A DNA stretch of 64,000 nt from a virus. The stretch covers positions 1-64,000 of the IMG/VR virus record IMGVR_UViG_3300035162_004754. The stretch is one strand, 5' to 3'. The translations under genes and the position numbers were made by a program. Below, one piece after another: positions 1-64,000 of the stretch (its first letter is position 1; the number at the start of each line of letters is the position of its first letter). The notes beneath the pieces were generated by a model. The model did not search any database and was not told the DNA's origin. It saw only the letters and a list, made by a program, of their open reading frames with translations.

Positions 1-76
1 ACATCCGCAGCACGAGCAATACTAGGAGATAGGATGCAAAGCAGCATAATACCAGTAATGGATTTTTTTGTTCCAT
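1..76 (-). CDS. Partial small exported or membrane protein, frame uncertain
   Basis: A minus-strand gene probably starts at ATG 76..74, immediately after the TAA of the neighbouring minus-strand gene, and runs off the window edge. The ATG frame gives a hydrophobic stretch beginning MEQKNPLLVLCC. A second frame gives a more convincing signal peptide (KKSITGIMLLCIL, then an A-R-A cleavage-like site followed by AD) but has no ATG upstream. The two frames meet at a run of seven A residues. Two exported-protein genes sit just upstream, so an exported product fits the context. The correct frame cannot be settled here. Confidence 0.4.
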   Translation of the reverse strand, partial: MEQKNPLLVLCCFASYLLVLLVLRM

Positions 77-547
77 TTACTGCGTAAAAATGGAAGTTGT
101 ATCGCTCACGCTGGTAACCTCCGTGACCCTTTGAATCACAGTTTGATTTGTTACACCCGGACCCATGTAGGTCTGAGTGAATTGGAATGCTGCTCCTGGT
201 TCTGCGATTGTAAAACTCTGTCCATTTAAATTTAGACCAGAGTTGGCACTTGTTACTTGCCCCTCTGTTCCTCCTAATGGATTCACTATCACTGAGTTTG
301 TCGTTGGATTGGGACTGAGAGATTGTCCCCCGTTGGTCACGTTTGAACCCGATACTGAATATTGCCATCCTGTTGCATAGTCTATAGAGTTAATCGTTTC
401 AGTCACTTTGGAGGTTGTCTCCGTGTGGCTTGTCATTGAGCCCTGCGTGAAGTTTGGGACGACCGGCACGGACAGGGCAGCGGCAGGAATAAGACTTACT
501 CCCACCGCAGACATCACAGTATATATGATTGTCTTTCCAGAAGTCAT
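77..547 (-). CDS. Small exported protein, function unknown
   Basis: The product has 156 residues with a signal-peptide-like N-terminus: Lys at position 5, a hydrophobic core, then PAAALS near residues 21-26. The rest is rich in Ser, Thr, Asn and Gly and contains no cysteine and no motif I recognise. The start is supported by a GGAGG ribosome site 9 nt upstream and by a minus-strand CTAAATA late box at 571..565. It lies in a minus-strand set with a second exported protein upstream and a third at the window edge. The composition suggests a beta-rich secreted or virion-surface protein, which is inference only. Confidence 0.75.
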   Translation of the reverse strand: MTSGKTIIYTVMSAVGVSLIPAAALSVPVVPNFTQGSMTSHTETTSKVTETINSIDYATGWQYSVSGSNVTNGGQSLSPNPTTNSVIVNPLGGTEGQVTSANSGLNLNGQSFTIAEPGAAFQFTQTYMGPGVTNQTVIQRVTEVTSVSDTTSIFTQ

Positions 548-564
548 GATCTCTGACCTCCATT

Positions 565-571
565 TATTTAG
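565..571 (-). promoter_or_regulatory. Late-promoter-like CTAAATA box
   Basis: CTAAATA read on the minus strand, 18 nt upstream of the start of the exported-protein gene 77..547. It matches the T4-type late -10 sequence in its cyanophage form. It also lies at the very end of the upstream gene. Confidence 0.5.
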
Positions 572-1062
572 TGTAGAATCGAGAGTTCACTAACAAATTG
601 TCCGGTAGCATTTGTACCAGCACCACCAGCCGTTAAAGTAATAGCACCAGTAGTTCCGAGAGTACCAGCTAGACTACCAGCAGTTCCTGCTGTTGTAGAT
701 GTAATGTTACCGAAGTTTGCTACATCACCAACAGTCACTGCTGCTGCTGGGATTGCATCAGCCTGTGTGTAAGACTGAGAGAAACTAAAAGCATTTCCCG
801 CAGTATTTTGAGTGGCAGCAATTGTTCCTGGGGCATAAACACCACTAGTGATTGCACCAGTAGAAATTGTATTAACTGTTGTTCCGTCAGTAGTATCTAC
901 ACCGTTGCCTGAGATTGCGAATGTACTTCCAAGTCTTGTGACGTTAGTAGCAGCAGCATCAACTGTCAACTGAACACTTGAAGATATTTTATGCGTAAGA
1001 GCACCTGCATTTGCTGCTGATGCGGTCATCAATAACATTATGAAGGGTAAAAACCGTTTCAT
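568..1062 (-). CDS. Small exported Ala/Thr-rich protein
   Basis: About 164 residues from the chosen ATG (MKRFLPF). A TTG four codons upstream is an alternative start, but the ATG gives a cleaner signal peptide, with a basic start, a hydrophobic core and an A-N-A cleavage-like site near residue 19. The mature part is almost entirely Ala, Thr, Gly, Ser, Val and Asn with no cysteine, like a repetitive beta-structured adhesin or surface protein. A minus-strand CTAAATA box precedes it. I do not recognise a named family. Confidence 0.75.
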   Translation of the reverse strand: MKRFLPFIMLLMTASAANAGALTHKISSSVQLTVDAAATNVTRLGSTFAISGNGVDTTDGTTVNTISTGAITSGVYAPGTIAATQNTAGNAFSFSQSYTQADAIPAAAVTVGDVANFGNITSTTAGTAGSLAGTLGTTGAITLTAGGAGTNATGQFVSELSILH

Positions 1063-1089
1063 ATGATTTACCAAAGAGGTATGTATACT

Positions 1090-1096
1090 TATTTAG
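1090..1096 (-). promoter_or_regulatory. Late-promoter-like CTAAATA box
   Basis: CTAAATA on the minus strand, 28 nt upstream of the ATG of the exported-protein gene ending at 568. The spacing is as expected for a T4-type late promoter. Confidence 0.5.
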
Positions 1097-1173
1097 AGAG
1101 ATATATTTTTAAAAGGAGATAAATGTTCTATGTGATACTAATATAAATAAAATTAAATATTTTTTATATTGAA

Positions 1174-1386
1174 ATGAACGAGCAGCAAAATCACCTTTCG
1201 CAATTAATCGAACAAAGAGTAACACTGTCTCAACAGTTGGAAGGAATTCAGGCACAAACTACAAGAACCAGAGATTTGATGCTAAAGACTCAAGGTGCTA
1301 TTGAATATTTGGAAGCAACCGGAGTCAAGTTACCTGAACCAGAAGTCACCGAAGAAGCAGAAACGGAAGTCGTAGAAGAGGGTTGA
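1174..1386 (+). CDS. Small coiled-coil protein
   Basis: 70 residues. The first 50 (MNEQQNHLSQLIEQRVTLSQ onward) have heptad-like spacing of Leu and Ile with many Gln and Glu, predicting a helical coiled coil. The C-terminus is an acidic Glu/Val tail. Small proteins of this kind are common in T4-like cyanophages, but I know no function. Its stop codon overlaps the -35 element of the promoter that follows. Confidence 0.75.
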   Translation: MNEQQNHLSQLIEQRVTLSQQLEGIQAQTTRTRDLMLKTQGAIEYLEATGVKLPEPEVTEEAETEVVEEG

Positions 1387-1411
1387 CGCACAGACTGGAA
1401 GGTATTATAAT
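1383..1411 (+). promoter_or_regulatory. Sigma70-type promoter ahead of the tRNAs
   Basis: TTGACG, a 17-nt spacer, then TATAAT at 1406-1411. The -35 element overlaps the stop codon of the upstream gene. It is the most likely driver of tRNA-Arg and tRNA-Asn. Confidence 0.65.
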
Positions 1412-1479
1412 AAGTGAGTTGAGAGGCAAAACACAGGTAAGAGCATCGACAAACAGATGACGCCTCTTGACTTTTTTAT

Positions 1480-1553
1480 GGGCAAGTAGCTCAGATGGAT
1501 AGAGCCACGCACTTCTAATGCGTTGGTCGGGGGTTCGAGTCCCTCCTTGCCTG
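1480..1553 (+). tRNA. tRNA-Arg (anticodon TCT)
   Basis: A full cloverleaf can be drawn. The acceptor GGGCAAG pairs with CTTGCCT (one G-U). The D arm uses GCTC and GAGC, the anticodon stem ACGCA/TGCGT carries loop CTTCTAA with TCT, and the T loop is TTCGAGT. The discriminator base is G at 1553 and no CCA is encoded. It reads AGA, a codon favoured by AT-rich phage genes. Confidence 0.93.
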
Positions 1554-1558
1554 CCTGA

Positions 1559-1632
1559 TCCCCTGTAGCACAATTGGTAGTTGCGTTGGACTGTTAATCC
1601 GAATGTTCTTGGTTCGAGTCCAAGTGGGGGAG
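1559..1632 (+). tRNA. tRNA-Asn (anticodon GTT)
   Basis: The acceptor TCCCCTG pairs with TGGGGGA. The anticodon stem TTGGA/TCCGA carries loop CTGTTAA with GTT. The T arm CTTGG/CCAAG carries loop TTCGAGT. It lies 5 nt after tRNA-Arg, so the two are probably cotranscribed. CCA is not encoded. Confidence 0.93.
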
Positions 1633-1661
1633 TTGACAAGAATCAAATCTTGTCTTATACT
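1633..1661 (+). promoter_or_regulatory. Sigma70-type promoter between tRNA genes
   Basis: TTGACA, exactly 17 nt, then TATACT. It starts one base after tRNA-Asn. The spacer contains most of a small hairpin (GACAAG/CTTGTC). It would drive tRNA-Gly and possibly the gene at 1917. Confidence 0.7.
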
Positions 1662-1684
1662 ATCTCTTGTGTGGAGGAAGTGCG

Positions 1685-1704
1685 GTGGGAGAGCAATCTC
1701 CCAC
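1685..1704 (+). other. Perfect 8-bp hairpin with GCAA tetraloop
   Basis: GTGGGAGA-GCAA-TCTCCCAC, a perfect stem closed by a GNRA tetraloop, 3 nt before tRNA-Gly and about 17 nt after the predicted transcription start. It could protect the 5' leader or position tRNA processing. No U-tract follows, so it is not a terminator. Confidence 0.7.
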
Positions 1705-1707
1705 TCT

Positions 1708-1778
1708 GCGGAATTAGTTTAGAGGCAAAACTAAAGGTTTCCAACCTTTCGTCACCAGTTCGATTCTGGTATTCCGCT
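1708..1778 (+). tRNA. tRNA-Gly (anticodon TCC)
   Basis: The acceptor GCGGAAT pairs with ATTCCGC. The anticodon stem AAAGG/CCTTT carries loop TTTCCAA with TCC. The T arm CCAG/CTGG carries loop TTCGATT. The discriminator base is T at 1778. It has its own promoter-like element upstream, separate from the Arg-Asn pair. Confidence 0.92.
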
Positions 1779-1802
1779 TTCGGGTTAACCGAATACCCGA
1801 AA
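1778..1802 (+). other. 8-bp hairpin after tRNA-Gly
   Basis: TTTCGGGT and ACCCGAAA form a perfect stem around a 9-nt loop, followed by an A-rich rather than U-rich stretch. It may be a 3' processing or weak termination structure for the tRNA-Gly transcript. Confidence 0.45.
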
Positions 1803-1813
1803 AACAAAATGAG

Positions 1814-1821
1814 TATAAATA
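1814..1821 (+). promoter_or_regulatory. T4-type late promoter TATAAATA
   Basis: An exact TATAAATA match about 95 nt upstream of the exported barrel-like gene at 1917. T4-like phages use this -10 sequence for late genes. Confidence 0.6.
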
Positions 1822-1916
1822 CTCCGTTACTTACTGTAACGATTTACAACAGAACCAGTCGAGGTTCTTAACATCTGCGGGTAACCATTCCGCAAGTAAA
1901 AAAACGAGGAAAACAA

Positions 1917-2291
1917 ATGTTCAAAACGACTATCGCCGCAGCTGCCGCTGCAATTGCTCTTGCCCCTGCTGCCGCCCTAGCCGGACCCTACGTCAACGTG
2001 GAAGCTAATTCTGGTTGGACCGGATCTGATTACAATTCGACCACCACAGACCTGCACGTAGGTTATGAAGGTGAACTTAGTGAGTCCGCTTCATATTACG
2101 TCCAAGGAGGAGCTAGTGTAGTCTCCCCTGATGGTGGTGAAAGTGACACTGTTCCTTCTGGTAAGGCAGGTCTCGGTCTTGCACTGACTGATGCATTTGG
2201 TGCATACGGAGAAGTTAGTTTCGTCGGTTCTGGCGATGCTGACATCGACCGTGGATATGGAGCTAAATTGGGAGTTAAGTACAACTTCTGA
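1917..2291 (+). CDS. Small secreted outer-membrane-barrel-like protein
   Basis: 124 residues. The N-terminus is a textbook signal peptide (Lys at position 3, a long Ala-rich core, ALAG cleavage site near residue 22). The mature part alternates polar and hydrophobic residues, is rich in Gly, Tyr and Ser, and ends in Tyr-Asn-Phe. A terminal aromatic residue is typical of proteins inserted by the Bam system into Gram-negative outer membranes. About 100 mature residues would allow only a few strands, so it could be a small barrel or an oligomer. It is followed by a clear terminator and preceded by a late promoter. Function is unknown, but action on the host envelope is plausible. Confidence 0.8.
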   Translation: MFKTTIAAAAAAIALAPAAALAGPYVNVEANSGWTGSDYNSTTTDLHVGYEGELSESASYYVQGGASVVSPDGGESDTVPSGKAGLGLALTDAFGAYGEVSFVGSGDADIDRGYGAKLGVKYNF

Positions 2292-2297
2292 TCTTTA

Positions 2298-2326
2298 TAG
2301 ACACATATACATCTAGATGTTATACT
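2298..2326 (+). promoter_or_regulatory. Possible promoter, -10 abutting a terminator
   Basis: TAGACA, 17 nt, TATACT. The -10 ends exactly where the terminator hairpin begins, so transcripts would start inside the hairpin and reach the ATG at 2358 within about 25 nt. Confidence 0.45.
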
Positions 2327-2353
2327 GGGGGTGCGACGGCATCCCCTTTTTTT
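2327..2353 (+). terminator. Rho-independent terminator
   Basis: GGGGGTGC and GCATCCCC form an 8-bp stem (one G-U) around GACG, followed by seven T. It ends transcription of the exported barrel-like gene and lies 5 nt before the next start codon. Confidence 0.85.
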
Positions 2354-2357
2354 ATAT

Positions 2358-2576
2358 ATGGATTATACCCCACCTGCACTTTGTATTAGAAGTATTGAAC
2401 CTGCTAAAACACCAGGAAGAGTACTTTTAGATATGCCATCTCTATGGAGAGATAGTGATGCAATAAACCCTGTAGAGGTTGATAAAAAAATAGTTGAATC
2501 TATTATGAGTGAACCTTATAGTGTACCTATGTGTCCGCCAGGATGGCCCAATCCTCCTCTTATTGAGACGGAATGA
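2358..2576 (+). CDS. Hypothetical protein, proline-rich
   Basis: 72 residues from ATG 2358 (MDYTPPALCIRS), chosen over a GTG upstream that would lie inside the terminator hairpin. It has many prolines, including a Pro-rich C-terminus (MCPPGWPNPP). No domain is recognised. It overlaps the next gene by ATGA, heading a chain of tightly coupled small genes. There is no clear ribosome site; the leader is U-rich. Confidence 0.65.
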   Translation: MDYTPPALCIRSIEPAKTPGRVLLDMPSLWRDSDAINPVEVDKKIVESIMSEPYSVPMCPPGWPNPPLIETE

Positions 2577-2782
2577 AAAAATACTTTATAAACTTTATAA
2601 CGAATCCAGGAGTAATGACCTCTCTCTTGATGTTTGGAATGATAGCATTCATAGGAGCACTGCACAACCATGCTCACTACATAATGGATACAGATGCAGA
2701 TGCTTATGTGAGACAGTGGTGTAGATCATCGGCAGAAAACAAAAAGACTTGTATCAGATATGGTGGAGATATGGATTACTAA
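2573..2782 (+). CDS. Small membrane protein
   Basis: 69 residues with one hydrophobic segment at about 14-30 (VMTSLLMFGMIAFIGAL), followed by a His-rich stretch and a C-terminal tail with two cysteines. Topology suggests a single-pass membrane protein. It is translationally coupled by ATGA to the gene before it. Function is unknown. Confidence 0.65.
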   Translation: MKKYFINFITNPGVMTSLLMFGMIAFIGALHNHAHYIMDTDADAYVRQWCRSSAENKKTCIRYGGDMDY

Positions 2783-2958
2783 TGAAAAAGAAAATCAAAA
2801 AGTCGGAACAAAAAATTGCAGACTGTGATAACATCTATGATATGATTGAGATACTACAGAGTCGTATTGAGGAAATAGAAACTGAACATATGCAATTGAT
2901 TCGTAAGATGGGAGAACTAAATAGTCGCGTAGACGATTTTTCTACGAATGAAAATTAA
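2782..2958 (+). CDS. Small coiled-coil protein
   Basis: 58 residues from ATG 2782, which shares its A with the preceding stop (TAATG). The N-terminus is Lys-rich, followed by a predicted coiled coil with regular Ile/Leu/Met heptads and abundant Glu. No known family is recognised. A longer reading from 2749 would overlap the preceding gene more deeply and is less likely. Confidence 0.6.
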   Translation: MKKKIKKSEQKIADCDNIYDMIEILQSRIEEIETEHMQLIRKMGELNSRVDDFSTNEN

Positions 2959-3121
2959 TCTTTGGTATTCTAAGAGTATGAGTCAATGGAGATGGACTCT
3001 CTGTGAAGAATTTAAGAATGGTGTTACGAAAGTAGAACAACATGCCGGACAACGTGAGAAATTGCGAGATGCAATGAATGATGTTGCCAATACGGTAGAG
3101 TATATGTTAGATGATAAATAA
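2948..3121 (+). CDS. Small basic/acidic helical protein
   Basis: 57 residues starting at an ATG inside the end of the preceding gene (MKINLWYSKSMSQWRW). A downstream in-frame ATG at 2978 is an alternative start. It has an N-terminal aromatic-rich segment and a helical remainder. The reading frame is open between tightly packed neighbours, which supports coding. Function is unknown. Confidence 0.55.
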   Translation: MKINLWYSKSMSQWRWTLCEEFKNGVTKVEQHAGQREKLRDAMNDVANTVEYMLDDK

Positions 3122-3153
3122 CTGAAAACTGAAGACGTATAAAGAATTATACA

Positions 3154-3411
3154 ATGGAAAATATAAAGATTAGGTGTCGTTCCTGTGGAAAGGAATTGGA
3201 AGGACATCCAAGTAAGACAGTTTGTTGTGGTTGTCCGAATATGACAACCATTCGTGGTGATAAGATTTCAGCAGTTGACTTATCAAATGTTGTTATGGTA
3301 AACTCTTATCAGACTAAAAATAAAAAAGAAGTTCTTTCATCAGAAGATATCTTATGGCAGGAACAAAGAAAGCAACGCAAAGTTCGTAAAATGAATTTTG
3401 AGGTTAGATAA
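3154..3411 (+). CDS. Small zinc-ribbon-like protein
   Basis: 85 residues. CRSC near residues 8-11 and CCGC near 24-27 form a four-cysteine knuckle arrangement expected to bind zinc. The C-terminal half is helical and Lys/Arg-rich (EQRKQRKVRKM), suggesting nucleic-acid contact. Proteins like this are common among cyanophage hypotheticals. The DNA- or RNA-binding role is inference. Confidence 0.7.
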   Translation: MENIKIRCRSCGKELEGHPSKTVCCGCPNMTTIRGDKISAVDLSNVVMVNSYQTKNKKEVLSSEDILWQEQRKQRKVRKMNFEVR

Positions 3412-3431
3412 TATTAGGAAATCAAGATAAG

Positions 3432-3459
3432 TTGACGAATACTAATTGGTAACTATTAT
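3432..3459 (+). promoter_or_regulatory. Possible sigma70-type promoter
   Basis: TTGACG, 16 nt, TATTAT, about 30 nt before the small gene at 3489. The weak -10 and short spacer make this tentative. Confidence 0.4.
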
Positions 3460-3488
3460 AGCTAATATGTATTTCAATTTAAAAAACC

Positions 3489-3653
3489 ATGGACGAGCAC
3501 ACCTATAATAATTGGGTGAAAGTCAAAGAGACTTTTGAGTCATCTGGAAATATTGAAAACTTTTTCTATCAGAGAGCATGTGCAATTGTTGGTGGAGCAC
3601 CAGATCCTATTGATAAAATGATAAAACAAGATAATGCCGCATCGGATGGATGA
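3489..3653 (+). CDS. Small hypothetical protein
   Basis: 54 residues (MDEHTYNNWVKVKETFESSG onward), open from ATG 3489 to TGA 3651. Its stop region overlaps the start of the next gene. A motif-like stretch GGAPDPIDKMI is seen, but no family is recognised. Confidence 0.55.
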   Translation: MDEHTYNNWVKVKETFESSGNIENFFYQRACAIVGGAPDPIDKMIKQDNAASDG

Positions 3654-3849
3654 AATAAAACCAGAACATTATGTCACTCAGAAAGAGTGCCAGGAGATGA
3701 TTGACGATGCTATTCGGAGACACAATAGAAACGCAGGTATTATCAGCATGTGTGTTGGGTGGGTTGTCTTATGCTTATTTGCTGAGGGCCTTCTCAGATT
3801 GATTGGTGTTATTCCACCACTATTACCATGGTTACAAATTAAATTATAG
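3646..3849 (+). CDS. Small membrane protein
   Basis: 67 residues from ATG 3646 (MDEIKPEHYVTQKECQ), which overlaps the previous stop. An upstream ATG at 3634 is possible but overlaps more. A soluble acidic/basic N-terminal half is followed by a hydrophobic segment (IISMCVGWVVLCLFAEGLL) and a second hydrophobic stretch near the C-terminus. It is probably an inner-membrane protein of unknown role. Confidence 0.7.
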   Translation: MDEIKPEHYVTQKECQEMIDDAIRRHNRNAGIISMCVGWVVLCLFAEGLLRLIGVIPPLLPWLQIKL

Positions 3850-3858
3850 GAGAATTTT

Positions 3859-4329
3859 ATGAAAGTTGGAATGATTGGTCTGGGTCGTACTGGTGAAGGT
3901 ATGTCCCGTCGTATGATTGAAAAGGGAATTGAAGTTTGGGGTTATAGTAGTAGTAACTATGAGAATGCCTGTGGACAGTATGAAGCAGGATACATTAGTG
4001 GATGTGTAACCTCAATAGAGTATCTTGTTCAGGCAGTCAAATCTGATAGTCTTAGATACACTAGTGCCGGAAAAGTTCCTGGTATCTTTCAGATTACACT
4101 TCCAGAAGTAAAGGTAGAGGACACACTTGATGAGTTACTACCATTACTTGAGGAGGGTGATATCATTATTGATCATAGTAACACTGACATAACAAAATGT
4201 CAGGAACTGGAGAAGTATTGCTCTAAGTTGGGTATATCTTATATCTTCTCTGGTGTGTATGGAGCACCTTATGCTATTGATGTTTGCGCTAAAATTTTCC
4301 AATCTCTATCACCGGGCAATATTATATGA
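3859..4329 (+). CDS. gnd: 6-phosphogluconate dehydrogenase, NAD(P)-binding domain only
   Basis: 156 residues. The N-terminus has a Rossmann nucleotide-binding motif (MIGLGRTGEGMSRRM) and a later GDIIIDHSNT motif, as in the 6-phosphogluconate dehydrogenase family, whose bacterial members oxidise 6-phosphogluconate to ribulose 5-phosphate with NADPH. Family members have 300-480 residues. Here the protein stops just after the Rossmann domain, where the Ser-Gly-Gly substrate motif and all-helical domain should follow, so catalysis is doubtful. The stop overlaps the ATG of the next gene (ATGA), so the C-terminus looks native. Internal deletion, or a stand-alone cofactor-binding relic, is therefore more likely than a recent frameshift. 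A good ribosome site (AGGAGAA) precedes the start. Confidence 0.75.
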   Translation: MKVGMIGLGRTGEGMSRRMIEKGIEVWGYSSSNYENACGQYEAGYISGCVTSIEYLVQAVKSDSLRYTSAGKVPGIFQITLPEVKVEDTLDELLPLLEEGDIIIDHSNTDITKCQELEKYCSKLGISYIFSGVYGAPYAIDVCAKIFQSLSPGNII

Positions 4330-4457
4330 CTTTATCTGATGTCTTACTTTTCGGATCACTACCCTTTCTATGTGCCACCATCTATTTCGGGCACAGAAAA
4401 GGTGAAAATGTCTACTATGAAAGTGACAAATATGACGGAAATGGAACAGCGCATTAA
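4326..4457 (+). CDS. Tiny membrane protein
   Basis: 43 residues (MTLSDVLLFGSLPFLCATIY onward), starting in the ATGA overlap with the gnd-like gene. The first 22 residues are a single hydrophobic segment, followed by a polar, charged tail. Such tiny single-pass proteins recur in this region. Function is unknown. Confidence 0.55.
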   Translation: MTLSDVLLFGSLPFLCATIYFGHRKGENVYYESDKYDGNGTAH

Positions 4458-4644
4458 GATGAGGTATGCTTTTGCCATGTCTTCATTTGGTAGAATGTTT
4501 ACACCGAATAATATTGTATGTGAGATGAGAGCATTTTGTATTGACTGGTCTGAAAACATTGATGAAATTCCACCTGCTAAAGACTTATATCAAGTTGATC
4601 GTTACTTTTTAGAACTATGGAAAACATGGTCATTGCCTTCATAG
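4408..4644 (+). CDS. Hypothetical protein
   Basis: 78 residues from ATG 4408, which has an AAGGTG ribosome site. Downstream in-frame starts at 4432 and 4459 would reduce the overlap with the preceding gene. The sequence has several Met, Trp and Cys residues and a central MRYAFAMSSFGRMF segment. It is probably a small soluble protein. No family is recognised. Confidence 0.6.
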   Translation: MSTMKVTNMTEMEQRIKMRYAFAMSSFGRMFTPNNIVCEMRAFCIDWSENIDEIPPAKDLYQVDRYFLELWKTWSLPS

Positions 4645-4700
4645 TATTTTATTCTTTATTCGGTTTATTTCTTTTTATCCTTTCAATTTTACAAGAGTAA
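4617..4700 (+). CDS. Tiny hydrophobic peptide
   Basis: 27 residues (MENMVIAFIVFYSLFGLFLF onward), almost wholly hydrophobic with a charged end. It is overlapped by both neighbours: the previous gene ends inside it and the next start shares its stop (TAATG). It would be a single-pass membrane peptide. The coupling supports it, but its small size keeps confidence low. Confidence 0.4.
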   Translation: MENMVIAFIVFYSLFGLFLFILSILQE

Positions 4701-4861
4701 TGTTGCATTTTGCTAGGTTCTGCGGAACAATATTAAACAATCCATGGGGTTGTGGATTTTTGGCATGGTGTCTTGTGTTTGTTCCTGTTATAGGAATGTG
4801 GGCAGTCCACAAATATAACTGGCAGCACTGGGCACCATTTGACAGAGGGCACTATAGGTAG
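4700..4861 (+). CDS. Small membrane protein
   Basis: 53 residues (MLHFARFCGTILNNPWGCGF onward), with one hydrophobic segment at about 20-36 and a C-terminal tail rich in His and Trp. The start overlaps the preceding stop. Function is unknown. Confidence 0.5.
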   Translation: MLHFARFCGTILNNPWGCGFLAWCLVFVPVIGMWAVHKYNWQHWAPFDRGHYR

Positions 4862-4874
4862 TATAATATATGAG

Positions 4875-4944
4875 TTGAGAAATCAACTGCGGTGCTCCCC
4901 TTCAGTAGGTTCAGGAGTAGCGGCGATAGGAACCTACTTTATTT
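4875..4944 (+). ncRNA. Candidate structured leader or terminator with pseudoknot potential
   Basis: This gap holds an AGTTGA-GAAA-TCAACT hairpin. It is followed by two interleaved pairings: GCTCC near 4894-4898 with GGAGTAGC near 4914-4921, and AGTAGGTTC (4904-4912) with GAACCTACT (4930-4938). Interleaving gives H-type pseudoknot topology. The last helix is followed by TTATTT, so the element could also terminate the upstream small-gene operon. No known RNA family is recognised. Confidence 0.45.
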
Positions 4945-4971
4945 GACTACATAATTACAACACCTTATAAT
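4943..4971 (+). promoter_or_regulatory. Sigma70-type promoter
   Basis: TTGACT, 17 nt, TATAAT, 23 nt before the gene at 4994. The -35 directly follows the hairpin and T-tract of the candidate structured element. Confidence 0.7.
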
Positions 4972-4993
4972 ACACAGGTAATCAAAACGGACA

Positions 4994-5215
4994 ATGGCAC
5001 TGACTGAAAAATTCAAGACCAAAGATTTGGATATTCTTCGTAATGCTGCAAAGGGTGAAATCTTTTTAGATGTGAAAAATCCAAAATTGTTTAAAAAAGT
5101 TCGTAAATATTATGAATCTAATGGGGTCGTATTTTCTGGAGATCCTCTTGATGATTATGAAATCATGATGGACTATCTTTATTCTGATTTACAAATTTCT
5201 GTTGAGATTGTCTGA
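4994..5215 (+). CDS. Conserved-looking phage hypothetical
   Basis: 73 residues, charged and soluble (MALTEKFKTKDLDILRNAAK onward), with a Lys-rich first half and an acidic second half. It has a consensus promoter immediately upstream and is coupled to the next gene by a shared A (TGATGA). Early-gene placement suggests a host-takeover or regulatory role, which is inference. Confidence 0.75.
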   Translation: MALTEKFKTKDLDILRNAAKGEIFLDVKNPKLFKKVRKYYESNGVVFSGDPLDDYEIMMDYLYSDLQISVEIV

Positions 5216-5475
5216 TGAATGTTGTACAAAAACCAACCGTTCTTCTTGAACGGTCTCCATATCGTTATATCCAAGTTGGCACTTTGGAAATCAATGGTAA
5301 ACCAGATTGTCGTATTCAAAAAGCAGATTCATATACCGGTCGTTATCGTGATATGTATCTCTGTGATAATGAATTGCAACTGATGACTGCTATGGAGGAT
5401 TATGAATATACCAAATGGTTAGATCCGGATGGTATTCCTTGTTATGTTAGAGACTCGGTATCGTCTGAAAACTAG
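5215..5475 (+). CDS. Conserved-looking phage hypothetical
   Basis: 86 residues with four Cys and many Tyr (SPYRYIQVGTLEINGKPDCR, then YTGRYRDMYLCDN). It is probably a small beta-rich domain. It is coupled to the preceding gene and followed by the structured non-coding region. No family is recognised. Confidence 0.75.
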   Translation: MNVVQKPTVLLERSPYRYIQVGTLEINGKPDCRIQKADSYTGRYRDMYLCDNELQLMTAMEDYEYTKWLDPDGIPCYVRDSVSSEN

Positions 5476-5635
5476 ACCTGGTGGAGTCATATGACCCTCT
5501 TATGAGTTTACGGCATCTCTCAAATGCCGTTGGTGCGGGTGGGTTACTACCGTCCAGTTTCTTGCTCCTGGTCAAAGAGTAAGTGGCGTGCATGGCAAGA
5601 CCGTATGAGGAGAGTTGCATAAACTCTCCTTTTTT
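5476..5635 (+). ncRNA. Candidate structured RNA ahead of the glycan cluster
   Basis: A 160-nt gap without a convincing gene but with strong secondary structure. GACC (5475-5478) can pair with GGTC (5570-5573) to close a domain. A perfect hairpin CGGCAT-CTCTCAA-ATGCCG lies at 5511-5529, and the region ends in the 9-bp terminator at 5608-5635. It could be the 3' end or attenuator of the 4994-5475 operon, or a free small RNA. Cyanobacteria and their phages have a described wcaG RNA motif linked to exopolysaccharide genes, and I cannot test a match by eye. Confidence 0.45.
5608..5635 (+). terminator. Rho-independent terminator with -35 in its loop
   Basis: AGGAGAGTT and AACTCTCCT form a 9-bp stem around GCATA, followed by a T-tract. 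The loop region also supplies TTGCAT, the -35 of the next promoter. Confidence 0.85.
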
Positions 5636-5643
5636 AGTATAAT
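5615..5643 (+). promoter_or_regulatory. Promoter embedded in terminator, for the glycan cluster
   Basis: TTGCAT (in the terminator loop), a 17-nt spacer made of the 3' stem arm and T-tract, then TATAAT at 5638-5643. It is the only promoter I see before the glycan operon. Confidence 0.6.
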
Positions 5644-5664
5644 ATAAACAAAGTAATTTTTCTC

Positions 5665-6150
5665 ATGAAAATAGGATTTCAATGTAGTTCTTTCGATTTA
5701 TTTCATGCTGGTCATGTTACCATGCTTAAGATGGAAAAGGAATTATGTGATTACTTAAAAGTAGCACTTCAAGTTGATCCTACCATAGATAGACCTGGAG
5801 TTAAAAATAAACCAGTACAATCCATATACGAAAGATATGTTCAATTGCAAGGGTGTAAATATGTGGATGAAATTTTAGTATACGAAACAGAATTAGATTT
5901 GCTTAATTTAATTCAAACTCAAACATTCGATATTAGATTTTTAAGTGAAGAATATAAAGATGTAGATGTTACTGGAAAGCAGTACTGTATTGATAATGGA
6001 ATTCATATACATTATCATTTGAGAAGACATACATATTCTTCAACTGAAATTAGAAATAGAGTATATGAATTTGAAAAAGTAAAAATGTCCGAACAAACTG
6101 ATGAGGTTGTAGAACAATATTCCCCAGAACTTTTGGAGAAGTATAAGTAA
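5665..6150 (+). CDS. Cytidylyltransferase-like nucleotidyltransferase
   Basis: 161 residues. The N-terminus carries FDLFHAGH, the HxGH nucleotide-binding signature of the cytidylyltransferase superfamily (glycerol-3-phosphate, ethanolamine-phosphate and HldE-type enzymes). Near residue 130, YSSTEIRNR matches the second conserved motif. These enzymes join CTP or ATP to a phosphorylated alcohol or sugar. The exact substrate cannot be read from the sequence. It opens the glycan cluster and overlaps the next start by TAATG. Its job is likely to supply an activated glycerol- or heptose-like unit. Confidence 0.85.
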   Translation: MKIGFQCSSFDLFHAGHVTMLKMEKELCDYLKVALQVDPTIDRPGVKNKPVQSIYERYVQLQGCKYVDEILVYETELDLLNLIQTQTFDIRFLSEEYKDVDVTGKQYCIDNGIHIHYHLRRHTYSSTEIRNRVYEFEKVKMSEQTDEVVEQYSPELLEKYK

Positions 6151-7076
6151 TGTCAATTTTAGTTACGGGTGGAGCAGGTTTTATTGGGAGCAATTTTCTT
6201 AATACTTTAATTAATTCTTGTGATGATGAAATTATTTGTTTGGATAGTTTAACTTATGCTTCTAATTTAAATAATGTTCCAAAGGAAGTAACTTTACTTC
6301 CATATGATATATCAAACAAAGATAAAGTATTTGAAATTTTCACTATACATAAACCAAAATATGTTTTTCATTTTGCCGCAGAAAGTCATGTAGACAATTC
6401 TATTAAAGATTGTACTCCTTTCATTCAGACAAATATTATTGGAACTGTAAATCTTCTTATGGCTTCTCTAAAATATGAAGTTGAAAAGTTTATGCACATT
6501 TCTACTGATGAAGTATATGGTTCTATTAAAAATGGATCTTTTACAGAAGAAACTAATTATGACCCTAGAAATCCATATTCTGCATCAAAAGCATCTAGTG
6601 ATCATTTTGTAAAGGCATTCAACAATACATATAATCTACCTACGATTATTACGAACTGTTCCAATAATTATGGTCCAAGACAACATAGAGAAAAACTTAT
6701 ACCTCAAACAATATGTAACCTTTTAAGAGGTAAGAATGTTCCTGTATATGGTGACGGAAAACAAATTAGAGATTGGTTATATGTTCAGGATCATTGTGAA
6801 GCATTAATAGAAGTGTGGAAGGGGGGTAAAATTGGAGAGAAATATAATATCGGAGGAGAATGTGAACTTCATAATATTGATTTAATTAGAAAAATTATCT
6901 CTATGATGGGAAAAGAAGAAAGTATGATAGAATATGTAAAAGATAGGCCAGGACATGATAGAAGATACTCAACTAATATTAATAAAATTTCTGCTGATTT
7001 AAATTGGAGACCAAAATTTAATATTGATGAAGGACTTAAAGAAACAATTGAATGGTATGAACTCTACAGCAACTGA
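6150..7076 (+). CDS. rmlB: dTDP-glucose 4,6-dehydratase
   Basis: 308 residues of an extended short-chain dehydrogenase. The N-terminal Rossmann motif is GGAGFIGSN, then come HFAAESHVDNSI, the active-site STDEVYG (Thr-Asp-Glu), YSASKASSDH with the catalytic Tyr and Lys, and the NNYGPRQ motif. This pattern is specific for RmlB/RfbB, which converts dTDP-glucose to dTDP-4-keto-6-deoxyglucose. Length is slightly under the usual 330-360. The C-terminus overlaps the rmlC gene. RmlA and a typical RmlD are not seen in the window, so the host probably supplies them or a different product is made. Confidence 0.92.
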   Translation: MSILVTGGAGFIGSNFLNTLINSCDDEIICLDSLTYASNLNNVPKEVTLLPYDISNKDKVFEIFTIHKPKYVFHFAAESHVDNSIKDCTPFIQTNIIGTVNLLMASLKYEVEKFMHISTDEVYGSIKNGSFTEETNYDPRNPYSASKASSDHFVKAFNNTYNLPTIITNCSNNYGPRQHREKLIPQTICNLLRGKNVPVYGDGKQIRDWLYVQDHCEALIEVWKGGKIGEKYNIGGECELHNIDLIRKIISMMGKEESMIEYVKDRPGHDRRYSTNINKISADLNWRPKFNIDEGLKETIEWYELYSN

Positions 7077-7599
7077 ACTGGAAGATGTCTACATTATTGA
7101 GAGTAAATTATTTCAAGATGATCGTGGTTTCTTTATGGAATCATTTAATCAACAACAATTTGAAAACATTATTCAATGTTCTATAGAGTTTGTACAGGAT
7201 AATCATTCAAAATCATCACAATCTGTCTTACGTGGATTGCATTATCAGGTCAAACGTCCACAAGGTAAATTAATAAGATGTATCTCTGGTTCTATTTACG
7301 ATGTTGCTGTTGATCTTAGAAAATCTTCGAAAACTTTTGGTAAGTGGATAGGTGTTACATTAAATCGACCAGAGAAACAACTATGGATCCCACCTGGATT
7401 TGCACATGGATTTCATGTAATGAGTGAAACAGCAGAAGTTACATACAAAACCACTGATTATTATGTACCAGATGATCAAGAAACTCTTGCATGGGACGAC
7501 CCTATCTTGAATATTGACTGGGTGAATATACGAGAACCCATATTGTCTGCAAAAGATAAGGTGGGAAAATCATTTGAACAGTGTCATAAGTATGACTAA
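7057..7599 (+). CDS. rmlC: dTDP-4-dehydrorhamnose 3,5-epimerase
   Basis: 180 residues from ATG 7057, chosen because it gives a family-like N-terminus; longer readings intrude into rmlB. RmlC hallmarks are FQDDRGFFMESF, QDNHSKSS, VLRGLHYQ with the catalytic His, PQGKLIRCISG, and PPGFAHGFHVMSE. The enzyme epimerises C3 and C5 of the keto sugar made by RmlB. It is a cupin-fold, cytosolic dimer. Its stop is overlapped by the next gene. Confidence 0.92.
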   Translation: MNSTATELEDVYIIESKLFQDDRGFFMESFNQQQFENIIQCSIEFVQDNHSKSSQSVLRGLHYQVKRPQGKLIRCISGSIYDVAVDLRKSSKTFGKWIGVTLNRPEKQLWIPPGFAHGFHVMSETAEVTYKTTDYYVPDDQETLAWDDPILNIDWVNIREPILSAKDKVGKSFEQCHKYD

Positions 7600-8416
7600 T
7601 TTATCTGTATTTGGAGGAACTGGATTTATTGGAGGTAAATTTTGTGAAATGTATTCTGATAAAGTTATTTTAGTCTCAAGAAACGATACAATTCCTCTTA
7701 CAAAAGACATTCTTTATTTTATTAGTACAACAACTAATCAAAATATCTTTAAAGATTTGCATGTAGATATTGATACTAATCTAACTCTATTGATGAATGT
7801 TTTATCTAATTGCAAGAAGAAGGATATAACATTTAACTTTATAAGTTCTGGTTTTGTCTATGGTAATGATGTATTATGTGCAAAAGAAAGTGATTGTTGC
7901 AATCCTACAGGGTTCTATTCGATTACTAAAAGAAGTGCAGAACAATTATTAATTTCTTATTGTAAAACATTTGATATAAAATATAGAATTTTCAGAATTG
8001 GAAATGTTTATGGATTAGATCCTACAATTACTCCAGGAAAAAATGTTCTTGGATTTATGATTGGACTTCTTAAACAAAACAAAGAAATTAAATTATTTGA
8101 AGGAGGAGATTTTCAAAAAGATTATATGTTTGTTGATGATATTTGTGGATCTATTAAATTTTTAATTGATAAATCTAACGTGAACGAAATTTATAATATC
8201 TCTACAGGATATTCTAAATCTTTTAGAGATATTATCTTAATCGCTAGAGATGTAGTTTCTAGCAAGAGTGAAATACTATCAATTCCATTTCCCAAAGATC
8301 AAGAATATATTCAAGTTAAAAATATGACACTCGATAATCATAAACTTTCCTCACTTGGTTATCTTCCGCATATGAATTTTAACGAGGGACTTCTTGAAAT
8401 GTGTAAAATATATTGA
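7592..8416 (+). CDS. NAD-dependent sugar epimerase/dehydratase
   Basis: 274 residues from ATG 7592. The N-terminal GGTGFIGGKF binds NAD(P). SSGFVYG and YSITKRSAEQ hold the Ser-Tyr-Lys catalytic set. GGDFQKDYMFVDDIC resembles the substrate-side motif of sugar epimerases. It occupies the operon position of rmlD, but the reductase hallmarks are not obvious, so it may be a variant reductase or epimerase making a different deoxy sugar. Confidence 0.8.
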   Translation: MTNLSVFGGTGFIGGKFCEMYSDKVILVSRNDTIPLTKDILYFISTTTNQNIFKDLHVDIDTNLTLLMNVLSNCKKKDITFNFISSGFVYGNDVLCAKESDCCNPTGFYSITKRSAEQLLISYCKTFDIKYRIFRIGNVYGLDPTITPGKNVLGFMIGLLKQNKEIKLFEGGDFQKDYMFVDDICGSIKFLIDKSNVNEIYNISTGYSKSFRDIILIARDVVSSKSEILSIPFPKDQEYIQVKNMTLDNHKLSSLGYLPHMNFNEGLLEMCKIY

Positions 8417-8439
8417 CTTTCTGTTGATACTATAGTAAT
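8411..8439 (+). promoter_or_regulatory. Internal sigma70-type promoter
   Basis: TTGACT, 17 nt, TAATAT, overlapping the end of the preceding gene and 29 nt before the next start. It could allow separate expression of the second part of the glycan block. Confidence 0.5.
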
Positions 8440-8468
8440 ATATACATTAGGAATTGAAAAAAAAAATT

Positions 8469-9515
8469 ATGTCCGATTATAAAAAAACTGCACTTGTACT
8501 TGGTGCCGGTGGATTTATTGGAAGTCATATGGTAAAGAGACTTCGTTCCGAAGGATACTGGGTTCGTGGTGTAGATCTTAAACATCCTGAATTTTCTGAA
8601 ACGGAAGCGAATGAATTTATTATTGGTGATTTAAGAGATGTTATTTTTGTAAGACGATGTGCTTTGTTTAATGGATATCTTGGAAATTTCTATAAAGATA
8701 TTGCAGATAAGTTTTGCGAACCTTTTGATGAAATTTATCAGTTTGCTGCTGATATGGGTGGAGCAGGTTTTGTTTTTACTGGTGAAAATGATGCAGATAT
8801 CATGCATAACTCGGTAAGAATTAATCTTAATCTTCTAGAAGAAGTAAAAAATATTAATTATAAACATGTTGTTAATAAAACTAAAATTTTCTATTCTGGA
8901 TCGGCATGTATGTATCCAGAACATAATCAATTAGACCCTGATAATCCAGACTGTCGTGAAGAATCAGCATACCCCGCTAACCCGGACTCCGAATACGGAT
9001 GGGAAAAACTTTTTAGTGAGCGTCTCTATCTTGCCTACAATCGCAACCATGATATCCCAATTAGGATTGCTAGGTATCATAATATTTTTGGACCTGAAGG
9101 AACTTGGGACGGTGGAAGAGAGAAGGCACCAGCTGCAATCTGCCGCAAAGTTGCTAAGCTCCCGCAGTCGGGTGGACCTATCGAGGTGTGGGGAGATGGG
9201 TTACAAACTCGTTCCTTCTTGTTCATTGATGAATGCATCGAAGCAACTAGAAGACTAATGGAAAGTGACTTTATAGGTCCTGTGAACATTGGTTCTGAAG
9301 AGATGGTGACTATTAATCAACTTGTGGATATTGCTGCCGAAGTTGCAGAAAAAGAAGTTTCTAAAACTCACAAACTTGATGGACCTCTGGGTGTTCGTGG
9401 TCGCAACTCTAATAATGATTTGATACGTGAGAAGTTGGATTGGGACTATGAAATGACACTTAAAGAAGGTATTCGTTATACTTACTATTGGATTAATGGT
9501 CAAATAAACAATTAA
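8469..9515 (+). CDS. GDP-mannose 3,5-epimerase-like SDR enzyme
   Basis: 348 residues from ATG 8469. A TTG 15 nt upstream is possible but adds only Lys-rich residues. It has GAGGFIGSHM for NAD binding, FAADMGGAGF, SACMYPEHNQ, EYGWEKLFSE with the catalytic Tyr and Lys, and RYHNIFGPEGTW with GGREKAPAA. The MGGAGF, Cys-Met-Tyr-Pro and HNIFGP motifs are characteristic of GDP-mannose 3,5-epimerase, which forms GDP-L-galactose or GDP-L-gulose. Together with Gmd downstream, it points to GDP-hexose chemistry. It follows an internal promoter rather than a coupled stop. Confidence 0.85.
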   Translation: MSDYKKTALVLGAGGFIGSHMVKRLRSEGYWVRGVDLKHPEFSETEANEFIIGDLRDVIFVRRCALFNGYLGNFYKDIADKFCEPFDEIYQFAADMGGAGFVFTGENDADIMHNSVRINLNLLEEVKNINYKHVVNKTKIFYSGSACMYPEHNQLDPDNPDCREESAYPANPDSEYGWEKLFSERLYLAYNRNHDIPIRIARYHNIFGPEGTWDGGREKAPAAICRKVAKLPQSGGPIEVWGDGLQTRSFLFIDECIEATRRLMESDFIGPVNIGSEEMVTINQLVDIAAEVAEKEVSKTHKLDGPLGVRGRNSNNDLIREKLDWDYEMTLKEGIRYTYYWINGQINN

Positions 9516-9536
9516 AATTTTTTTGTAAAAACTAGT

Positions 9537-10073
9537 ATGATTAAATTACTTATTCTTGATGTTGATGGTGTCATGACAGATGGCATAAAATATTATGACC
9601 GTGAGGGAACAGTTAAGTTAAAAACATTTTGTGATAAAGATTGGACTGCAATAAAAAGATTTCGTGCAATAGGTATTAATGTAGTATTTTTGACTGGTGA
9701 CCCATATAATATTAGTATTCTTGAGAATAGAAATCTTCATGTGATTGCTAATCGTGGAGAGGGTTTTCATAGTGATAAGAAAAATTATCTTGGAAAAATT
9801 TTGGAAGATTATAAATGTTCTGATGCAGAAACTGTATATGTTGGAGATGATCTTTTTGATATTGGAATTATGAGAAAAGTTTTTCATCCATATTGTCTTA
9901 TAGACTCTCCAAGATGTGTTAAGCAGGTTTCTAAAGTTCTGCCAGTTAAGGGTGGTGAAAATGTAGTTATGACACTATTCGACACACTTGAAATAGATGG
10001 GTTGCTTCCTTGCTTCTCTTATGATAAAGTAATAGACAAGATCTATGAACTTGACTTAAAGGAAAAATTTTAA
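9537..10073 (+). CDS. KdsC-like HAD sugar phosphatase
   Basis: 178 residues of a HAD hydrolase. LDVDGVMTDG supplies the nucleophile and acid Asp pair, VFLTGD is motif II, the Lys in HSDKKN is motif III, and YVGDDLFDIGIM is the metal-binding motif IV. The DVDGVMTDG form is typical of KdsC, which releases phosphate from Kdo 8-phosphate, and of the related acylneuraminate and heptose phosphatases. Neighbouring PfkB kinase and RpiB-domain genes suggest an eight- or seven-carbon acidic sugar route. The exact substrate is inference. Confidence 0.85.
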   Translation: MIKLLILDVDGVMTDGIKYYDREGTVKLKTFCDKDWTAIKRFRAIGINVVFLTGDPYNISILENRNLHVIANRGEGFHSDKKNYLGKILEDYKCSDAETVYVGDDLFDIGIMRKVFHPYCLIDSPRCVKQVSKVLPVKGGENVVMTLFDTLEIDGLLPCFSYDKVIDKIYELDLKEKF

Positions 10074-10744
10074 TGAAAGACGTTTCTCTTTACGGACATT
10101 TAACGATTGATACTATTCTTGAAGGGACTAAAGAAAAGAAAACTTTAGGATCAATGGCAAATGTATGGAAGGCATTATTAGAAATTGATTCAACTCTTGA
10201 TATTGGATTGTCTCCTATTGACATTGGACAAGCACTCATCTATATTGATAAACCTGCAGCTAAAAGATATTCTAAAGTTCAACTTAGTTTAGTTCAACAC
10301 AAAGCAAAAATTTTTTCATCTACAATTCATCATCTTATCTATTTGAATGAGATGAAACTGTATGATTTTATTCCCACTCTTGATGGAATTATTACAGCAG
10401 ATATATGTCCTGGTAAATCTGTAAATAAAAATTTACTTAAGTATATTGATTATCTTTTTATATCTGATGAAGATATTGATAGTGATTTATCAGACTACAC
10501 ATCCGAAACAAAAGGTTGGGTAATTCTTCATAGTGCATCTGGTAGTATTGTTTCTAATGGAGAAAAAGAGTTTTTTTACAAACTACCTGAAGATCTGATA
10601 CTGAAAGATGTAAATGTTTTGGGAGCAGGTGATATATTTGCTTCCTGTTTTTTATATAAATTATTAAAAGGTGAGGGAGATATTCATAATTGGATTGAAT
10701 TTGCACATTTAAAGACTACTGAAATTATTAAAAATTCTATATGA
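10073..10744 (+). CDS. PfkB-family carbohydrate kinase-like protein
   Basis: 223 residues. The C-terminal NVLGAGDIFASCFLYKLL is the PfkB/ribokinase signature with the catalytic Asp in GAGD. The N-terminus (YGHLTIDTI) resembles the first strand of the fold. It is shorter than most family members (about 300 residues), so lid elements may be missing. It overlaps both neighbours by ATGA-type junctions. It is expected to phosphorylate a sugar for the adjacent nucleotidyltransferase; the substrate is unknown. Confidence 0.78.
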   Translation: MKDVSLYGHLTIDTILEGTKEKKTLGSMANVWKALLEIDSTLDIGLSPIDIGQALIYIDKPAAKRYSKVQLSLVQHKAKIFSSTIHHLIYLNEMKLYDFIPTLDGIITADICPGKSVNKNLLKYIDYLFISDEDIDSDLSDYTSETKGWVILHSASGSIVSNGEKEFFYKLPEDLILKDVNVLGAGDIFASCFLYKLLKGEGDIHNWIEFAHLKTTEIIKNSI

Positions 10745-11898
10745 AACCAAATATTCTTATCCCTATGGCAGGACTTGGGAGCCGTTTTATTAAAGAGGGA
10801 TTTAAAGTTCCCAAACAACTGATCAATATCAAAGACAAACATTTGATTGACATCTCTCTAGATTGTTTAGACTATGAAGGATGCAATCTTATTTTTGTAG
10901 TTCGTGATGAAACAATTTATAATTTTCACATAGACGAACTTTTGAGAAAGAAGTTTGGTGATGATATTGAAATTGTTGTTTTAGATAAACTTACAGATGG
11001 TTCTGTTTGTAGTTGTCTTTATGCCGAAGAATATATTGATAACGATGCTCCTCTCATTATTCATACTTTAGACATTGAGTTTAGACCGGTCTTCAATCCT
11101 CATATTATGAATGAGATAGATGCTGATGGAATGCTTTTGACATTCAAATCAAACTCTATAAACTATAGTTATGCTGATGTGGGTGATGATGGGTATGTAA
11201 AGAAAACTGCTGAAAAGAAAGCAATTAGTAGTAATGCCTGTGTTGGTATATACGGATTCAAGAAAGGTTCTGATTTTTGTAAATATGCACGAGATATGAT
11301 TGATCGTGATCTTAGAACAAAAAATGAATTTTATATTTCACCACTGTATAATCTTTTGATTGATGATGGTAAGAAAATTCTTACTCAATCTGTAGATAAG
11401 ATGCATATTTTTGGAACTCCTGATGAGTTTCATTTTTATAAAAACAATGTTATTCGTCGCATTGGTGATAAACCCATTGCCATTTGTTCTGATCATTCTG
11501 GATTTGAAGCAAAAGAAATTTTTAAACAGATTTTAAATAAGCACAGTCTTGAATACATTGACTTTGGAACTATTCTGAATAAGGATTGTGATTATCGTGA
11601 TTATATTGCTCAGGCAGTTAAGTCAATTGGAGAGAGGGATTGTGACTATGGATTTGGATTCTGTCGTACAGGGCAAGGTATCAATATTTGTGCGAACAAG
11701 TATAAAGGTATTAGATCTGCTTTGATTTATAATGAGTTTGCAATGGAGATGTCAATCAGACATAATTGTGCTAACTTTTTTGCTATTCCCTCAAGAGATA
11801 TTGATTACAATACTTTAGACAAATATCTAGAGATTTGTTCAAACAATACTTTTGACGGTGGTCGTCATCAGATTCGTATTCAGGAGTTAGAAAAATGA
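10741..11898 (+). CDS. Fusion: sugar nucleotidyltransferase plus RpiB/LacAB-type isomerase
   Basis: 385 residues in two domains. Residues 1 to about 240 are a nucleotidyltransferase fold: IPMAGLGSRFIKEGFKVPKQ is the nucleotide-binding loop, with later Asp-rich metal-site candidates. Residues 245-385 match RpiB/LacA/LacB sugar-phosphate isomerases: SDHSG (250-254), DCDYRDY, CRTGQGI with Cys308, ANKYKGIRSAL, RHNCAN (340-345) and FDGGRHQIR (371-379). RpiB interconverts aldo- and keto-pentose phosphates. Fusing an isomerase to a nucleotidyltransferase suggests consecutive steps: isomerise, then activate. It is coupled to the kinase upstream and the cupin downstream. Confidence 0.88.
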   Translation: MKPNILIPMAGLGSRFIKEGFKVPKQLINIKDKHLIDISLDCLDYEGCNLIFVVRDETIYNFHIDELLRKKFGDDIEIVVLDKLTDGSVCSCLYAEEYIDNDAPLIIHTLDIEFRPVFNPHIMNEIDADGMLLTFKSNSINYSYADVGDDGYVKKTAEKKAISSNACVGIYGFKKGSDFCKYARDMIDRDLRTKNEFYISPLYNLLIDDGKKILTQSVDKMHIFGTPDEFHFYKNNVIRRIGDKPIAICSDHSGFEAKEIFKQILNKHSLEYIDFGTILNKDCDYRDYIAQAVKSIGERDCDYGFGFCRTGQGINICANKYKGIRSALIYNEFAMEMSIRHNCANFFAIPSRDIDYNTLDKYLEICSNNTFDGGRHQIRIQELEK

Positions 11899-12218
11899 TT
11901 GAATCTAATATTAAAGATTATAGGGGAGGATGGTTTGTTGGTGATTTTAATCCATCTTTATTTAAAAATCCATTCTTCGAAGTAGGACATCATAACCATA
12001 AAAAAGGATGTGAAACATTTCCACATACTCACAAGGTTACAACTGAGTTAAATTATATTGTATCTGGAGAACTTAAAGTAAATGGTAAACTTATGAGTGC
12101 CGGAGACATGTGGATTTATGAACCCAATGAAGTTTCCAATGTGGAATTTCTTGAAGATTCTGACCTGATTGTTGTGAGATGGCCATCCATTCCTTCAGAT
12201 AAATATTCAGTTAATTGA
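11895..12218 (+). CDS. Small cupin protein
   Basis: 107 residues. A single cupin barrel is indicated by HTHK, an Asn-Tyr-Ile strand with Glu at TTELNYIVSGEL, and GDMWIYEPNEV. The His residues could bind a metal. Small cupins in sugar clusters can be epimerases, isomerases or binding proteins. ATGA-type coupling to the nucleotidyltransferase-isomerase fusion suggests it acts on the same sugar. Confidence 0.78.
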   Translation: MIESNIKDYRGGWFVGDFNPSLFKNPFFEVGHHNHKKGCETFPHTHKVTTELNYIVSGELKVNGKLMSAGDMWIYEPNEVSNVEFLEDSDLIVVRWPSIPSDKYSVN

Positions 12219-12259
12219 GGTATAATTTATGTTTATTATTTCTTGGAGTACTATAGGGG

Positions 12260-12733
12260 ATGAAACTGATAGCACATCGTGGTAACATTGATGGTCCGAA
12301 TTTATTAAATGAAAATAATCCTGAACATATTGACAATATAATCCTACAAGGTTATGATGTTGAAATTGATATTAGATTTGATGATGACACTGAAAAATTT
12401 TTTCTTGGGCATGACTATTCAAAATATCTAGTTAATTGGTCTTGGTTACATAAACATAAAGAAAAATTGTGGATTCATTGTAAAAATATTGAGGCACTCT
12501 ATCAATTTTCTTCTAATCTTGATGGTTATAATTATTTTTGGCATGATAAAGATTCATACACTATGACTAGTAAAAAATATATTTGGTCTTATCCAGGAGA
12601 AAAATATAATTCCAAATCTATTATAGTGATGCCTGAGTTAAATTTATTTGAGTTTATTAATTGTGGATATATAGTTATGAAGCATTACAATTGTTTTGGT
12701 ATTTGTAGTGATTATGTGGGTAAAATTAAATGA
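12260..12733 (+). CDS. Glycerophosphodiesterase-like TIM-barrel protein
   Basis: 157 residues. MKLIAHRGN, then VEIDIRFD and GHDYSKY, correspond to the His-Arg, Glu-x-Asp and His catalytic sites of the glycerophosphodiester phosphodiesterase family. It is shorter than standard enzymes (about 240 residues). Short versions occur in polysaccharide gene clusters. It may hydrolyse or bind a glycerol-phosphate-linked sugar. The cytidylyltransferase opening the cluster would fit such chemistry. Confidence 0.7.
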   Translation: MKLIAHRGNIDGPNLLNENNPEHIDNIILQGYDVEIDIRFDDDTEKFFLGHDYSKYLVNWSWLHKHKEKLWIHCKNIEALYQFSSNLDGYNYFWHDKDSYTMTSKKYIWSYPGEKYNSKSIIVMPELNLFEFINCGYIVMKHYNCFGICSDYVGKIK

Positions 12734-13428
12734 CTTGTGTAAATGATTCTGCTTTTGTAGAACTTAAGAATAATTATGCCAATATTAATGTTGTTGATGT
12801 AGGAGCCGCAAGAGCATCATTTTTAGTTGAGTTAGAAAAAATTTTTAATTTAAATGATGTTTATGCTATAGGAATTGATCCTTTTGATCATAATGTTAAA
12901 GATCATTATGATAAATTTTTTCAGATATGTGTTGACAATGTAGATTCTCCTACAAAGAAAAAATTCTTTGTAAATTCTGATGATCAAACTAGTTCTCTTT
13001 GTAAATTGCAACCAGAGAATTTTTCCTCAAATTTGAATGATAAAGATAAATTTTATTATTCTCAAACAATTATTAATAAGATAACAAAAATTAAAGAAGT
13101 TGTCGAAGTTGATGTTTTAAATTTAAATTCTATTATTGAAGAAGAACTTCCAGAAGGAATAGTTCATTTTATAAAAATTGATACTGAGGGTAAGGACTTA
13201 GATATTATAAAATCTTTATCTGATGATACTTTAAATAGAACAAAATTTATATGTATCGAATGTCCTAATTTTATTTCTAGATTTGAAGGTGAGTCTAACA
13301 GAAAAGAATGTATAGATTATTTTGAATCTAAAAATTTTGAAGTATTTAATTTTATGAATTATGAGGAAGATCCTACTAATAGACAACCTATGAGTGATAT
13401 AGTTTTTGTTAATGGGAAAGATATATGA
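12730..13428 (+). CDS. FkbM-type methyltransferase
   Basis: 232 residues. NVVDVGAARASFLVEL is the S-adenosylmethionine-binding glycine loop, IGIDPFD is the acidic ribose-binding motif, and HFIKIDTEGKDLDIIKSL is the FkbM-family signature. Such enzymes O-methylate sugars in capsules and O-antigens. ATGA overlaps on both sides put it in the same operon. Confidence 0.82.
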   Translation: MTCVNDSAFVELKNNYANINVVDVGAARASFLVELEKIFNLNDVYAIGIDPFDHNVKDHYDKFFQICVDNVDSPTKKKFFVNSDDQTSSLCKLQPENFSSNLNDKDKFYYSQTIINKITKIKEVVEVDVLNLNSIIEEELPEGIVHFIKIDTEGKDLDIIKSLSDDTLNRTKFICIECPNFISRFEGESNRKECIDYFESKNFEVFNFMNYEEDPTNRQPMSDIVFVNGKDI

Positions 13429-14168
13429 AAATTGCATTATGTTTATCTGGACAACCAAGAGTTGTTGATGTTGGATTTTCTAAATTAAGTCAATCAATTC
13501 TTCAGCACAATAGTGATGTTGATGTTTTTATTCATACCTGGTTTGATGAAGAAAATCTTAGTACTAATTCTATAATACCCGGTAGAGAAAGCCATAGATT
13601 AGATCCAAATGCTATCAATAAATTAATTCAATATTATAGTCCTAAAAGAATAATGGTTGAGAAACCAAAAAAGTGGACAAGAAAATATGAATTTCCTGAT
13701 AAAGTTTTTACTCATGCACATACTTGGGCTTTAGAAGTTCCTTCTGGTTTGGAAGTTGCAAAAAAATATATTTGTGATACTACCAATAGTATGTTTTATA
13801 GTATTATGATGTCAAATCTTTTGAAGGAGCAGTATTCTGTTGAGAATAGTATAGAATATGATCTTGTTATTCGTAACCGTATTGATTATTCTCCCCATGT
13901 TGTGCTACAATTAGAGAACATCGTGATAAATGATGATGACCTCATGTATCAAGATTTATATCAACCTGATGGTATGATTAGTGATTGGTTTGCTATGGGA
14001 TCTTCTAATGCTATTAATACATTTTGTGGAGTTTACAATCAAATCGGACAATTAATTAAACAATCAAATGAAGTTGATGGTTATTGGTGTAATGAACTTT
14101 TATTAAAACATCATATTTCAAATAACAATATTAAAGTAAAACCTATTGACTTTCAAGTACACTATTAA
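13425..14168 (+). CDS. Putative glycosyltransferase-like protein of glycan clusters
   Basis: 247 residues. It begins IALCLSGQPR and has VFIHTWFD, a pattern seen in uncharacterised proteins of polysaccharide loci. A later YDLVIRNRIDY may hold a metal- or nucleotide-binding Asp. No classical DxD or GT-B signature is certain. Its position between methyltransferase and gmd supports a role in glycan transfer or modification. Confidence 0.65.
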   Translation: MKIALCLSGQPRVVDVGFSKLSQSILQHNSDVDVFIHTWFDEENLSTNSIIPGRESHRLDPNAINKLIQYYSPKRIMVEKPKKWTRKYEFPDKVFTHAHTWALEVPSGLEVAKKYICDTTNSMFYSIMMSNLLKEQYSVENSIEYDLVIRNRIDYSPHVVLQLENIVINDDDLMYQDLYQPDGMISDWFAMGSSNAINTFCGVYNQIGQLIKQSNEVDGYWCNELLLKHHISNNNIKVKPIDFQVHY

Positions 14169-14174
14169 ATTGAT

Positions 14175-15200
14175 ATGAAAACAGCACTTATCACCGGAAT
14201 TACAGGACAAGACGGTTCTTATCTTACTGAATTTTTGTTGGATAAAGGATACCGTATTCATGGTATTATTAGAAGAAACTCTACATCTGATGGTACAGAT
14301 CGTATTAATTATCTTTTGAATAATCCTTACATTACTCTTCATTATGGGGATATGACAGATTTTTCTAATCTTACATCAATTATTCAGGAAACTAGACCTG
14401 ATGAAATTTATAATCTGGCAGCACAGAGTCATGTTAAAGTTTCATTTTCCAGTTCTCTCTATACTTCAGATGTAGATGCATTAGGAGTTACCAGACTTTT
14501 GGAGGCATTGAGAATTCTTGGAATGATTAATACCACAAAATTTTATCAGGCAAGTACGTCTGAGATGTATGGTAAAGTTCAGTCTATTCCTCAAAGAGAA
14601 AGCACTAAATTTCATCCACGTTCTCCATATGGAGTAGCAAAATTATATGCACATTGGATTCTTAAAAATTATAGAGAAGCATATGGTCTCTTTGGGTGTA
14701 GTGGAATTCTTTTTAATCATGAAAGTCCAAGACGTGGAGAAAATTTTGTAACACGCAAAACTACGAAGGTTCTTTCGGAAATTAAAAATGGTAAGAGATC
14801 TGCTCCTTTAGAGTTGGGAAATTTAGATGCTAAAAGAGACTGGGGTCATGCTAAAGATTATGTTGAGGCAATGTGGTTAATGCTGCAACAAGAGCATCCT
14901 AATGATTATGTTGTATCTACAGGGGAACAGCATTCAGTGCGTGAGTTTGTAAGTATTGCATGTGAACATATTGGATTTGATATTGAATGGAGTGGAACTG
15001 GAATAGATGAAGTGGCAACTATCAAAGAAACTGGTGAAGTTCTTGTAAGAGTCAATCCAGATTATTATCGTCCTACCGAAGTTGATTCTTTAGTCGGTGA
15101 TCCAACTTTCGTTAAAAACGAAATTGGATGGAAACCCAAGTATTCTTTTGCAGATCTTGTAAAAGAAATGTGTGATAGTGATATGGAGGCATCTAAATGA
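14175..15200 (+). CDS. gmd: GDP-mannose 4,6-dehydratase
   Basis: 341 residues. [10 protein letters not shown] is the NADP-binding loop specific to Gmd, followed by [36 protein letters not shown] with the catalytic Thr/Ser-Glu, [11 protein letters not shown] with Tyr-Lys, and [16 protein letters not shown]. It converts GDP-mannose to GDP-4-keto-6-deoxymannose, the precursor of GDP-L-fucose and other deoxyhexoses. A downstream alpha-1,2-fucosyltransferase gives it an obvious customer. No clear GDP-fucose synthase is seen, so the host may finish the route. Confidence 0.95.
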
Positions 15201-16126
15201 AAAGAAAAATTATTTTTTGGGTAGAAAATAAACCATATCAAACATTTTCATACATTTATGCTGGTATGAAAAGAGCTTTTGAAAAATTGGGATGTGAAAC
15301 ATATTGGTTTAGTGATCAATCTTTTCCCTCTGCTTCAGAATTTGATTATAGTAACTGTATCTTTTTTATTGATAATCAAGGTCCTCTTGATTGGAATGTT
15401 CCTATTATAGATAGTGGAATTTATTTTGCTTATGATAAATTTACTAATGTTAATAAGTATCTGGATAAAGTTAAGTGCTTAATTAATTATCGTGTAGCAG
15501 AATTTAAACATCCTATTTTGGATAATGATAGATATGTTGAAATTGAAAAGGGAGTTATATTTGATACACAAACACCCGAACCATACAATGTAGTTCACTT
15601 TCATTATGCAACTAACTTACTTCCGGAAGAAATTGATTTGAATTGGGCAAAGAAAAATAGGAATAATGAGTACAATTTTGTGGGTACTATTCATGATCCC
15701 AGACCTAATTGTGAACCAATTCATCAGCAATTTATTGAGATTGTAAAAGAGAAACAAATTCCTTTTAATCATTACAATCCAAATATTAATCCAGTAACGG
15801 ATGAAGAACATGTTAAAATTCTTCAAGACTCAATGTTTGTCCCAGATTTTAGACCTGCAGAACAAAAAGTTCAACGTTATGTTGCTGATAGAATTATGAA
15901 AGCAATTAGTTACGGTTGTCTTGTAGTTTCTGATTGTCATTATGCAAAAGATTTTATTGATAAAGATCTTTTAACTTCTGAAAATGCACAAGAAATTTTT
16001 GATTTGGGTATGGAAAATCAAAATAACATAGAATTAATTTCTCATTTAATGGAGATTGTTAAAAGAGATCATACGTATATGAACAGATGCAAAGGAATTT
16101 TAAGTATTGTTGAGGAGGTTGAGTAA
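15197..16126 (+). CDS. Putative GT-B glycosyltransferase
   Basis: 309 residues. A first half beginning [20 protein letters not shown] is followed by a C-terminal segment, [20 protein letters not shown]. This resembles the nucleotide-sugar-side helix of GT-B enzymes, where a conserved region near the end marks the active gene product. ATGA overlaps with gmd and the methyltransferase indicate cotranscription. The donor is unknown. Confidence 0.65.
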
Positions 16127-17361
16127 TGTCTAGGTATGTTGAAATTGAATCCTGTAGGGTAAGTAAAAAAAATGATTTAGTATCTTTTTTAAATCTTGGA
16201 AGTCAAAAACTAACAGGTGTCTTTCCAAGGCCAAATGAAGAAATTGATAGTGGACCTTTGGAATTGGTTTGGAGTCCATCTAGTAATCTTGTACAATTAA
16301 AGCATACTTTTGAACCTACGGAAATGTATGGGGATAACTATGGGTATCGTTCTGGATTGAATAATTCAATGGTTCAACACCTTACTAGTAAGGCAAATTA
16401 TCTTATTGAACTTTCTAATCTTGAACCTGGAGATGTTGTTGTTGATATTGGATCAAATGATTGCACAACTCTTAAATCATTTCCCAACTACACAAAAAGA
16501 ATTGGTATTGATCCTACTATAAAAAAGTTTTCTCAATATTATCCTGAAGAAATTCCCTATATTGCAGATTTTTTCTCGAAGGAATCTTATCGTTCTGTTG
16601 AAAAAGATAAGAATGCAAAACTCGTAATGTCTATTGCATGTTTTTATGATCTTGATGATCCTGTCACATTTGTAAAAGACATTCGTTCTATTCTTACTGA
16701 TGATGGAATGTGGCATTTTGAACAAGCGTATTTGCCATCAACTCTTAGATCTAGTTCTTATGATACAGCATGTCATGAACATATTGAATATTACTCAATG
16801 CTTTCTGTTCAAAATATTCTTGAACGGGCAGGGATGAAAATTGTTGATGTCACTCTTAATGACATTAATGGTGGTAGTTTTGCTGTAACTGCATGTAAAG
16901 ATACTAATACTTCAATTAAAGTAAATGATGCAGTAATTAATTGGTTGATTGATGAAGAGTATAAAATGGGTCTTCATACAATTAAACCTTATTATGACTT
17001 TGCTCAGAGAGCATATGATCATCGTGATTCGATTGTAAATCTTGTTAGGTCTCTTCGTGCTGATGGTAAAACCATTTATGGATACGGTGCCTCAACTAAA
17101 GGTAATGTTCTTCTTCAGTGGTGTGGATTTACTTCTGATGATATTACTGCTGTTGGTGAAGTTAATAGTGATAAGTTTGGTTGTGTAACTCCGGGAACTG
17201 ATATACCTATCATCTCTGAGGAGGAAGTTAAAGCATCCAATCCAGATTATATGATTGTGTTACCGTGGCACTTTAAAAATGGTATAATCCAAAGAGAAAA
17301 AGATTTCATGAAATCTGGAGGTAATTTTATTTTTCCTCTCCCATACATTCAAATTATTTGA
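16126..17361 (+). CDS. C-methyltransferase of deoxysugar type
   Basis: 411 residues in the three-part layout of sugar C-methyltransferases. It has an N-terminal domain (SFLNLGSQKLTGVFPRPNEE), a SAM domain around GDVVVDIGSNDCTTLKSF, and a C-terminal domain with TIYGYGASTKGNVLLQWCG, a second nucleotide-binding-like motif. Relatives (NovU and TylCIII types) methylate a carbon of 4-keto-deoxysugars, which matches the keto sugars made by RmlB or Gmd nearby. Length is typical. The upstream gene is coupled by TAATG. Confidence 0.85.
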   Translation: MSRYVEIESCRVSKKNDLVSFLNLGSQKLTGVFPRPNEEIDSGPLELVWSPSSNLVQLKHTFEPTEMYGDNYGYRSGLNNSMVQHLTSKANYLIELSNLEPGDVVVDIGSNDCTTLKSFPNYTKRIGIDPTIKKFSQYYPEEIPYIADFFSKESYRSVEKDKNAKLVMSIACFYDLDDPVTFVKDIRSILTDDGMWHFEQAYLPSTLRSSSYDTACHEHIEYYSMLSVQNILERAGMKIVDVTLNDINGGSFAVTACKDTNTSIKVNDAVINWLIDEEYKMGLHTIKPYYDFAQRAYDHRDSIVNLVRSLRADGKTIYGYGASTKGNVLLQWCGFTSDDITAVGEVNSDKFGCVTPGTDIPIISEEEVKASNPDYMIVLPWHFKNGIIQREKDFMKSGGNFIFPLPYIQII

Positions 17362-17386
17362 CAAATAATTTAAACAGTGGTAGTAT
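17358..17386 (+). promoter_or_regulatory. Possible internal promoter
   Basis: TTGACA overlapping the preceding stop codon, 17 nt, TAGTAT, about 25 nt before the next gene. The weak -10 makes it tentative. Confidence 0.4.
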
Positions 17387-17410
17387 AAATTATAAAGTAT
17401 TGGTAAATTT

Positions 17411-18184
17411 ATGAGTGTCAATGTTTACTACCATATTTGGTCTCCTCCAGACACCGACATGTGGAAGTTAATGGTTGATGAACAAATTAAAAGATTGTAT
17501 CGTTCGGGTTTGTCTGAAATAGCAAATATAAAATGTGCTATTAATGGAAAACAAGCATCGAGAATTAAAGAATTTGTTTCTCTTTACGATTGGATTGAAA
17601 TTTTAGAGTGTAAAGATAGTGATGATCAATATGAAGGATTTACTCTTAAATATCTTTATGAAGATTGTGTAAATCAGAAAGTTGATAAAGTGATGTACTT
17701 TCATACAAAGGGTATGAGTCATCTTTCTGGAGCAAGAGATGTATATTCTGATCGTAGATTTCGAGCAATAAATAGTTGGAGACACCTCATGGAATGGGGT
17801 TGTATCGATAAATGGAATGTAAACTTACATAAGTTAAATGCCTGTCAAGTTTCAGGAGTTAACTATTGCTTGGATCCATGGCCACACATGAGTGGTAATT
17901 TTTGGTGGGCAAGAGCAGATTATATATCAACTCTTCAGCATCCAACTAAACAAGCATTTCAGAGAACAGCAGAAGACTTTGGTCCAATTGAAAGGATGAA
18001 TTTTGAGAAATGGATTGGTATGAAAAATCCATCTGTTTATAGTTTTTACGATCCACCATTCAGTTATGATTTTAAGAATCTTGTTCCTGACATTCAACCT
18101 ACTCCTCCAGGTGAGCCATATTGGTTCTGGTTATATCGAGATGATATCCACCCACATTATTTAAAATATTTAAAAGAAGTATGA
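17411..18184 (+). CDS. Putative glycosyltransferase
   Basis: 257 residues. VMYFHTKGMSH and HMSGNFWWARADYI resemble motifs of uncharacterised glycan-cluster glycosyltransferases, in which a mid-protein His-Thr-Lys-Gly segment and a later Gly-Asn-Phe-Trp-Trp segment line the active site. Its stop overlaps the next start (ATGA-type). Specificity is unknown. Confidence 0.7.
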   Translation: MSVNVYYHIWSPPDTDMWKLMVDEQIKRLYRSGLSEIANIKCAINGKQASRIKEFVSLYDWIEILECKDSDDQYEGFTLKYLYEDCVNQKVDKVMYFHTKGMSHLSGARDVYSDRRFRAINSWRHLMEWGCIDKWNVNLHKLNACQVSGVNYCLDPWPHMSGNFWWARADYISTLQHPTKQAFQRTAEDFGPIERMNFEKWIGMKNPSVYSFYDPPFSYDFKNLVPDIQPTPPGEPYWFWLYRDDIHPHYLKYLKEV

Positions 18185-18909
18185 CTGTAAAATTTGGATG
18201 TTTTCATACAGTATATGAAAACAAAAAAGCAACTGAGTTTATATTACAAGAGTTTAGAAAATATCATCCAGATGCTCCATATACTATCTGTTGCGATGGT
18301 GGAGTAGACTACTCTGATCTCTGTGAAAAATATAATGTAAATTATGTTCATTCATACATGAGAATTGGTCGAAGAAATGCTGGTGATCCCTCAGGAATTT
18401 ATGGATTCACAAAAGATGAAAGTCTGCATTGGATTCATATGTTTAGAGAAGCTGCTAGACATGTAATGGATAATGGTGGAACACATATGATCATGATGGA
18501 AGATGATGTTCTTACACAAGGTGAAGTAAAAATTAATCCTATTTGGGAATGTGCTGGATTTGAAGTTCCTGAAAATAAAATTTCACCAAAAATGTTAGAA
18601 TTTATTTCTGACAAATATGGAGCAAATCCAAATGTAGATTGGTATGGTGCTGGTGGAGGTAGCATCTATAATATAGAAACCTTCCTCAATAATTATCATA
18701 AAATTTATGATTTTATTGATTTTGATTTTGATAATATTCTTGAAAATATGGATCACAGATTTGGTTGGTTGGATCTTTATATGCAAATTGCATATTTTGT
18801 AATTGGTAAACATTATTCTATTAATACCAATCTCACTGAAGTATGGAAAACTCCAAACTTTCGTGAAAGTGATTTCACTCTTGTTCATGCTTATAAGGAA
18901 TTGTACTAA
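18181..18909 (+). CDS. Putative GT-A glycosyltransferase
   Basis: 242 residues. The N-terminus (FGCFHTVYENKKATEFILQE) and MIMMEDDVLTQG, an acidic Asp-Asp metal-binding motif after hydrophobic residues, fit a GT-A nucleotide-sugar transferase. GAGGGSIYN could form the acceptor loop. It is coupled to genes on both sides. Confidence 0.7.
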   Translation: MTVKFGCFHTVYENKKATEFILQEFRKYHPDAPYTICCDGGVDYSDLCEKYNVNYVHSYMRIGRRNAGDPSGIYGFTKDESLHWIHMFREAARHVMDNGGTHMIMMEDDVLTQGEVKINPIWECAGFEVPENKISPKMLEFISDKYGANPNVDWYGAGGGSIYNIETFLNNYHKIYDFIDFDFDNILENMDHRFGWLDLYMQIAYFVIGKHYSINTNLTEVWKTPNFRESDFTLVHAYKELY

Positions 18910-19880
18910 TGAAAATTGGATTTATTGGACCAGGTATTATACCCATTCCTCCTGATGGATGGGGTGCTGTAGAATCTTTAATATGGGAGATTGCATGTGA
19001 ACTTGGAGAAAAAGGTCATGAAGGAATGATCATTAATGATCCTGATTTGGATGAAATTGTAAAAACAGTTCAAGAAAACGATTTTGATTTTATTCATGTT
19101 TTCTATGATGTGTTCTATCCGATAATGGATGCTATTAAAAAAGTTTCTCCCAAATCAGTAACTGCCATTAGTAGTGCATATCCATATGTTGATCAACCTA
19201 ATTTTTATCCTAGAGATGGATATGCTCCTATCTATGAATGGTTTGTAAGTCAGAAAGATCATTATAATTTTTGTCTTTCTGATAAAGATTTGTTGACATA
19301 TAAAAATGGTGGAGCAGATGAATCCAAACTTATTCGTTTAGGTCTTGGTGCTCAACACAAAAATTTCAAATTTGATCTTGAATGTGAGAAGACAAACAAA
19401 ACTTTGTACATGGCAAAAATTGAAATTAGAAAACGTCAGTGGATTTATCAACCAATTGAAAGTATAGATTTTGTTGGTAGGTATTCTTCAACTACAACTT
19501 TTGATAAACTTCATAAAAGTTATATTGGAGAATGGACAACTGAAGAAAAGCATGATAATGTAACTAAGTATGCAAATTTAATGCTTCTATCTGATGGAGA
19601 AAATGGAACACCCTTAGTCATTAAAGAGGCACTTGTTTCTGGTCTTGGTATTGTGTGCTCCAGATATTGTGCATATGATCTCGATACTTCTCTTCCATTT
19701 ATTACAATCATTCCGGATGATAAATTAAATGACCTTGAATATGTTGAGAATGCAATTGAAGAGAATAGAAAGATTTCTATTACTATGCGTAAAGAAATTA
19801 GGGAATATGGTGTAAGTAATTTCTCTTGGGAAAATATTGTCAATCAATATGAAAAAGATATTATTGAAATTATGAAATGA
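18909..19880 (+). CDS. GT4-like glycosyltransferase
   Basis: 323 residues. FIGPGIIPIPPDGWGAVESL is the N-terminal acceptor-domain motif of group 1 GT-B transferases. LLSDGENGTPLVIKEALVSGLG is the C-terminal Glu-containing donor motif (EX7E-like). It is closely similar to the first half of the next gene, including the shared PIPP-GWGAVESLIW motif, which implies tandem duplication. Confidence 0.85.
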   Translation: MKIGFIGPGIIPIPPDGWGAVESLIWEIACELGEKGHEGMIINDPDLDEIVKTVQENDFDFIHVFYDVFYPIMDAIKKVSPKSVTAISSAYPYVDQPNFYPRDGYAPIYEWFVSQKDHYNFCLSDKDLLTYKNGGADESKLIRLGLGAQHKNFKFDLECEKTNKTLYMAKIEIRKRQWIYQPIESIDFVGRYSSTTTFDKLHKSYIGEWTTEEKHDNVTKYANLMLLSDGENGTPLVIKEALVSGLGIVCSRYCAYDLDTSLPFITIIPDDKLNDLEYVENAIEENRKISITMRKEIREYGVSNFSWENIVNQYEKDIIEIMK

Positions 19881-21544
19881 GAATATCAATTATTGGCCCA
19901 AACACTCCCATTCCTCCTAGAGGTTGGGGTGCTGTAGAATCTCTTATTTGGGATTATAAATTATCTTTGGAAAAGTTGGGACATACAGTTCAAATAATAA
20001 ACATTGGGGAACCAATAAAAATTTTGAACATGATTGAGGAGTTCCAACCAGATTTTGTTCATATTAATTATGATGATTGGATTCCTCTATATCCTTATAT
20101 TAGATATCCTTGTGCCATAACAACTCACTTTGCTTACATTGAAAGACCTGAATTAATGGGTCCATATAAGGAAAGAGTTTTTGATGTTTTTACTCAAGTT
20201 AAACCTACAGTCTTTGGATTGTCTGATGGAATCAACAAAGTCTATGAGAATGATTGCAAAATATCTTCGGATAGATTATTTTTAAATCCAAATGGAGTCA
20301 TGTCAGATAACTTTAGAGTAACTGATTCTCCAAAATTTTCTGATAGATCAATCTTTCTTGCAAAAGTTGATTATAGGAAGAGGCAATGCTTCTTTCAATC
20401 AATTGATAGTTTATGGTATGCAGGTAATATTGTAGATCATAGATTTGACCAATCTAAAAACTATCTTGGAGAGTGGGAAAAAGAATATCTTTATGATAAT
20501 CTAACTGACTATGGCAATCTTGTGCTCTTGTCTGATGGTGAGGCACATTCTTTAGTTATTATGGAAGCCTTTGCTGCAGGTCTTGGAGTTGTTGTTAGTG
20601 AATGGGCAACTGCAAATCTTGATATAAGTAAAGAATTTATTACTGTAATTCCTGAAGACAAGGTAAATGATTTAGAATATATTGAGAAAGTAATCATTGA
20701 GAACAGAGAATATTCTGTAAATAATAGAGATGAAATTTTAGAATATTCAAAACAATTTGACTGGACAAACGTAATACAAAATTATTATATGCCTAACATT
20801 GAAACAGTTATTAAAAACAAAAAAACTAAAGTTGCCATATGCTTTATTGGAACTGGCAAGTATCTTAATTTTTTACCAAAATATTATGAGAATATAGAAA
20901 AATATTTTCTTCCAAATTCAATAAAAACTTTCATGGTCTTTACTGATGGTGAACTAGATGGATTGCCTGATAATATAATTAAGTATCAACAAGAACATTT
21001 AAAATGGCCTTTTATTACTTTAAAGAGATTTGAAATTATTGATAAGGCAAGGGACGAGATTTTAAAAAACGATTGGTTGGTCTTTATTGATGCTGATGGT
21101 TTAGTTGTTGATGAAATCAGTGAAGAAGAATTTTTTGATGATGATAAATCTTTCTTTGGAGTTCATCATCCATGTCATTATTTGAAAATGCCAGGGCATC
21201 AAAGTTTTTCTGGATCATTCGAAACTAATCCAAAATCTAGATCTTCTGTTTCTAATGAAGATGATACTTCTACATATTGGCAAGGATGTTTATGGGGTGG
21301 AAAAGTTCCTGATGTTTTTAAACTGATTGATGAAATTAAAACAAGAGTTAATGATGATTTAAAAGATGATATAATTGCAGTATGGCATGATGAAAGTCAT
21401 TTAAATAAATTTTTTATTGAAAATAAAAATAATGTAAATACTTTACCTTCATCCTATGCATACCCAGAAGATTTTTCTTCTCAATGTAATTTTGATCCAA
21501 AAATAGTTCATCTATCAAAAGATAATTCAAAATATCAATTATAA
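19877..21544 (+). CDS. Two-domain glycosyltransferase: GT4-like plus GT6 (ABO/alpha-galactosyl type)
   Basis: 555 residues. Residues 1 to about 310 are a GT-B enzyme (TPIPPRGWGAVESLIW, then LLSDGEAHSLVIMEAFAAGLG), a paralogue of the previous gene. Residues about 315-555 carry the GT6 pattern of the human ABO and alpha-1,3-galactosyl transferases: MVFTDG, a Lys-Trp segment before a helix, FIDADG with DxD at 405-407, GVHHPCHY, YWQGCLWGG and AVWHDESHLNKFF (501-513), nearly identical to the vertebrate signature. GT6 enzymes add Gal or GalNAc alpha-1,3 to galactose, retaining configuration. A GT6 gene is known in cyanophage P-SSM2. The GT4 fusion suggests two consecutive sugar additions. Confidence 0.9.
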   Translation: MRISIIGPNTPIPPRGWGAVESLIWDYKLSLEKLGHTVQIINIGEPIKILNMIEEFQPDFVHINYDDWIPLYPYIRYPCAITTHFAYIERPELMGPYKERVFDVFTQVKPTVFGLSDGINKVYENDCKISSDRLFLNPNGVMSDNFRVTDSPKFSDRSIFLAKVDYRKRQCFFQSIDSLWYAGNIVDHRFDQSKNYLGEWEKEYLYDNLTDYGNLVLLSDGEAHSLVIMEAFAAGLGVVVSEWATANLDISKEFITVIPEDKVNDLEYIEKVIIENREYSVNNRDEILEYSKQFDWTNVIQNYYMPNIETVIKNKKTKVAICFIGTGKYLNFLPKYYENIEKYFLPNSIKTFMVFTDGELDGLPDNIIKYQQEHLKWPFITLKRFEIIDKARDEILKNDWLVFIDADGLVVDEISEEEFFDDDKSFFGVHHPCHYLKMPGHQSFSGSFETNPKSRSSVSNEDDTSTYWQGCLWGGKVPDVFKLIDEIKTRVNDDLKDDIIAVWHDESHLNKFFIENKNNVNTLPSSYAYPEDFSSQCNFDPKIVHLSKDNSKYQL

Positions 21545-21548
21545 AAAA

Positions 21549-22397
21549 ATGAAAATCGCAATCTTAGGATCTGCTGGACAGATCGGTGCTTATCTAGAAG
21601 ATTACTTAAAAGAGAAAGGTCATGATGTAATTGGTGTTGATATAGTTGAAGGTCCGCAGAATGATCTTCGTGTAACACCAAACACTTATGTTGAAGGCAT
21701 TATAAAGAATGCTGACTTTGTTTTCTTCTTGGCATTTGATGTTGGTGGATCACATTACCTGAAGAAGTATCAACATACTTTTCAGTTCATTAACAACAAT
21801 ACTCGTATGATGGCAAATACTTTTGCCTTACTTGAGAAGTATCGGAAGAGATTTATATTTGCATCTTCACAGATGAGTAACATGTCTTACTCTCCATATG
21901 GTGTGATGAAGAGAGTTGGTGAACTTCATACCACTGCACTCAAAGGACTTACAGTGAAGTTCTGGAATGTCTATGGTATTGAAAAAGATATGGAGAAGGC
22001 TCATGTCATCACTGATTTCATTCGTAGAGGATTTGAGGAGGGTGAATTTGAGATGATGACTGATGGCACTGAAGAACGTCAGTTCCTCTATGCTGAGGAC
22101 TGTTGTGAGGCACTAGAGACTGTGATGGAAAACTTTACCGACTTCAAACCAGAAGATCCTCTCCATATTACGTCTTTTAGTTCTACTTCGATTAAAGATG
22201 TCGCTTCTATTATTCAGGGACAATTTAATTTGATTGGTAAAACAGTTAATATTAAACCTGGTCTTGCAAAAGATAGTGTTCAGATGGATAAGAGAAACGA
22301 AGCAGACACTTACATTATGGGATGGTGGATACCTAAAACTACTATAGATAGAGGGATTGCAAAAGTTTTTGAGGATATGAAAGGTGATTGGATTTAA
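21549..22397 (+). CDS. NAD-dependent sugar epimerase
   Basis: 282 residues. LGSAGQIGAYLEDYL binds NAD(P), FASSQMSN supplies Ser, YSPYGVMKRVGE supplies the Tyr-x3-Lys pair, and EERQFLYAEDCCEA is the conserved substrate-side motif of extended SDR sugar enzymes. Its stop is overlapped by the fucosyltransferase start. It could complete a GDP-sugar route, such as GDP-fucose synthesis, but motif evidence does not fix the reaction. Confidence 0.78.
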   Translation: MKIAILGSAGQIGAYLEDYLKEKGHDVIGVDIVEGPQNDLRVTPNTYVEGIIKNADFVFFLAFDVGGSHYLKKYQHTFQFINNNTRMMANTFALLEKYRKRFIFASSQMSNMSYSPYGVMKRVGELHTTALKGLTVKFWNVYGIEKDMEKAHVITDFIRRGFEEGEFEMMTDGTEERQFLYAEDCCEALETVMENFTDFKPEDPLHITSFSSTSIKDVASIIQGQFNLIGKTVNIKPGLAKDSVQMDKRNEADTYIMGWWIPKTTIDRGIAKVFEDMKGDWI

Positions 22398-23235
22398 TCA
22401 TATTGGAACGATTGGAAGATTTGGCAATCAAATGTTTCAGTATGCAGCACTCAAAGGTATTGCCGCAAATCGAAAGTTTGAATATACAATTCCTCCAGAG
22501 AACTCACAAGTTCAAATTGATAATTATGGATTGCTAGAAGCATTTGAACTTACAGACAATAAAAATATTGGATGGATTGAAACTGAAAATATAATTCAGG
22601 AAAAGCATTTCCATTTTGATGAGGATATATTTAATAAGTGTCCTGACAAAGTAAGTGTTTATGGATTTTTTCAGACGGAAAAATATTTCAAACATATTGA
22701 AGATGAAGTTCGTAAAGATTTTACTTTCAAAAGTAATTGGTTAGATCCTTGTAAAGAGTTTCGTAGTCAGATGGGAGAAGAAGTTATCTTCCTTCATGTT
22801 CGTCGTGGTGATCCTGGACTTGCCGATAAGAGAGGATTTAAATGGGCATACGTAAACCTTGCACATCAACATCCTGTGCAACCTCTTGAGTATTATGAAA
22901 AAGCACTTGCAGAGTTTGATGAAAGTCTTCCTGTAGTTGTATTTTCTGATTCGATTGAGTGGTGTAAGGAGCAAGAGTTCTTTCAGAATGATCGATTTAT
23001 GTTCTCTGAACCAGAAGATACTCATTCAGACGGTGCATTAGTTCCTTATCTTGACATGTGCTTGATGTCTTTGTGTGATCATGCTATTATTGCTAATAGT
23101 TCTATGAGTTGGTGGGGTGCATGGTTGATTCAAAATCCAAACAAAAAAGTAATTGCTCCAAGCATGTGGTTTGGTTCTGATTATGCTGATAAAGATACAA
23201 AAGATTTATATTGCGAGAATTGGAAAGTAATTTAA
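22384..23235 (+). CDS. Alpha-1,2-fucosyltransferase (GT11)
   Basis: 283 residues. GRFGNQMFQYAALKGIA is the N-terminal GT11 motif. FLHVRRGDPG is the GDP-fucose-binding HxRRGD motif. IIANSSMSWWGAWL with a following Lys-x-Val-Ile-x-Pro segment is the third conserved motif. GT11 enzymes transfer L-fucose alpha-1,2 to galactose, building the H-antigen type disaccharide. It overlaps the epimerase before it and the GT25 gene after it. Confidence 0.93.
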   Translation: MIGFNHIGTIGRFGNQMFQYAALKGIAANRKFEYTIPPENSQVQIDNYGLLEAFELTDNKNIGWIETENIIQEKHFHFDEDIFNKCPDKVSVYGFFQTEKYFKHIEDEVRKDFTFKSNWLDPCKEFRSQMGEEVIFLHVRRGDPGLADKRGFKWAYVNLAHQHPVQPLEYYEKALAEFDESLPVVVFSDSIEWCKEQEFFQNDRFMFSEPEDTHSDGALVPYLDMCLMSLCDHAIIANSSMSWWGAWLIQNPNKKVIAPSMWFGSDYADKDTKDLYCENWKVI

Positions 23236-24029
23236 TGGATAAAAATAAGGCACTTTATAAACTCAAAAAACTTCCTCCCATATATTATCTAAATCTGGAT
23301 GAGCAACCAGAAAGAAAAGAATATATGGAAGAGCAATTTAAGTATTGGGAGATTGAGAATTATACTCGTATCTCTGCATACGACGGTAGAGATGGTAGAG
23401 ACCTTGGAGATATTCTTAAAGGAAGATATCCAGATAATATGTCCTCTGGTGAGGTTGGATGCACCACGTCTCATTTAAAAGCAATGGTGGAGTTTCTCAA
23501 GACAGATGCTCCATGTGCCTTAGTAATGGAAGATGATTGCGATATTTCTACTGCTGCTCATTGGCCTTTTGAATGGAAAAATTTTTATGCAAAAATTCCT
23601 TATGATTATGATGTAGTCCAACTTGCTGTCATTAATCCTGCATCAGTTCATTTGAGAATACATAAGAGATTTGTGAATGATTTCTCAACTGCATGTTATT
23701 TGATTACACGTCGTCATGCACAAAAACTAATTGACCTTCATGTGAGAGGAGATAAGTATAAGATTGATAATGGAGTCAAACCAAGAGCAGTTGCCGATGA
23801 TTTGATTTATAATTCTGGAAATACTTTTGCTATTCCTTTGTTCTTATATAAACTTGAACTCGGTTCTTCGATTCATAAAGAACATATCGATGTTTTTCAT
23901 AAGTCAAGTTATGAAGGTCTTTGGAATTTTTGGAAGACACAGGCAAATCAAATAGAAGATTGGAACTCTATATTTGACTACGACCCATACTTTAATCGGT
24001 TGCCACCAGAACAAAAAAGTGACGAATAA
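23235..24029 (+). CDS. GT25-family glycosyltransferase
   Basis: 264 residues from ATG 23235, which overlaps the preceding TAA. YYLNLDEQPERKEYM, RISAYDGRDG, GEVGCTTSHL and LVMEDDCD with the acidic metal-binding motif are classic for GT25, the LPS galactosyltransferase family. FSTACYLITRRHAQKL matches the later conserved segment. It is the last gene of the glycan block and is followed by a terminator. Confidence 0.88.
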   Translation: MDKNKALYKLKKLPPIYYLNLDEQPERKEYMEEQFKYWEIENYTRISAYDGRDGRDLGDILKGRYPDNMSSGEVGCTTSHLKAMVEFLKTDAPCALVMEDDCDISTAAHWPFEWKNFYAKIPYDYDVVQLAVINPASVHLRIHKRFVNDFSTACYLITRRHAQKLIDLHVRGDKYKIDNGVKPRAVADDLIYNSGNTFAIPLFLYKLELGSSIHKEHIDVFHKSSYEGLWNFWKTQANQIEDWNSIFDYDPYFNRLPPEQKSDE

Positions 24030-24034
24030 TACAG

Positions 24035-24060
24035 AGAGGGGCTTGACTCCTCTTTATTTT
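24035..24060 (+). terminator. Terminator of the glycan block, -35 in its loop
   Basis: AGAGG and CCTCT form a short stem around GGCTTGACT, followed by TTATTTTT. The loop contains TTGACT, the -35 of the hli promoter. Confidence 0.65.
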
Positions 24061-24071
24061 TGCTATATAAT
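24043..24071 (+). promoter_or_regulatory. Sigma70-type promoter of the hli-petF operon
   Basis: TTGACT, exactly 17 nt, TATAAT, 26 nt upstream of hli. Its spacer is the 3' half and T-tract of the preceding terminator. Confidence 0.8.
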
Positions 24072-24097
24072 ATGTAAAGATTCATTACAAAAAGTAA

Positions 24098-24316
24098 ATG
24101 ACTGTAACAACCAATGATCGTGGGCAGCAAAATCTATTTGCTAAAGAACCCAGAATGTATGTTTCTCAAATCGATGCAGAACGATATGGTTATGAGACAT
24201 ATGCAGAGAAAGCAGAGAAACTCAATGGTCGCACGGCAATGATTGGATTTGCCGCAGCACTGATTTCTTATGCTACGACTGGTAGTGTTTTCTTTTTCGG
24301 ACTTTTCGGTTTCTGA
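24098..24316 (+). CDS. hli: High-light-inducible protein
   Basis: 72 residues. The C-terminal transmembrane helix contains AEKLNGRTAMIGFAAALISY, the chlorophyll-binding ExxNGRxAM motif of Hlip/LHC-superfamily proteins. The N-terminal part is polar. These thylakoid proteins bind chlorophyll and protect photosystem II during assembly and stress. It is the first gene of an operon with ferredoxin. Confidence 0.95.
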   Translation: MTVTTNDRGQQNLFAKEPRMYVSQIDAERYGYETYAEKAEKLNGRTAMIGFAAALISYATTGSVFFFGLFGF

Positions 24317-24326
24317 GCACTTGACA

Positions 24327-24413
24327 ATGTATCAAATCTTGTTTACAATGACTAGCATTGCCTTCTTTGTATTGCTGGCATATTCCGTAGAACAATTATC
24401 TGAAACTTACTAA
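24327..24413 (+). CDS. Tiny membrane peptide
   Basis: 28 residues ([20 protein letters not shown] onward), one hydrophobic helix with a short charged tail. Its stop overlaps the ferredoxin ATG (TAATG). Size and placement among photosynthesis genes recall small photosystem subunits, but no specific family is recognised. Confidence 0.5.
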
Positions 24414-24706
24414 TGGACTTTAACGTTACCTTCCGTACTCCTGATGGTGCCGAAACAACTATCACCTGTCAGGATGATCAATATCTTCTTGATGCTGCCG
24501 AGGAAGGTGGTATTGATATGAACTACTCTTGCCGTGCAGGAGCCTGTTCATCTTGTGCAGGTAAGATTGTATCGGGTACAGTAGATCAAACTGATCAATC
24601 ATTCTTGGATGACGATCAAATGGAAGAAGGATTTGTGCTTACTTGTGTTGCATATCCAACTTCTGATGTTATAATTGAAACTGAACAAGAAGAGAACCTC
24701 TACTGA
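24413..24706 (+). CDS. petF: Plant-type [2Fe-2S] ferredoxin
   Basis: 97 residues, the usual length. [14 protein letters not shown] gives three of the cluster ligands (Cys-x4-Cys-x2-Cys) and LTCVAYP the fourth. The C-terminal acidic segment matches cyanobacterial photosynthetic ferredoxins. It accepts electrons from photosystem I and could feed phage-relevant reductases. It is coupled to both neighbours by overlaps. Confidence 0.95.
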
Positions 24707-25035
24707 TGCACGGAAGTCTTGAACCAGATGAAAGGGTACTTGAACCCGAATCATATAATGTTGAAATGCTGAAAGGCATTTATGAAACAATTGAAAAATT
24801 GGGTTGGGAAGAAACTGATAATGTTGTAGTTGAAGTTGGAGGTACTGTTGTCTCTGGTATTCATCAAGGTGAGAATTACAATAAAAAATGGGCTACACAA
24901 TATGGTACTCGCAAGTACAATAAAGATGCTTTTATTGTGATTAAAAATCTTTCTCGCACACCATTTGAGTCTTCTGAACCTATGGATAGAGATCATAAAC
25001 CTCAACATCCATATGAACCAGTAACGAATGTTTAA
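24706..25035 (+). CDS. Hypothetical protein
   Basis: 109 residues, soluble, acidic at the start and basic in the middle (SGIHQGENYNKKWATQYGTR). It shares a base overlap with petF and overlaps the next gene. No family is recognised. Its place in the hli-petF-psbA operon suggests a role linked to photosynthesis or early infection. Confidence 0.7.
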   Translation: MHGSLEPDERVLEPESYNVEMLKGIYETIEKLGWEETDNVVVEVGGTVVSGIHQGENYNKKWATQYGTRKYNKDAFIVIKNLSRTPFESSEPMDRDHKPQHPYEPVTNV

Positions 25036-25177
25036 TCCAAATCAACTCTATGACGATATGGAGAGACTAAATGCCCTATACGAAGAACTCTGCTGGGCAC
25101 ATGGTGATGAATTAGTATTCACTCATGAAAATAATAGAGTCATTATTTACAACAAAACACAGGAGCAAGAACAATGA
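25028..25177 (+). CDS. Small hypothetical protein
   Basis: 49 residues (MFNPNQLYDDMERLNALYEE onward), helical and acidic. It overlaps the preceding gene by 8 nt and the following hli by ATGA. A clean reading frame and coupling on both sides support it. Confidence 0.6.
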   Translation: MFNPNQLYDDMERLNALYEELCWAHGDELVFTHENNRVIIYNKTQEQEQ

Positions 25178-25281
25178 ACGAAAGAGCAGAACGTATTAAT
25201 GGATGGGCAGCAATGATTGGTGTCATTGCCGCTATGGGTAGTTATGCCCTTACCGGCGATTTAATTCCTGGAGTATGGTGA
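25174..25281 (+). CDS. hli: Minimal high-light-inducible protein
   Basis: 35 residues, essentially one Hlip helix. NERAERINGWAAMIGVIAAM holds the ExxNGxxAM chlorophyll-binding motif. A hydrophobic stretch and the LTGDLIPGVW tail follow, as in the shortest cyanophage Hlips. An AGGAGCAAG ribosome site precedes the ATG. It lies between coupled genes upstream of psbA. Confidence 0.9.
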   Translation: MNERAERINGWAAMIGVIAAMGSYALTGDLIPGVW

Positions 25282-25282
25282 G

Positions 25283-25405
25283 ATGATGTTATTAGCAACC
25301 TTTTTGTTGGGTGCTTTTATAATTAACGACATATTTAATGAAGATATTGATGACGATGACCATTTTGATGGTGGTATGTTGATACCGGCACAAAACCCAA
25401 TCTAA
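25283..25405 (+). CDS. Small membrane protein with acidic tail
   Basis: 40 residues. A hydrophobic N-terminal segment (MMLLATFLLGAFIIN) precedes an acidic run (EDIDDDDHFDGG). The start is 2 nt after the hli stop and a strong terminator follows. Function is unknown. Confidence 0.55.
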   Translation: MMLLATFLLGAFIINDIFNEDIDDDDHFDGGMLIPAQNPI

Positions 25406-25412
25406 AATAGAC

Positions 25413-25452
25413 AAAAAAGACTTTACTCTATATACTGAGTAGAGTCTTTTTT
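25413..25452 (+). terminator. Strong rho-independent terminator
   Basis: AAAAAAGACTTTACTC and GAGTAGAGTCTTTTTT make a stem of about 16 bp (one T-G pair) around an 8-nt loop. With A and T tracts on each side it could work in both directions. It separates the hli-petF operon from the psbA block. Confidence 0.9.
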
Positions 25453-25457
25453 ATTAT

Positions 25458-25619
25458 ATGCCAAAGAATCAATTGAATAAGGATGAACTTATATGTCATG
25501 TTCTTAAACTTAAGCATGAAGTTGATACAGAATCGAAATCAGTTTGGCAGAAAGAAAAAGACCTAGCACACAAGTATCTAAATCGAGTACTGGATCGGAT
25601 TCAAGAGTATCGATACTAG
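25458..25619 (+). CDS. Small helical protein upstream of psbA
   Basis: 53 residues (MPKNQLNKDELICHVLKLKH onward), charged, almost wholly helical, without cysteine clusters or membrane segments. It starts 6 nt after the terminator T-tract. Small genes in this position are common next to psbA in cyanophages. Function is unknown. Confidence 0.65.
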   Translation: MPKNQLNKDELICHVLKLKHEVDTESKSVWQKEKDLAHKYLNRVLDRIQEYRY

Positions 25620-25628
25620 ACACGGGGC

Positions 25629-25657
25629 TTGACAGGGGAGGAAAACCGTAGTATACT
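25629..25657 (+). promoter_or_regulatory. Consensus sigma70 promoter of psbA
   Basis: TTGACA, 17 nt, TATACT: the best promoter match in the window. A late-type CTAAATA at 25656-25662 overlaps the -10, so psbA could be expressed both early and late. Confidence 0.88.
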
Positions 25658-25753
25658 AAATAAGTCAGTAAGTCAAGAAACGAACACATTTCTTAACTGT
25701 TCTTAACACCCCGCAAACCAAGACCTCTAGGGTGTCTAAACACGTCTTTCATA

Positions 25754-25776
25754 TCCCAGACTTAGGGTGTCTGGGA
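25754..25776 (+). promoter_or_regulatory. psbA 5' UTR hairpin
   Basis: TCCCAGAC-TTAGGGT-GTCTGGGA, a perfect 8-bp stem in the leader of about 160 nt before the psbA ATG. TAGGGTGTCT occurs twice, once upstream and once across the loop and 3' arm, allowing alternative folding. Conserved PhotoRC RNA motifs are described near photosystem genes of marine cyanobacteria and phages; this may be one. No clear ribosome site precedes the ATG. Confidence 0.6.
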
Positions 25777-25825
25777 AATAGTAACTCCACCATTCCCTGA
25801 TGGTCTTACTTTTTCGTACAAAACA

Positions 25826-27114
25826 ATGGCTACAACTCTTTCAAGACAACAAACCTCTCCGTGGAATGATTTCTGCGAGTGGGTAACATCAACTAACAAT
25901 CGTTTGTATGTTGGTTGGTTCGGTGTATTGATGATCCCAACACTGTTAGCAGCAACTGTCTGCTTCATTGTCGCATTCATCGCAGCACCACCCGTCGATA
26001 TTGACGGTATCCGTGAACCCGTAGCAGGTTCACTCATGTATGGCAACAACATCATTTCTGGTGCAGTTGTCCCAAGTTCAAATGCAATCGGTCTCCACTT
26101 CTACCCCATTTGGGAAGCAGCATCTTTGGATGAGTGGCTTTACAATGGTGGTCCTTTCCAACTGGTAGTCTTCCACTTCCTTATCGGCATCTATGCTTAT
26201 ATGGGACGTGAGTGGGAACTTTCTTACCGTTTAGGTATGCGTCCATGGATCTGTGTTGCCTACTCGGCACCAGTCGCTGCTGCGAGTGCAGTATTCCTCG
26301 TCTATCCTTTCGGTCAAGGTTCTTTCTCTGATGCGATGCCTCTTGGTATTTCTGGTACTTTTAACTACATGCTTGTATTCCAGGCAGAACACAATATCCT
26401 TATGCACCCGTTCCACATGCTCGGTGTTGCTGGGGTATTCGGTGGATCTCTGTTCTCTGCTATGCATGGAAGTCTGGTTACATCTTCACTCGTCCGTGAG
26501 ACGACTGAAACTGAGTCCCAGAACTATGGTTATAAGTTCGGTCAAGAAGAAGAGACCTATAACATCGTCGCAGCCCATGGTTACTTCGGTCGTTTGATCT
26601 TCCAATATGCTTCATTCAACAACTCACGTTCCTTGCACTTCTTCCTTGCTGCATGGCCCGTTGTTGGCATCTGGTTCACCGCACTTGGTGTTTCTACGAT
26701 GGCTTTCAATTTAAATGGTTTCAACTTTAATCAGTCCATCCTTGATGGTCAGGGTCGTGTGCTCAACACATGGGCAGACGTATTGAACCGTGCCGGTCTT
26801 GGAATGGAAGTTATGCATGAGCGTCAAGTTGTGCTTTGCGCTCTTTAAATCGGATGAATTGCTGGAAACCCCAAGTGGGCAATCAGCAGCCAAGTCCTGG
26901 ATACATCCAGGAAAGGTTCAGAGACTACCTGAGGAATACAGTTTCCTTAATAACAGGTTCAAGCGTCCGACACCAGAAATGGTGATGATATAGTCCAATC
27001 CTGATAGCAATATCAGATAGTTAGGGAAAGTTTAAGAATGCACACAACTTCCCTCTTGACCTGGCATCAGCAGAATCTACTCCTGTAGCACTTACTGCTC
27101 CTTCCATCGGTTGA
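25826..27114 (+). CDS. psbA: Photosystem II D1 protein, gene split by a group I intron
   Basis: Exons 25826-26824 and 27037-27114 join as CGT|AAT to give 358 residues, the normal D1 length. Exon 1 has the conserved [48 protein letters not shown] and [20 protein letters not shown] regions. Exon 2 restores [10 protein letters not shown] and the C-terminal processing region. Without splicing the frame ends after [11 protein letters not shown] and loses the manganese-ligand C-terminus (His-Ala-His-Asn-Phe-Pro-Leu-Asp). D1 carries the reaction-centre chlorophylls and turns over quickly in light. Phage copies keep photosynthesis running during infection. Confidence 0.96.
26825..27036 (+). mobile_element. 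Group I intron in psbA (212 nt)
   Basis: The intron starts after a T (GAGCGT|CAAGTT) and ends in G (TTTAAG|AATGCA), the group I rule. GGTTCAGAGACTACC is the conserved R segment and GATGATATAGTCC the conserved S segment, forming the P7 guanosine-binding core. It has no internal gene. A 212-nt psbA intron is known from Synechococcus phage S-PM2, where a free-standing homing endonuclease lies next to it; the same layout is seen here. Confidence 0.93.
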
Positions 27115-27140
27115 GTTAGTTAGAAAAACTGAATAACAAG

Positions 27141-27166
27141 AAAGAGACCTTTAGGTCTCTTTTTTT
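27141..27166 (+). terminator. Rho-independent terminator after psbA
   Basis: AAAGAGACC and GGTCTCTTT form a 9-bp stem around TTTA, followed by a T-tract. It ends the psbA transcript. Confidence 0.88.
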
Positions 27167-27177
27167 ATGCTATAATG

Positions 27178-27185
27178 TATAAATA
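27178..27185 (+). promoter_or_regulatory. T4-type late promoter TATAAATA
   Basis: An exact match 26 nt before the endonuclease gene, immediately after the psbA terminator. A host-like TATAAT lies 7 nt upstream. Confidence 0.65.
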
Positions 27186-27210
27186 GTTATACACGAAAGA
27201 AAGCACGAAA

Positions 27211-27639
27211 ATGACTAAATTGTATTCTGACCTTTATAGAACTTGCATGACTTGTGGGGAAGAAAAAAGTATTCTTGAATTTTATTTTCGTGATAAAAAA
27301 ACTGGTAGAAGACACTCTGCATGTAAAGAATGTGATAAAGCAAGAATAAGGGCAAGACATCAAGCAAACCCAGAACGCACAAGAAATAATGATCTGAAAA
27401 GAAAATATGGTATAACACTTCAAGAACATACTAAAATGTTTGAAGAACAAAATGGTGTTTGTGCTATTTGTAAAGGAGAAGGTGATGGTAAATGGAAAAA
27501 ACTATGTGTTGATCACGATCATAAAACGGGAAAGGTTCGCAAACTCCTTTGCAGAAACTGTAATGTGGTGTTAGGACAGGTTGGAGACAATACCCACACC
27601 CTTCAAAGTATGATTAACTACTTAAGTATAAACTCGTAG
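27211..27639 (+). CDS. Endonuclease VII-like HNH homing endonuclease
   Basis: 142 residues. CMTCGEEKSILEF and CKECDKARIRARH form an N-terminal zinc finger. The nuclease domain has CAICKGEG, CVDHDHKTGKVRKLLCRNCN and LGQVGD, matching the recombination endonuclease VII family, with Asp-His-Asp-His as the catalytic core and four Cys binding zinc. It lies 97 nt after the intron-split psbA, as the homing endonuclease F-CphI does in S-PM2. It may cut intronless psbA of competing phages and spread the intron. It has its own late promoter. Confidence 0.85.
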   Translation: MTKLYSDLYRTCMTCGEEKSILEFYFRDKKTGRRHSACKECDKARIRARHQANPERTRNNDLKRKYGITLQEHTKMFEEQNGVCAICKGEGDGKWKKLCVDHDHKTGKVRKLLCRNCNVVLGQVGDNTHTLQSMINYLSINS

Positions 27640-27685
27640 GCATAAATTTTTGTTTCCTAATTGTATTGATTTCCACACAAATGCT

Positions 27686-27692
27686 CTAAATA
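27686..27692 (+). promoter_or_regulatory. Late-promoter-like CTAAATA box
   Basis: CTAAATA followed by ATGATAG, about 80 nt before the small gene at 27770. Confidence 0.45.
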
Positions 27693-27769
27693 ATGATAGA
27701 ATTGGGGAGTTGAGAAAAGTGTAACTAAGTCGATTTTTATTATGAGCAAACTTATTCGTGGAGGTTATT

Positions 27770-27955
27770 TTGCACAATCTTATATCTTATAATCAATTAG
27801 CAGGATGGAAAGAAAGTTTTAAAAGGTTCGGTAAAACCCTAGACAGAAGTATAGAGGAATCGGATCTAATCAATGATTATTACAATTGTCTAATTGAGTG
27901 TGATGATAATCAGTCATCATGCAAACGTATATGTCGGGAGGTTCTTAGAGAATAA
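27770..27955 (+). CDS. Small cysteine-containing hypothetical protein
   Basis: 61 residues if started at TTG 27770, which has a GGAGG ribosome site 5 nt upstream. A GTG at 27758 gives four more residues. The C-terminal CLIECDDNQSSCKRIC pattern holds four Cys, possibly a small metal- or disulfide-stabilised motif. Function is unknown. Confidence 0.6.
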   Translation: MHNLISYNQLAGWKESFKRFGKTLDRSIEESDLINDYYNCLIECDDNQSSCKRICREVLRE

Positions 27956-27987
27956 TGCATATGGTCTTATCTAAATATTAATACAAT

Positions 27988-28012
27988 AAGGACTCTGGAT
28001 GAGTCCTTTTTT
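27988..28012 (+). terminator. Rho-independent terminator
   Basis: AAGGACTC and GAGTCCTT form an 8-bp stem around TGGAT, followed by T residues, 30 nt before talC. Confidence 0.88.
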
Positions 28013-28042
28013 AATGAATGAACCCAATTTGCATGTAAACTG

Positions 28043-28693
28043 ATGAAAATATTTTTAGATACTGCTGATATCGATGAAATCAGTAAGGCAAATACAACAG
28101 GAATGATTGAAGGAATCACAACCAATCCTACTTTGATTAAGAGAAGTGGTCGTGATCCTGTAGAAGTTATCAAAGAGATTTCTTCTATGAGTAATCAATT
28201 TGAGTCTGTATCAGCAGAAGTTGTTGCCGATACTGCCGAAGAAATGATTGATCAGGCAAGTGAATTTGAAGGACTTTGGAATGTTACAATCAAAGTTCCT
28301 TGTACTGTAGAAGGACTGAAGGCATGTACTGCACTTGCTGCCGTTGGAAGAAAGGTTAATGTAACTCTTATCTTCTCTGTGGCACAGGCAATTCTTGCTC
28401 GTCGTGCAGGTGCCGCATATGTTTCTCCTTTTGTAGGAAGACTGAATGATAACTCTGTTTCTGGAGTTGCACTTGTGGATGCAATTGCTAGTGTTTATGA
28501 TCGTCACTTCAGCACGACTCAAGTTCTTGCCGCATCAGTTCGTGATGTTCATCAGGTAGGAAGATGTTTTGATGCTGGTGCGAACATTTGCACTATCCCT
28601 CCAAAAGTATTCTGGGGAATGTATAATCATGTCCTAACCGACCAAGGTCTGGAGCAGTTTCAGCAGGACTGGAATTCTGTTAAGGGTCTGTGA
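28043..28693 (+). CDS. talC: Transaldolase (short TalC type)
   Basis: 216 residues, the length of the compact TalC/fructose-6-phosphate-aldolase-like group. MKIFLDTADIDEI, EGITTNPTLI, the Schiff-base Lys in TIKVPCTVEGLKAC, NVTLIFSVAQA and YVSPFVGRLND are all present. It transfers dihydroxyacetone units in the pentose phosphate pathway. In cyanophages, talC is thought to push carbon toward ribose and NADPH for nucleotide synthesis, which fits purC, purM and thyX nearby. Confidence 0.96.
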   Translation: MKIFLDTADIDEISKANTTGMIEGITTNPTLIKRSGRDPVEVIKEISSMSNQFESVSAEVVADTAEEMIDQASEFEGLWNVTIKVPCTVEGLKACTALAAVGRKVNVTLIFSVAQAILARRAGAAYVSPFVGRLNDNSVSGVALVDAIASVYDRHFSTTQVLAASVRDVHQVGRCFDAGANICTIPPKVFWGMYNHVLTDQGLEQFQQDWNSVKGL

Positions 28694-28788
28694 TTAGTTC
28701 ATCTACACCCGATAAACTGGCAGAGATTATTCGGGACACTTGGCCTCAACTCTATCGAAAACATAAAGTAGGTATAACTTCTCATTGA
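28690..28788 (+). CDS. Tiny hypothetical protein
   Basis: 32 residues from GTG 28690, overlapping the talC stop (GTGA). The sequence ISSSTPDKLAEIIRDTWPQL looks like a real helix-forming peptide. Its stop falls inside the psbD promoter. The GTG start and small size keep confidence low. Confidence 0.4.
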   Translation: MISSSTPDKLAEIIRDTWPQLYRKHKVGITSH

Positions 28789-28813
28789 CTTCTATTGTAA
28801 AGAAGTGTAAACT
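28785..28813 (+). promoter_or_regulatory. Sigma70-type promoter of psbD
   Basis: TTGACT, 17 nt, TAAACT, with a late-type CTAAATA overlapping at 28812-28818. This is the same dual layout as psbA. Confidence 0.72.
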
Positions 28814-28839
28814 AAATACCATAAGTTTATTACGGAGTT

Positions 28840-29901
28840 ATGACTACTTCATCACTTTCACCCCCAATTACACAAAGAGGATGGTTCGATGTCTTGGATG
28901 ACTGGCTTAAACGGGATCGTTTTGTCTTTGTGGGTTGGTCTGGACTACTACTTCTTCCCACTGCTTATTTGTCAATTGGTGGCTGGCTTACTGGCACAAC
29001 TTTCGTTACGTCGTGGTACACCCACGGGTTGGCAACTTCCTATCTTGAAGGTGCTAATTTCCTTACAGCGGCTGTGTCAACGCCTGCTGATGCTATGGGT
29101 CATTCTCTTCTTCTACTTTGGGGTCCTGAGTCTCAAGGGGACTTTCAGCGGTGGCTCCAACTTGGAGGGCTTTGGTCCTTTGTTGCTCTCCACGGTGCAT
29201 TTGCCCTTATAGGTTTTATGTTACGTCAGTTTGAACTGGCACGTCTCATCGGTATCCGTCCCTACAATGCGATTGCTTTTTCCGGTCCTATTGCTGTATT
29301 CGTGTCTGTATTCCTCATCTATCCTTTGGGACAGTCATCTTGGTTCTTTGCGCCGAGTTTCGGTGTTGCGGCGATTTTCAGGTTCCTTCTCTTCCTCCAG
29401 GGCTTTCATAACTGGACGCTCAACCCCTTCCATATGATGGGAGTTGCTGGTATACTGGGAGGAGCACTGCTCAGTGCTATTCATGGAGTAACCGTAGAGA
29501 ATACATTGTATGAAGATGGAGAGCAAGCAAATACATTTAAAGCGTTCGATTCCACTCAGGAGGAGGAGACCTATTCGATGGTTACTGCGAACCGTTTTTG
29601 GTCGCAAATCTTCGGCATTGCTTTTAGCAATAAGCGTTGGTTGCACTTCTTTATGTTGTTTGTTCCTGTCATGGGTCTCTGGACATCTTCTATTGGCATC
29701 ATTGGGCTTGCTCTTAATCTTCGTGCTTATGATTTTGTAAGTCAAGAGATCAGAGCAGCAGAAGATCCAGAATTTGAGACAATGTACACGAAGAACATAT
29801 TATTATCGGAGGGCATCCGTGTTTGGTTGTCTCAAGTAGACCAGCCACATGAGAATTTCCAATTTCCAGAGGAAATTATGCCGAGGGGTAATGCTCTGTA
29901 A
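28840..29901 (+). CDS. psbD: Photosystem II D2 protein
   Basis: 353 residues, the standard D2 length and uninterrupted. [20 protein letters not shown] starts the protein. [20 protein letters not shown] and [20 protein letters not shown] hold the chlorophyll, plastoquinone and iron ligands. Five transmembrane helices are expected. D2 pairs with D1 in the photosystem II core. A GGAG ribosome site precedes the ATG. It is separated from psbA by the endonuclease gene and talC. Confidence 0.97.
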
Positions 29902-29954
29902 CCTTTAATAAGGATTCTTGTTATTAAAACTTTCACCCTAACCTTTAATAAGAC

Positions 29955-30200
29955 ATGATCAAATCACTATTCAGTATTATATTTGCTGCTCTAATGTGGG
30001 TTCAAGTCCCACAATGGAGTGATGATTGGTCTAAGTGTGCTGTTGATGTACCAGACACAGCATGTCATTGGTATATTACCGCACCCGATAACACCATGGG
30101 TGAAGGATTTAGTTGGGCAAATGCCCCTTGGTTTAGTGCTGAAGGTCTCCTTGACATTGGAGAACTTCACAACACAGTTCAATCTTTACAGGAAGCATGA
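29955..30200 (+). CDS. Small exported or membrane protein
   Basis: 81 residues. The hydrophobic N-terminus (IKSLFSIIFAALMWVQV) could be a signal peptide or anchor. The rest has two Cys and several Trp (CAVDVPDTACHWYITAPDN). AACCTTTAATAAG occurs twice just upstream (near 29900 and 29940). Function is unknown. Confidence 0.65.
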   Translation: MIKSLFSIIFAALMWVQVPQWSDDWSKCAVDVPDTACHWYITAPDNTMGEGFSWANAPWFSAEGLLDIGELHNTVQSLQEA

Positions 30201-30409
30201 TGAATCACTATCTCGTATTTGTTTATGGAGTATGTTTCTCCCTTATTGGAGGTGCTGCATTTGCAATGATGTGGAGTAATATCAAATCTATCAATGATGA
30301 TATGAGAAAACCTCCTAAACCAAAACATCCAGAAGCACCACAGGCAGGAGAAGAAGTTATGTATGTAGATTTGTCCAGAGAAAAACTGGAAGATCTTTAC
30401 AAGGACTAA
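30197..30409 (+). CDS. Small membrane protein
   Basis: 70 residues from ATG 30197, overlapping the preceding stop. One hydrophobic segment (YLVFVYGVCFSLIGGAAFAM) is followed by a Pro/Lys-rich cytoplasmic-type tail. A single-pass membrane protein is likely. Function is unknown. Confidence 0.68.
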   Translation: MMNHYLVFVYGVCFSLIGGAAFAMMWSNIKSINDDMRKPPKPKHPEAPQAGEEVMYVDLSREKLEDLYKD

Positions 30410-30436
30410 ACTAACGTGTTAAAGAAATCTCATATC

Positions 30437-30464
30437 CTTAACACATCAAAGACAATGTGTTAAG
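30437..30464 (+). other. 10-bp perfect hairpin
   Basis: CTTAACACAT and ATGTGTTAAG pair around an 8-nt loop. GTGTTAA also occurs just upstream (near 30416), so the left arm could pair with either copy. No T-tract follows. It may be an attenuator-like or processing structure ahead of the true terminator. Confidence 0.55.
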
Positions 30465-30470
30465 TGTCCC

Positions 30471-30497
30471 ACCACCTCTTTACAAGGGTGGTTTTTT
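30471..30497 (+). terminator. Terminator with -35 in its loop
   Basis: ACCACC and GGTGGT form the stem, followed by six T. TTTACA in the loop is the -35 of the purC promoter. Confidence 0.75.
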
Positions 30498-30507
30498 ATT
30501 GTATACT
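30479..30507 (+). promoter_or_regulatory. purC promoter embedded in terminator
   Basis: TTTACA, 17 nt (3' stem arm plus T-tract), TATACT. Transcripts would start inside the hairpin that abuts the purC ATG. Confidence 0.65.
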
Positions 30508-30509
30508 GA

Positions 30510-30533
30510 GAGGGTTAGAAACCCTCTTTTTTT
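30510..30533 (+). terminator. Terminator-like hairpin directly abutting purC start
   Basis: GAGGGTT-AGA-AACCCTC followed by seven T, with the purC ATG as the next three bases. It could stop readthrough from upstream, while purC messages starting inside it escape. Confidence 0.75.
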
Positions 30534-31232
30534 ATGGAAGTAATTATAGAAGGCAAGGTCAAAACTGTGTATTCTGGTGACGATGCTGATCGTGTCATCA
30601 TTGAATATCATGATAAGGTAACTGCTGGTAATGGGGAGAAGGAAGATCATCCTTTAGGAAAAGGATCCCTTTGCTGTAGTATCTCATCTATTATCTTTGA
30701 GAAACTTGCCAAAGAAAATATCCCAACACATTATATTAATATGGTTGGTGCTAACAAGATGATCTGTAAGAAAGTAGACATCGTTCCATTAGAAGTTATT
30801 TGTCGTAATCGTGCTGCCGGATCTATTGTTCGTGAGACAACTCTGACAGAAGGTGCGCCACTACCACAACCGATTGTTGAGTTCTTTTTAAAGGATGATA
30901 GTAAGCACGATCCTTTACTTACACCAGACCGTGTGCGTTTGATGGGATATGATCCTGAGCCTTTCATTGAGATGACATTAAGGATTAATGATTATCTTCG
31001 TCAGATGTTTTATATCATGGGCATTGATTTGGTTGATTTTAAAGTTGAGTATGGTTATGATGCTCATGGTGATTTGTATCTTGCCGATGAGATCAGTCCT
31101 GATAGTATGAGACTATGGAGGATTGGTAGTGACGAACGATTTGATAAAGATCTATTCCGAAAAGACGAAGGTGATATTGTACCTGCCTATCGTTACATCC
31201 TTGACCGACTACAACCACTTGCAATTCAATGA
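30534..31232 (+). CDS. purC: SAICAR synthetase
   Basis: 232 residues, the normal length for this enzyme, which joins aspartate to CAIR in purine synthesis. GKVKTVYSG, ITAGNGEKED-like AGNGEKEDHPLGKG, VEVICRNRAAGS (as LEVICRNRAAGSIVRE) and LVDFKVEYG with LADEISPDSMRLW are the conserved ATP- and substrate-binding motifs. Purine genes are common in cyanophages and serve genome replication. The ATG follows a T-tract and has no ribosome site. Confidence 0.96.
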   Translation: MEVIIEGKVKTVYSGDDADRVIIEYHDKVTAGNGEKEDHPLGKGSLCCSISSIIFEKLAKENIPTHYINMVGANKMICKKVDIVPLEVICRNRAAGSIVRETTLTEGAPLPQPIVEFFLKDDSKHDPLLTPDRVRLMGYDPEPFIEMTLRINDYLRQMFYIMGIDLVDFKVEYGYDAHGDLYLADEISPDSMRLWRIGSDERFDKDLFRKDEGDIVPAYRYILDRLQPLAIQ

Positions 31233-31465
31233 CCATCAAAGAAAAGAAAGCACTTATTAAAACACTTGAGAATGCCTACAACACTTGTTTTGATTGTGGA
31301 CATAAGTATGGAGTTTATTCTGTAGGATGTTCATCTGTGTATGAATCAAAGTGTGGTGTATGTGGTGAGACAAAACCCATCACAGAAACCAGGGACTTTG
31401 GTTATTTCATCACTGGTATTCGTAAACTTAAACTTGAGATTCAAAATGAAACACGAAATCCCTGA
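31229..31465 (+). CDS. Small zinc-finger-like protein
   Basis: 78 residues. CFDCGHKYG and CGVCGETKP give two Cys-x2-Cys pairs in a small zinc-ribbon arrangement, between Lys-rich helices. It overlaps purC by ATGA. Function is unknown; a nucleic-acid or protein-binding role is plausible. Confidence 0.68.
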   Translation: MTIKEKKALIKTLENAYNTCFDCGHKYGVYSVGCSSVYESKCGVCGETKPITETRDFGYFITGIRKLKLEIQNETRNP

Positions 31466-31718
31466 CATCATTAGAAAGAACTGCTTTGATTGCTTCAAGA
31501 GTTTGAATGCTGCTGAGAGAGCAGTTGTTATGTTTGGTGAGGAAGAGTATCGTAAGTCATTAGACCTTGAGAATGATGATGCTCCCTGTTGGAAGATACC
31601 CAGTGAAGAGTCAACAACCTTTGTTGGTTGGAACCCTATGTGTATCCCAACAATGGATTACATAGTATGGAAACTAAAACGTCGTGAGCAAATTGCCAGA
31701 GGTGAAGTCATTGGATAA
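31446..31718 (+). CDS. Hypothetical protein
   Basis: 90 residues from ATG 31446 (MKHEIPDIIRKNCFDCFKSL), chosen because earlier codons lie inside the preceding gene. It has an early Cys-x2-Cys pair and a Trp-rich centre (CWKIPSEESTTFVGWNPMC). No family is recognised. It is coupled to both neighbours. Confidence 0.65.
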   Translation: MKHEIPDIIRKNCFDCFKSLNAAERAVVMFGEEEYRKSLDLENDDAPCWKIPSEESTTFVGWNPMCIPTMDYIVWKLKRREQIARGEVIG

Positions 31719-31881
31719 GTTATCAAAAGAAGAGATGAGGTCTAAGATCAAAGAGTTCTCTGCACTTCTCAAAAGTCAAAGAGAACACTGGGACAAGGAA
31801 AATAAGATTGGATTTACATATTCTTGCGATCTAATCTCGCAATCATTGATTACTTTATACATTCGTTTAGGAAGAGACTGA
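31711..31881 (+). CDS. Small helical protein
   Basis: 56 residues if started at TTG 31711, which has an AGAGGTG ribosome-like site. GTG 31684 or ATG 31735 are alternative starts. It is charged and helical (LSKEEMRSKIKEFSALLKSQ). Its stop overlaps the purM ATG. Function is unknown. Confidence 0.5.
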   Translation: MDKLSKEEMRSKIKEFSALLKSQREHWDKENKIGFTYSCDLISQSLITLYIRLGRD

Positions 31882-32816
31882 TGGACTACAAGACTTCTGG
31901 TGTTGACATTATCAAGGGTAGATCCTTTGTAGAGTATATTAAAGCACTGGCACCTAATGTTGGTGGTTTTAATGGAATGATGGAGGTCCCATCAGGATAT
32001 GAGAAACCTGTATTAGTATCTGGTGCTGATGGTGTCGGAACTAAAATTAACATTTGTAGGATTGCTCATGATTACACCACTATTGGCCAGGACCTTGTTG
32101 CTATGTGCGTCAATGACGTTATATGTTCTGGTGCTAAACCATTATATTTTCTAGATTATATCTCTACTAAATCACTTGATGATAATGTCAGTGATATTGT
32201 GTATGGAGTTAATGTTGGTTGTGTGATGGCTGGAATGGAATTGCTAGGTGGAGAAACTGCCGAACATTTTAGAGCAACTGATTATGACCTTGCTGGTTTC
32301 TGCACTGGTATTGTAGAGAAGAACCAGATTATTGATGGTAGTGAAATGTGGCCGGGTGATGTAGTCATTGGTATTGAGAGTAGTGGTCTTCATAGTAATG
32401 GATACACACTGGTCAATGATATGCTGTGGCGAAATTATATTTACTATAAGGAGATGCCGGAACTGTTGGTGCCAACCACCATCTATGCCCGTCTCATTCA
32501 GCACCTGTTGGACGAAGTTCCTATCCTAGGAATGGCACATATTACTGGAGGAGGACTGCCTGAGAACCTCCCACGATGCCTTCCAGAGCATCTGACTGTC
32601 GATGTTGATTGGTCTGCTTGGGAACGACCGGAACTCTTTAACAAGATACAGGAGGCAGGAGAGATTGCCGAGGAGGAGATGAGAAATGTATTCAACTGTG
32701 GTATTGGATTCTGTTTAGTTGTGCCACCAGATGCAGTAGAATTGGTCCAGAATTTTATTGCCGATACTCCATTTGGTATGAGGTCTTGGAACATTGGAAC
32801 TGTTAGAAACAAATGA
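31881..32816 (+). CDS. purM: AIR synthetase
   Basis: 311 residues from ATG 31881, which shares a base with the preceding stop. VSGADGVGTKINIC is the conserved ATP-site loop, followed by DLVAMCVNDVICSGAKPLYFLDY, GGETAEH, VIGIESSGLHSNGYTLV and AHITGGGLPENLPR. It closes the imidazole ring to form AIR in purine synthesis. It is slightly shorter than bacterial PurM (about 345) at the C-terminus. It works with PurC in the same operon. Confidence 0.96.
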   Translation: MDYKTSGVDIIKGRSFVEYIKALAPNVGGFNGMMEVPSGYEKPVLVSGADGVGTKINICRIAHDYTTIGQDLVAMCVNDVICSGAKPLYFLDYISTKSLDDNVSDIVYGVNVGCVMAGMELLGGETAEHFRATDYDLAGFCTGIVEKNQIIDGSEMWPGDVVIGIESSGLHSNGYTLVNDMLWRNYIYYKEMPELLVPTTIYARLIQHLLDEVPILGMAHITGGGLPENLPRCLPEHLTVDVDWSAWERPELFNKIQEAGEIAEEEMRNVFNCGIGFCLVVPPDAVELVQNFIADTPFGMRSWNIGTVRNK

Positions 32817-32825
32817 GTGGATATT

Positions 32826-33317
32826 ATGGAAGTTAATCAACAGTATTATAAGTATTGGAAGGACATTTGGAGTTCTCAATCTGAAGAAGTATTAGATGCG
32901 ACTGCACTTATTCGTGTTGTGGAATGCACGAATGGATGTGTACAACATGCATTTAGAGATGGTGATGAGAGAGCATTGTCTGTCGAACAGAGTCGAGAGT
33001 GTATGAAACTTTCGATGGGAACAATTAAAAATAAAGTATTGCCATTGCCTGATGGAAGAACTAAGGTTATTCTTCCAGAAGAATGTCATGAGATTATGAA
33101 TACTGCACGGGATTTATATGTTCGTGGATTTAAGCAAGGAGATGAAGAAGCACTCGAAGAATTTTTTGCATTATCAAAGGCACACTTCCAAGTATTAGGT
33201 CGCAAACTTATTGATGAGAAGTTTAGATTTTTTGCGGAACATTTTGAGGATATGTTCACTTCATATTGGATTATGATGGGAAGAATGTATATCTATGATA
33301 TGGGTGAGTTTATCTAA
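32826..33317 (+). CDS. Hypothetical protein
   Basis: 163 residues from ATG 32826; a GTG three codons earlier is possible. It is mostly helical and acidic, with several Cys in the first half ([13 protein letters not shown]) and aromatic clusters near the end. It follows purM directly and is followed by a late promoter. No family is recognised. Confidence 0.7.
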
Positions 33318-33320
33318 ATA
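33314..33320 (+). promoter_or_regulatory. Late-promoter-like CTAAATA box
   Basis: CTAAATA overlapping the preceding stop codon, 20 nt before the HNH gene. Confidence 0.5.
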
Positions 33321-33340
33321 ATCGTAAGACGCAATCTTTT

Positions 33341-33712
33341 ATGCCTCTCTACAATTCTCCTCAAGCCTATGTCTTCAACCTCCAAACAACAAGTTCTGCA
33401 GAAGCAAAAAGGTTATGGAGGTCAAAGATAAAGGAAGAGTGGGGATATGAGTGTGCCTATTGTGGATCGCAAGATAATCTTACGATAGATCATATTGTTC
33501 CAAAGGCAAAGGGTGGACCAGAGTTTACAAAAAATCTTTTGTGTGCCTGCCATGATTGTAATCAAGATAAAGCATATTCTCCTATGGAAGATTGGTATCT
33601 TTCGCAGGAGTTTTTTAATGTTGATCGATACGAGAAAATTAAGAAGTGGATGGAACCAGAACCGGCAGTGAATCTTTATCGGTATGGTTCTAGAAGAAAC
33701 AACCTATTATAA
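33341..33712 (+). CDS. HNH endonuclease
   Basis: 123 residues. [20 protein letters not shown] and [14 protein letters not shown] make a classic HNH site: the Asp-His pair, the central Asn-Leu and two Cys-x2-Cys zinc knuckles. Such stand-alone nucleases in phages are often homing enzymes, but may also take part in DNA processing. It lies just before the adhesion gene block and has a late-type box upstream. Confidence 0.88.
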
Positions 33713-33715
33713 ATA
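33708..33715 (+). promoter_or_regulatory. T4-type late promoter TATAAATA
   Basis: An exact match at the end of the HNH gene, 57 nt before the first fibre gene. It is the likely late promoter for the adhesion block. Confidence 0.7.
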
Positions 33716-33771
33716 AATGAAAAAGGACAGTATATACTGTTCTGAAACGGTACATACCGATAGAAGAATAG

Positions 33772-35997
33772 ATGGCCACTCCGATTAGGATTAAAAGGTC
33801 AGCGGTTGCTGGCAAGAAACCAACAGATGGACAGTTACAGTTAGGTGAATTAGCTGTAAACTTTTATGATGGTAAAATTTTCCTGAAGCAGGATACTGGT
33901 GGAGTTGGTGTTGGAACAAGAATTGTAGAAGTTGGTGCAGGAAACACTACATTTGCAGGTAAGACTTTATTTGTTACTGAAAATGGTAATGATGATAATA
34001 CTGGGTTAGATGATAATAATGCAAAGGCAACAATTAAAGCAGCAGTGGCACTTGCATCTCCTGGTGATACTGTAAAAGTATTTCCTGGAACTTATACTGA
34101 AAATAATCCAATCAATCTTCCAGATAATGTTTCTGTAGAAGGAACAGAACTTCGTCGTTGTCTGGTTGCACCACAAAATACAAATACTGATTTATTTTAT
34201 GTAAGTCAAGGATGTCATGTTACTGACTTGAGTTTTGTCGGTGGTCCAATGACGAATGGTGCAGCAGTTATTGCACTCAGACCACTTGTTGGTGTATCTT
34301 CTGATAGATTTTTTGATGCCGCAAGAATTATTCGTGCAAATTTAGATTTTATTGCGAAAGAAGCAGTAGGTTATATAACAAGTACGGATTATAAAAATCC
34401 TGCTATTACAATTGATTCGATAAATTGTGCTGATGATGTTAAAGATATCTACAAAGCAGTTTGTCATGATATTACCAGAGGTGGTAATTCCAAATCTATT
34501 GGAGCAGGTAAATCATACTTTGATATCAACGGGAATTTAGATCATATTGTTGGCTTTGGTGCAACAACAATTGATGTACTTGATTATTCTATTGGTATTG
34601 CTCGTTCTTGTATCAATAATATTACTTGGAATGGTGGATACCAATCGACTTATACTCAGATAAAAGATGTAAGTATTCAGGCAGAAGGTGGATCATATGG
34701 TATAGGAAACTGTGCCAATGTGAATTCTGCGATTACAGTTTGTGTTGGTATTGTAACTGGAATTATTCAGAATGGTATTAGTGGAAACCCTGCAACAACC
34801 GGATTCACTACAAACTTCCCTGGTAATAGTGGAACAATCAACTCTGGTATCTTAACTTCATCTCTTAGTCCATTACAAGGAACCGGTATTATTACAAAAG
34901 GTCCTTACATAAGAAACTGTACCAATTTCATTCAGGATAGTATTGGTGCTAAGGTTGATGGTTTTAATGCCGATGAAGGAGATAAGATAAGCACGATAGG
35001 AGTTCAGGGTTCATTTAATATTGATTCTTATACACAATTTAATCAAGGTGGCATTGGAGTTTCAGTAACTAATGGTGCTTATGCTCAATTAGTGTCACTC
35101 TTTACTATCTGTGATGATATTGCAGTTTATACTGCCAATGGTGGTCAATGCGATTTAACGAACTCTAATTCATCATTCGGAACTAAAGGATTAGTTGCCG
35201 AAGGTGTTGGTGATGAGACTTCTAAGTGTAATGATCGTTATACTGGAACTGTAAGTTCTACTGCAGCAGTAGGTCAAAATCTAGTTGTCGTTTCTGGTGT
35301 AGGAAATAATCGTCCTTATGATGGACAGGCAGTTTATTTTGATCGTAAGTATTTTATTGTGAGTGATATTAAGGTTACGAATGGTGGTTCTGGATATACT
35401 TCACCACCAATTGTAAGTATTGATGCTCCAACAGGACCTGGTGTTGCTGTTCCTGCACAAGCTATAGCAACTATTGAAAATGGTGCTGTTACTGTTGTCA
35501 CTGTAAGAAGTGCGGGATCACAATATGAAAGTGTTCCTAATGTTACTTTCAGTGGTGGTGGAGGATCAAGTGCTGCTGCTACGGCAGAGACTGATACAAT
35601 TTATTATGATGTTCTTGAGGCAACTGAACCATCTGCAGGTATCACAACTATTAGTTTGGTACAAAATCTAAATAATGAAGTTGGAGTTGGTTTCACATCA
35701 TTCTTTGCCAGACAGAGTTTTCAACTTGTAAGTTCGCAATCTTTTCAATACATTGGTTCCGGTAACACAATTGAAACTGCATATCCATCGAGAGGTGGAG
35801 TGACTATACAAGCTAATGAGATCATAACTACTGATGGTGGAAGAATTAATTATACCAGCACAGATCAAAGAGGTAACTTTAGGATTGGTGATGGTGTTTT
35901 AATTGATCAAACAACTGGAAATATATCCGGTGATGTTTACATTAAAAGTTTATTCACGCAAGTGACACCATTCATTCTTGCCTTAGGAGGAGATTAA
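33772..35997 (+). CDS. Beta-helix tail fibre or adhesin protein
   Basis: 741 residues. The start TPIRIKRSAVAGKKPTDGQL resembles the N-terminal attachment segment of many phage fibre proteins (a short basic motif, then GELAVNFYDGKIFLK). Residues about 65-420 have a pectate-lyase-like right-handed beta-helix flavour (KVFPGTYTENNPINLPDNVS). The C-terminal part is Gly/Ser/Val-rich. It is probably a trimeric virion fibre that touches the host surface. It starts the late adhesion operon. Confidence 0.8.
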   Translation: MATPIRIKRSAVAGKKPTDGQLQLGELAVNFYDGKIFLKQDTGGVGVGTRIVEVGAGNTTFAGKTLFVTENGNDDNTGLDDNNAKATIKAAVALASPGDTVKVFPGTYTENNPINLPDNVSVEGTELRRCLVAPQNTNTDLFYVSQGCHVTDLSFVGGPMTNGAAVIALRPLVGVSSDRFFDAARIIRANLDFIAKEAVGYITSTDYKNPAITIDSINCADDVKDIYKAVCHDITRGGNSKSIGAGKSYFDINGNLDHIVGFGATTIDVLDYSIGIARSCINNITWNGGYQSTYTQIKDVSIQAEGGSYGIGNCANVNSAITVCVGIVTGIIQNGISGNPATTGFTTNFPGNSGTINSGILTSSLSPLQGTGIITKGPYIRNCTNFIQDSIGAKVDGFNADEGDKISTIGVQGSFNIDSYTQFNQGGIGVSVTNGAYAQLVSLFTICDDIAVYTANGGQCDLTNSNSSFGTKGLVAEGVGDETSKCNDRYTGTVSSTAAVGQNLVVVSGVGNNRPYDGQAVYFDRKYFIVSDIKVTNGGSGYTSPPIVSIDAPTGPGVAVPAQAIATIENGAVTVVTVRSAGSQYESVPNVTFSGGGGSSAAATAETDTIYYDVLEATEPSAGITTISLVQNLNNEVGVGFTSFFARQSFQLVSSQSFQYIGSGNTIETAYPSRGGVTIQANEIITTDGGRINYTSTDQRGNFRIGDGVLIDQTTGNISGDVYIKSLFTQVTPFILALGGD

Positions 35998-36001
35998 TCA
36001 A

Positions 36002-36343
36002 ATGGCAGTTGCAGCAGCAGCAGTAAATGTATTCCAAACTGTTACAAATATAGTTGGAACAAGTACAGTCGGAATTTATACAGCACCCATTGGATATACG
36101 GGGGTTGTTCTTCTGGCACAAGTAACTAATATTGGGTCATCGACTCAAACACTTAGTTTTGGTCATCGTAGAAGTGGAACAGATACTGAGATTGTTAAGA
36201 ATTTAGCAATTCCGGCAAGTGACACAGCAAATTTATTGCCAGGAAAACTGGTTGTAGAAACTGGTGACATATTGACTACGGTTGGTAGCACTTCTACTGA
36301 TCTTAAATTTTTATCGAGCATTCTGGAAACATCAAATCTCTAA
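36002..36343 (+). CDS. Small virion structural protein
   Basis: 113 residues, rich in Ala, Thr, Val, Ser and Gly, with alternating beta-strand-like pattern and no cysteine (TSTVGIYTAPIGYTGVVLLA). It lies between two fibre genes, 4 nt after the first. It may be a fibre tip or connector domain, which is inference from context. Confidence 0.65.
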   Translation: MAVAAAAVNVFQTVTNIVGTSTVGIYTAPIGYTGVVLLAQVTNIGSSTQTLSFGHRRSGTDTEIVKNLAIPASDTANLLPGKLVVETGDILTTVGSTSTDLKFLSSILETSNL

Positions 36344-36360
36344 TATTTTAAAGTAGTAAA

Positions 36361-39300
36361 ATGGCATCACCAACACGGTTTCTTAGTGGTAGACAGCAAG
36401 AACAAAAAATTGGTATAGAAGGAAGTACTGATAACAAAAAAGTATTGGAGGTTGTCGGCCGAGTTGGTATTGGAACAACTATCTTTGAGACGAGAACAGA
36501 ACTAGACGTTCGTGGTAATGCAGTTGTTAGTGGTATATTAACAGTAGGTGATATAGTAGTTTCATCTGGTGTTGGTGGTGTCTTTGCGATAGAGAAATTA
36601 AGGGTAACAGGTATATCAACTTTTGTTGATATAGGTACATTTGAAAATAATCTTTTTGTTGGTGGTGATCTAGACGTAGATGGTCATACTGAACTCGACG
36701 ATGTAAATGTATCTGGTGCCTCAACCTTCACTGGTGCCATTGATGCCAATGGGTCTTTAGATGTTAATGGATTAACTGAACTCGACGATGTAAATGTATC
36801 TGGTGCCTCAACCTTCACTGGTGCAATTGATGCCAATGGTGATCTAGATGTTGATGGTCATACTGAACTTGATAACTTAAATGTATCAGGTGTTTCTACC
36901 TTCACTGGTGCCATTGATGCCAATGGGTCTTTAGATGTTGATGGATTAACTGAACTCGATGATGTAAATGTATCTGGTGCCTCAACCTTCACTGGTATTG
37001 GAACATTTTTAAGTGATCTTTTTGTTGCTGGTGACTTAAATGTTGTTGGAGATTTAGTATTTGACTCATTCACCGCAAGAAAAATTACTGTAAATGAGAA
37101 TTCCTTTCTTGGATTTGCGAGCGCTACTACATTAAATGTATCAGGTGTTTCTACCTTCACTGGTGCCATTGATGCCAATGGGTCTTTAGATGTAGATGGT
37201 CATACCGAATTAGATGATCTTAATGTTTCCGGAGTATCCACCTTTGCTTCTGCGATTGTCGGTTCTGCCGTAACAATAAGTTCTTCTGGTATTAACGTTG
37301 CTGCTGGTATTATTACGGGAACTCTTGATAATAATTTAACACTTAATACTTCCGGAACTGGATTAAGTGGAATTGCAACTTATAATAATTCTGGTGTAGT
37401 TACATTTACAGTTGCATCAAATGCTACGGATGCTAATACTGCAAGCACAATAGTTTCTCGTAATGGATCGGGTAACTTTAGTGCAGGAACAATCAGTGCT
37501 GATTTAACTGGTGTTGCTTCTACTGCAACTAAATTAGCAACCGCAAGAACATTTGAATTAACCGGAGATGTTGTTGCTTCTCAGATTAGTTTTGATGGTA
37601 CTGGTAATGTATCTTTAGCGGCAACAATCCAACCTAACCCAACAATTAGTGGAAATGTAACTATTGGTAATGACTTACAAGTTAATAATAATTTAAATGT
37701 ATCAGGAAATATTACGGTTGGTGGAACTTCTGCCACATTATTTACTGAAACATTAAGAGTAAAAGATGCTGATATTGTTCTTGGATTCACTACTAATTCT
37801 GCTGGTAATGAGGTTTCTACCGACACTACGGCAAATAATGGTGGTATTGCGATTGCATCAACAGAAGGATCTCCAATCGTTAGTTTTAATGTTGATAATA
37901 TTCCTTCCACATATAAAAATATTATGTGGTTTAAGACCAATGCTTTTACTGGTCTGAATACCGATGCTTGGTTGACAAACTATGCATTTGGTGTTGGAAC
38001 AACATCAATGTCGGCAGGCACTAAGTTTGCCGTTGGTAATATTGAGGCAGACTTTGATGATATTACATCTGTCAGACATATTAAATCATCTGGTATTGTT
38101 ACCGCATCAAGTTTTAGTGGTGATGGATCTGGATTGTTTGGAATTTCTGCTGGAACTGTTTTTGCAGAAAATTCTGCCAATCAATCTCAGACTATTCCTT
38201 TTTATGTCTCCACTGCAACTACTGATGTTGCCGGTGTTTCGACACAAAGTTTTGTATTCAATCCATCAACTAAAAGTCTTGGCATAGGAACAGATGCTCC
38301 GACATCAAATCTTCATGTTGAAGGTACATTGAATATATCAGGTGTCTCAACCTTTAGTAATAATATAGATGCTAATGGTGATCTAGACGTAGATGGTCAT
38401 ACTGAACTCGACGATGTAAATGTATCTGGTGCCTCAACCTTCACTGGTGCCATTGATGCCAATGGGTCTTTAGATGTTAATGGATTAACTGAACTCGATG
38501 ATGTAAATGTATCTGGTGCTTCTACTTTTGCTGGTGCTGCCGACTTTAATGGTGATTTAGATGTTGATGGTCATACTGAACTAGACAACTTAAATGTATC
38601 GGGTGTTTCTACCTTTGCTTCTGCAGTTAATATCAATTCCGATTTAGATGTAGACGGACATACCGAACTTGATAACGTAAATGTATCAGGTGTTTCTACT
38701 TTTAGTGATGATGTAAGATTTGTTGGTGCTGCTAATACTGATGTTGTATGGGATAAGTCTGCAAATTCATTAAACTTTGAAGATTATGCAAAAGCAACAT
38801 TTGGTGATGGTGGAGATTTAACTATTACTCATAGTAGTAATCAAAGTTCTATTTCTGAATCTGGTGGTAATGGACTCGAAGTTAAGAGTGTTAAGGTTAC
38901 TATTACTCCTAATGGTAGCACAGAAAAAATGGCAGAGTTCAATGCCAATTCTTCGGTAGAGCTCTACTTTGATGACTCTAAGAAATTAGAAACTACCGGG
39001 TATGGTATAACTGTTACTGGCGATGTTAATACTTCTAATAATATTAGTATTGCTGGTGTTTCTACTTTTGCTGGTGCCATTGATGCCAATGGGTCTTTAG
39101 ATGTTGATGGTCATACTGAACTAGACAACTTAAATGTATCGGGTGTTTCGACCTTTGCTGGTGCAATTGATGCCAATGGGTCTTTAGATGTAGATGGACA
39201 TACTGAACTTGATAACGTAAATGTATCAGGTGTTTCTACCTTCACTGGTGCAATTGATGCCAATGGGTCTTTAGATGTTGATGGTCATACTGAACTTGAT

Positions 39301-42300
39301 AACGTAAATGTATCAGGAGTTTCGACTTTTGCTGGTAGTATAGATGCTAATGGGTCTTTAGACGTAGATGGTCATACTGAATTGGATGACCTCAATGTAT
39401 CAGGTGTTTCGACCTTTGCTTCTGCGATTGTTGGTTCTGCCGTAACAATAAGTTCTTCTGGTATCAATGCTGCTACTGGTATTATAACTGCATCTTCTTT
39501 AGATGCTGCAATTTCCGAATGGGTATTAGGTGCCGATGGAACAGATAATTATACGTTTAGTGGACCTGGATTTACCGGTGCCGAAAATGATCCTACAATT
39601 TATGTGGTAAGAGGTCAAAAATATAACTTTGAAAATAAAATGGGTGCCCATCCATTTAGAATTCAAAGCGATCCAAATGGATCTACAGGAACGCAATATA
39701 ATGATGGAATAACTAATAATGATGTATCAAATGGAACTCTAGTATGGGATGTTCAGTTTGATGCTCCAGAAATTCTTTATTATCAATGTACATCTCATGC
39801 TAACATGGGGGGTAGAATTTACACAAGAAGTGATGCTGAAGATTCGATAAGTTTCGAAACTATTATTGTAGGTGGTGGTACTACAATTACTGGATCTGGT
39901 ATCAATGCTCCTACTGGTATTATAACTGCTTCTACTTTCAGTGGTTCTGGTGCATCATTAACTTCAATTCCTAATGGAGCACTAACAAACTCTAGTATTG
40001 CTATTGGTGGAGTAACTGTATCTCTTGGTGGTACTGATGCAACACCGGCATTTGACTTAAGTGATGCTACTGATTATCCTTATACATCATTGACGGGTAT
40101 TACTACCGAAATCTTAGGTGATACTACTCCACAGTTGGGTGGGAACTTAGATCTTAATAGTAAGTTTATAACCGGAACAGGTGGTATTAATGTTTCTGGT
40201 GTTGTAACTGCTACTACTTTCTCTGGTTCTGGAGCATCACTTACTAATATTCCTAATGGAGCACTAACAAACTCTAGTATTGCTATTGGTGGAGTAACTG
40301 TATCTCTTGGTGGTACTGATGCAACACCAGCATTTGACTTAAGTGATGCTACTGCTTATCCTTATACATCATTGACGGGTATCACTACCGAAATCTTAGG
40401 TGATACTACTCCACAGTTGGGTGGGAACTTAGATCTTAATAGTAAGTTTATAACCGGAACTGGTGGAGTCAATGTTACTGGTGTTGTAACTGCTACTTCT
40501 TTTGTTGGTAATGTAACTGGTGTTGCTTCTACTGCAACTAAATTAGCAACCGCAAGAACATTTGAATTAACCGGAGATGTTGTTGCTTCTCAGATTAGTT
40601 TTGATGGTACTGGTAATGTATCTTTAGCGGCAACAATCCAACCTAATAGTGTTGCTCTTGGTGGTGACACTACTGGTGATTATGTTGAGTCCATTAGTGG
40701 AACCGGAAATCAAATAACAGTAAGTAGTGGGACAGGAGAAGGTTCAACACCTGTAATTTCGATTCCAAATAACCCAACACTTCCGGGAACAACTGTTACT
40801 GTTACAACTGACTTACAAGTCAACCGCAATTTAAATGTTACTGGGAACGTAACAATTGGTGGTACTTCTGCTACATTATTTACTGAAACTTTAAAGATTA
40901 GTGACCCGGATATTATTGTTGGATTTAGAACTGATGCTGGTGGTAATGATATTTCAAATGACACTACTGCAAGTCATGGTGGTATTGCCGTTGCATCAAC
41001 AGAAGGAAGTCCCATAGTAAGTTTTGTTGGTGGTGGTGGAACAGTTCCTGTCACATATAAAAAGATCTTTTGGTTTGAGTCTGGTGCTTTTACTGGACTT
41101 GCTACTGATGCTTGGTTGACAAATTATGCATTTGGTGTTGGAACAACATCAATGTCGGCAGGCACTAAGTTTGCCGTTGGTAATATTGAGACAGACTTTG
41201 ATGATATTAAGTCTGTTAGGCACATCAATTCATCGGGTGTTGTAACTGCCACTACTTTCTCTGGTTCTGGTGCATCATTAACTTCAATTCCTAATGGAGC
41301 ACTAACAAACAATAGTGTTAATTATGGTGGAGTAACTGTATCTCTTGGTGGTACTGATGCAACACCAGCATTTGACTTGAGTGATGCTACTGCGTATCCC
41401 TATACTAGTCTTACTGGTATTACTACAGAAATTGTAGGTGATACTACTCCACAGTTAGGTGGAAACTTAGATCTTAATAGTAAGTTTATAACCGGAACTG
41501 GTGGAGTCAATGTTACTGGTGTTGTAACTGCCACTTCTTTCAGTGGTTCTGGTGCTAGTTTAACTGGAATTACTGCTGCTTCCATAGGTGCTTTGTCTGG
41601 TCTTACTATAAGAGAAGAAGGATCTGTAGCTGGATCTGCAAGTAGTGTTGGTGATATTAATTTTGTAAGTAGTAATTTAACAGCAACAGCATCTGGTATT
41701 GGTGCTACCGTTACATTATCAGATACCCCAACATTTACTAGCACTGTTATTGGAACTGGGGTTACTATTAATTCTTCCGGTATTAATGCCACTGGAGTTA
41801 TAACTGCCACATCATTTAGTGGTTCTGGTGCAAACCTTACCAACATTCCTGCTCCAGATGTAGTTACTGGTGATAAGTATAATACTGGAATTACAACATC
41901 AATTTATGTTTCAATTACTGGTGGTATTGGAACGGCAGTGTCCGGACTTACTACAGTTGCAGCAAACAATGATATCTTTATTGGTCCTGGAATTGGATAT
42001 TCATTCCCATCAACTGCGGGTAAGAGTTATATAATTGAATCTATTCATGTAACAAACATTTATAATACGCACCTTTATCTCACTTCAAGACATGATTTTA
42101 ATGGTGGTGAAAATGTTCCAACTGCACAAAGAGTCATAGTTCCCTATCAAGGTGCTTTGGAAGTCCTAGAAGAACCAATCATTGCGAAACCATCAGATAT
42201 TTTAAGATTTCAGGCATTTGCTGGTATAGGAGAAACTAGTGGAGTAGGACCAGAAGCAGTTGGAGTTAATAATGGATTGGATTCATTCATAACTTATTCT

Positions 42301-42666
42301 GAAAAAACTGATACTAATTTTATTGGAACTGGAAAAACGGTTGTTACACCAGCTGGAACAGAACTGTTCACTTCAAATACAAACCCATCTGTCATTCAAT
42401 CAATTCGATTATGTAATTATGATTTGGACTTTGATGTTGATGCATCAGTATCCATTTATCGAGGAGGAAGTGTTGGAGGTATTCTAACCACAGGTGTCAG
42501 ACAAGGATACTTGGTATATAATTTAACAGTGCCCAAGAATAGTGTAATTGAGATTTTAGAGAGACCAAAGTATCTTGCTGCAAATGACACTGTTGTTGTA
42601 GGGATTGCCGGAACCACTCTTACAAATAGTCTTTCTTCTACTTTATCCGGTAAATATATAACATAG
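36361..42666 (+). CDS. Giant repeat tail fibre with embedded cupredoxin-like domain
   Basis: 2101 residues. The N-terminal attachment segment is followed by many copies of a repeat of about 27 residues built on LDVDGHTELDDVNVSGVSTF and FTGAIDANGS, most likely stacked beta structure in a long trimeric shaft. Around residues 1055-1160 lies an unrelated insert: Gly-Ala-His1097-Pro-Phe and YYQCTSHANMGG (Cys1143, His1146, Met1149), the ligand set of type 1 copper proteins. After more repeats, a distinct C-terminal domain of about 250 residues probably forms the tip. A 133-nt block is repeated exactly 3009 nt apart, showing recent internal duplication. Confidence 0.88.
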   Translation: MASPTRFLSGRQQEQKIGIEGSTDNKKVLEVVGRVGIGTTIFETRTELDVRGNAVVSGILTVGDIVVSSGVGGVFAIEKLRVTGISTFVDIGTFENNLFVGGDLDVDGHTELDDVNVSGASTFTGAIDANGSLDVNGLTELDDVNVSGASTFTGAIDANGDLDVDGHTELDNLNVSGVSTFTGAIDANGSLDVDGLTELDDVNVSGASTFTGIGTFLSDLFVAGDLNVVGDLVFDSFTARKITVNENSFLGFASATTLNVSGVSTFTGAIDANGSLDVDGHTELDDLNVSGVSTFASAIVGSAVTISSSGINVAAGIITGTLDNNLTLNTSGTGLSGIATYNNSGVVTFTVASNATDANTASTIVSRNGSGNFSAGTISADLTGVASTATKLATARTFELTGDVVASQISFDGTGNVSLAATIQPNPTISGNVTIGNDLQVNNNLNVSGNITVGGTSATLFTETLRVKDADIVLGFTTNSAGNEVSTDTTANNGGIAIASTEGSPIVSFNVDNIPSTYKNIMWFKTNAFTGLNTDAWLTNYAFGVGTTSMSAGTKFAVGNIEADFDDITSVRHIKSSGIVTASSFSGDGSGLFGISAGTVFAENSANQSQTIPFYVSTATTDVAGVSTQSFVFNPSTKSLGIGTDAPTSNLHVEGTLNISGVSTFSNNIDANGDLDVDGHTELDDVNVSGASTFTGAIDANGSLDVNGLTELDDVNVSGASTFAGAADFNGDLDVDGHTELDNLNVSGVSTFASAVNINSDLDVDGHTELDNVNVSGVSTFSDDVRFVGAANTDVVWDKSANSLNFEDYAKATFGDGGDLTITHSSNQSSISESGGNGLEVKSVKVTITPNGSTEKMAEFNANSSVELYFDDSKKLETTGYGITVTGDVNTSNNISIAGVSTFAGAIDANGSLDVDGHTELDNLNVSGVSTFAGAIDANGSLDVDGHTELDNVNVSGVSTFTGAIDANGSLDVDGHTELDNVNVSGVSTFAGSIDANGSLDVDGHTELDDLNVSGVSTFASAIVGSAVTISSSGINAATGIITASSLDAAISEWVLGADGTDNYTFSGPGFTGAENDPTIYVVRGQKYNFENKMGAHPFRIQSDPNGSTGTQYNDGITNNDVSNGTLVWDVQFDAPEILYYQCTSHANMGGRIYTRSDAEDSISFETIIVGGGTTITGSGINAPTGIITASTFSGSGASLTSIPNGALTNSSIAIGGVTVSLGGTDATPAFDLSDATDYPYTSLTGITTEILGDTTPQLGGNLDLNSKFITGTGGINVSGVVTATTFSGSGASLTNIPNGALTNSSIAIGGVTVSLGGTDATPAFDLSDATAYPYTSLTGITTEILGDTTPQLGGNLDLNSKFITGTGGVNVTGVVTATSFVGNVTGVASTATKLATARTFELTGDVVASQISFDGTGNVSLAATIQPNSVALGGDTTGDYVESISGTGNQITVSSGTGEGSTPVISIPNNPTLPGTTVTVTTDLQVNRNLNVTGNVTIGGTSATLFTETLKISDPDIIVGFRTDAGGNDISNDTTASHGGIAVASTEGSPIVSFVGGGGTVPVTYKKIFWFESGAFTGLATDAWLTNYAFGVGTTSMSAGTKFAVGNIETDFDDIKSVRHINSSGVVTATTFSGSGASLTSIPNGALTNNSVNYGGVTVSLGGTDATPAFDLSDATAYPYTSLTGITTEIVGDTTPQLGGNLDLNSKFITGTGGVNVTGVVTATSFSGSGASLTGITAASIGALSGLTIREEGSVAGSASSVGDINFVSSNLTATASGIGATVTLSDTPTFTSTVIGTGVTINSSGINATGVITATSFSGSGANLTNIPAPDVVTGDKYNTGITTSIYVSITGGIGTAVSGLTTVAANNDIFIGPGIGYSFPSTAGKSYIIESIHVTNIYNTHLYLTSRHDFNGGENVPTAQRVIVPYQGALEVLEEPIIAKPSDILRFQAFAGIGETSGVGPEAVGVNNGLDSFITYSEKTDTNFIGTGKTVVTPAGTELFTSNTNPSVIQSIRLCNYDLDFDVDASVSIYRGGSVGGILTTGVRQGYLVYNLTVPKNSVIEILERPKYLAANDTVVVGIAGTTLTNSLSSTLSGKYIT
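37505..37637 (+). repeat. Long direct repeat inside the giant fibre gene, copy 1
   Basis: This stretch is repeated, base for base as far as I can read, at 40514-40646, an offset of exactly 1003 codons. Downstream segments are also near-identical. It encodes TGVASTATKLATARTFELTG and following residues. Confidence 0.85.
40514..40646 (+). repeat. Long direct repeat inside the giant fibre gene, copy 2
   Basis: Second copy of the 133-nt block at 37505-37637. The two could recombine in frame and delete or add 1003 codons. Confidence 0.85.
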
Positions 42667-42682
42667 TATTATTGAATTTTTT

Positions 42683-43264
42683 ATGTGTCAATTGAAAGAA
42701 GGTATTATTTTTCCGACTAATTTTTATACTGCTGATATTTTCAATGAGTATCAAAATCAAAAGTATAAAAATTTTTTAACTGAACTTTCTAATAGAACAG
42801 AGGGTGAAAGAAGAAGTAATCGTAATGGTTGGCAGAGTGATACTTTTTTGTGGAAACAAGATATTTTTAAACCACTTTTGGATGAAGCACTTAGTGCCAC
42901 ACAAATGATTGCCAAGAGATTGTCTAATAAAGAACTTCCACAAATGGTTGTGAGGGCAATGTGGGGAAATATCAATCCAAAAGGTGGATTTAATTTCACT
43001 CATGTTCATCCTTCTGGGTGGTTGAGTGGAGTTTATTATATACAATTACCTGAAGCAAATAATGAAATAGTTTTTCAGGATCCAAGACCTGCAAGAATGA
43101 TGGACTTTCAAAGAAGTTCTTTGATTACGGATGAATATTTTTCACATCATCCTAAGGTGGGAGAACTACTTTTATTTCCTTCTTGGTTGCCTCACTTTGT
43201 TTCACCAAATACATCGGATCAAAATAGAATTTCAATTTCATTTAATGTTGAGTTAATAGTATAG
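42683..43264 (+). CDS. 2OG-Fe(II) oxygenase-like protein
   Basis: 193 residues. FTHVHPSGWLSGVYYIQLPE supplies the iron-binding His pair region. HPKVGELLLFPSWLPHFVSP supplies the distal His, and NRISISFN the 2-oxoglutarate-binding Arg. The pattern fits the double-stranded beta-helix oxygenases of a putative phage hydroxylase family. It lies between the giant fibre and the propeller-like genes. A substrate among the fibre proteins or host surface is possible but unproven. Confidence 0.8.
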   Translation: MCQLKEGIIFPTNFYTADIFNEYQNQKYKNFLTELSNRTEGERRSNRNGWQSDTFLWKQDIFKPLLDEALSATQMIAKRLSNKELPQMVVRAMWGNINPKGGFNFTHVHPSGWLSGVYYIQLPEANNEIVFQDPRPARMMDFQRSSLITDEYFSHHPKVGELLLFPSWLPHFVSPNTSDQNRISISFNVELIV

Positions 43265-43329
43265 TATTATTACTTTGTTAAATAGTATTGGAACATTTGT
43301 TTTTTATGTTCATTACCAAGGGTAAATAG

Positions 43330-45159
43330 ATGGCACAAGGAATTTTTGGTCTTGATAGAGTATATAAAAAACAAGTTCAAAATGTAAAAAACGACAACTT
43401 TGATAGTTGGCCAGAGAGTGCCACTTATGGTTACTTTGGTGGTGGTTATAATAATCCATATCTTTCGACAGTAGACCGTATTGATTTCTCGAATGAAACT
43501 ACATCGGCACCAGGAAATAATCTAACTCAAGCAAGATATGGTTTAGCAGCAGTCTCAAGTAGTTCTTATGGTTACTTTGGTGGTGGATATTTCTCACCAC
43601 CAAATACTTATGTTACCACAGTAGACCGTCTTGATTTCTCCAATGAAACTTTCTCGGCACCAGGTAATAATTTAACTCAAGCAAGAGAAGGTTTAGCAGC
43701 AGTCTCAAGTAGTTCTTATGGATATTTTGCTGGTGGATTTACTTTCCCTCCTGCAAGTTGGAAAGATACAGTAGACCGTATTGATTTCTCCAATGAAACT
43801 ACATCGGCACCAGGTAATGATATACCTTCAGGAAGACAGGGTTTAGGAGCAACCCAAAGTAGTTCTTATGGTTACTTTGGTGGTGGTGGTAGTTCTGTTG
43901 TATCATTAGTAGACCGTATTGATTTCTCGAATGAGACTACATCGGCACCAGGTAATAATTTATCTCAAGCAAGATATAACTTAGCAGCAACCTCAAGTAG
44001 TTCTTATGGTTACTTTGGTGGTGGTGAAACTATACCACCTTATGTTACCACAGTAGACCGTATTGATTTCTCGAATGAAACTACATCGGCACCAGGTAAT
44101 AATCTACCTCAAGCAAGAGGAAGATTAGCAGCAGTCTCAAGTAGTTCTTATGGTTACTTTGGTGGTGGTACTACTCCACCTTTTGCTGCCACAGTAGACC
44201 GTATTGATTTCTCGAATGAAACCACATCGGCACCAGGTAATAATCTAACTCAAGCAAGAGAACAACTAGCAGCAGTATCCGGAGGAGCATCATACCGAAT
44301 AAAAGGTTCGAGAACTTATGGTTACTTTGGCGGTGGTGAGGCTCCACCTTATGTTGCCACAGTAGACCGTCTTGATTTCTCGAATGAGACTACATCGGCA
44401 CCAGGAAATAATCTAACTCAAGCAAGAAATGGTTTAGCAGCAGTCTCAACTAGTTCTTATGGTTACTTTGGTGGTGGTTTTGCTCCTACAGGTTATGTTA
44501 CCACAATAGATCGTATTGATTTCTCGAATGAAACTTTCTCGGCACCAGGAAATAATCTAACTCAAGCAAGATATGGTTTAGCAGCAGTCTCAAGTAATTC
44601 TTATGGTTACTTTGGTGGTGGTGAGACTCCACCTTATGTTGACACAGTAGACCGTCTTGATTACTCTAATGAAACTACATCGGCACCAGGTAAAAATCTA
44701 TCTGCAGTAAGAAGATCTTTAGCAGCAGTCTCAAGTAATTCTTATGGTTACTTTGGTGGTGGTTTTACTCCACCTTATGTTGCCACAGTAGACCGTATTG
44801 ATTTCTCTAATGAAACCACATCGGCACCAGGTAATAATCTAACTCAAGCAAGATCTGGTTTAGCAGCAGTCTCAAGTAGTTCTTATGGATACTTTGGTGG
44901 TGGACTTGCTCCACCTCTTGTTACCACAGTAGACCGTCTTGATTTCTCTAATGAAACCACATCGGCACCAGGTAATAATTTATCTCAAGCAAGATATAAC
45001 TTAGCAGCAGTCTCAAATAATTCTTATGGTTACTTTGGTGGTGGTTCATCCCCAACACGGTCTACAGTAGACCGTATTGATTTCTCGAATGAGACTACAT
45101 CGGCACCAGGTAATAATTTACCTCAAGCAAGAGAAAGTTTAGCAGCAGTCTCCAACTAA
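43330..45159 (+). CDS. 12-repeat propeller-like fibre protein, paralogue 1
   Basis: 609 residues. After a start segment (VKNDNFDSWPESATYGYFGG) come twelve copies of a kelch-like repeat of about 47 residues. Each reads YGYFGGG, a variable loop, TVDRIDFSNETTSAPGNNL, then a Gln/Ala/Arg-rich link. After six repeats there is an insert GGASYRIKGSRT, then six more. This suggests two six-bladed beta-propellers. The loops after GGG differ between repeats while the framework is nearly constant, as expected for a recognition surface. Two paralogues follow. Confidence 0.85.
   Translation: MAQGIFGLDRVYKKQVQNVKNDNFDSWPESATYGYFGGGYNNPYLSTVDRIDFSNETTSAPGNNLTQARYGLAAVSSSSYGYFGGGYFSPPNTYVTTVDRLDFSNETFSAPGNNLTQAREGLAAVSSSSYGYFAGGFTFPPASWKDTVDRIDFSNETTSAPGNDIPSGRQGLGATQSSSYGYFGGGGSSVVSLVDRIDFSNETTSAPGNNLSQARYNLAATSSSSYGYFGGGETIPPYVTTVDRIDFSNETTSAPGNNLPQARGRLAAVSSSSYGYFGGGTTPPFAATVDRIDFSNETTSAPGNNLTQAREQLAAVSGGASYRIKGSRTYGYFGGGEAPPYVATVDRLDFSNETTSAPGNNLTQARNGLAAVSTSSYGYFGGGFAPTGYVTTIDRIDFSNETFSAPGNNLTQARYGLAAVSSNSYGYFGGGETPPYVDTVDRLDYSNETTSAPGKNLSAVRRSLAAVSSNSYGYFGGGFTPPYVATVDRIDFSNETTSAPGNNLTQARSGLAAVSSSSYGYFGGGLAPPLVTTVDRLDFSNETTSAPGNNLSQARYNLAAVSNNSYGYFGGGSSPTRSTVDRIDFSNETTSAPGNNLPQARESLAAVSN
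44281..44316 (+). repeat. Conserved interpropeller linker, copy 1
   Basis: This encodes GGASYRIKGSRT between repeats 6 and 7. The same 36 nt recurs in the other two paralogues (identical in copy 2, two differences seen in copy 3). Confidence 0.85.
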
Positions 45160-45162
45160 ATA
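45156..45162 (+). promoter_or_regulatory. Late-promoter-like CTAAATA box
   Basis: CTAAATA overlapping the stop of the first propeller-like gene, 45 nt before the second. Confidence 0.5.
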
Positions 45163-45207
45163 AGAATACTTATATTATTAAACAAAACTATAATCTTATA
45201 ATTGTAA

Positions 45208-47067
45208 ATGGCAATATTTTCTCTCAACGAAGTCAGAACAGAACAGATAAAAAATGTTGCAAACGACAACTTTGAGAGTTGGCCGGAGAGTGCTACTTAT
45301 GGTTACTTTGGTGGTGGACTTGCTCCACCTGCCGATTATGTTACCACAGTAGACCGTATTGATTTCTCTAATGAAACCACATCGGCACCAGGAAATAATC
45401 TAACTCAAGCAAGAGGTTATTTAGCAGCAGTCTCAAGTAATTCTTATGGTTACTTTGGTGGTGGATATTTCTCACCACCAAATACTTATGTTACCACAGT
45501 AGACCGTCTTGATTTCTCGAATGAGACTACATCGGCACCAGGAAATAATCTAACTCAAGCAAGATATGGTTTAGCAGCAGTATCAAGTAGTTCTTATGGT
45601 TATTTTGGTGGTGGTTTTGCTCCACCTTATGTTACCACAATAGACCGTCTTGATTTCTCTAGTGAGACTACATCGGCACCAGGTAATAATCTACCTCAAG
45701 CAAGAAGTGGTTTGGCAGCAGTCTCAACTAGTTCTTATGGTTACTTTGGTGGTGGTACTGCACCACCTTATGTTACCGCAATAGATCGTATTGATTTCTC
45801 GAATGAAACTTTCTCGGCACCAGGTAATAATCTAACCCAAGCAAGAGGTTATTTAGCAACAGTTTCAACTAGTTCTTATGGTTACTTTGGTGGTGGTTCT
45901 TCTCCACCTAATGTTACCACAGTAGACCGTATTGATTTCTCTAATGAAACTACATCGGCACCAGGTAATAATTTATCTCAAGCAAGAAATGGTTTAGCAG
46001 CAGTCTCAACTAGTTCTTATGGTTACTTTGGTGGTGGTTTTACTCCACCTTATGTTACCACAATAGACCGTCTTGATTTCTCTAGTGAGACTACATCAGC
46101 ACCAGGTAATAATTTACCGGCAGGAAGACGTGCTTTAGCAGCAGTATCCGGAGGAGCATCATACCGAATAAAAGGTTCGAGAACTTATGGTTACTTTGGT
46201 GGTGGTGATACTGCGCCTGGAGCACCTGGTAGTGTAGCAACAGTAGACCGTATTGATTTTTCGAATGAGACTACATCGGCACCAGGAAATGATCTAACTC
46301 AAGCAAGACGTTCGAACGCAGCAGTCTCAAGTAATTCTTATGGTTACTTTGGTGGTGGTTTTGCTCCACCTGGTAGTGTAGCAACAGTAGACCGTATTGA
46401 TTTTTCTAATGAAACTGTATCGGCACCAGGTAAGGATCTACCTGTAGCAAACCAGGCTTTAGCAGCAGTCTCAAGTAGTTCTTATGGTTACTTTGGTGGT
46501 GGTTTTATTCCCAGCTCGACTGCTGTAGTAAACCGTTTTGATTTTTTTAGTGAAACTTTCTCGGCACCAGGAAATGATCTAACTCAAGCAAGAGCTAGTT
46601 TAGCAGCAGTCTCAAATAGTTCTTATGGTTACTTTGGTGGTGGTTCACCAAAACTTACTACAGTAGATCGTATTGATTTCTCGAATGAAACTGTATCGGC
46701 ACCGGGTAATAATCTACCTTTAGGAAGAAATGGTTTAGGAGCAGTCTCAGGTAACTCTTATGGTTACTTTGCTGGTGGAGAAAATTATGTCAGTCCATCT
46801 ACTAGCTATCGTGACGATGTATTTCGTATGGATTTCTCGAATGAAACTTTTGCAGGAATCGTTCTTGCAAATAATTTATCCGCAAAGAAAGCTAGTTTAG
46901 CAGGAACCTCAAACAATTCTTATGGTTACTTTGGTGGTGGTTCGGGTCTTCCTGTACCTAATTATCTTGCCACAGTAGATCGTATTGATTTCACTACTCA
47001 TATTTGTTCAGCAACAGGAAATAATTTACCTCAGGCCAGATTTGGTTTAGCAGCAGTATCCAACTAA
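45208..47067 (+). CDS. 12-repeat propeller-like fibre protein, paralogue 2
   Basis: 619 residues with the same plan as paralogue 1: a start segment ending ANDNFESWPESATYGYFGGG, six repeats, GGASYRIKGSRT, then six repeats. Repeats 1-6 resemble paralogue 1. Repeats 7-12, including the divergent YGYFAGGENYVSPSTSYRDD repeat 11, resemble paralogue 3. This mosaic pattern implies recombination at or near the linker. It is probably a virion adhesin. Confidence 0.85.
   Translation: MAIFSLNEVRTEQIKNVANDNFESWPESATYGYFGGGLAPPADYVTTVDRIDFSNETTSAPGNNLTQARGYLAAVSSNSYGYFGGGYFSPPNTYVTTVDRLDFSNETTSAPGNNLTQARYGLAAVSSSSYGYFGGGFAPPYVTTIDRLDFSSETTSAPGNNLPQARSGLAAVSTSSYGYFGGGTAPPYVTAIDRIDFSNETFSAPGNNLTQARGYLATVSTSSYGYFGGGSSPPNVTTVDRIDFSNETTSAPGNNLSQARNGLAAVSTSSYGYFGGGFTPPYVTTIDRLDFSSETTSAPGNNLPAGRRALAAVSGGASYRIKGSRTYGYFGGGDTAPGAPGSVATVDRIDFSNETTSAPGNDLTQARRSNAAVSSNSYGYFGGGFAPPGSVATVDRIDFSNETVSAPGKDLPVANQALAAVSSSSYGYFGGGFIPSSTAVVNRFDFFSETFSAPGNDLTQARASLAAVSNSSYGYFGGGSPKLTTVDRIDFSNETVSAPGNNLPLGRNGLGAVSGNSYGYFAGGENYVSPSTSYRDDVFRMDFSNETFAGIVLANNLSAKKASLAGTSNNSYGYFGGGSGLPVPNYLATVDRIDFTTHICSATGNNLPQARFGLAAVSN
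46150..46185 (+). repeat. Conserved interpropeller linker, copy 2
   Basis: Identical to the linker at 44281-44316 as far as I can read, again between repeats 6 and 7. Confidence 0.85.
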
Positions 47068-47074
47068 ATATGGG

Positions 47075-47082
47075 TATAAATA
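47075..47082 (+). promoter_or_regulatory. T4-type late promoter TATAAATA
   Basis: An exact match 27 nt before the gene at 47109, with a CTAAATA just upstream at the previous stop. Confidence 0.65.
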
Positions 47083-47108
47083 TATAAAATTGGTATTTTA
47101 TAATTTTT

Positions 47109-47942
47109 ATGACTAACAATTATGAAGCGATTGCACTTGCATCATCTACGGAAGTTTTGGATGATAAAAATGAATTCATGTTCAAAGTTCTCAATGAAGC
47201 AAATCGATGGATTGAAAGTGAAGTAGAACTTGCACAAGGTCGTTCAGATTTTCAAATTGAAAAGTTTATTGTTCATGATAGTTTTACTATTCCATCTGCA
47301 TTTAAATCTGCTTTAATTAATCGTAAGAGTGTGGCAGAAAATCTTCTTTCAAAAATTATTGATGCAAAGAAAGAAGCAAGAGAGTTTCATTATAAGTGGG
47401 AAGGAAAGGATAAGACACAACCAATCTGGTGGAAGACCCGTGATGGTGGTGAAGAATTATGTTGGTATGATATTGATGAGTTTCATTTTCATCGTATGCT
47501 TGAGGGACTTAATCACGGTTTCAAAGCATCGGTCCAAGAACTTGAATGTTTTGATAAATTGATTAGTCGTTTGATTGAACTGAATGGTGGTAAATTAGTA
47601 AGCAAAGAACAATTTGATGCAGACCAACCAGATTATTGGGAGAGAAGACTTTCGAATCAATCTATTGATGATTTGTTTGCCGCAAAAACTGGTGTGAATG
47701 CAGGTAATATTCGTTCTATGAGAAGAGCAAGTGCTCCTACTGTATTAGGAAATGATGTAAATAGAACTAAAGGATCATTTGGTGATCCAACTAATCCTCT
47801 TGACTTTCTGAATAAACTTCAAGAGAATGTTTCTGCCGGTATTTCTGAAATTACTGGTATGGATCAAAAAATTCTTTCATCTATTGAGGAAGAACAAAAA
47901 CAATTTAATGGATCATTATTTAACCAAGAATTAAAACAGTAA
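47109..47942 (+). CDS. Hypothetical structural-region protein
   Basis: 277 residues, helical and acidic with a Trp-rich centre (YKWEGKDKTQPIWWKTRDGG) and a Gln/Lys-rich end. It lies between two propeller paralogues and has its own late promoter. It could be a fibre chaperone, a connector or a non-structural protein. No family is recognised. Confidence 0.7.
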   Translation: MTNNYEAIALASSTEVLDDKNEFMFKVLNEANRWIESEVELAQGRSDFQIEKFIVHDSFTIPSAFKSALINRKSVAENLLSKIIDAKKEAREFHYKWEGKDKTQPIWWKTRDGGEELCWYDIDEFHFHRMLEGLNHGFKASVQELECFDKLISRLIELNGGKLVSKEQFDADQPDYWERRLSNQSIDDLFAAKTGVNAGNIRSMRRASAPTVLGNDVNRTKGSFGDPTNPLDFLNKLQENVSAGISEITGMDQKILSSIEEEQKQFNGSLFNQELKQ

Positions 47943-47948
47943 AATCTT

Positions 47949-49850
47949 ATGGCTATCATAGGAGACGTATTTGGATTAACTTCTATTTACGAGAGACAAG
48001 TAGAAAATATTGCAAACGACAACTTTGAGAGTTGGCCGGAGAGTGCTACTTATGGTTACTTTGCTGGTGGTTCTAATCCACCTTCGTCTCCTTCTTATGT
48101 TGCCACAGTAGATCGTATTGATTTCTTGAATGAAACTGCATCACTACCAGGTAATGATTTACCTTCAGGAAGAAAAAGTTTCGGAGAAGTCTCAAGTAGT
48201 TCTTATGGTTACTTTGGTGGAGGTTATGATGGTTCGAACCATATTAATACAATAAACCGTCTTGATTTTTCGAATGAAACTTTTTCGGCACCAGGTAATA
48301 ATTTATCTCAAGTAAGACAGGGTTTAGGAGGAACTCAAAGTAGTTCTTATGGTTACTTTGCTGGTGGATCAGATCCAGCTGTGTCTCCATCTTATGTTGC
48401 CACAGTAGATCGTATTGATTTCTCTAGTGAAACAATGTCAACACCAGGTAATAATTTACCTTCAGGAAGAAAGGATATTGGAACATCTCAAAGCAGTTCT
48501 TATGGTTACTTTGGTGGTGGTTATGATGGTTCGAACCATATTAATACAATAAACCGTCTTGATTTCTCTAGTGAAACTTTTTCGGCACCGGGTAATAATC
48601 TATCTCAAGTAAGACAGGGTTTAGCAGCAACCCAAAGTAGTTCTTATGGTTACTTTGGTGGTGGATCTGATCCAGCTGTGTCTCCATCTTATGTTGCCAC
48701 AGTAGATCGTATTGATTTCTTGAATGAAACTGCATCACTACCAGGTAATAATTTACCTTCAGGAAGAAAGGATATTGGAACAGTCTCAAGTAGTTCTTAT
48801 GGTTACTTTGGTGGAGGTTATGATGGTTCGAACCATATTAATACAATAAACCGTCTTGATTTTTCGAATGAAACTTTTTCGGCACCAGGTAATAATTTAT
48901 CTCAAGTAAGGCAGGGTTTAGGAGGAGTATCCGGAGGAGCATCATACCGAATAAAAGGATCAAGAACTTATGGTTACTTTGGTGGTGGTGATACTGCGCC
49001 TGGAGCACCTGGTAGTGTAGCAACAGTAGACCGTATTGATTTCTCGAATGAGACTACATCGGCACCAGGTAATGATCTAACTCAAGCAAGACGTGCGTCC
49101 GCAGCAACCGAAAGTAGTTTTTATGGATACTTTGGTGGTGGTTTTGCTCCACCTAACGTGGACACAATAGACCGTATTGATTTCTCTAATGAAACTGTAT
49201 CGGCACCAGGTAAGGATCTACCTGTAGCAAACCAGGGTTTAGCAGCAGTCTCAAGTAGTTCTTATGGTTACTTTGGTGGTGGTGCTTCTCCCAGCTCGAC
49301 TGCCGTAGTAAACCGTTTTGATTTCTCTAGTGAAACTTTCTCGGCACCAGGAAATGATCTAACTCAAGCAAGAAATAATTTAGCAGCAGTCTCAAATAGT
49401 TCTTATGGTTACTTTGGTGGTGGTGGTTATCCTGAAAAATCAACAGTAGATCGTATTGATTTCTCGAATGAAACTGTATCGGCACCGGGTAATAATCTAC
49501 CTTCGGGGAGACATGGTTTAGGAGCAGTCTCAGGTAACTCTTATGGTTACTTTGCTGGTGGAGAAAATTATGTCAGTCCATCTACTAGCTATCGTGCTGA
49601 TGTATTTCGTATGGATTTCTCGAATGAAACTTTTGCAGGAATCGTTGCTGCAAATAATTTACCCGTGAAGAAATTTGGTACAGCAGGAACCTCAAGTAAT
49701 TCTTATGGTTACTTTGGTGGTGGTAATGGTCTTCCTTCACCCAGTTATCTTGCCACAGTAGATCGTATTGATTTCACTACTCATATTTGTTCAGCAACAG
49801 GAAATAATCTACCTCAAGCAAGAAGTAGTTTAGCAGCAGTATCAAACTGA
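47949..49850 (+). CDS. 12-repeat propeller-like fibre protein, paralogue 3
   Basis: 633 residues with the same plan of six repeats, GGASYRIKGSRT and six repeats. In the first six, two loop types alternate strictly (SDPAVSPSYV-type with YDGSNHINT-type), which suggests expansion by doubling a two-repeat unit. The second half closely matches paralogue 2. It differs from the other two in the N-terminal segment (FGLTSIYERQVENIANDNFE). It is probably an adhesin component. Confidence 0.85.
   Translation: MAIIGDVFGLTSIYERQVENIANDNFESWPESATYGYFAGGSNPPSSPSYVATVDRIDFLNETASLPGNDLPSGRKSFGEVSSSSYGYFGGGYDGSNHINTINRLDFSNETFSAPGNNLSQVRQGLGGTQSSSYGYFAGGSDPAVSPSYVATVDRIDFSSETMSTPGNNLPSGRKDIGTSQSSSYGYFGGGYDGSNHINTINRLDFSSETFSAPGNNLSQVRQGLAATQSSSYGYFGGGSDPAVSPSYVATVDRIDFLNETASLPGNNLPSGRKDIGTVSSSSYGYFGGGYDGSNHINTINRLDFSNETFSAPGNNLSQVRQGLGGVSGGASYRIKGSRTYGYFGGGDTAPGAPGSVATVDRIDFSNETTSAPGNDLTQARRASAATESSFYGYFGGGFAPPNVDTIDRIDFSNETVSAPGKDLPVANQGLAAVSSSSYGYFGGGASPSSTAVVNRFDFSSETFSAPGNDLTQARNNLAAVSNSSYGYFGGGGYPEKSTVDRIDFSNETVSAPGNNLPSGRHGLGAVSGNSYGYFAGGENYVSPSTSYRADVFRMDFSNETFAGIVAANNLPVKKFGTAGTSSNSYGYFGGGNGLPSPSYLATVDRIDFTTHICSATGNNLPQARSSLAAVSN
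48933..48968 (+). repeat. Conserved interpropeller linker, copy 3
   Basis: Same linker as at 44281 and 46150, with two base differences seen near its end. Confidence 0.83.
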
Positions 49851-49852
49851 CA

Positions 49853-49859
49853 CTAAATA
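49853..49859 (+). promoter_or_regulatory. Late-promoter-like CTAAATA box
   Basis: CTAAATA just after the stop of the third propeller-like gene, 22 nt before the prolyl-hydroxylase-like gene. Confidence 0.5.
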
Positions 49860-49881
49860 GAAATACTTATATTATTATGAT

Positions 49882-50544
49882 ATGAATGATATACTTAGAA
49901 ATGTATTGATACAACCAAAAGTTGTATCAAAAGAAGGAATTGATTTCTTAGTTAATCATGCAAAAAATGCACCCAAAGATAAAATGGGTGTATTTGATGG
50001 AGAGAAAGCAAATCAAAACAAAGAAGGTCATCCATCAAGAGTTGATTTGAATGTAAGAAATGTAGATTGCTCTGATACTTCAAAAATTATTGAAGAGATT
50101 AAAGAACTTTATAATAATATTGTTCATCACGTAATCAATCCTTTTTATGAGTTTAAAATAAGAGATAGTGAGTCTCCTCAGTTACTCATATATGAACCAG
50201 GAGGACACTATAAATCTCATTATGATGCAGTATCAAGGTGGAAAAACCCTGATGGATCTATTATCTGGAAGAAGTCTGTAGATAGAGATTTATCAACTAT
50301 TCTTTTTTTAAATGATGATTTTGAAGGTGGAGAATTTGTATTCCCAGATCTCAGAGTACGTATCAAACCAGAACCAGGTTTATTAGTTGCCTTTCCATCT
50401 TCACAGTTTTATCTCCATAAAGTAGAACCAGTAATTTCAGGAACTCGTTATGCAATGGTAAACTGGATGACCGTTCAAGGTATGCCTACTAAAGCGGAGA
50501 TTGATAAAGAGATAGAAGATAAATACAATATAAATGTGTACTGA
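49882..50544 (+). CDS. Prolyl 4-hydroxylase-like 2OG-Fe(II) oxygenase
   Basis: 220 residues. HYKSHYDAVSRW has the His-x-Asp iron motif, TILFLNDDFEGGEFVFPDLR is the core strand typical of prolyl 4-hydroxylases, and AFPSSQFYLHKVEPVISGTR holds the distal His and the Arg/Lys for 2-oxoglutarate. It is predicted to hydroxylate a protein or small molecule using iron, oxygen and 2-oxoglutarate. It is the second such enzyme in the adhesion block. Fibre proteins are possible targets, but this is inference. Confidence 0.88.
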   Translation: MNDILRNVLIQPKVVSKEGIDFLVNHAKNAPKDKMGVFDGEKANQNKEGHPSRVDLNVRNVDCSDTSKIIEEIKELYNNIVHHVINPFYEFKIRDSESPQLLIYEPGGHYKSHYDAVSRWKNPDGSIIWKKSVDRDLSTILFLNDDFEGGEFVFPDLRVRIKPEPGLLVAFPSSQFYLHKVEPVISGTRYAMVNWMTVQGMPTKAEIDKEIEDKYNINVY

Positions 50545-50549
50545 TAAAA

Positions 50550-51278
50550 ATGTCTCAATTAATTAAACACTTTTTAGTGGATAGAGATACTGGAGAATGG
50601 ATAAAGGGTAAAATTAGAGGGTATATATTTCCAAACTTAAAGGGATTGGAAATTGTTTATCGTTTAACTGATGTAAATGGAGATCATATCTGCCTATCAA
50701 AAGTTCCAGAGTATTTTGAGTATTCGAAAACTGTAACTCCAAGTGTCTTAACTGAATATCAAAATGATTCAAATATTACAGTAGTAAGTTCTACTGAAAA
50801 GCAGGTTGAAGAACCTATTCTAAACGAAGAAACTGGAGAACCAACAGGTGAAACAACTACAGTAACTTTGCATGATGTAACTTATAGAGAAGCATATACT
50901 ATTGTAGAAAACGATGGACTCAAAATTTTAACTCAAGAACAATGGAACACTGAGATTTCTAATTATGATGCAAGACAAACTGAAAAAAGATATAGTGAAA
51001 TAAGAATAGTTAGAGATGAAGTTTTGAAAGATACTGATTGGATGGTTACAAAGACAACAGAGAGTGGGAGTAATTTATCAGATGAATTTAAGAATTGGAG
51101 AACCACTCTAAGAGATTTACCATCTGTTGGAATTACAACAGACACTTTCCCAGCAACTCCAGATTCAATTCAATTTGATCAGAATATAACTAAAGACTAT
51201 TCCCAAAAATTAAGATCTATTGTATTGATTAATGATACTCTTCCTGCATTGCCTGAAGAGGATTTAGGTGGTGAGTAA
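50550..51278 (+). CDS. Tail fibre assembly or chaperone-like protein
   Basis: 242 residues. The first 110 are beta-rich (FLVDRDTGEWIKGKIRGYIF). The C-terminal half has RIVRDEVLKDTDWMVTKTTE and FKNWRTTLRDLPSVG. This resembles the Arg-Asp...Thr-Asp-Trp...Arg-x-Leu-Arg-x-Pro pattern shared by tail-fibre assembly and tail chaperone proteins. A helper for the adjacent fibres is the most likely role. Its end overlaps the convergent gene 51264-51842. Confidence 0.72.
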   Translation: MSQLIKHFLVDRDTGEWIKGKIRGYIFPNLKGLEIVYRLTDVNGDHICLSKVPEYFEYSKTVTPSVLTEYQNDSNITVVSSTEKQVEEPILNEETGEPTGETTTVTLHDVTYREAYTIVENDGLKILTQEQWNTEISNYDARQTEKRYSEIRIVRDEVLKDTDWMVTKTTESGSNLSDEFKNWRTTLRDLPSVGITTDTFPATPDSIQFDQNITKDYSQKLRSIVLINDTLPALPEEDLGGE

Positions 51279-51842
51279 GTCGTAACACTTTTGGTCCTTA
51301 TCATAAGCATATTCGGCATAAGGACCATTCTTTCTTACATAATGTAGGAACAATTGCATAAAACTATCATTTTTATGAGTTCTTAGTGGACTTCTCCAAT
51401 GAGGAACAATTGTTCCTAAGTATGCAACACCATCACCTGTAGGAGTCACAACTTCTCTGCGTTTTCCCGTAAGATCTTTAAGTTTAATCGGCCATTTTGC
51501 ATCACCAGAAATATTCATAGTAACTGATACCTCACAAGAAGGTCTATCAGTATGACAATTCATCCATCCTTTATTATGATAAGTTGTCGTGAACCAGTAA
51601 GAAGGAATGAGTTCTTCCCCTAATAGTTCTTCGAGAATTGGTTTGACTCTATGAACTACAAATGTTGATGATCGTGGAGCATAACAAGTTAACACTCTTC
51701 CTCTTTCTTTATCCCAGTGCCCTTCAAGAGATCCTAAATCACTTATGGCACCACAAATATTTTGATACTTAATCTTTATTGCTTCTTCTTTGGTAATAAT
51801 TTCGGGAAGGTAATACCAACCTTTGTCAGAGAAACTGCTCAT
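51264..51842 (-). CDS. 2OG-Fe(II) oxygenase-like protein
   Basis: 192 residues on the opposite strand. WMNCHTDRPSCEVSVTMNIS has the His-x-Asp motif, and GDGVAYLGTIVPHWRSPL a distal His followed by Arg. YYLPEIITKEEAIKI resembles the N-terminal entry of double-stranded beta-helix oxygenases. This is the third oxygenase-like gene near the fibre genes. It is convergent with the gene before it and overlaps it by 15 nt. Confidence 0.75.
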   Translation of the reverse strand: MSSFSDKGWYYLPEIITKEEAIKIKYQNICGAISDLGSLEGHWDKERGRVLTCYAPRSSTFVVHRVKPILEELLGEELIPSYWFTTTYHNKGWMNCHTDRPSCEVSVTMNISGDAKWPIKLKDLTGKRREVVTPTGDGVAYLGTIVPHWRSPLRTHKNDSFMQLFLHYVRKNGPYAEYAYDKDQKCYDLLTT

Positions 51843-51927
51843 TATAAAAATTTATTCTTATTATTATTTATTATACATTTAATGATATAATAGGAGAATA
51901 ATATCAATTAAAAAATTAATAATTAAA

Positions 51928-52170
51928 ATGAACTTTATTGTATACACAAAAGAAAATTGTCCCCACTGTTATAAGATTAAACAAGTATTGGAATTGACTG
52001 GCACAAATTTTGCATCCTATAAACTTGAAGAGGACTTTACAAGAGAAGAATTCTATGCTAAATTTGGCAAAGGTTCTACTTTTCCACAGGTAGTATGTGA
52101 CAATAAAAAATTGGGAGGCTGTGTTGACACAATCAAATTCCTCAGAGAACATCAAGTCATCAAGTCTTAA
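51928..52170 (+). CDS. nrdC: Glutaredoxin
   Basis: 80 residues, a minimal thioredoxin fold. VYTKENCPHCYKIKQVLE has the Cys-Pro-His-Cys redox site, TFPQVVC the cis-Pro loop, and LGGCVDTIKFL the glutathione-binding Gly-Gly motif. It could reduce phage or host ribonucleotide reductase, as T4 NrdC does. It begins the replication-related block after the adhesion genes. Confidence 0.93.
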   Translation: MNFIVYTKENCPHCYKIKQVLELTGTNFASYKLEEDFTREEFYAKFGKGSTFPQVVCDNKKLGGCVDTIKFLREHQVIKS

Positions 52171-52270
52171 CATAAATAAAAATGAAGACCACAGAAATCG
52201 TGGTATTGAATTTTTACTTAATGGGGGAAAAAGAAAGCAAACAGAACCATTTCATATTATCTTTGAAAAG

Positions 52271-52375
52271 ATGGTAAGCTTTCTAAAACGGGAAGTAACT
52301 ATCTATTTTGAATTTTCCATCAGAACACGGAAAATAGAGGTAACTACCCGGAGTAAAAAAGATGTTAGCAACTAG
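52271..52375 (+). CDS. Possible small basic protein
   Basis: 34 residues from ATG 52271 (MVSFLKREVTIYFEFSIRTR onward), basic, overlapping the next start. The same frame stays open upstream into the glutaredoxin gene but has no start there. A weak inverted repeat (ATTTTCC/GGAAAAT) lies inside, so the stretch may be structural rather than coding. Confidence 0.3.
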   Translation: MVSFLKREVTIYFEFSIRTRKIEVTTRSKKDVSN

Positions 52376-52589
52376 TTTAGTATTTGGATCATTTTTGACT
52401 ATTCTATTTCTCATGATGGGACTGATGATTGGTTGGACTGCTAGAGAATACATGATGAACTATCGGGAGGCACCAAGATATCATCCCGAAATGTTTGATG
52501 AGCAAGGAAATCTAATTCCAGATGAAGTAATCGCATTTAATTTTGAAAACTATGACGACAGTAACGAAGAAGAAAACGACAACGACTAA
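52362..52589 (+). CDS. Small membrane protein with acidic tail
   Basis: 75 residues. One hydrophobic helix (LVFGSFLTILFLMMGLMIGW) is followed by a soluble tail ending in an acidic run (EEENDND). It overlaps the next gene by about 40 nt. It is probably an inner-membrane protein of unknown role. Confidence 0.7.
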   Translation: MLATSLVFGSFLTILFLMMGLMIGWTAREYMMNYREAPRYHPEMFDEQGNLIPDEVIAFNFENYDDSNEEENDND

Positions 52590-53133
52590 GGCAGTATCAT
52601 TAGAACTTCCAAGAAATCCATTTGTCTTTGAAGTTTTAGATCTTCTTTCCAAACAGAGAAGTAAGGCAAAGAAGATTGAAGTTCTGAAGAAGTATGAACA
52701 CGTTTCTTTGAAGGCAACATTAATTTGGAACTTTGATGAAAGTATAATTTCTGTTCTTCCTGAAGGGGAGGTTCCCTATTCTGGATTTGAGGATCAGGCA
52801 TCATCAAATGGAACTTTGAGCACTAAAATCTCAGAAGAAGTTCGTAGAATGCACGAAACTGACTCATTTTCAATGGGTTCGAGCGATAAGAATGGACATA
52901 CTACAATTCGTAGAGAGTATAAAAACTTCTATCACTTTATTAAGGGTGGTAATGATAGTATGAATAGTGTTCGTCGTGAAACGATGTTCATTAATATTCT
53001 TGAGGGACTTCATCCATTAGAGGCTGAAATTATTTGTCTATGTAAGGATAAAAAACTTTCTGAAAGATATAAAATCACAAAGGAACTTGTGAGTGAAGCA
53101 TATCCAGACATTACTTGGGGCAATCGTTCATAA
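52552..53133 (+). CDS. Hypothetical protein of the replication block
   Basis: 193 residues from ATG 52552 (MTTVTKKKTTTTKAVSLELP); a TTG three codons earlier is possible. A Lys/Thr-rich start precedes a largely helical body (FVFEVLDLLSKQRSKAKKIE) and a C-terminal segment LEGLHPLEAEIICLCKDKKL. The pattern is common in T4-like cyanophages, but no function is known to me. Confidence 0.75.
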   Translation: MTTVTKKKTTTTKAVSLELPRNPFVFEVLDLLSKQRSKAKKIEVLKKYEHVSLKATLIWNFDESIISVLPEGEVPYSGFEDQASSNGTLSTKISEEVRRMHETDSFSMGSSDKNGHTTIRREYKNFYHFIKGGNDSMNSVRRETMFINILEGLHPLEAEIICLCKDKKLSERYKITKELVSEAYPDITWGNRS

Positions 53134-53135
53134 TT

Positions 53136-53495
53136 ATGGCAAATCAATTGGGAGATGCTCCTACTAAAATAGAAGAGGAACAGTCTATGACCTCCTGGAC
53201 ACCATCAGAAAAAGAAAATTCTAAATCCTTATATGGATGTGAAATTCTGATAGAGAATGGAACTTGGGAACAAGTATCCACTAAAGATTGTCCTAATGAT
53301 GCAATGATAATCACTTATGTGGTTGATGGAGAAACGAGATATGATTTGACTCGTAGTCAGAAAGAAGTTCGTATATTTAATATGTATTGGGATAAGTTTC
53401 GTGAGAATTTAAAGGGCATTGGTTTTGGTATGGGAAGAACCAATCCAAAACTATGGGGAATAGAACCACCACCCCCAACCAAAAAGCGGAAATAA
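53136..53495 (+). CDS. Hypothetical protein
   Basis: 119 residues from ATG 53136. It has an acidic N-terminus, a central beta-rich part (LYGCEILIENGTWEQVSTKD), then a helical part and a Pro/Lys-rich tail (PPPPTKKRK). It starts 2 nt after the preceding stop. No family is recognised. Confidence 0.7.
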   Translation: MANQLGDAPTKIEEEQSMTSWTPSEKENSKSLYGCEILIENGTWEQVSTKDCPNDAMIITYVVDGETRYDLTRSQKEVRIFNMYWDKFRENLKGIGFGMGRTNPKLWGIEPPPPTKKRK

Positions 53496-53559
53496 TTCCA
53501 AAATATTGGCAAAAAAAATCCCGGCAATTTTTTGGTCTGTAGGGATTTTCAGAAACCTC

Positions 53560-53588
53560 TTGACTAAATAGGGTATAGGGTCTATAAT
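53560..53588 (+). promoter_or_regulatory. Consensus sigma70 promoter plus late box
   Basis: TTGACT, 17 nt, TATAAT. CTAAATA at 53564-53570 overlaps the -35. The predicted start is immediately ahead of the riboswitch candidate. Confidence 0.82.
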
Positions 53589-53590
53589 GG

Positions 53591-53650
53591 ACCTATCGTT
53601 CATCAGAGGAAACTCTGACGCAAGTAAGTCGCGGAACGGAGCGTTCATCC
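53591..53650 (+). promoter_or_regulatory. Probable glutamine riboswitch (glnA / downstream-peptide type)
   Basis: CGTTC (53597-53601) pairs with GAACG (53634-53638). AGAG-GAAA-CTCT forms an inner hairpin, and GACGCAAGTAAGTCG resembles the conserved core of the glutamine-binding motifs described in marine cyanobacteria and cyanophages. As in the downstream-peptide class, it sits just before a short ORF. A second CGTTCATC (53642-53649) lies by the ribosome region, so the start site could be sequestered by alternative pairing. The family call is from memory of the consensus. Confidence 0.7.
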
Positions 53651-53651
53651 C

Positions 53652-53813
53652 ATGTTTGATATACTACTGTATACCACCCTCACTTGTTCTCAATCTAATG
53701 CAATTATGTTGCGGATGAAACAGAACGAAAATATTCCTCCCGAATATGAGGTGGAATTAATTGAGGTCATGAAGGAATCAAATCCTGATTGTTATTGGGA
53801 CGCAATCGACTGA
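53652..53813 (+). CDS. Riboswitch-linked small peptide
   Basis: 53 residues. MFDILLYTTLTCSQSNAIML is a hydrophobic to amphipathic start, followed by a charged helix and the ending YWDAID. It sits 2 nt after the glutamine-riboswitch-like leader, as the peptides of the downstream-peptide motif do. In cyanobacteria, glutamine-regulated small proteins control nitrogen metabolism. A similar role on host enzymes is plausible but unproven. Confidence 0.75.
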   Translation: MFDILLYTTLTCSQSNAIMLRMKQNENIPPEYEVELIEVMKESNPDCYWDAID

Positions 53814-53883
53814 AGGAACGGGAAAACACGGATCCATCGAAAGATGAGAAGGTTAATTTTCACCCAACTTCAGGAGTAAACAA

Positions 53884-54051
53884 ATGAACACACTTCAAAT
53901 GATTAAAAAGCAGATCAACAAAGCATCTGCACTGCATGACGCACAAGTTCTTCACACCTCATATCGTGGTGTTGAGTATGATACTCGTTGTGTAAAATCA
54001 AACGAAACACACGGTACATTCTGTTATCGTGGTCGTGTCTACAATAAGTGA
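53884..54051 (+). CDS. Small DUF4278-like protein
   Basis: 55 residues. The C-terminal SYRGVEYDTR and YRGRVY segments match the small Tyr-Arg-Gly repeat proteins found in cyanobacteria and their phages (DUF4278). The start has AGGAG 10 nt upstream. Function is unknown. The preceding 70 nt (53814-53883) holds no gene. Confidence 0.78.
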   Translation: MNTLQMIKKQINKASALHDAQVLHTSYRGVEYDTRCVKSNETHGTFCYRGRVYNK

Positions 54052-54072
54052 GTCACTTACGTTAAAATTGTT

Positions 54073-54099
54073 AGGGGGGTTGCAAGACCCTCTTTTTTT
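54073..54099 (+). terminator. Terminator with -35 in its loop
   Basis: GGGGGT and ACCCTC form a 6-bp stem (one G-T) around TGCAAG, followed by seven T. Confidence 0.75.
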
Positions 54100-54109
54100 A
54101 TGCTATAAT
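54080..54109 (+). promoter_or_regulatory. Promoter embedded in terminator
   Basis: TTGCAA (at the terminator loop), 18 nt, TATAAT, 22 nt before the gene at 54131. Confidence 0.6.
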
Positions 54110-54130
54110 CAATTGAAATATCGCAGTATT

Positions 54131-54307
54131 ATGGAGAAAGAAAGGCTAAAACTAATTGTTCGAAATCTTGAATTGCTTATTGATTCTCTAAAGGCAGAAG
54201 TTTATTCTGATGTTAATGTGCATACCACAAAGCAAGAAAATTTTGATGATCCATCCTCTGATTATATTTTAGATTACGACGAAGTTTTTGAGGATGATGA
54301 TGGATAA
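54131..54307 (+). CDS. Small acidic helical protein
   Basis: 58 residues from ATG 54131 (MEKERLKLIVRNLELLIDSL), which follows a promoter; earlier codons would lie upstream of the transcription start. A helical first half precedes a strongly acidic tail. It overlaps the next gene. Function is unknown. Confidence 0.68.
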   Translation: MEKERLKLIVRNLELLIDSLKAEVYSDVNVHTTKQENFDDPSSDYILDYDEVFEDDDG

Positions 54308-54479
54308 TCGCACTAAAATCAAAAAGGTTAAAGATCTTGCAAAACTATTTGAAAGATTAATAGCACAAGATCATCTTTACAGTGAAGAACGTATTGTAGA
54401 GATGAAAGAAGCTCTTTCTGCGATAAAGAAGCAAATCACAGAAATGGAAAAACAAAATTATAAAGGATTTGGAGCATGA
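54300..54479 (+). CDS. Small helical protein
   Basis: 59 residues from ATG 54300, the start best spaced (6 nt) from the GAGG ribosome site; ATGs at 54294 and 54297 are alternatives. It is basic and helical (KVKDLAKLFERLIAQDHLYS). It overlaps thyX by ATGA. A coiled-coil partner of replication proteins is possible. Confidence 0.65.
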   Translation: MDNRTKIKKVKDLAKLFERLIAQDHLYSEERIVEMKEALSAIKKQITEMEKQNYKGFGA

Positions 54480-55111
54480 ATGTAAAATTAATCAGTGTTA
54501 CACCTGATGCAGAGAAAATGATGGGATATGTGGCACGAGTGTCAAATCCTTCTAATCAAGAGAATCCAAAGGTTGCTGGTCTTCTTAAGTATTGCGTCAA
54601 ACATCAACACTGGAGTGTCTTTGAGCAGTCATTCATGACTCTTGAGATAGAGACTACAAGAGGACTGGCAGCTCAAATCTTGCGCCATCGGAGTTTTACA
54701 TTCCAGGAGTTTTCACAACGGTATGCAGATTCATCGATGCTTGCCGATACTATTCCTCTGTTTGATTTGAGACGACAAGACACAAAGAATCGTCAAAATT
54801 CTATTGATGATATTAATCCCCATACTCGTCAAAATTTTGAAATGAAGATTCAAAAGCACTTTGATGATGCTATGCAACTGTATCAAGAAATGCTTGCTGC
54901 TGGAATTGCAAAGGAATGTTCAAGATTTGTGCTTCCCTTGGCAGTACCAACCAGAATTTACATGAGTGGTTCATGTCGTTCATGGGTTCATTATATCGAT
55001 TTGCGTTCTGCTCACGGAACTCAAAAAGAGCACATGGATATTGCAGAAGCATGTAAAAAAGTTTTTGTAGAACAGTTTCCAACAGTAGCAGAAGCTCTGG
55101 AATGGATCTAA
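54476..55111 (+). CDS. thyX: FAD-dependent thymidylate synthase
   Basis: 211 residues. RHRSFTFQEFSQRYA is the ThyX signature (RHRxxSxxxxSxR type) that binds dUMP and FAD. SWVHYIDLRSAHGTQKEH matches the C-terminal conserved segment. It makes dTMP from dUMP using a folate carrier and flavin, supporting phage DNA synthesis. It is the cyanophage alternative to T4 Td. It is coupled by ATGA to the gene before. Confidence 0.96.
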   Translation: MNVKLISVTPDAEKMMGYVARVSNPSNQENPKVAGLLKYCVKHQHWSVFEQSFMTLEIETTRGLAAQILRHRSFTFQEFSQRYADSSMLADTIPLFDLRRQDTKNRQNSIDDINPHTRQNFEMKIQKHFDDAMQLYQEMLAAGIAKECSRFVLPLAVPTRIYMSGSCRSWVHYIDLRSAHGTQKEHMDIAEACKKVFVEQFPTVAEALEWI

Positions 55112-55135
55112 ATATTTTTATACTGAATTGATAAA

Positions 55136-55384
55136 ATGGCAACATATCCGATTATTAATAAAGAAACTGGTGAACAAAAGGAAATAGTTCTGAGTATTCA
55201 TGAGTGGCCAAAATGGTGCGAAGATAATAGTGATTGGATTCGTGATTGGTCTGACCCCTCTACCGCACCTATGGCAACAGATGTTGGTGAATGGAGAGAT
55301 AAACTTGTGGCAAGAAATCCTGGATGGAATGAAGTTTTAAACAAGGCATCAAAAGCACCAGGTTCGAAAGTATCTAAAATCTAA
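55136..55384 (+). CDS. Hypothetical protein
   Basis: 82 residues, Trp-rich in the middle (EWPKWCEDNSDWIRDWSDPS), with a basic C-terminus. A CTAAATA late-type box lies at 55108-55114. It shares its last base with the phoH start. No function is known. Confidence 0.72.
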   Translation: MATYPIINKETGEQKEIVLSIHEWPKWCEDNSDWIRDWSDPSTAPMATDVGEWRDKLVARNPGWNEVLNKASKAPGSKVSKI

Positions 55385-56145
55385 TGGCAAGAAGAAAAAG
55401 AGCATCTGCAACCGATCAACCCATTGGAGTTGGTCTTACAACAAAGCAGATGAAAAGAAAGAAACCATTAAGTTCTGGATACTTAGTGGATATAGATCCA
55501 CTTAATGATAATCAAAAAAGACTCTTTGATTCTTATAAGGAAGGAAAGCATCTTATTGCATATGGTTGTGCGGGAACAGGAAAGACCTTTATAACCCTCT
55601 TCAATGCACTTAAAGATGTATTAGATGAGAACACTCCTTATGAGAGAATATACCTTGTGAGGTCTCTTGTAGCAACTAGAGAGATTGGGTTTCTTCCTGG
55701 TTCTCATGAAGATAAGGCAGACATCTATCAAATACCATATAAGAATATGGTAAAGTATATGTTCCAGATGCCTTCTGATGCTGATTTTGAGATGTTGTAT
55801 GGTAATCTTAAATCACAGGAATCAATTAAATTCTGGAGCACATCATTCCTTCGTGGAACGACACTTGATAATGCGATTGTAATTGTTGATGAATTTCAGA
55901 ACTTGAATTTTCATGAACTCGATAGTATCATCACTCGTGTTGGTGAAAATACACGGATTTGTTTCTGTGGTGATTCTCGACAGTCAGATTTAAATAAGGC
56001 AAATGAAAGGAATGGTATTGTTGACTTTATGAACATCTTGCGTAAAATGCCTTCTTTTGATATAATTGAGTTTGGAACCGACGATATCGTTCGATCCGGT
56101 CTAGTCAAAGAGTATATCGTTGCAAAAATAGAAGCAGGTTTTTAA
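55384..56145 (+). CDS. phoH: PhoH-like ATPase
   Basis: 253 residues. YGCAGTGKTFITLFNALK is the Walker A motif and VIVDEFQNLNFHELDSIITR the Walker B motif. GFLPGSHEDKADIYQIPYKN and CFCGDSRQSDLNK match the PhoH family. PhoH proteins are ATPases with possible RNA-helicase activity. They are widespread in marine phages and are often used as markers. Its link to phosphate stress in phages is not settled. Coupled genes flank it. Confidence 0.94.
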   Translation: MARRKRASATDQPIGVGLTTKQMKRKKPLSSGYLVDIDPLNDNQKRLFDSYKEGKHLIAYGCAGTGKTFITLFNALKDVLDENTPYERIYLVRSLVATREIGFLPGSHEDKADIYQIPYKNMVKYMFQMPSDADFEMLYGNLKSQESIKFWSTSFLRGTTLDNAIVIVDEFQNLNFHELDSIITRVGENTRICFCGDSRQSDLNKANERNGIVDFMNILRKMPSFDIIEFGTDDIVRSGLVKEYIVAKIEAGF

Positions 56146-56825
56146 TGTTTAATCATGTTGATTTGAATCTCCCTCAACTTGAGAGGGAGACTATTGATGG
56201 AGTCAGATACTATTCTGTTCCTGATGAAGAAGAACTCTTAAAACTAGTTTCTATCACTTCGGTGACTAGTCATTATAATAAGGAGACTTTTGTAAAATGG
56301 AGAAAAAGAGTTGGTGATGAAGAAGCAAATCGAGTCACAAAAGCGGCAACACGTCGTGGAACTGATTTTCATAGTCTTACTGAGTGTCACCTAAAGAATA
56401 TAGAGTTACTAAAAGTTCCTCCTATTTCTGATTTTCTATTTAAGATTTCTAAGGGAACTTTAAAGAACATTGACAATATTCATGCTCTGGAAACTTCCCT
56501 ATATAGTAAGCAGTTGGGTATTGCTGGAACCGTCGATTGTATTGCAGAATACGAGGGTGAATTAGCAATAATTGACTTCAAGACTTCTAAAAAACCGAAA
56601 CCAAGAAATTGGATCGAAAACTATTTTGTACAATGTGCGGCATATGGATGTATGTTGTATGAAATGACTGGTATTCCGGTCAAAAAATTTGTAATCATTA
56701 TGGCTTGTGAAAATGGAGAATGCGTCGTCTACGAAGAAAGAGACAAATCAAAGTACATCAAACTTCTCACCGAATATATTAGAAAGTTTGTTACAGATAA
56801 ATTGGAACTCTATGGAACCGAATAA
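56145..56825 (+). CDS. PD-(D/E)xK exonuclease, Cas4/MGME1-like
   Basis: 226 residues. RRGTDFHSLTECHL is the first conserved motif, GIAGTVDCIAEYEGEL holds the catalytic Asp, AIIDFKTSKKPKP the Asp/Glu-x-Lys, and NYFVQCAAYGCMLYE the final Gln-Tyr motif, as in RecB/Cas4/MGME1 nucleases. It probably trims single-stranded DNA ends in replication or recombination. It overlaps the gp33 gene. Confidence 0.88.
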   Translation: MFNHVDLNLPQLERETIDGVRYYSVPDEEELLKLVSITSVTSHYNKETFVKWRKRVGDEEANRVTKAATRRGTDFHSLTECHLKNIELLKVPPISDFLFKISKGTLKNIDNIHALETSLYSKQLGIAGTVDCIAEYEGELAIIDFKTSKKPKPRNWIENYFVQCAAYGCMLYEMTGIPVKKFVIIMACENGECVVYEERDKSKYIKLLTEYIRKFVTDKLELYGTE

Positions 56826-57072
56826 AGAACTGGAACAGGTAATTAATAGTAAATTTCTAACACCATCTAAGTTTGCATTAGAAATAGAAAAGATTGTTGC
56901 CGAAGAAAAAATAAACTACATTGATGCTATTTGCCATTATTGTGAACTGAATGGACTCGATGTAGATTCAATTACAAAACTTGTATCAAAACCACTGAAG
57001 GAAAAACTGAAGTGGGATGCTACGAGACTTAATTTTATGAAAGCAACTTCGAGAGCAAAACTGCCTTTATGA
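56812..57072 (+). CDS. gp33: Late-transcription coactivator gp33
   Basis: 86 residues from ATG 56812 (MEPNKELEQVINSKFLTPSK), starting inside the end of the nuclease gene. KFALEIEKIVAEEKINYIDA and HYCELNGLD resemble the T4 gp33 family, which bridges the sliding clamp and RNA polymerase at late promoters. It is shorter than T4 gp33 (112). It fits the many TATAAATA and CTAAATA boxes in the window. It overlaps gp59 by ATGA. Confidence 0.82.
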   Translation: MEPNKELEQVINSKFLTPSKFALEIEKIVAEEKINYIDAICHYCELNGLDVDSITKLVSKPLKEKLKWDATRLNFMKATSRAKLPL

Positions 57073-57665
57073 AAGTGTCCCCATTTGATACCTACCAACA
57101 TTATTTGTCACTTAAAAATCATTTTACGAATCCAAAATACGACTTCTTTCGATATGGTGCGAAGACCCGTGCAAGTGTATCTTCATTCAATAAAAGAAGA
57201 GATAAGTATTGGTTCGAGAAAACCAGTCGTAAATATAATGATGAAGAAGTTGTAAAATTTCTTGTATCTAATTTCGCATACGCCGACAACCCACAAAACT
57301 TATGGATTGGAGAAATTATCAGTTCTGGAGAAAGGACTTACGCAGATTGGACAAAGAGACAACAGAGTTTGACTTACTTGTTCAAAGAACAAAGCAACGA
57401 ATTACTCTCGAACAACGAATTAGAGAATCTATTCAGTTGCTCGAAAGGTCATCCAACAATCTTAAAAAGATTTCTTGGTGGAGACATAAGTCTTGAAACT
57501 TTTGTAATCTATGATAGAATATTCTCATTCAGAAAGAAGTTTGATAAGAAACTGAAAGATCCTGTATGGGAAACCGTAAGTTTAAAACTCCAAAAATATT
57601 CTCCCTTTCTAAATATTGATGTATTCAAGTTTAAGAAAATTTTGCGGGCCCTTGTAGATGAGTGA
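57069..57665 (+). CDS. gp59: Helicase loader gp59
   Basis: 198 residues. SPFDTYQHYLSLKNHFTNPK at the start, DFFRYGAKTRASVSSFNKRR and FEKTSRKYNDEEVVKFLVSN match the T4 gp59 family. The protein loads replicative helicase gp41 onto gp32-coated DNA. Length is near the T4 protein (217). The gene order gp33-gp59-gp32 is conserved with T4. It overlaps the following gene. Confidence 0.93.
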   Translation: MKVSPFDTYQHYLSLKNHFTNPKYDFFRYGAKTRASVSSFNKRRDKYWFEKTSRKYNDEEVVKFLVSNFAYADNPQNLWIGEIISSGERTYADWTKRQQSLTYLFKEQSNELLSNNELENLFSCSKGHPTILKRFLGGDISLETFVIYDRIFSFRKKFDKKLKDPVWETVSLKLQKYSPFLNIDVFKFKKILRALVDE

Positions 57666-57990
57666 CTTTTTTGATTCTGAAATCATTCAGGAAGAACTGA
57701 GTGAAATTAATGAAATGCAAGAAAAAATCTACGAGAGTTTTATTACTTTCGGTAGAATGTCCCGTGAACAAAAACTTGAGCACGTTGAAATACTTACAAC
57801 CTTGCTTGAAAAACAGCAAGTGATGTATACTAGACTATCTCTTTCTGATGACCCAAAGGCCATCGAAATGAAAGATAATCTACGCAAGTCAGTTTCAATG
57901 ATGGGTTTCCCACCAGAGACTGATATGCTGACTTTATTCAATAGTATGAATGCCACAATCAAATCTCTCAAAGACTATATTGACGACTGA
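57658..57990 (+). CDS. DUF1825-like helical protein
   Basis: 110 residues. FFDSEIIQEELSEINEMQEK at the start, then a helical protein, like small cyanobacterial DUF1825 proteins. Between gp59 and gp32, it may have been acquired from a host. Its end contains the gp32 promoter -35. Function is unknown. Confidence 0.75.
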   Translation: MSDFFDSEIIQEELSEINEMQEKIYESFITFGRMSREQKLEHVEILTTLLEKQQVMYTRLSLSDDPKAIEMKDNLRKSVSMMGFPPETDMLTLFNSMNATIKSLKDYIDD

Positions 57991-58008
57991 GAGAATTTCT
58001 GCTATACT
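57980..58008 (+). promoter_or_regulatory. Sigma70-type promoter of gp32
   Basis: TTGACG, 17 nt, TATACT, giving gp32 a separate strong promoter and a 5' leader of about 40 nt with a CCAAA-rich sequence (AATCCAAA repeated). T4 gp32 controls its own translation through its leader, so this may be an operator. Confidence 0.72.
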
Positions 58009-58053
58009 ATCCGAGTAAATCCAAAACATCCAAACTAATCTAAGGTAATCCAA

Positions 58054-58977
58054 ATGTCTTTTGCTGATCTTAAGAAGCAATCCAAACTTGGCTCCCTGAC
58101 TGAAAAACTGGTCAAGGAAGTCGAAAAAATGAATAATGCAGGTAGTTCAGGAGATGATCGTCTCTGGAAACTAGAATGTGATAAAGGTGGTAATGGTTAT
58201 GCCGTTATTCGTTTCCTTCCTGCTCCTGAAGGTGAAGACCTTCCATTCGTCAAACTCTATTCCCATGCCTTTCAAGGTCCTGGTGGATGGTATATTGAAA
58301 ACTCTCTGACGACACTGAATCAGAAAGATCCAATGTCAGAATACAACACGATGCTGTGGAATAACGGCACAGATTCTGGTAAAGATCAGGCACGTAAGCA
58401 GAAACGTAAACTGACTTATGTTGCAAACATCTATGTTGTAAAAGATCCTGCTAATCCTTCCAATGAAGGTCAGGTAATGCTTTACAAATTCGGTAAGAAA
58501 ATCTTTGATAAGATTACTGCCGCAATGCAACCTGAGTTTGAGGACGAGGAAGCAATTGATCCGTTTGACTTCTGGCAGGGTGCTAATTTCAAACTGAAGG
58601 CAAAAAATGTTGCCGGTTATCGTAACTATGATTCTTCAGAGTTTGCCCGTCAGGATGCACTTCTGGAAGATGATGAAGCAATGGAAGCAATCTGGAAAAA
58701 AGAGTATTCTCTCGAAGATTTTGTTGCTCCCGATCAGTTCAAGTCTTATGATGAATTGAAAAAGCGTCTTGATTATGTTCTTGGTATCAAAGGAACGACT
58801 AAGTTCCAAGATCAAGAATCCGTTCAGGAAGAAGAAGAGTTCCGTCAACAGAATCGTGGAGAATCGGCACCTCCAGTTCCTCAATCAATGAAAGAAGAAT
58901 TGACTGACCTTTCTTCTACCAATACTGATGAAGATGATGATACACTCTCATACTTTGCCGCACTCGCAGCAGACTAA
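58054..58977 (+). CDS. gp32: Single-stranded DNA-binding protein gp32
   Basis: 307 residues, near T4 gp32 (301). A basic N-terminal segment (FADLKKQSKLGSLTEKLVKE) serves cooperative binding, the core includes GYAVIRFLPAPEGEDLPFVK and WQGANFKLKAKNVAGYRNYD, and the C-terminal tail is acidic (TDEDDDTLSYFAAL) for partner proteins such as gp59. The zinc-binding Cys set of T4 gp32 is not present: the only Cys is near residue 48. So the core must be stabilised differently. A terminator follows. Confidence 0.95.
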   Translation: MSFADLKKQSKLGSLTEKLVKEVEKMNNAGSSGDDRLWKLECDKGGNGYAVIRFLPAPEGEDLPFVKLYSHAFQGPGGWYIENSLTTLNQKDPMSEYNTMLWNNGTDSGKDQARKQKRKLTYVANIYVVKDPANPSNEGQVMLYKFGKKIFDKITAAMQPEFEDEEAIDPFDFWQGANFKLKAKNVAGYRNYDSSEFARQDALLEDDEAMEAIWKKEYSLEDFVAPDQFKSYDELKKRLDYVLGIKGTTKFQDQESVQEEEEFRQQNRGESAPPVPQSMKEELTDLSSTNTDEDDDTLSYFAALAAD

Positions 58978-58985
58978 GTAAGATG

Positions 58986-59008
58986 GGGAGGGAAACCTCC
59001 CTTTTTTT
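58986..59008 (+). terminator. Terminator between convergent gp32 and gp53
   Basis: GGGAGG-GAAA-CCTCCC followed by seven T. It ends gp32 transcription exactly at the end of the convergent baseplate operon. Confidence 0.92.
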
Positions 59009-59657
59009 ATGGGTTAGTGGATCTAGTATTTTCTGTTCTGATTAGATTATCGTTAATATATTCTGATGAACGTCCATAAATCATAATTTCTCTCATATCA
59101 TTCAAAAACTGTTGTAAATATGATGGTTTTAGTATATAGATGGATGATTTCTCATTATTTTTTCTAACTTCATATTCATAGTTATTGATATTAATCACAG
59201 GATTTAAAGTAGTTGCAGTATTCGAAGGATCTGGAATTGTAAAATCTTCATCTACAACTTTACCTGCAGGAAGAATCAATCTACCTTGAGTATCTTTTAC
59301 TTCTGTTGTTTCATAATGATGCACGGAAGATAATCCAGTAATACCATACTTATTTTCTGCATATCGATAGAGATCACGATTTGACAGTGGCCACTGATCT
59401 CTGACTCTTGTAATATTTGCCGTCATTAATACAACCCAATCAAGTTCTGCACTTCCATAAAATTCTTCGGCAATTGTATCAGGTCTTGCACCCTCTACAA
59501 TTTCATACTTATCAAAGATGGTGAATACATTTTGTAAGTCATCACGCAACTTATTTCTTCTGAATAAATTCTTAACTCTCAAATAATTTTGGGAAGAATT
59601 GCTATCAGATAAAAATGATTGATAATCTAATTCTGGTAGTTCTCTGAAGTATCCCAT
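59007..59657 (-). CDS. gp53: Baseplate wedge protein gp53
   Basis: 216 residues, near T4 gp53 (196). YFRELPELDYQSFLSDSNSS, KYEIVEGARPDTIAEEFYGS and LDWVVLMTANITRVRDQWPL are the conserved gp53 core, a LysM-like module in T4. It joins wedges into the baseplate ring. It is the last gene of the minus-strand operon gp4, unknown, gp48, gp53. Confidence 0.93.
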   Translation of the reverse strand: MGYFRELPELDYQSFLSDSNSSQNYLRVKNLFRRNKLRDDLQNVFTIFDKYEIVEGARPDTIAEEFYGSAELDWVVLMTANITRVRDQWPLSNRDLYRYAENKYGITGLSSVHHYETTEVKDTQGRLILPAGKVVDEDFTIPDPSNTATTLNPVININNYEYEVRKNNEKSSIYILKPSYLQQFLNDMREIMIYGRSSEYINDNLIRTENTRSTNP

Positions 59658-59658
59658 T

Positions 59659-60624
59659 TTAGTATCCTACTCCTGTTATTTCATCACCATAATCAACATC
59701 ATAAACTGGTTCAATTTCTTTAAAACTTAAATCCATTTGCATAGAAACTGGTGTTCCATCATCATATGTCGCATAAGTTCCGTCTGCCGTATAACTGACA
59801 TTAATACTTTCCATAAAACATTGTTTGAATTTGTTTAAGAAAGAATGTTCTGTTGCACCTTGACGATATCTTAATTCAAAAACATCTGGTGTGCTAAGAA
59901 ATGTTGTGTTAGTCGTAGTAGAACCTTCACCCGATGATACTTTGGGTGCCATATGTGTTTTAAAGCATCTAATAATGTTTTTAATTTCTATTGCTTCGTC
60001 TCTATTTCTTGGAGTCATTTTGAATGAAAATCTAAAAGATCTCAAAGATGGTCCATTAAAAAGAAGTTCCATATTAGGATTTAAGATTTCACCCGATGTT
60101 CTTGCCAAAAGTTGATCTGGAGTAATATTGACACCTGCGATTCCTGCTGCTTCACTTGCCAATTGTCTAGTAAGAAATCCTTGAACTCCTCCAATTCCTC
60201 CTGACGATTTACTAATACGTTCTAGAGTTCTAGCACCTGCATCAAGTACACTTTGAGCTCCTTCTTTCATATCTTTGTTAAAGTCTGCACCAGCTCCCAT
60301 AATGCCACCAACACCACTGACTAATGCAGCTCCAATACTATTCAAACTGGAGTCACCATATTTTGTACTATTACTATCACTAATATTTGATGGAATTGGA
60401 AGTAGTATGGTTTTTATTTTACTCTTTCCCTGCTGAGGCCCCTGATTTCTTCTACCACCCGGTGCGTTTACGAGAGGTTTTCCAATAGGTTTATACTTAA
60501 TAACATCTATTTGCAGATAATCTGTAGTTTCTGCAATCATTGTATATGGATAACGTAATACTTTTTTATTACTAGAGGGTTTGTAATCTGAGGATAATGG
60601 TACAGTTCCTGGTGTTGCCGCCAT
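59659..60624 (-). CDS. gp48: Tail-tube-associated baseplate protein gp48
   Basis: 321 residues. The first 60 (LRYPYTMIAETTDYLQIDVI) contain the family's start. NPNMELLFNGPSLRSFRFSF and TPRNRDEAIEIKNIIRCFKT are shared by gp48/gp54-type tube initiators, and a C-terminal beta part (FMESINVSYTADGTYATYDD) follows. It caps the baseplate hub and begins tail-tube polymerisation. It ends 1 nt before gp53. Confidence 0.9.
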   Translation of the reverse strand: MAATPGTVPLSSDYKPSSNKKVLRYPYTMIAETTDYLQIDVIKYKPIGKPLVNAPGGRRNQGPQQGKSKIKTILLPIPSNISDSNSTKYGDSSLNSIGAALVSGVGGIMGAGADFNKDMKEGAQSVLDAGARTLERISKSSGGIGGVQGFLTRQLASEAAGIAGVNITPDQLLARTSGEILNPNMELLFNGPSLRSFRFSFKMTPRNRDEAIEIKNIIRCFKTHMAPKVSSGEGSTTTNTTFLSTPDVFELRYRQGATEHSFLNKFKQCFMESINVSYTADGTYATYDDGTPVSMQMDLSFKEIEPVYDVDYGDEITGVGY

Positions 60625-60644
60625 CTATATTTCTCTCTTTACAA

Positions 60645-61046
60645 CTATTTAGAACGAACTTTAGCAAAACCGAGTTCTATCACATCAGACATCTCTTCTG
60701 GATAGATTTCGTAGAGTCCACCGATGATTTGATTGTAATCATATTGCCTTCTACTATTCTGTGTATCCCAATGAAAATTAATTCCACGAAACCCCCAAGA
60801 AAATACTTCGGTAACACCTACAAGAGGGTGTTGGTCATACTGCATTCCTGGTGTCTTGGCATTATAAAAGAAGGTATAATATTTTCCACTAGAAGGAACT
60901 TTACCACCTTCGGATAAAACACTGATTAATTCAGTCATAATATCATCAGCAGTTTCAATACCAATTAAATTATCAACAACACCACGCACACGATTATCAT
61001 TATCTTCTGTTGGATTTCTTCTTTGTTGGAGTGTCTTTCTTGGCAT
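60645..61046 (-). CDS. Hypothetical baseplate-region protein
   Basis: 133 residues. Arg-rich start, a helical part (NLIGIETADDIMTELISVLS) and a beta-rich second half (GMQYDQHPLVGVTEVFSWGF). It overlaps gp4 by one base and lies before gp48, a place where T4-like cyanophages usually carry an unnamed conserved gene. Probably structural or assembly-related. Confidence 0.75.
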   Translation of the reverse strand: MPRKTLQQRRNPTEDNDNRVRGVVDNLIGIETADDIMTELISVLSEGGKVPSSGKYYTFFYNAKTPGMQYDQHPLVGVTEVFSWGFRGINFHWDTQNSRRQYDYNQIIGGLYEIYPEEMSDVIELGFAKVRSK

Positions 61047-61483
61047 TACTTAATACCGAGTTCGTTTTCTGTAAGGACCTTAAACTCATAACCATGATCT
61101 AAACACCATTCTTTGGCGGCATTCCACTTTGCCTGATTTTTAGCATACTCAACGACTTCATAGATATAACCTTTTGTCTTTCTTTGTTTGACTTTAGGTT
61201 CGATACACTGTTTAAATGGTTTGATTTCAATAATCATTTTTTTAATCATACCATTTGATTCTTTGACCTTAATATAAAAGTCTGGAAAGTATCTGTGGTA
61301 TCTGTTATCAATGGGTGAACGATAGGGAACAATAACTTCTTCACTTCCCCATTCTAAAATATTCTGGTTATTGTCACAATAAATCATAAATCGACGCTCC
61401 CATAAGGAACGATATACGATGTTATTGGGATCACCCTTATACTTTTTAGGATAAGATGGTTTATATTTTCCCTTATATGACAT
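61046..61483 (-). CDS. gp4: Head completion nuclease-like protein gp4
   Basis: 145 residues, near T4 gp4 (150). SLWERRFMIYCDNNQNILEW, then FPDFYIKVKESNG and MIIEIKPFKQCIEPK, match gp4/gp50. Glu...Pro-Asp...Glu-x-Lys is a PD-(D/E)xK nuclease pattern. The protein trims packaged DNA and completes the head before tail joining. It begins the minus-strand operon. Confidence 0.93.
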   Translation of the reverse strand: MSYKGKYKPSYPKKYKGDPNNIVYRSLWERRFMIYCDNNQNILEWGSEEVIVPYRSPIDNRYHRYFPDFYIKVKESNGMIKKMIIEIKPFKQCIEPKVKQRKTKGYIYEVVEYAKNQAKWNAAKEWCLDHGYEFKVLTENELGIK

Positions 61484-61490
61484 CTAAATA
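61484..61490 (+). promoter_or_regulatory. Late box for gp54
   Basis: CTAAATA, 34 nt before the gp54 GTG, at the very start of the divergent gp4 gene. Confidence 0.62.
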
Positions 61491-61515
61491 ACTAATAATA
61501 AAAGACCATATAAGG

Positions 61516-61522
61516 TATTTAG
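61516..61522 (-). promoter_or_regulatory. Late box for gp4
   Basis: CTAAATA on the minus strand, 33 nt before the gp4 ATG, at the start of the divergent gp54 gene. It mirrors the plus-strand box. Confidence 0.62.
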
Positions 61523-61523
61523 A

Positions 61524-62483
61524 GTGGCAGTAAAACCTATAGTAAAATTTATTAGAAACTCTAGAGGTGGAGATGGTGATGTAGATCCTCAACGTTTATT
61601 TGGAAATTTAGCACAGACTAATCACTATCAAGTAGATTTTTCATCTCTTTCAACTTTTGGTGGTCAAGGACTTTTGGGATATATAGAGTCTAAGTTTGGA
61701 GTTAATTTAGATTTTATTTCTCGTAATTCTGGTCTTCTTTGTTCTGAAGCATCATTACCAGGAACTAGTCTTGCGACGGCAGAAGTAAAAGACAACTTTA
61801 TGGGAATATCGCAAGAATTTGCCCATACGAGATTATACACTGATTTTGATTTTACTTTTTATGTCGATAGTGACTATAATAATCTGAGATTTTTTGAGGG
61901 ATGGATTGATTTTATTTCAAGTGGCAGTGAAATTGGTGATGGAGCACTTCCCTCACAATCTAATTACTATCGTAGAATGAGATATCCCGATAGTTATAAG
62001 TGTCAGACAATATCAATTACTAAATTTGAAAAGAATTTTGGACCTAGAATAACATATTCATTCATGAATGCATTTCCAAAATTAATCAGTGCAGTTCCCG
62101 TTTCTTATGGTGGTGCCGATGTATTAAAAGTGAGTGTAAGTTTTAATTATGATCGATATGTTATAGGTAATAATGGATTTTCTAAAGGATTTCAAGGTTC
62201 TTTTGCTGATCCTAAACAACAATCTTCGGAATTGAAACAAGTACAACTTAATACACTTAAATCTGTAACTCCTCCGGCAGCAACAGGAGCACCGGCAGCA
62301 GCAACAGAGGTAGCAAGACAAACAAGACTTGAAGCAGAGACACAAAGAATTGTGGATAGTAATACTGTTCCTGCCGGTTCTTTTGGTATTACCCCTAGAT
62401 CTGCTCCGGAAGGCGCTTTTGGAATTTCTGAAGCAGGGAGAAGACAAGCATATGCTAATCGTGCTCAATTGGGTGAAATATAA
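61524..62483 (+). CDS. gp54: Baseplate tail-tube initiator gp54
   Basis: 319 residues from GTG 61524. NLAQTNHYQVDFSSLSTFGG starts the family core, LCSEASLPGTSLATAEVKDN is a conserved tube-protein strand motif, and MRYPDSYKCQTISITKFEKN and a terminal Ala/Gln-rich flexible tail follow. It is like T4 gp54, which with gp48 starts the tail tube. The GTG start is used because no ATG lies nearby. T4 gp54 has 320 residues. Confidence 0.9.
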   Translation: MAVKPIVKFIRNSRGGDGDVDPQRLFGNLAQTNHYQVDFSSLSTFGGQGLLGYIESKFGVNLDFISRNSGLLCSEASLPGTSLATAEVKDNFMGISQEFAHTRLYTDFDFTFYVDSDYNNLRFFEGWIDFISSGSEIGDGALPSQSNYYRRMRYPDSYKCQTISITKFEKNFGPRITYSFMNAFPKLISAVPVSYGGADVLKVSVSFNYDRYVIGNNGFSKGFQGSFADPKQQSSELKQVQLNTLKSVTPPAATGAPAAATEVARQTRLEAETQRIVDSNTVPAGSFGITPRSAPEGAFGISEAGRRQAYANRAQLGEI

Positions 62484-62487
62484 CTCT

Positions 62488-62494
62488 CTAAATA
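62488..62494 (+). promoter_or_regulatory. Late-promoter-like CTAAATA box
   Basis: CTAAATA 26 nt before the gp26 ATG. Confidence 0.6.
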
Positions 62495-62520
62495 AAAATA
62501 ACTGAATTATATTAATTACT

Positions 62521-63243
62521 ATGCCTTTACCTAAGATTAATACTCCAACGTATGAGATGACGTTGCCTTCCACAGGAAAGAAGATTAAATATAGACCTTT
62601 CCTTGTGAGAGAAGAAAAGATTTTAATTCTGGCAATGGAATCTGAAAATATGACAGATATTACCAATTCCATTATACAAATTCTTTCTGATTGTATTCTT
62701 ACTGAAAATGTAAAAATCGAATCTCTTGCCACTTTTGATATTGAATATTTGTTTCTAAATGTAAGAGCAAGATCTGTTGGAGAAACTGTTGATGTGAATA
62801 TTACTTGTCCTGATGATGGTGAGACACAGGTAGAAATGTCGATTGATATTGATTCGATTAAGATTCAGAAGACTAGAGGTCATAAGAATATTATTAAACT
62901 AGATGATGAACTCTCAATGAAACTTCGTTATCCTTCACTGGATCAATTTGTTGAGAATAATTTTGAGACCGGAGAAGTTGTAAGTGAAGTTGGACAATCA
63001 CTTGCAATGATTTCATCTTGTATTGAGATGATTTACAATCAAGAAGAAAGTTGGGAAGCATCCGAATATTCGAGAAAAGAACTTGATGAGTTCCTTGAAC
63101 AAATGAACACAAAACAATTTAAACAAATCGAAAAGTTCTTTACTACAATGCCAAAACTTTCTCATACAATTGCAGTAAAAAATCCAGAAACTGGTGTGGA
63201 ATCTGAAGTTGTTTTGGAAGGACTAGCAAGTTTTTTCAGTTAG
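62521..63243 (+). CDS. gp26: Baseplate hub protein gp26
   Basis: 240 residues. YEMTLPSTGKKIKYRPFLVR, EKILILAMESENMTDITNSI and FDIEYLFLNVRARSVGETVD match the T4 baseplate hub family (gp26 type; T4 gp26 has 208). It is part of the central hub assembly. The zinc-like ITCPDDGE stretch has one Cys only. It is followed 2 nt later by the gp51-like gene. Confidence 0.9.
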   Translation: MPLPKINTPTYEMTLPSTGKKIKYRPFLVREEKILILAMESENMTDITNSIIQILSDCILTENVKIESLATFDIEYLFLNVRARSVGETVDVNITCPDDGETQVEMSIDIDSIKIQKTRGHKNIIKLDDELSMKLRYPSLDQFVENNFETGEVVSEVGQSLAMISSCIEMIYNQEESWEASEYSRKELDEFLEQMNTKQFKQIEKFFTTMPKLSHTIAVKNPETGVESEVVLEGLASFFS

Positions 63244-63245
63244 GT

Positions 63246-63425
63246 ATGGCTCATACAAGTCTTGAGTCATACTACAAGATAAATTTTGCCTTGATGCAGC
63301 ATCATAAATATTCATTAACAGAACTAGAAAATATGATTCCGTGGGAGAGAGAAGTTTATCTTGCTCTACTTCAACAATACATTGAAGAAGAAAACCTAAA
63401 GGCACAACAGCAAAGTGGAATCTAA
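63246..63425 (+). CDS. gp51: Small baseplate hub assembly protein, gp51-like
   Basis: 59 residues. SYYKINFALMQHHKYSLTEL and NMIPWEREVYLALLQQYIEE resemble the short T4-type gp51/hub-assembly proteins, where a Pro-Trp-Glu motif follows a helix. Placement right after gp26 supports it. It is translated 2 nt after the gp26 stop. Confidence 0.8.
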   Translation: MAHTSLESYYKINFALMQHHKYSLTELENMIPWEREVYLALLQQYIEEENLKAQQQSGI

Positions 63426-64000
63426 CTTAAGTATAAAGACAACAAATACACCAAAGTTTAATGTAAAGACTGTTTCATCGGCAGTTTTTGGAAAAGAAGA
63501 TAGTGCTGGAGGTAGTTCCGGAGAATCTCTCAAAAATATTCATAAGACACTAAGTAAATTATCTGGACATATAAGAAAATCTCTAGTTCGGATTAAGGCA
63601 TTAGAGTTTAATTTATCAAAAATAACTCCTAAAGTTGAAGAAGTAGAAAAGAAAGTAATAGTTAATGCTGAAAAAATTACAAAAATTAAAAATATAATAA
63701 AAACACAGAAAAGTAATATAGGTGAAAAACTTCCTGGTAGTAATAAAGACGATTTAACTAAAAATCTAATAGAAACAAATAAAATTCTTGTTCAAATTCA
63801 AAAAGAACTTATGAGAAGTTCTGCATTGAGATCGCAAGGTGGAAGAGGTGAAACTGATAGAGAAAAAAGAAGTGCATCTAAAGCAAAACTCAATAAAGAA
63901 GAGAGTCAATTAGAAAAATCATCTAGAAGAATACAAAAATCTGTAAGTGAAAAGTCAAATGAATCTTTAGCACCGGTCAAGGGAATCTTTGGTCGTATTA
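63415..64000 (+). CDS. Partial tail/baseplate structural protein
   Basis: At least 195 residues from GTG 63415, overlapping the gp51-like stop and running off the window. It is Lys/Ser/Glu-rich with long predicted coiled coils (LKNIHKTLSKLSGHIRKSLV; NKILVQIQKELM). In T4-like cyanophages a very large hub or tail protein often follows gp26-gp51, so this may be its N-terminus. The start rests on overlap with the previous gene; no ATG is near. Confidence 0.72.
   Translation, partial: MESNLSIKTTNTPKFNVKTVSSAVFGKEDSAGGSSGESLKNIHKTLSKLSGHIRKSLVRIKALEFNLSKITPKVEEVEKKVIVNAEKITKIKNIIKTQKSNIGEKLPGSNKDDLTKNLIETNKILVQIQKELMRSSALRSQGGRGETDREKRSASKAKLNKEESQLEKSSRRIQKSVSEKSNESLAPVKGIFGRI

Follow-up and report, generated by a model that had tools for sequence, protein, structure and literature searches.

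To our knowledge, the so-called LPS gene clusters of cyanophages have been recognised for two decades and their product has never been identified. The presence of GT6 glycosyltransferases has been reported in two cyanophages (PMC3961637), and GT11 and the GDP-mannose 4,6-dehydratase Gmd have been annotated in a cyanophage (PMC9602691). In Bacteroides ovatus, the GalNAc transferase BoGT6a (4AYJ/4AYL) forms an A-antigen-like product on 2'-fucosyllactose, and in E. coli O86 the GT11 enzyme WbwK followed by the GT6 enzyme WbnI yields the blood-group B determinant (PMC4202792). Both BoGT6a and WbnI use Fuc-alpha-1,2-Gal acceptors (PMC3961637, PMC4202792).

The window analysed here, 64,000 nucleotides of a marine cyanophage (virus record IMGVR_UViG_3300035162_004754), contains a run of genes in which a GT6 domain is fused behind a GT4-type domain and is accompanied by a GT11 gene. 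The best explanation, which we hold with moderate confidence, is that this phage glycan operon would build a branched cap in which GT11 acts before GT6, the GT4 step falling elsewhere on the chain. The features concerned are the following.

14175 to 15200, + strand: GDP-mannose 4,6-dehydratase, Gmd (TIGR01472, 521 bits, cut-off 415)
15197 to 16126, + strand: glycosyltransferase-like protein of the same run (PF13524, E=1.3e-5)
16126 to 17361, + strand: sugar C-methyltransferase (PF08484, E=2.5e-51; PF08421)
17411 to 18909, + strand: two more genes of the run, one without a family match (17411-18184) and one glycosyltransferase-like (18181-18909)
18909 to 19880, + strand: stand-alone paralogue of the GT4 domain (phrog_33732, E=3e-74), overlapping the fusion gene by 4 bp
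19877 to 21544, + strand: GT4-GT6 fusion gene, 555 aa, reading frame uninterrupted
19877 to 20821, + strand: GT4-type domain of the fusion, residues 1-315 (phrog_33732, E=2.5e-146)
20792 to 20851, + strand: fusion joint, residues 306-325, coding in frame across an A-rich stretch
20828 to 21544, + strand: GT6 domain of the fusion, residues 318-555 (PF03414, alignments with BoGT6a and ABO, AF2 and Foldseek)
21549 to 22397, + strand: SDR nucleotide-sugar epimerase/reductase (PF01370, E=2.3e-24), overlapping GT11 by 14 bp
22384 to 23235, + strand: GT11 alpha-1,2-fucosyltransferase-family enzyme (PF01531, E=2.3e-25; phrog_2644, E=3.5e-107)
23211 to 24029, + strand: GT25, inverting and LPS-type, the final gene of the run (PF01755, E=6.3e-15)
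24033 to 24055, + strand: terminator-like hairpin directly after GT25, a possible operon end

The GT4-GT6 fusion is real. Its first 315 residues form a short GT4-type domain of GT-B fold and residues 318-555 a complete GT6 domain in frame with it, the last GT4 helix (296-314) leading directly into the first GT6 strand; phrog_33732 (residues 1-315) and phrog_3317 (residues 317-554, E=1.3e-103) divide the protein as the original prediction had done. The A-rich stretch at the joint might suggest an error of sequencing or assembly, or gene decay. This possibility is exceedingly slight and was rejected, since the fusion is intact in nine other metagenome contigs (identity 68-96% in the GT4 half and 72-95% in the GT6 half), dN/dS values of 0.03-0.18 indicate purifying selection on each half, and the catalytic positions are retained. 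An identical joint is seen in loci L004, L006 and L010-L012, and purifying selection was also measured over joint residues 306-325 in close pairs.

The GT6 assignment of the C-terminal domain, and the motifs on which it had been based, were borne out. PF03414 matches residues 308-531 (E=4.5e-23, 82 bits against a cut-off of 25), and FIDADG (D405/D407), HHPCHY (H431), YWQGCLWGG (Q469-G470-C471) and AVWHDESHLNKFF (E506) are all present, with K548 as a further marked residue. The metal-binding DxD (D405-A-D407) is there as predicted, as is the catalytic-position Glu in WHDES (E506); the former is kept in 104 of 104 distinct viral GT6 rows and the nucleophile-position Glu is retained in this phage's GT6 clade. 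An AF2 model of the domain is predicted to adopt the GT6-type GT-A fold, with Foldseek TM-scores of about 0.9 to BoGT6a (0.86-0.91) and about 0.7 to human ABO. The close match to vertebrate ABO that was first claimed is overstated, the nearest solved relative being BoGT6a (about 30% sequence identity versus about 24% for human ABO). By family, the domain would be a metal-dependent, retaining alpha-1,3-galactosyl- or N-acetylgalactosaminyltransferase. At ABO positions 266-268, where A reads L-G-G and B reads M-G-A, the phage domain reads Q-G-C, a triplet matched by no characterised GT6 among those compared.

The DxD, being as in vertebrates, could be taken to mean that the phage acquired its GT6 domain from a vertebrate ABO gene and mimics an animal host. 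We consider such an origin extremely unlikely: 22 of 79 bacterial GT6 have DxD too, BoGT6a is closer than ABO, and in a tree without vertebrate rows the phage's clade lies beside Omnitrophota, Saprospiraceae and a Pacearchaeota bin, a placement that does not favour it. Cyanophage P-SSM2, cited in the original prediction, does carry a GT6 already known from a phage, but it belongs to a separate clade, apparently acquired separately, and was rejected as a direct relative. A host-source search in the sampled family of the cyanobacterium with a psbA 96% similar to that of the phage found GT6 in 3 of 300 genomes; two full-length GT6 from that family have a different motif (FQNC), and no GT11 was found within 6 kb of the one that was checked.

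The N-terminal half is supported as a GT4-type enzyme by fold and motif. Pfam GT4 models gave a marginal match under their cut-offs (E=0.016), so that the profile search called for by the original prediction, which placed GT6 and GT11 above cut-off, left GT4 to PHROGs, to a GT-B fold modelled by AF2 at pLDDT 95.2, for which Foldseek returned the GT-B enzymes MshA, BshA and PimA (TM 0.7-0.8 to the query), and to the invariant columns R167, K168 and E222-x7-E230. It had further been suggested that one fused protein might attach two sugars in succession, an idea to which the single polypeptide, its conservation in the other contigs and a second, separate GT4-GT6 fusion lineage (L153/L168/L170) lend some appeal. 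We find this improbable, because eight other loci join the same GT4 domain to GT25 and SynMITS9220M01 joins it to a carbamoyltransferase, and because the two halves are encoded apart in most relatives. Furthermore, the linkage expected from a retaining GT4 enzyme is alpha, whereas the acceptor of GT6 enzymes is beta-Gal(NAc), and for a GT6 of the ABO kind a GT11 step would have to come in between. Under the favoured explanation the fusion gene would instead yield one cytosolic bifunctional glycosyltransferase within the operon, its GT4 domain adding an alpha-linked sugar elsewhere on the same chain, and the fusion may merely tether or co-regulate two enzymes of one pathway.

The partner gene of the alpha-1,2-fucosyltransferase family that marks an ABO-type system is found in the adjoining GT11. 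Its identification at 22384 was upheld by PF01531 (89.9 bits, cut-off 23.9) and by the motifs HVRRGD, NSSMSWW and ANSSMSWWGAWL; a comparison with PDB sequences gave zero matches. Transfer of L-fucose in alpha-1,2 linkage is its putative, family-based activity, one GT11 member being an alpha-1,3 enzyme (PMC4202792). The SDR gene is a frequent neighbour of GT11 in relatives. Its top NCBIfam match is GDP-fucose synthase at 38 bits of 500, and neither this identity nor UDP-Gal 4-epimerase is established (27-38 bits). GT25, a conserved GT11 neighbour, is a candidate for adding a beta-linked acceptor sugar, and the order of the two genes at 17411-18909 is conserved in several relatives. Terminator-like sites were no more numerous than the shuffled mean, and the hairpin at 24033 is suggestive by position alone.

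Gene context argues strongly for an association of GT6 with GT11, as originally proposed. Counting distinct viral GT6 genes whose contig ends are 2 kb or more away, GT11 lies within 2 kb in 83 of 84 and within 50 bp in 51; GT25 does so in 19 and 8, the GT4 domain in 30 and 10. The loci are from related phages rather than independent events and were fetched with GT6, GT11 and GT4 queries. When contigs were retrieved with the GT4 domain as sole query, GT11 was present in 62 of the 65 with GT6 and in 2 of the 13 without. GT11 is often found without GT6, which is present in 29 of 79 GT11 loci, and in bacteria 42 of 79 GT6 genes have GT11 within 2 kb. In the cultured phages S-PRM1 and Bellamy, epimerase, GT11 and GT6 are three overlapping genes, and in a Hoeflea MAG (n=1) GT6 and GT11 form a single protein adjoining GT25 and GalE. 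Given the viral and bacterial linkage and this natural fusion, action of GT6 after GT11 is well supported by gene context, from which we infer the order. GT11 would first add fucose or a related 6-deoxyhexose at O-2 of a terminal beta-galactose-type residue, which GT25 may supply, and GT6 would then complete a branched trisaccharide arranged like the blood-group A/B determinant.

A different reading is that GT6 and GT11 serve one LPS-like polysaccharide but act on different residues with unusual donors (e.g. a C-methyl 6-deoxysugar), so that no blood-group-like branch arises. The C-methyltransferase beside Gmd, by which the 6-deoxysugar may be modified, is in keeping with this, as are the QGC triplet, which differs from the A, B and BoGT6a triplets, the roughly 37 of 79 bacterial GT6 genes without GT11 within 2 kb, and the many sugar-nucleotide functions encoded further upstream. 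No GDP-fucose synthase above cut-off is present in the 75-kb record, the last 11 kb of which were covered by profile search, nor is there a clear match with 230 or more aligned residues in the fused-lineage loci; the enzyme is found in many relatives. Together, the triplet and the lack of a clear synthase in the record weaken the literal A/B epitope of the original prediction. We nevertheless consider separate residues unlikely, although worth keeping in view, since GT11 is by far the nearest and most constant GT6 neighbour among the transferases tested, a bacterial GT6-GT11 fusion exists, and the characterised bacterial GT6 enzymes act on the fucosylated acceptor described above.

The branched cap would most probably be carried by an LPS-type glycan of the host surface during infection. 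The main alternative, a glycan on a capsid, tail or fibre protein of the virion, is the less likely of the two. No gene of the run has repeated predicted membrane spans and all look soluble, which is consistent with cytosolic assembly and would suit a cytosolic protein acceptor without need of export, but the LPS core is likewise built in the cytosol. Tail-fibre-like genes lie at 33772-42666, about 10 kb downstream, and do not adjoin the run; GT25 and the sugar-nucleotide genes resemble LPS assembly, and neither a protein acceptor nor a glycosite was identified.

We tentatively propose, as an idea still short of probable, that a GT11-GT6 module is widespread among marine cyanomyoviruses, frequently together with GT25 and with sugar-nucleotide enzymes of the phages' own. 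This module would cap either host LPS or the virion with a branched trisaccharide of blood-group shape, in which the 6-deoxysugar may be modified, and in some lineages its GT6 is fused to GT4. In bacteria and humans, relatives of this conserved enzyme pair synthesise a defined trisaccharide, which leads to a specific, lectin-testable prediction for the cultured phages S-PRM1 (on WH7803) and Bellamy (on WH8109). If true, an ABO-type glycan design would be at work in the conflict between phages and cyanobacteria, remote from animals. The GT4-GT6 and GT6-GT11 fusions are also potential new enzyme tools. We found no description of a GT4-GT6 two-enzyme protein in the literature searched, and an earlier account may exist elsewhere.

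Among known systems, BoGT6a shares with the phage domain the GT6 fold, WHDES, the equivalent of Lys231 and minimal GT6 length, but has NAN (metal-independent) and AGG where the phage has DAD and QGC, and lacks the N-terminal GT4 domain. Human GTA/GTB have the same fold and DxD, and their HP-x and WHDES regions align with the phage GT6; they differ at the A/B-determining positions, and the phage protein is without their membrane anchor or stem. The O86 pathway is a chromosomal O-antigen pathway with tested activities, neither phage-borne nor fused. The P-SSM2 GT6 (PSSM2_268) has DxD and sits in an operon with Gmd, a GDP-fucose synthase-like gene, GT11 and GT25, but is of a separate lineage (about 35% identity), has the triplet AGG and is unfused. 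In Synechococcus phage DSL-LC02, four consecutive genes encode GT4, GT11, GT6 and GT25 enzymes from the same families, differing in that they are unfused and that a full-length GDP-fucose synthase-like protein is encoded as well.

The window comes from an IMG/VR record of 75,039 bases and belongs to a T4-like cyanophage, with psbA (25826), psbD (28840), purine, tail-fibre and baseplate-like genes. From 12730 to 24029 (+) lies a compact gene run with intergenic gaps of -25 to +49 bases, closed by a terminator-like hairpin at 24033-24055, a kind of site no more frequent in this sequence than in shuffles:

12730 (+), FkbM-type methyltransferase-like gene
14175 (+), Gmd
15197 (+), GT-like protein
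16126 (+), sugar C-methyltransferase
17411 and 18181 (+), two genes of less clear function
18909 (+), stand-alone GT4-type paralogue
19877 (+), GT4::GT6 fusion
21549 (+), SDR epimerase/reductase
22384 (+), GT11
23211 (+), GT25

The GT-like protein at 18181-18909 bears a weak, sub-cut-off likeness to the SseK/NleB family over a short stretch only. Sugar-nucleotide genes at 5665-10744 include a heptose-1-phosphate adenylyltransferase-like gene, a dTDP-glucose 4,6-dehydratase, more SDRs, a KdsC-like phosphatase and a PfkB-like kinase, and a single ORF at 10741-11898 has a nucleotidyltransferase-like N-terminal half and an RpiB/LacAB-like C-terminal half.

The fusion recurs in nine further IMG/VR contigs (L004-L012, one copy partial at a contig end), whose GT4 and GT6 halves are 68-96% and 72-95% identical to those of the window; dN/dS, for the fused-copy pairs covered, is 0.03-0.08 for the GT4 half and 0.06-0.18 for the GT6 half. 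The protein matches phrog_33732 over residues 1-315 and phrog_3317 over 317-554, two families mostly met as separate proteins. AlphaFold2 models the whole fusion with mean pLDDT 89.7 and pTM 0.84 (pLDDT 95.2 for the GT4 part alone), and helix 296-314 of the model directly precedes the first GT6 strand at 318. In predicted structure the GT6 part resembles Bacteroides ovatus BoGT6a (TM 0.86-0.91 on target, ~30% identity) and, as the original prediction of an ABO-type enzyme had it, the human ABO transferases (TM ~0.7, 24-25% identity). The GT4 part is predicted to be a GT-B enzyme nearest to MshA, BshA and PimA-like enzymes (13-19% identity), and its R167, K168, E222 and E230 are invariant across 37 homologues.

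The further proposal that the fusion adds two sugars in sequence fared less well. Most relatives carry the GT4 domain as a separate protein. The domain's fusion partner in SynMITS9220M01 is a NolO-like carbamoyltransferase (L003:8001-10520; GT4 domain 81% identical to the window's over 332 residues), in eight other viral loci GT25 (L186, L188, L189, L191, L193, L196, L197, L199), and in L153, L168 and L170 a more distant GT6 outside the window clade in the tree. The GT4 gene thus fuses with whichever gene comes next, a pattern that speaks against any dedicated chemistry in which GT6 follows GT4.

The link between GT6 and GT11 is much tighter. Counting each distinct viral sequence once, 84 GT6 genes have 2 kb or more of flank; GT11 lies no further than 2 kb away in 83 of them and no further than 50 bp in 51. 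The corresponding figures are 19 and 8 for GT25, and 30 and 10 for the GT4 domain. Every viral GT6 without GT11 in reach is within ~1.2 kb of a contig end, and in L039, L059, L064 and L075 the two are 3.7-6.5 kb apart. Contigs fetched by the GT4 domain only had GT11 in 62/65 cases with GT6 versus 2/13 without (Fisher p=3e-9), or 47/49 versus 0/3 at 14 kb and above (p=5e-4); the events in these linkage counts are not independent, some of the loci were fetched using GT11, and short contigs exaggerate the contrast. GT11 is within 2 kb of 42 of 79 bacterial GT6 genes. Most telling is a Hoeflea MAG, in which a single 530-aa ORF (L276:5998-7590) holds both GT6 and GT11, with GT25 directly before it and a clear GalE one gene before that. 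A NAN-type GT6 close to Gemmiger (L284:1254-2078) occurs in an unverified human-faecal record of 7.7 kb labelled 'Bacteriophage sp.', which may be bacterial DNA.

The DxD motif, pointed out in the original prediction, is present in all 104 distinct viral GT6 rows; the 79 bacterial rows are NxN-type plus 22 DxD. The equivalents of ABO residues 266-268 are QGC in 97/104 viral rows, whereas P-SSM2 has AGG; most bacterial GT6 have AGG, MGG or CGG. As ABO residue 266 tells Gal from GalNAc (PMC4202792), the bulky Gln may lean towards Gal as donor. A side clade of ~15 viral rows (L082, L095-L097, L130-L137, L144, L161, L190) replaces WHDE with FYEE, WYEE or similar, retaining the Glu.

In the tree, the QGC cyanophage clade adjoins GT6 of one Omnitrophota, one Saprospiraceae and one Pacearchaeota bin, and P-SSM2 GT6 falls among the DxD GT6 of other bacteria; since the two sit apart, cyanophages probably acquired GT6 at least twice. 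In the sampled family of likely hosts, GT6 occurs in 3/300 genomes, of a different type from the phage's, and GT11 in 33/300. In a small-genome cyanobacterium whose psbA is 96% like the phage's, the GT6 (L293:5814-6500) has DxD and belongs to a different type (FQNC), with no GT11 found nearby. Phage GT6, for which the original prediction named P-SSM2, and cyanophage GT11 were on record before (PMC3961637, PMC9602691). The literature searched, which covered few subscription journals, gave no account of a conserved GT11-GT6 pairing in phages or of GT4::GT6 or GT6::GT11 fusions.

In characterised systems, GT11 forms Fuc-alpha-1,2-Gal and GT6 then attaches alpha-1,3 Gal or GalNAc, as with WbwK and WbnI of E. 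coli O86 and BoGT6a on 2'-fucosyllactose (PMC4202792, PMC3961637). GT25 includes the beta-4-galactosyltransferase LgtB (PMC4202792), so GT25, GT11 and GT6 would together form a consistent pathway leading to a branched cap. The retaining GT4 half would place a further alpha-linked sugar at another point of the chain. Every enzyme of the run seems to be cytosolic, the fusion having one marginal hydrophobic stretch; LPS core and virion proteins are both accessible from the cytosol, and we lean towards the host surface because the neighbouring genes are LPS-type.

The suggested blood-group-like module holds in part: GT11 stands beside GT6, but the best match to GDP-fucose synthase in the 75-kb record scores 80 bits, short of the 500-bit cut-off, and a C-methyltransferase is present. 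As the record is a genome fragment, the lack of such a hit is not proof of absence. The fused-lineage loci searched likewise yielded no GDP-fucose synthase, although about 40 other GT6 loci do have one. Gmd is paired with a C-methyltransferase in the window, and DSL-LC02 has the order Gmd, methyltransferase, GDP-fucose synthase, so it is possible that the 6-deoxyhexose made here is C-methylated. In the cultured phages S-PRM1 and Bellamy an epimerase, GT11 and GT6 form three overlapping genes, and in P-SSM2 one run holds Gmd, a GDP-fucose synthase-like gene, GT11, GT6 and GT25.

Follow-up and report, generated by a model that had tools for sequence, protein, structure and literature searches.

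Gene organization of the locus

The window analysed here is a 64,000-nt stretch of the virus record IMGVR_UViG_3300035162_004754, which is itself 75 kb in length and possibly incomplete. Because photosystem D1-like, PhoH, and tail-fibre genes are present in the 75-kb record, the virus was identified as a cyanophage. Two photosystem D1-like genes were assigned by PHROG (25826–26848 and 28840–29901), one of which may encode D2. A glycan-related island with genes for nucleotide-sugar epimerases and a fused glycosyltransferase (8454–9515, 14175–15200, and 19877–21544) is located upstream of the tail genes, and positions 36361–42666 encode a highly repetitive structural protein of 2101 aa containing DLDVDGHTELDNLNVSGVSTFTGAIDANG-type repeats. 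ORFs related to the latter vary greatly in length among relatives.

Three genes for double-propeller proteins (types A, B, and C) lie between PHROG tail-fibre genes (upstream) and a tail fibre assembly gene (downstream), and genes for 2OG-Fe(II) oxygenases are present on both sides of the cluster. The features identified are as follows.

42683..43264, + strand: 2OG-Fe(II) oxygenase (PF13759), upstream of the cluster
43330..45159, + strand: type A double-propeller protein, 609 aa, 12 kelch-like repeats
43330..43425, + strand: type A anchor, residues 1–32, type conserved across phages
43426..44280, + strand: type A propeller 1, repeats 1–6, fold via homology to the type C model
44281..44316, + strand: type A linker, GGASYRIKGSRT
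44317..45156, + strand: type A propeller 2, repeats 7–12, from the repeat split
45208..47067, + strand: type B double-propeller protein, 619 aa, 12 repeats
45208..45297, + strand: type B anchor, residues 1–30, type conserved across phages
45298..46149, + strand: type B propeller 1, from the repeat split
46150..46185, + strand: type B linker, GGASYRIKGSRT
46186..47064, + strand: type B propeller 2, sharing 88% identity with propeller 2 of type C in this genome
47109..47942, + strand: 277-aa protein of unknown function, immediately before type C
47949..49850, + strand: type C double-propeller protein, 633 aa, 12 repeats, the one modelled
47949..48050, + strand: type C anchor, residues 1–34, predicted helix at residues 10–22
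48051..48932, + strand: type C propeller 1, modelled as a six-bladed kelch propeller, sharing 94% identity with propeller 1 of type B in contig L008
48933..48968, + strand: type C linker, GGASYRIKGSRT, low model confidence, breakpoint of cassette swaps
48969..49847, + strand: type C propeller 2, from the repeat split and the model
49882..50544, + strand: 2OG-Fe(II) oxygenase (PF13640), closest solved relatives PKHD-type and prolyl hydroxylases
50550..51278, + strand: tail fibre assembly protein (PHROG 4912), weak Phage_tail_APC match

The interval 43330–49850, to which the original prediction assigned three paralogous repeat proteins, also covers the unrelated 277-aa gene located between the second and third propeller genes. 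Gene order varies among relatives, and the 277-aa gene is found directly before the type C gene wherever both were seen. In many relatives, a glycosyltransferase-like gene (weak match) precedes the type A gene, and genes for glycosyltransferase–FkbM methyltransferase fusions reside between the propeller genes. A sulfotransferase gene lies directly upstream of the type B gene in many of them (L012:9489–10316, L006, L011, L016, L030, and Synechococcus phage S-SKS1); the window contains no sulfotransferase gene at this position.

Repeat organization and predicted fold

Splitting at the YGYF[GA]GG motif yielded exactly 12 repeats in each of the three proteins, and the arrangement of six repeats, a fixed linker, and six more repeats described in the original prediction was thereby confirmed. 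The repeats comprise 44–54 residues (56–57 residues for repeat 6 plus the linker), and the linker GGASYRIKGSRT sits between repeats 6 and 7 in all three proteins. This layout cannot be attributed to chance, because it is also kept in relatives sharing merely ~50% identity. When a repeat HMM was applied to 101 proteins from the relatives, 12 repeats were found in 89, 18 in 5, and 10 or 11 in 7. Extra residues (~9) recur only after repeat 6 in the 12-repeat proteins and, where 18 repeats are present, only after repeats 6 and 12. Closed rings of six blades demand counts of this kind, namely 12 or 18 with a joint after every sixth repeat. The 18-repeat relatives (932–944 aa), which are predicted to be triple propellers, derive from three loci (L078:10479–13292, L083, and L094). 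Their first joint contains the sequence NWPES, which is also found where the anchor passes into propeller 1; judged by its occurrence at both sites, this motif looks like a propeller entry strap.

The type C protein was modelled by AlphaFold2 using an in-register family alignment of 82 sequences (mean pLDDT, 88.9; pTM, 0.55); with only the three window proteins as the alignment, the pLDDT was 39. In the model, residues 34–329 match six-bladed kelch propellers, including the designed protein SAKe6 and human KEAP1, with Z scores of 41–42 and an rmsd of 1.6–1.8 Å over 281–290 residues, in agreement with the propeller fold originally proposed. The second half exhibits the same strand pattern with similar confidence and is also predicted to form a propeller, although on the evidence of this one model only. 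Strands were predicted at residues 325–329, just before the linker, and at 629–632, at the C-terminus, which is what separate ring closure in each half would predict. Residues 331–337 of the linker have pLDDT values of <50, which, together with the pTM of 0.55, suggests that the two rings are probably joined flexibly; their mutual arrangement is not determined by the model. At the N-terminus, a helix (residues 10–22) followed by a low-confidence stretch was predicted.

PF24681 scored 59.6, 58.8, and 66.5 bits in the three window proteins (Pfam cut-off, 50), and PF13415 was above its cut-off in two of the three. Among the hallmarks of kelch propellers, four-stranded blades in a closed ring are present in the predicted model of residues 34–329, and a double glycine after the second strand is found in all 36 window repeats (YGYF[GA]GG). 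The classical Tyr and Trp are not conserved: the Tyr position is mostly occupied by Ile or Leu (RIDF/RLDF), and only four Trp residues occur across the three proteins, three of which reside in the anchors. As the classical motif is degenerate, the proteins were classed as a divergent kelch-type propeller family on the basis of profile and fold evidence. Their Cys and Lys contents are very low, and no effector or partner domain was detected beside the propellers when the three proteins were searched with curated family models.

Variable positions

The variability proposed for the loops was tested across isolates, and the loops after GGG proved far more variable than the framework. In the 82-protein alignment, the mean entropy was 0.45 bits for YGYFGGG, 1.04 bits for TVDRIDFSNET, and 2.82 bits for the loop after GGG, and it reached 3.2–3.4 bits at the two positions following the conserved Arg of each repeat. 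This Arg aligns in a profile alignment with the Arg of MNTRRSGVGV in SAKe6, and KEAP1 residues in contact with the ligand are located one or two positions past the equivalent Arg. The placement of the GGG loop and the post-Arg positions on the same face is an inference from this alignment and the KEAP1 contacts rather than from a mapped model. The support for a double propeller bearing a variable surface is good, that for the second ring coming from the strand pattern in one model only, while presence in virions and recognition of receptors are inferred. The variable loops contain 15% proline, and PP occurs in 33% of them, compared with 16% of shuffled loops; enzymatic modification of the loops is a possibility and no more.

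Three fixed anchors

The three types are defined by their first 30–34 residues (A, IFGLDRVYKKQVQNV; B, IFSLNEVRTEQIKNV; and C, GDVFGLTSIYERQVENI). In the seven phage records searched, the anchor was present three times in each, with only partial matches for two of the three anchors in the L078 record, both on 18-repeat proteins. Apart from one 13-residue, chance-like match, it was not found on any other protein in these seven records. As only propeller genes were found, no docking partner was identified by this search.

Anchors and bodies show different relationships in the fifteen complete trios. The nearest anchor was of the same type in all 45 cases. In 18 cases the nearest body belonged to the same genome and in 16 to the same type, the remaining 11 being neither; by simple counting, ~2 same-genome nearest bodies would be expected at random. 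We conclude that the three proteins represent old fixed slots, marked by anchors A, B, and C, that receive swapped propellers, the main point of the locus and one that the original prediction had missed.

Exchange of propellers

Between the window and contig L008, flanking proteins are 95–100% identical and anchors 97–100%, whereas the bodies are only 58–74% identical. Propeller 1 of type C in the window is 94% identical to propeller 1 of type B in L008 and ≤67% identical to any other, and propellers 2 of window types B and C are 88% identical to one another, with others at ≤68%. In the window/L008 propeller comparisons, DNA identity switches at the anchor/entry region and at the linker. An all-pairs scan for sharp changes in identity detected 12 discordant pairs, in 11 of which the break lies ≤8 residues from the linker; several pairs share sequences, so that by our count they represent roughly eight separate events. 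The single-breakpoint method was unsuccessful for one pair (L007 type B and L016 type A), probably owing to a large alignment gap.

The clearest replacements are seen between near-identical phages. Contigs L054 and L066 share 99.6% identity over 6,040 bp, ending ~50 bp beyond propeller 1 of type B; propeller 2 of this gene then retains only repeat-level similarity (45% identity), and 98.0% identity resumes just before the stop codon. Between L029 and L033, propeller 1 of type A has been replaced between the anchor and the linker. The unit of replacement is the whole propeller, and the breakpoints lie at the anchor, the linker, and the 3' end.

These combinations could in principle be chimeras generated at the conserved linker and entry sequences during short-read metagenome assembly, the real genes having diverged in the ordinary way. 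Every sequence except that of S-SKS1 is metagenomic, and the breakpoints fall in the most conserved DNA, where an assembler would also err. Nevertheless, three assemblies carry the L054-type combination and two the L066-type (the samples, however, may be related), the flanks of the L054/L066 pair are continuous on both sides at 98–99.6% identity, and in many contigs the bodies have diverged much further than the flanks, which makes assembly error a very improbable source of the swaps.

The linker does not appear to be a specially codon-conserved recombination site, the majority-codon fraction being 0.89 in the linker versus 0.86 in the propellers. A diversity-generating retroelement was rejected, because the changes occur in blocks and no reverse transcriptase was found: RVT_1 had no match in the 75-kb record of the window (possibly incomplete), S-SKS1, or three relatives.

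Comparison with known systems

The only isolated relative found was Synechococcus phage S-SKS1 (Llyrvirus), whose propeller proteins (PHROG 19111) are accompanied by the same three anchors, 277-aa neighbour, oxygenase, and fibre-assembly genes. Unlike those of the window, its propeller genes are split into several ORFs in GenBank (HQ633071.1, 193855–208007; L001) and annotated only as hypothetical, and a sulfotransferase gene lies between two of them. The linear record appears to end within one of the propeller genes. Either real breakage or a sequencing problem in the repeats may be responsible. A pattern search of the species genome collection, of limited sensitivity, detected no bacterial relatives.

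In T4-like phages, tail-fibre tips (gp37/gp38) are mosaic, and host-range tips are exchanged by recombination at conserved stretches. Exchange of tips or propellers is thus common to both systems, but the fold differs and the window has six slots on three anchors. With KEAP1/KLHL proteins and SAKe6, the window family shares six four-stranded blades, GG after the second strand, and Arg before the variable positions; it differs in the replacement of the kelch Trp/Tyr, in lacking a BTB or other domain, and, together with its relatives, in carrying two or three tandem propellers on an anchor. Kelch propellers also occur in jumbo tailed phages (CBB_550/552/554, PhiPA3, and BcepSaruman) and were matched by fold in BFVD, but identity in the fold alignments is only 14–24%, and no description of an anchor trio or propeller swapping was found for them. 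CBB_552 has been detected in the virion of phage CBB by mass spectrometry, and this phage also bears tail whiskers (PMC5259590). Neither these proteins nor an anchored cassette-swapping trio was found described in the open-access literature; phage kelch propellers are already known, as are mosaic fibre tips, but no account of six swappable slots on three anchors was found.

Proposed function

The three genes most probably encode virion arms, likely part of the tail-fibre apparatus, in which a fixed anchor carries two six-bladed kelch propellers for exchangeable host-surface binding; we assign this reading a rough probability of 0.68, with the location and ligand being inferred. Each arm would begin with an N-terminal anchor of one of the three conserved types, consisting of a short helix and a flexible stretch, and would continue into a pair of six-bladed kelch propellers connected through the conserved linker. 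The loops after GGG and the two post-Arg residues would probably lie on one face, an inferred binding surface for the host. Specificity would change mainly through the replacement of whole propellers, by an inferred mechanism of homologous recombination at anchor/entry, linker, and 3' sequences, and propellers would be exchanged both between phages and among the three genes of one phage. Two features expected of receptor-binding proteins are present, namely tail-fibre surroundings with an assembly gene and a constant attachment part combined with a hypervariable part (anchors 97–100% and bodies 58–74% identical to those of L008). The combination of a constant attachment part with a closed binding domain that changes quickly, encoded in a fibre-gene setting, matches the pattern of host-recognition proteins and favours virion arms, although receptor binding and virion location themselves remain inferred; no proteomics or binding data for this phage group were found in the open-access literature. 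The kelch protein in the CBB virion (PMC5259590) likewise favours this reading.

The proteins might alternatively be virion decorations, for example whiskers on the head or tail, that adhere without specificity to glycans, cell debris, or other virions and do not determine the host, their variation reflecting avoidance of binding or a relaxed surface. The co-occurrence of kelch proteins and tail whiskers in phage CBB (PMC5259590) is compatible with decoration, as are the glycosyltransferase, methyltransferase, and sulfotransferase genes among the propeller genes of relatives. We nevertheless consider it rather unlikely, because the genes sit between fibre genes and a fibre-assembly gene and because the framework is strongly kept while the loops vary, which is not the behaviour of a generally relaxed protein. 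Kelch domains of poxviruses and eukaryotes serve as intracellular adaptors, and a role as binding adaptors that hijack host proteins in the infected cell, and change along with these proteins, would be a third explanation that no proteomics excludes. Location in the tail-fibre region, the lack of an adjacent effector or partner domain, the very low Cys and Lys contents, and the presence of three short, conserved anchors that include a flexible stretch all argue against such a role, leaving it quite improbable.

Returning to virion arms, their recognition may be combinatorial: six slots, two per fixed anchor, would draw on a pool of propellers circulating among phages and slots, with the linker and entry as recombination joints, and enzymes whose genes surround or separate the propeller genes may hydroxylate the loop prolines and add glycans or sulfate to the proteins. 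This extension is tentative, and we regard it as somewhat more doubtful than probable.

Among the cells killed by marine cyanophages are some of the most abundant photosynthetic ones, and for most of these phages the binding target is unknown. The locus supplies defined candidate binding modules with natural swaps in near-identical phages, making the link between propeller and host directly testable. Closed folds traded whole also provide a clear case of recombination that respects domain borders, and the exchange of propellers suggests a fast route for altering what the virus sticks to.

Follow-up and report, generated by a model that had tools for sequence, protein, structure and literature searches.

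A probable type-1 glutamine aptamer split around a small gene in phage leaders

The window analysed here is a stretch of 64,000 nucleotides (positions 1 to 64,000) of the IMG/VR virus record IMGVR_UViG_3300035162_004754, from a marine cyanophage, and it carries a leader that runs straight into an open reading frame (ORF) of 53 codons. An earlier note on this DNA had proposed that the leader resembles a glutamine riboswitch, that the ORF simply lies downstream of the aptamer, and that this ORF is the regulated gene. The locus raises two questions: where does the aptamer end, and which gene does it control?

Layout of the locus

Promoter, riboswitch, a DUF4278-like gene and a terminator follow each other in the window and form a self-contained unit. 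The features of this unit are:

53560..53588, +: sigma-70-type promoter TTGACT-17-TATAAT (11 of 12 consensus positions matched)
53597-53820: complete aptamer element, probably of the type-1 (glnA, RF01739) glutamine aptamer class, enclosing the 53-codon ORF
53597..53601, +: P1 5' strand CGUUC, partner 53816-53820 (from the RF01739 alignment of the ORF-free relative L199 and the fold; invariant, no covariation)
53603..53618, +: P2 hairpin UCAGAG-GAAA-CUCUGA, strands 53603-53608 and 53613-53618 (65 different P2 sequences, all pairing)
53619..53626, +: J2/3 CGCAAGUA, conserved core strand of the aptamer
53627..53631, +: P3 5' strand AGUCG, partner 53807-53811 on the far side of the ORF (200 of 200 paired)
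53634..53646, +: P4 hairpin GAACG-GAG-CGUUC, strands 53634-53638 and 53642-53646 (in nearly all relatives)
53648..53652, +: P5 5' strand UCCCA, reaching the start codon and covarying with 53796-53800
53652..53813, +: nested 53-aa ORF (phrog_504), with its C-terminus WDAID coded by the aptamer 3' half
53796..53800, +: P5 3' strand UGGGA, within the final codons of the nested ORF
53807..53811, +: P3 3' strand CGACU
53810..53815, +: switch strand CUGAAG (P3 end, stop codon UGA and J3/1 GAAG), partner 53868-53873
53816..53820, +: P1 3' strand GAACG
53868..53876, +: CUUCAG sequestering strand, pairing part 53868-53873, overlapping the Shine-Dalgarno sequence (SD) AGGAG at 53872-53876
53884..54051, +: 55-aa DUF4278-like gene (phrog_545), the presumed target
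54073..54104, +: intrinsic terminator, end of the unit

All sequence elements listed in the earlier note could be found: the promoter, CGTTC at 53597-53601 and GAACG at 53634-53638, AGAG-GAAA-CTCT at 53605-53616 (part of the longer stem TCAGAG/CTCTGA), the core GACGCAAGTAAGTCG at 53617-53631 and the 53-aa ORF. The ORF does follow this leader, with its ATG directly after CGTTCATCCC and not 2 nt later as had been stated. The second CGTTCATC (53642-53649), which had been taken as a hint of a switch mechanism next to the start codon, is also present, and is in fact 5' strand of P4 and P5, which frame the ORF. Similar promoters are seen upstream of the 5' arm in most relatives, and transcription is expected to start near 53595, immediately 5' of the aptamer.

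Elsewhere in the window, a wcaG RNA (a cyanophage cis-regulatory RNA) was identified at 5502-5597 with 79.3 bits. A group I intron (26815-27017, 88.5 bits) lies ≈1 kb downstream of a PhotoRC-II RNA (25694-25789), and this site is probably in or near a phage photosystem gene. The 633-aa protein encoded at 47949-49850 has repeats around the motif SSSYGYFGGG...RIDFSNET and is likely a repeat-rich fibre or surface protein.

Conservation of the leader and the nested ORF

The 25-nt core of the leader is not a chance occurrence: shuffling the window never reproduced it, and 416 phage records, nearly all from cyanophages, contain it once each. Using the peptide alone, and hence without bias toward the RNA, 80 loci were fetched, so the homologues that the earlier note had suggested searching for do exist (phrog_504). 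The leader core is found in 79 of these loci, and the remaining one is cut by the contig end. Further loci were fetched with the core, giving 203 sites in total. Conservation of the core is overstated by the core-selected loci but not by the peptide-selected set. Moreover, related leaders do not count as independent samples; the switch-strand result described below holds in a tree-based test.

A second conserved block, CGCAAACGACUGAAGGAACG, follows the ORF and overlaps its stop codon in 200 of the 203 sites, the other three being cut by contig ends. This block corresponds to the glnA aptamer 3' half (GAAGGAACG) and is present in ≈400 annotated phage records, similar to the count for the core. 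The nested design occurs in hundreds of cyanophages, e.g., syn9, S-SKS1, and S-SM2. Host loci contain ordinary type-2 elements ahead of DUF4278 genes. The core-2 pattern (up to two mismatches) was seen in 3 of 400 picocyanobacterial-family genomes, fewer than for the reversed control, and a small genus search for the pattern gave no match. An origin of the nested form in the hosts was rejected, as the core-2 matches in these 400 genomes fall below this control.

Substitutions in the nested ORF mainly affect third codon positions, most of them being synonymous, and the ORF therefore very likely codes for a real protein. The protein has no Pfam match; it shares a hydrophobic N-terminus and two Cys residues with its relatives in phrog_504. 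Its C-terminus, DAND* (DAID* in the window), is encoded by the second block. As nested ORFs of unlike appearance all end in DAND*, the second block appears to be conserved as RNA, and the C-terminal DAND of annotated small proteins would then be set by the RNA and not by what the protein does.

Rfam family assignment

Analysis of 53480-53900 with cmscan gave 25 bits for RF01739 (cut-off 35) and 21 bits for the type-2 family RF01704, Downstream-peptide (cut-off 33). No further RF01739 match was found elsewhere in the whole 75-kb record. The covariance-model check proposed in the earlier note thus leaves both glutamine families below threshold in the contiguous window, while relatives exceed the RF01739 cut-off. 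RF01704 reaches 25–30 bits in relatives, which is still under 33. The low score in the window is likely explained by the position of the aptamer 3' half (53807-53820) at or beyond the ORF stop, where a contiguous scan cannot reach it. The natural ORF-free relative L199 scores 46.4 bits for RF01739, and the Rfam alignment of this sequence is assembled from core 1 (5' half) and core 2 (3' half). Simple uninterrupted phage aptamers score 46–52 bits (four scanned, all above the cut-off). The description of the leader as glnA-like has held up in that close relatives pass the cut-off of this family, but it covered only half of the RNA, the 3' half being at or behind the ORF stop.

The three-way junction P1/P2/P3 typical of RF01739 could be recognised: P2 and P3 covary, P1 is complementary yet invariant, and the fold of L199 agrees. 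The family has the conserved strands GACGGAAGUA and GAAGGAACG, and the window has GACGCAAGUA (one base different) and GAAGGAACG. The departure from the consensus is in the J2/3 core, with CGCAAG in the window and CGGAAG in the consensus. Relatives with a UAA stop have AAAG in place of the GAAG strand. We consider it likely, as part of the best explanation of these comparisons, that the window element is a type-1 glutamine aptamer with its 3' half, CGACU-GAAG-GAACG, at or behind the ORF stop.

Covariation and folding of the split aptamer

In the proposed structure helix P3 opens into P4 (GAACG/CGUUC) and P5, and the ORF is found within the P5 loop. This creates an inner three-way junction P3/P4/P5, where P5 clamps the start-codon flank to the last codons of the nested ORF. 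By comparison across ≈200 related sequences, the pairings P2, P3, and P5 could be established. P3 is paired across the ORF in every leader, with the double change AATCG/CGATT in 11 of them. For P5 we counted 27 double-sided changes versus 9.4 in shuffles (0 of 500 shuffles as high), and the signal is far above that of slid versions of the pairing. All five leaders with the arm CACCCC, for example, carry GGGGC opposite and not GGGAC. P4 has a GAG or GAGC loop in relatives and is present in the minimum free energy fold. P1 and P4 are nearly invariant and are supported by complementarity, context, and folding; covariation therefore does not decide which GAACG partners the first CGUUC.

The unconstrained minimum-energy fold of L199 consists of exactly P1, P2, P3, P4, and P5. 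In the window the nested fold P1–P5 has −56.1 kcal/mol, which is 1.4 kcal/mol above the computed minimum. An alternative is that the aptamer comprises 53597-53638 alone, with P1 formed by 53597-53601 and 53634-53638, that it controls the 53-aa ORF, and that the 3' block represents either a second, tandem aptamer or a remnant. This local pairing is possible and is 0.5 kcal/mol worse than the nested fold (−55.6 kcal/mol), the local element is what cmscan reports at 25 and 21 bits, and tandem glnA RNAs have been reported (PMC2864571). We nevertheless regard it as unlikely, since there is no local P3 or GAAG, both of which come from across the ORF with covariation, and since Rfam prefers the joined fold in the ORF-free relative. 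It also leaves the DAND* of unlike ORFs and the covariation of P5 unexplained. Two independent tandem aptamers are likewise a less favoured reading, as the ORF has to be crossed to obtain P3 and GAAG. With the split aptamer, the 53-aa ORF does not simply lie downstream of the riboswitch but would sit inside it.

The inner junction (53632-53646 and 53801-53806; P4, A, P5, CGCAAN, P3) mirrors the outer aptamer junction piece by piece. It has no AGUA and GAAG strands, and it resembles an aptamer copied into P3 of another.

Interchangeable ORFs and hairpins

The 5' arm is absent close to core 1 at 35 sites. A circularly permuted aptamer, made of the downstream arm and core 1, was considered for these phages and dropped once the true arm had been located ahead of another ORF, ≈214 nt upstream. 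Such an arm is located ≈205–240 nt upstream in 34 of the 35 sites, the exception being a cut contig. In nearly all cases it is directly followed by a further small ORF, whose end falls at or in core 1 (gp196 in syn9); one distant-arm site (L116) has no convincing ORF. The start and stop flanks of this P2-nested ORF show 14 double-sided changes versus 5.1 in shuffles. In four loci (L406-L409) P2 holds an ORF and P5 a hairpin, and all four combinations of ORF and hairpin in P2 and P5 occur.

The proteins nested in the P2 loop form a second small-protein family, seen in L083 at 2290-2510 (syn9 gp196) and in about 33 other loci. They have a hydrophobic N-terminus, a GWHMSCER motif and a second Cys near the end, and four of them end in GRK*, coded by the aptamer core itself.

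In other viral contigs ≈64 simple aptamers with a plain P3 hairpin were identified ahead of DUF4278-like genes. By eye, homology to 53884-54051 could be recognised in one group of these genes (MNTLNIIKKQIEKA...YRG...HGTFCYRGR). The loci L278-L397 have simple glnA aptamers directly before small DUF4278-like 'YRG' genes, many starting with MEFPM. In the simple form the ribosome binding site (RBS) is apparently covered by a GGAAA...TTTCC hairpin, an expression platform that differs from that of the nested form. The simplest history starts from a plain glnA switch on a DUF4278-like gene, followed by the inner junction and then by genes in the loops; the reverse order is also conceivable.

Switch strand and DUF4278-like gene

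Six pairs between CUGAAG (53810-53815) and CUUCAG (53868-53873) are kept in all 184 leaders where both strands are readable. Leaders in which the nested gene ends with UAA (CUAAAG) have CUUUAG in 49 of 49 cases, and UGA-stop leaders show C in 106 cases and U, which makes a G-U pair, in 29. When the two traits were followed on a nested-ORF tree, 7.8 of 10 independent supported pairs showed joint change and none an opposite one (median p 0.008). Comparison of the leaders in this way establishes a competing helix CUGAAG/CUUCAG over the RBS of the DUF4278-like gene. As the aptamer needs the same GAAG strand, the aptamer fold and the SD-covering fold are mutually exclusive. The covarying switch strand thus covers the RBS of the next gene, 53884-54051, and not that of the 53-aa ORF, which had been assumed to be the regulated gene.

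This gene matches PF14105 with an E-value of 2.9e-4 and 21.6 bits, which is below the curated cut-off of 25.3, and another gene type in the equivalent position behind the switch reaches 28.0 bits, above this cut-off. Its product weakly resembles the IF17 N-terminal domain. The gene resembles the usual host target of glutamine switches and is the presumed target here. The nitrogen-sensing theme of the earlier note is retained, as DUF4278-like genes are of the kind controlled by glutamine switches in cyanobacteria (PMC6316151). Expression from the host switches is reported to rise with glutamine (PMC6316151), and from this direction and the mutually exclusive folds glutamine is predicted to turn the DUF4278-like gene on.

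The stems around the ORF might instead serve mRNA stability, start-stop coupling or gene-cassette exchange, with glutamine binding lost. Different small ORFs and plain hairpins do fill the same two loops, like an exchange site, and one core base is off consensus (CGCAAG versus CGGAAG). However, simple phage forms with the same CGCAAGUA core reach the 46–52 bits given above for RF01739 and are located ahead of DUF4278-like genes, on which glutamine switches usually act (PMC6316151). A mere clamp would also have no need of a covarying SD-covering strand in competition with the aptamer core, and we give this explanation little probability. A glnA-derived aptamer retuned to another metabolite would fit the one differing J2/3 base and the use of the element by marine phages with hosts lacking such switches (PMC9004378), but it is very improbable given that the remainder of the core is kept and that host elements ahead of DUF4278 genes bind glutamine (PMC6316151).

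Proposed mechanism

The reading that we favour, with good but not full confidence, is a split type-1 glutamine aptamer that encloses a gene and has an SD-covering switch helix for the DUF4278-like gene. GAAG and the last P3 pairs would belong either to the aptamer core or to the SD-covering helix. At low glutamine the SD-covering helix would form and the DUF4278-like protein would be off, while bound glutamine would keep GAAG in the core, leaving AGGAG free and the gene on. In the closed aptamer P4 and P5 may clamp the nested start codon, and the nested protein would be made mainly when the aptamer is open. A ribosome terminating at the nested stop codon, which is within the switching strand, could open either fold, and translation of the nested gene might in this way be a second input to the same switch.

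It is quite possible, though we would stop short of calling it probable, that genes nested in riboswitch arms represent a regulatory design of their own, in which a single glutamine-binding event silences every enclosed gene and activates the one that follows, with translation of the enclosed gene acting back on the aptamer. If true, the aptamer would physically join the start and stop of the enclosed gene, and a single aptamer would govern three genes in syn9-type phages, two of them enclosed and one downstream. A ligand-binding RNA domain could then be split by whole genes and yet be selected as one structure, which would be a compact means of coupling two or three proteins, with opposite signs, to one metabolite. 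Split aptamers would escape contiguous Rfam scans, as is likely the case for the sub-threshold example in the window. The design hints at a way in which phages infecting the most abundant marine phototrophs might sense the nitrogen state of their hosts.

Comparison with known systems

The phage element has much in common with the type-1 glutamine riboswitch (glnA, RF01739), namely P1 CGUUC/GAACG, P2, J2/3 GACGNAAGUA, P3, J3/1 GAAG and the position ahead of a DUF4278-like gene. It differs in that P3 is opened into an inner three-way junction enclosing a complete gene, that P2 encloses another gene in some phage relatives, and that the switch strand includes the stop codon of the enclosed gene. 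With the type-2 riboswitch (Downstream-peptide, RF01704), which occurs in marine picocyanobacteria ahead of DUF4278 genes in host genomes, it shares the CGUUCA arm and the CGCA and GGAACGG segments, but it is without the CAUGGAACGGG segment and the downstream pairing of that type.

Both glnA RNAs and translated ORFs within aptamers have been described before. glnA RNAs were reported in the marine phages S-CREM1 (PMC9964418) and Melnitz (PMC9004378), and the passages on these RNAs present ordinary Rfam hits and describe no nested gene. In the metE B12 riboswitch of Mycobacterium tuberculosis a short translated ORF in the aptamer affects the downstream gene (PMC11260477). That ORF overlaps aptamer sequence in one species, whereas hundreds of phages have whole conserved genes in the loops, and covarying stems pair the start regions of these genes with their stop regions. 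In the control of gifB/IF17 in Synechocystis a glutamine switch acts on a DUF4278 protein and is on with glutamine (PMC6316151); the phage protein, in contrast, has 55 aa and a weak DUF4278 match. In the article texts consulted we provisionally found no paper that places genes within a glutamine aptamer or frames complete genes in aptamer stems, nor, again provisionally, an account of a switch strand made of the stop codon of a nested gene. Glutamine riboswitches of phages are known already, and it is the nesting of genes in the aptamer that provisionally appears to be new.
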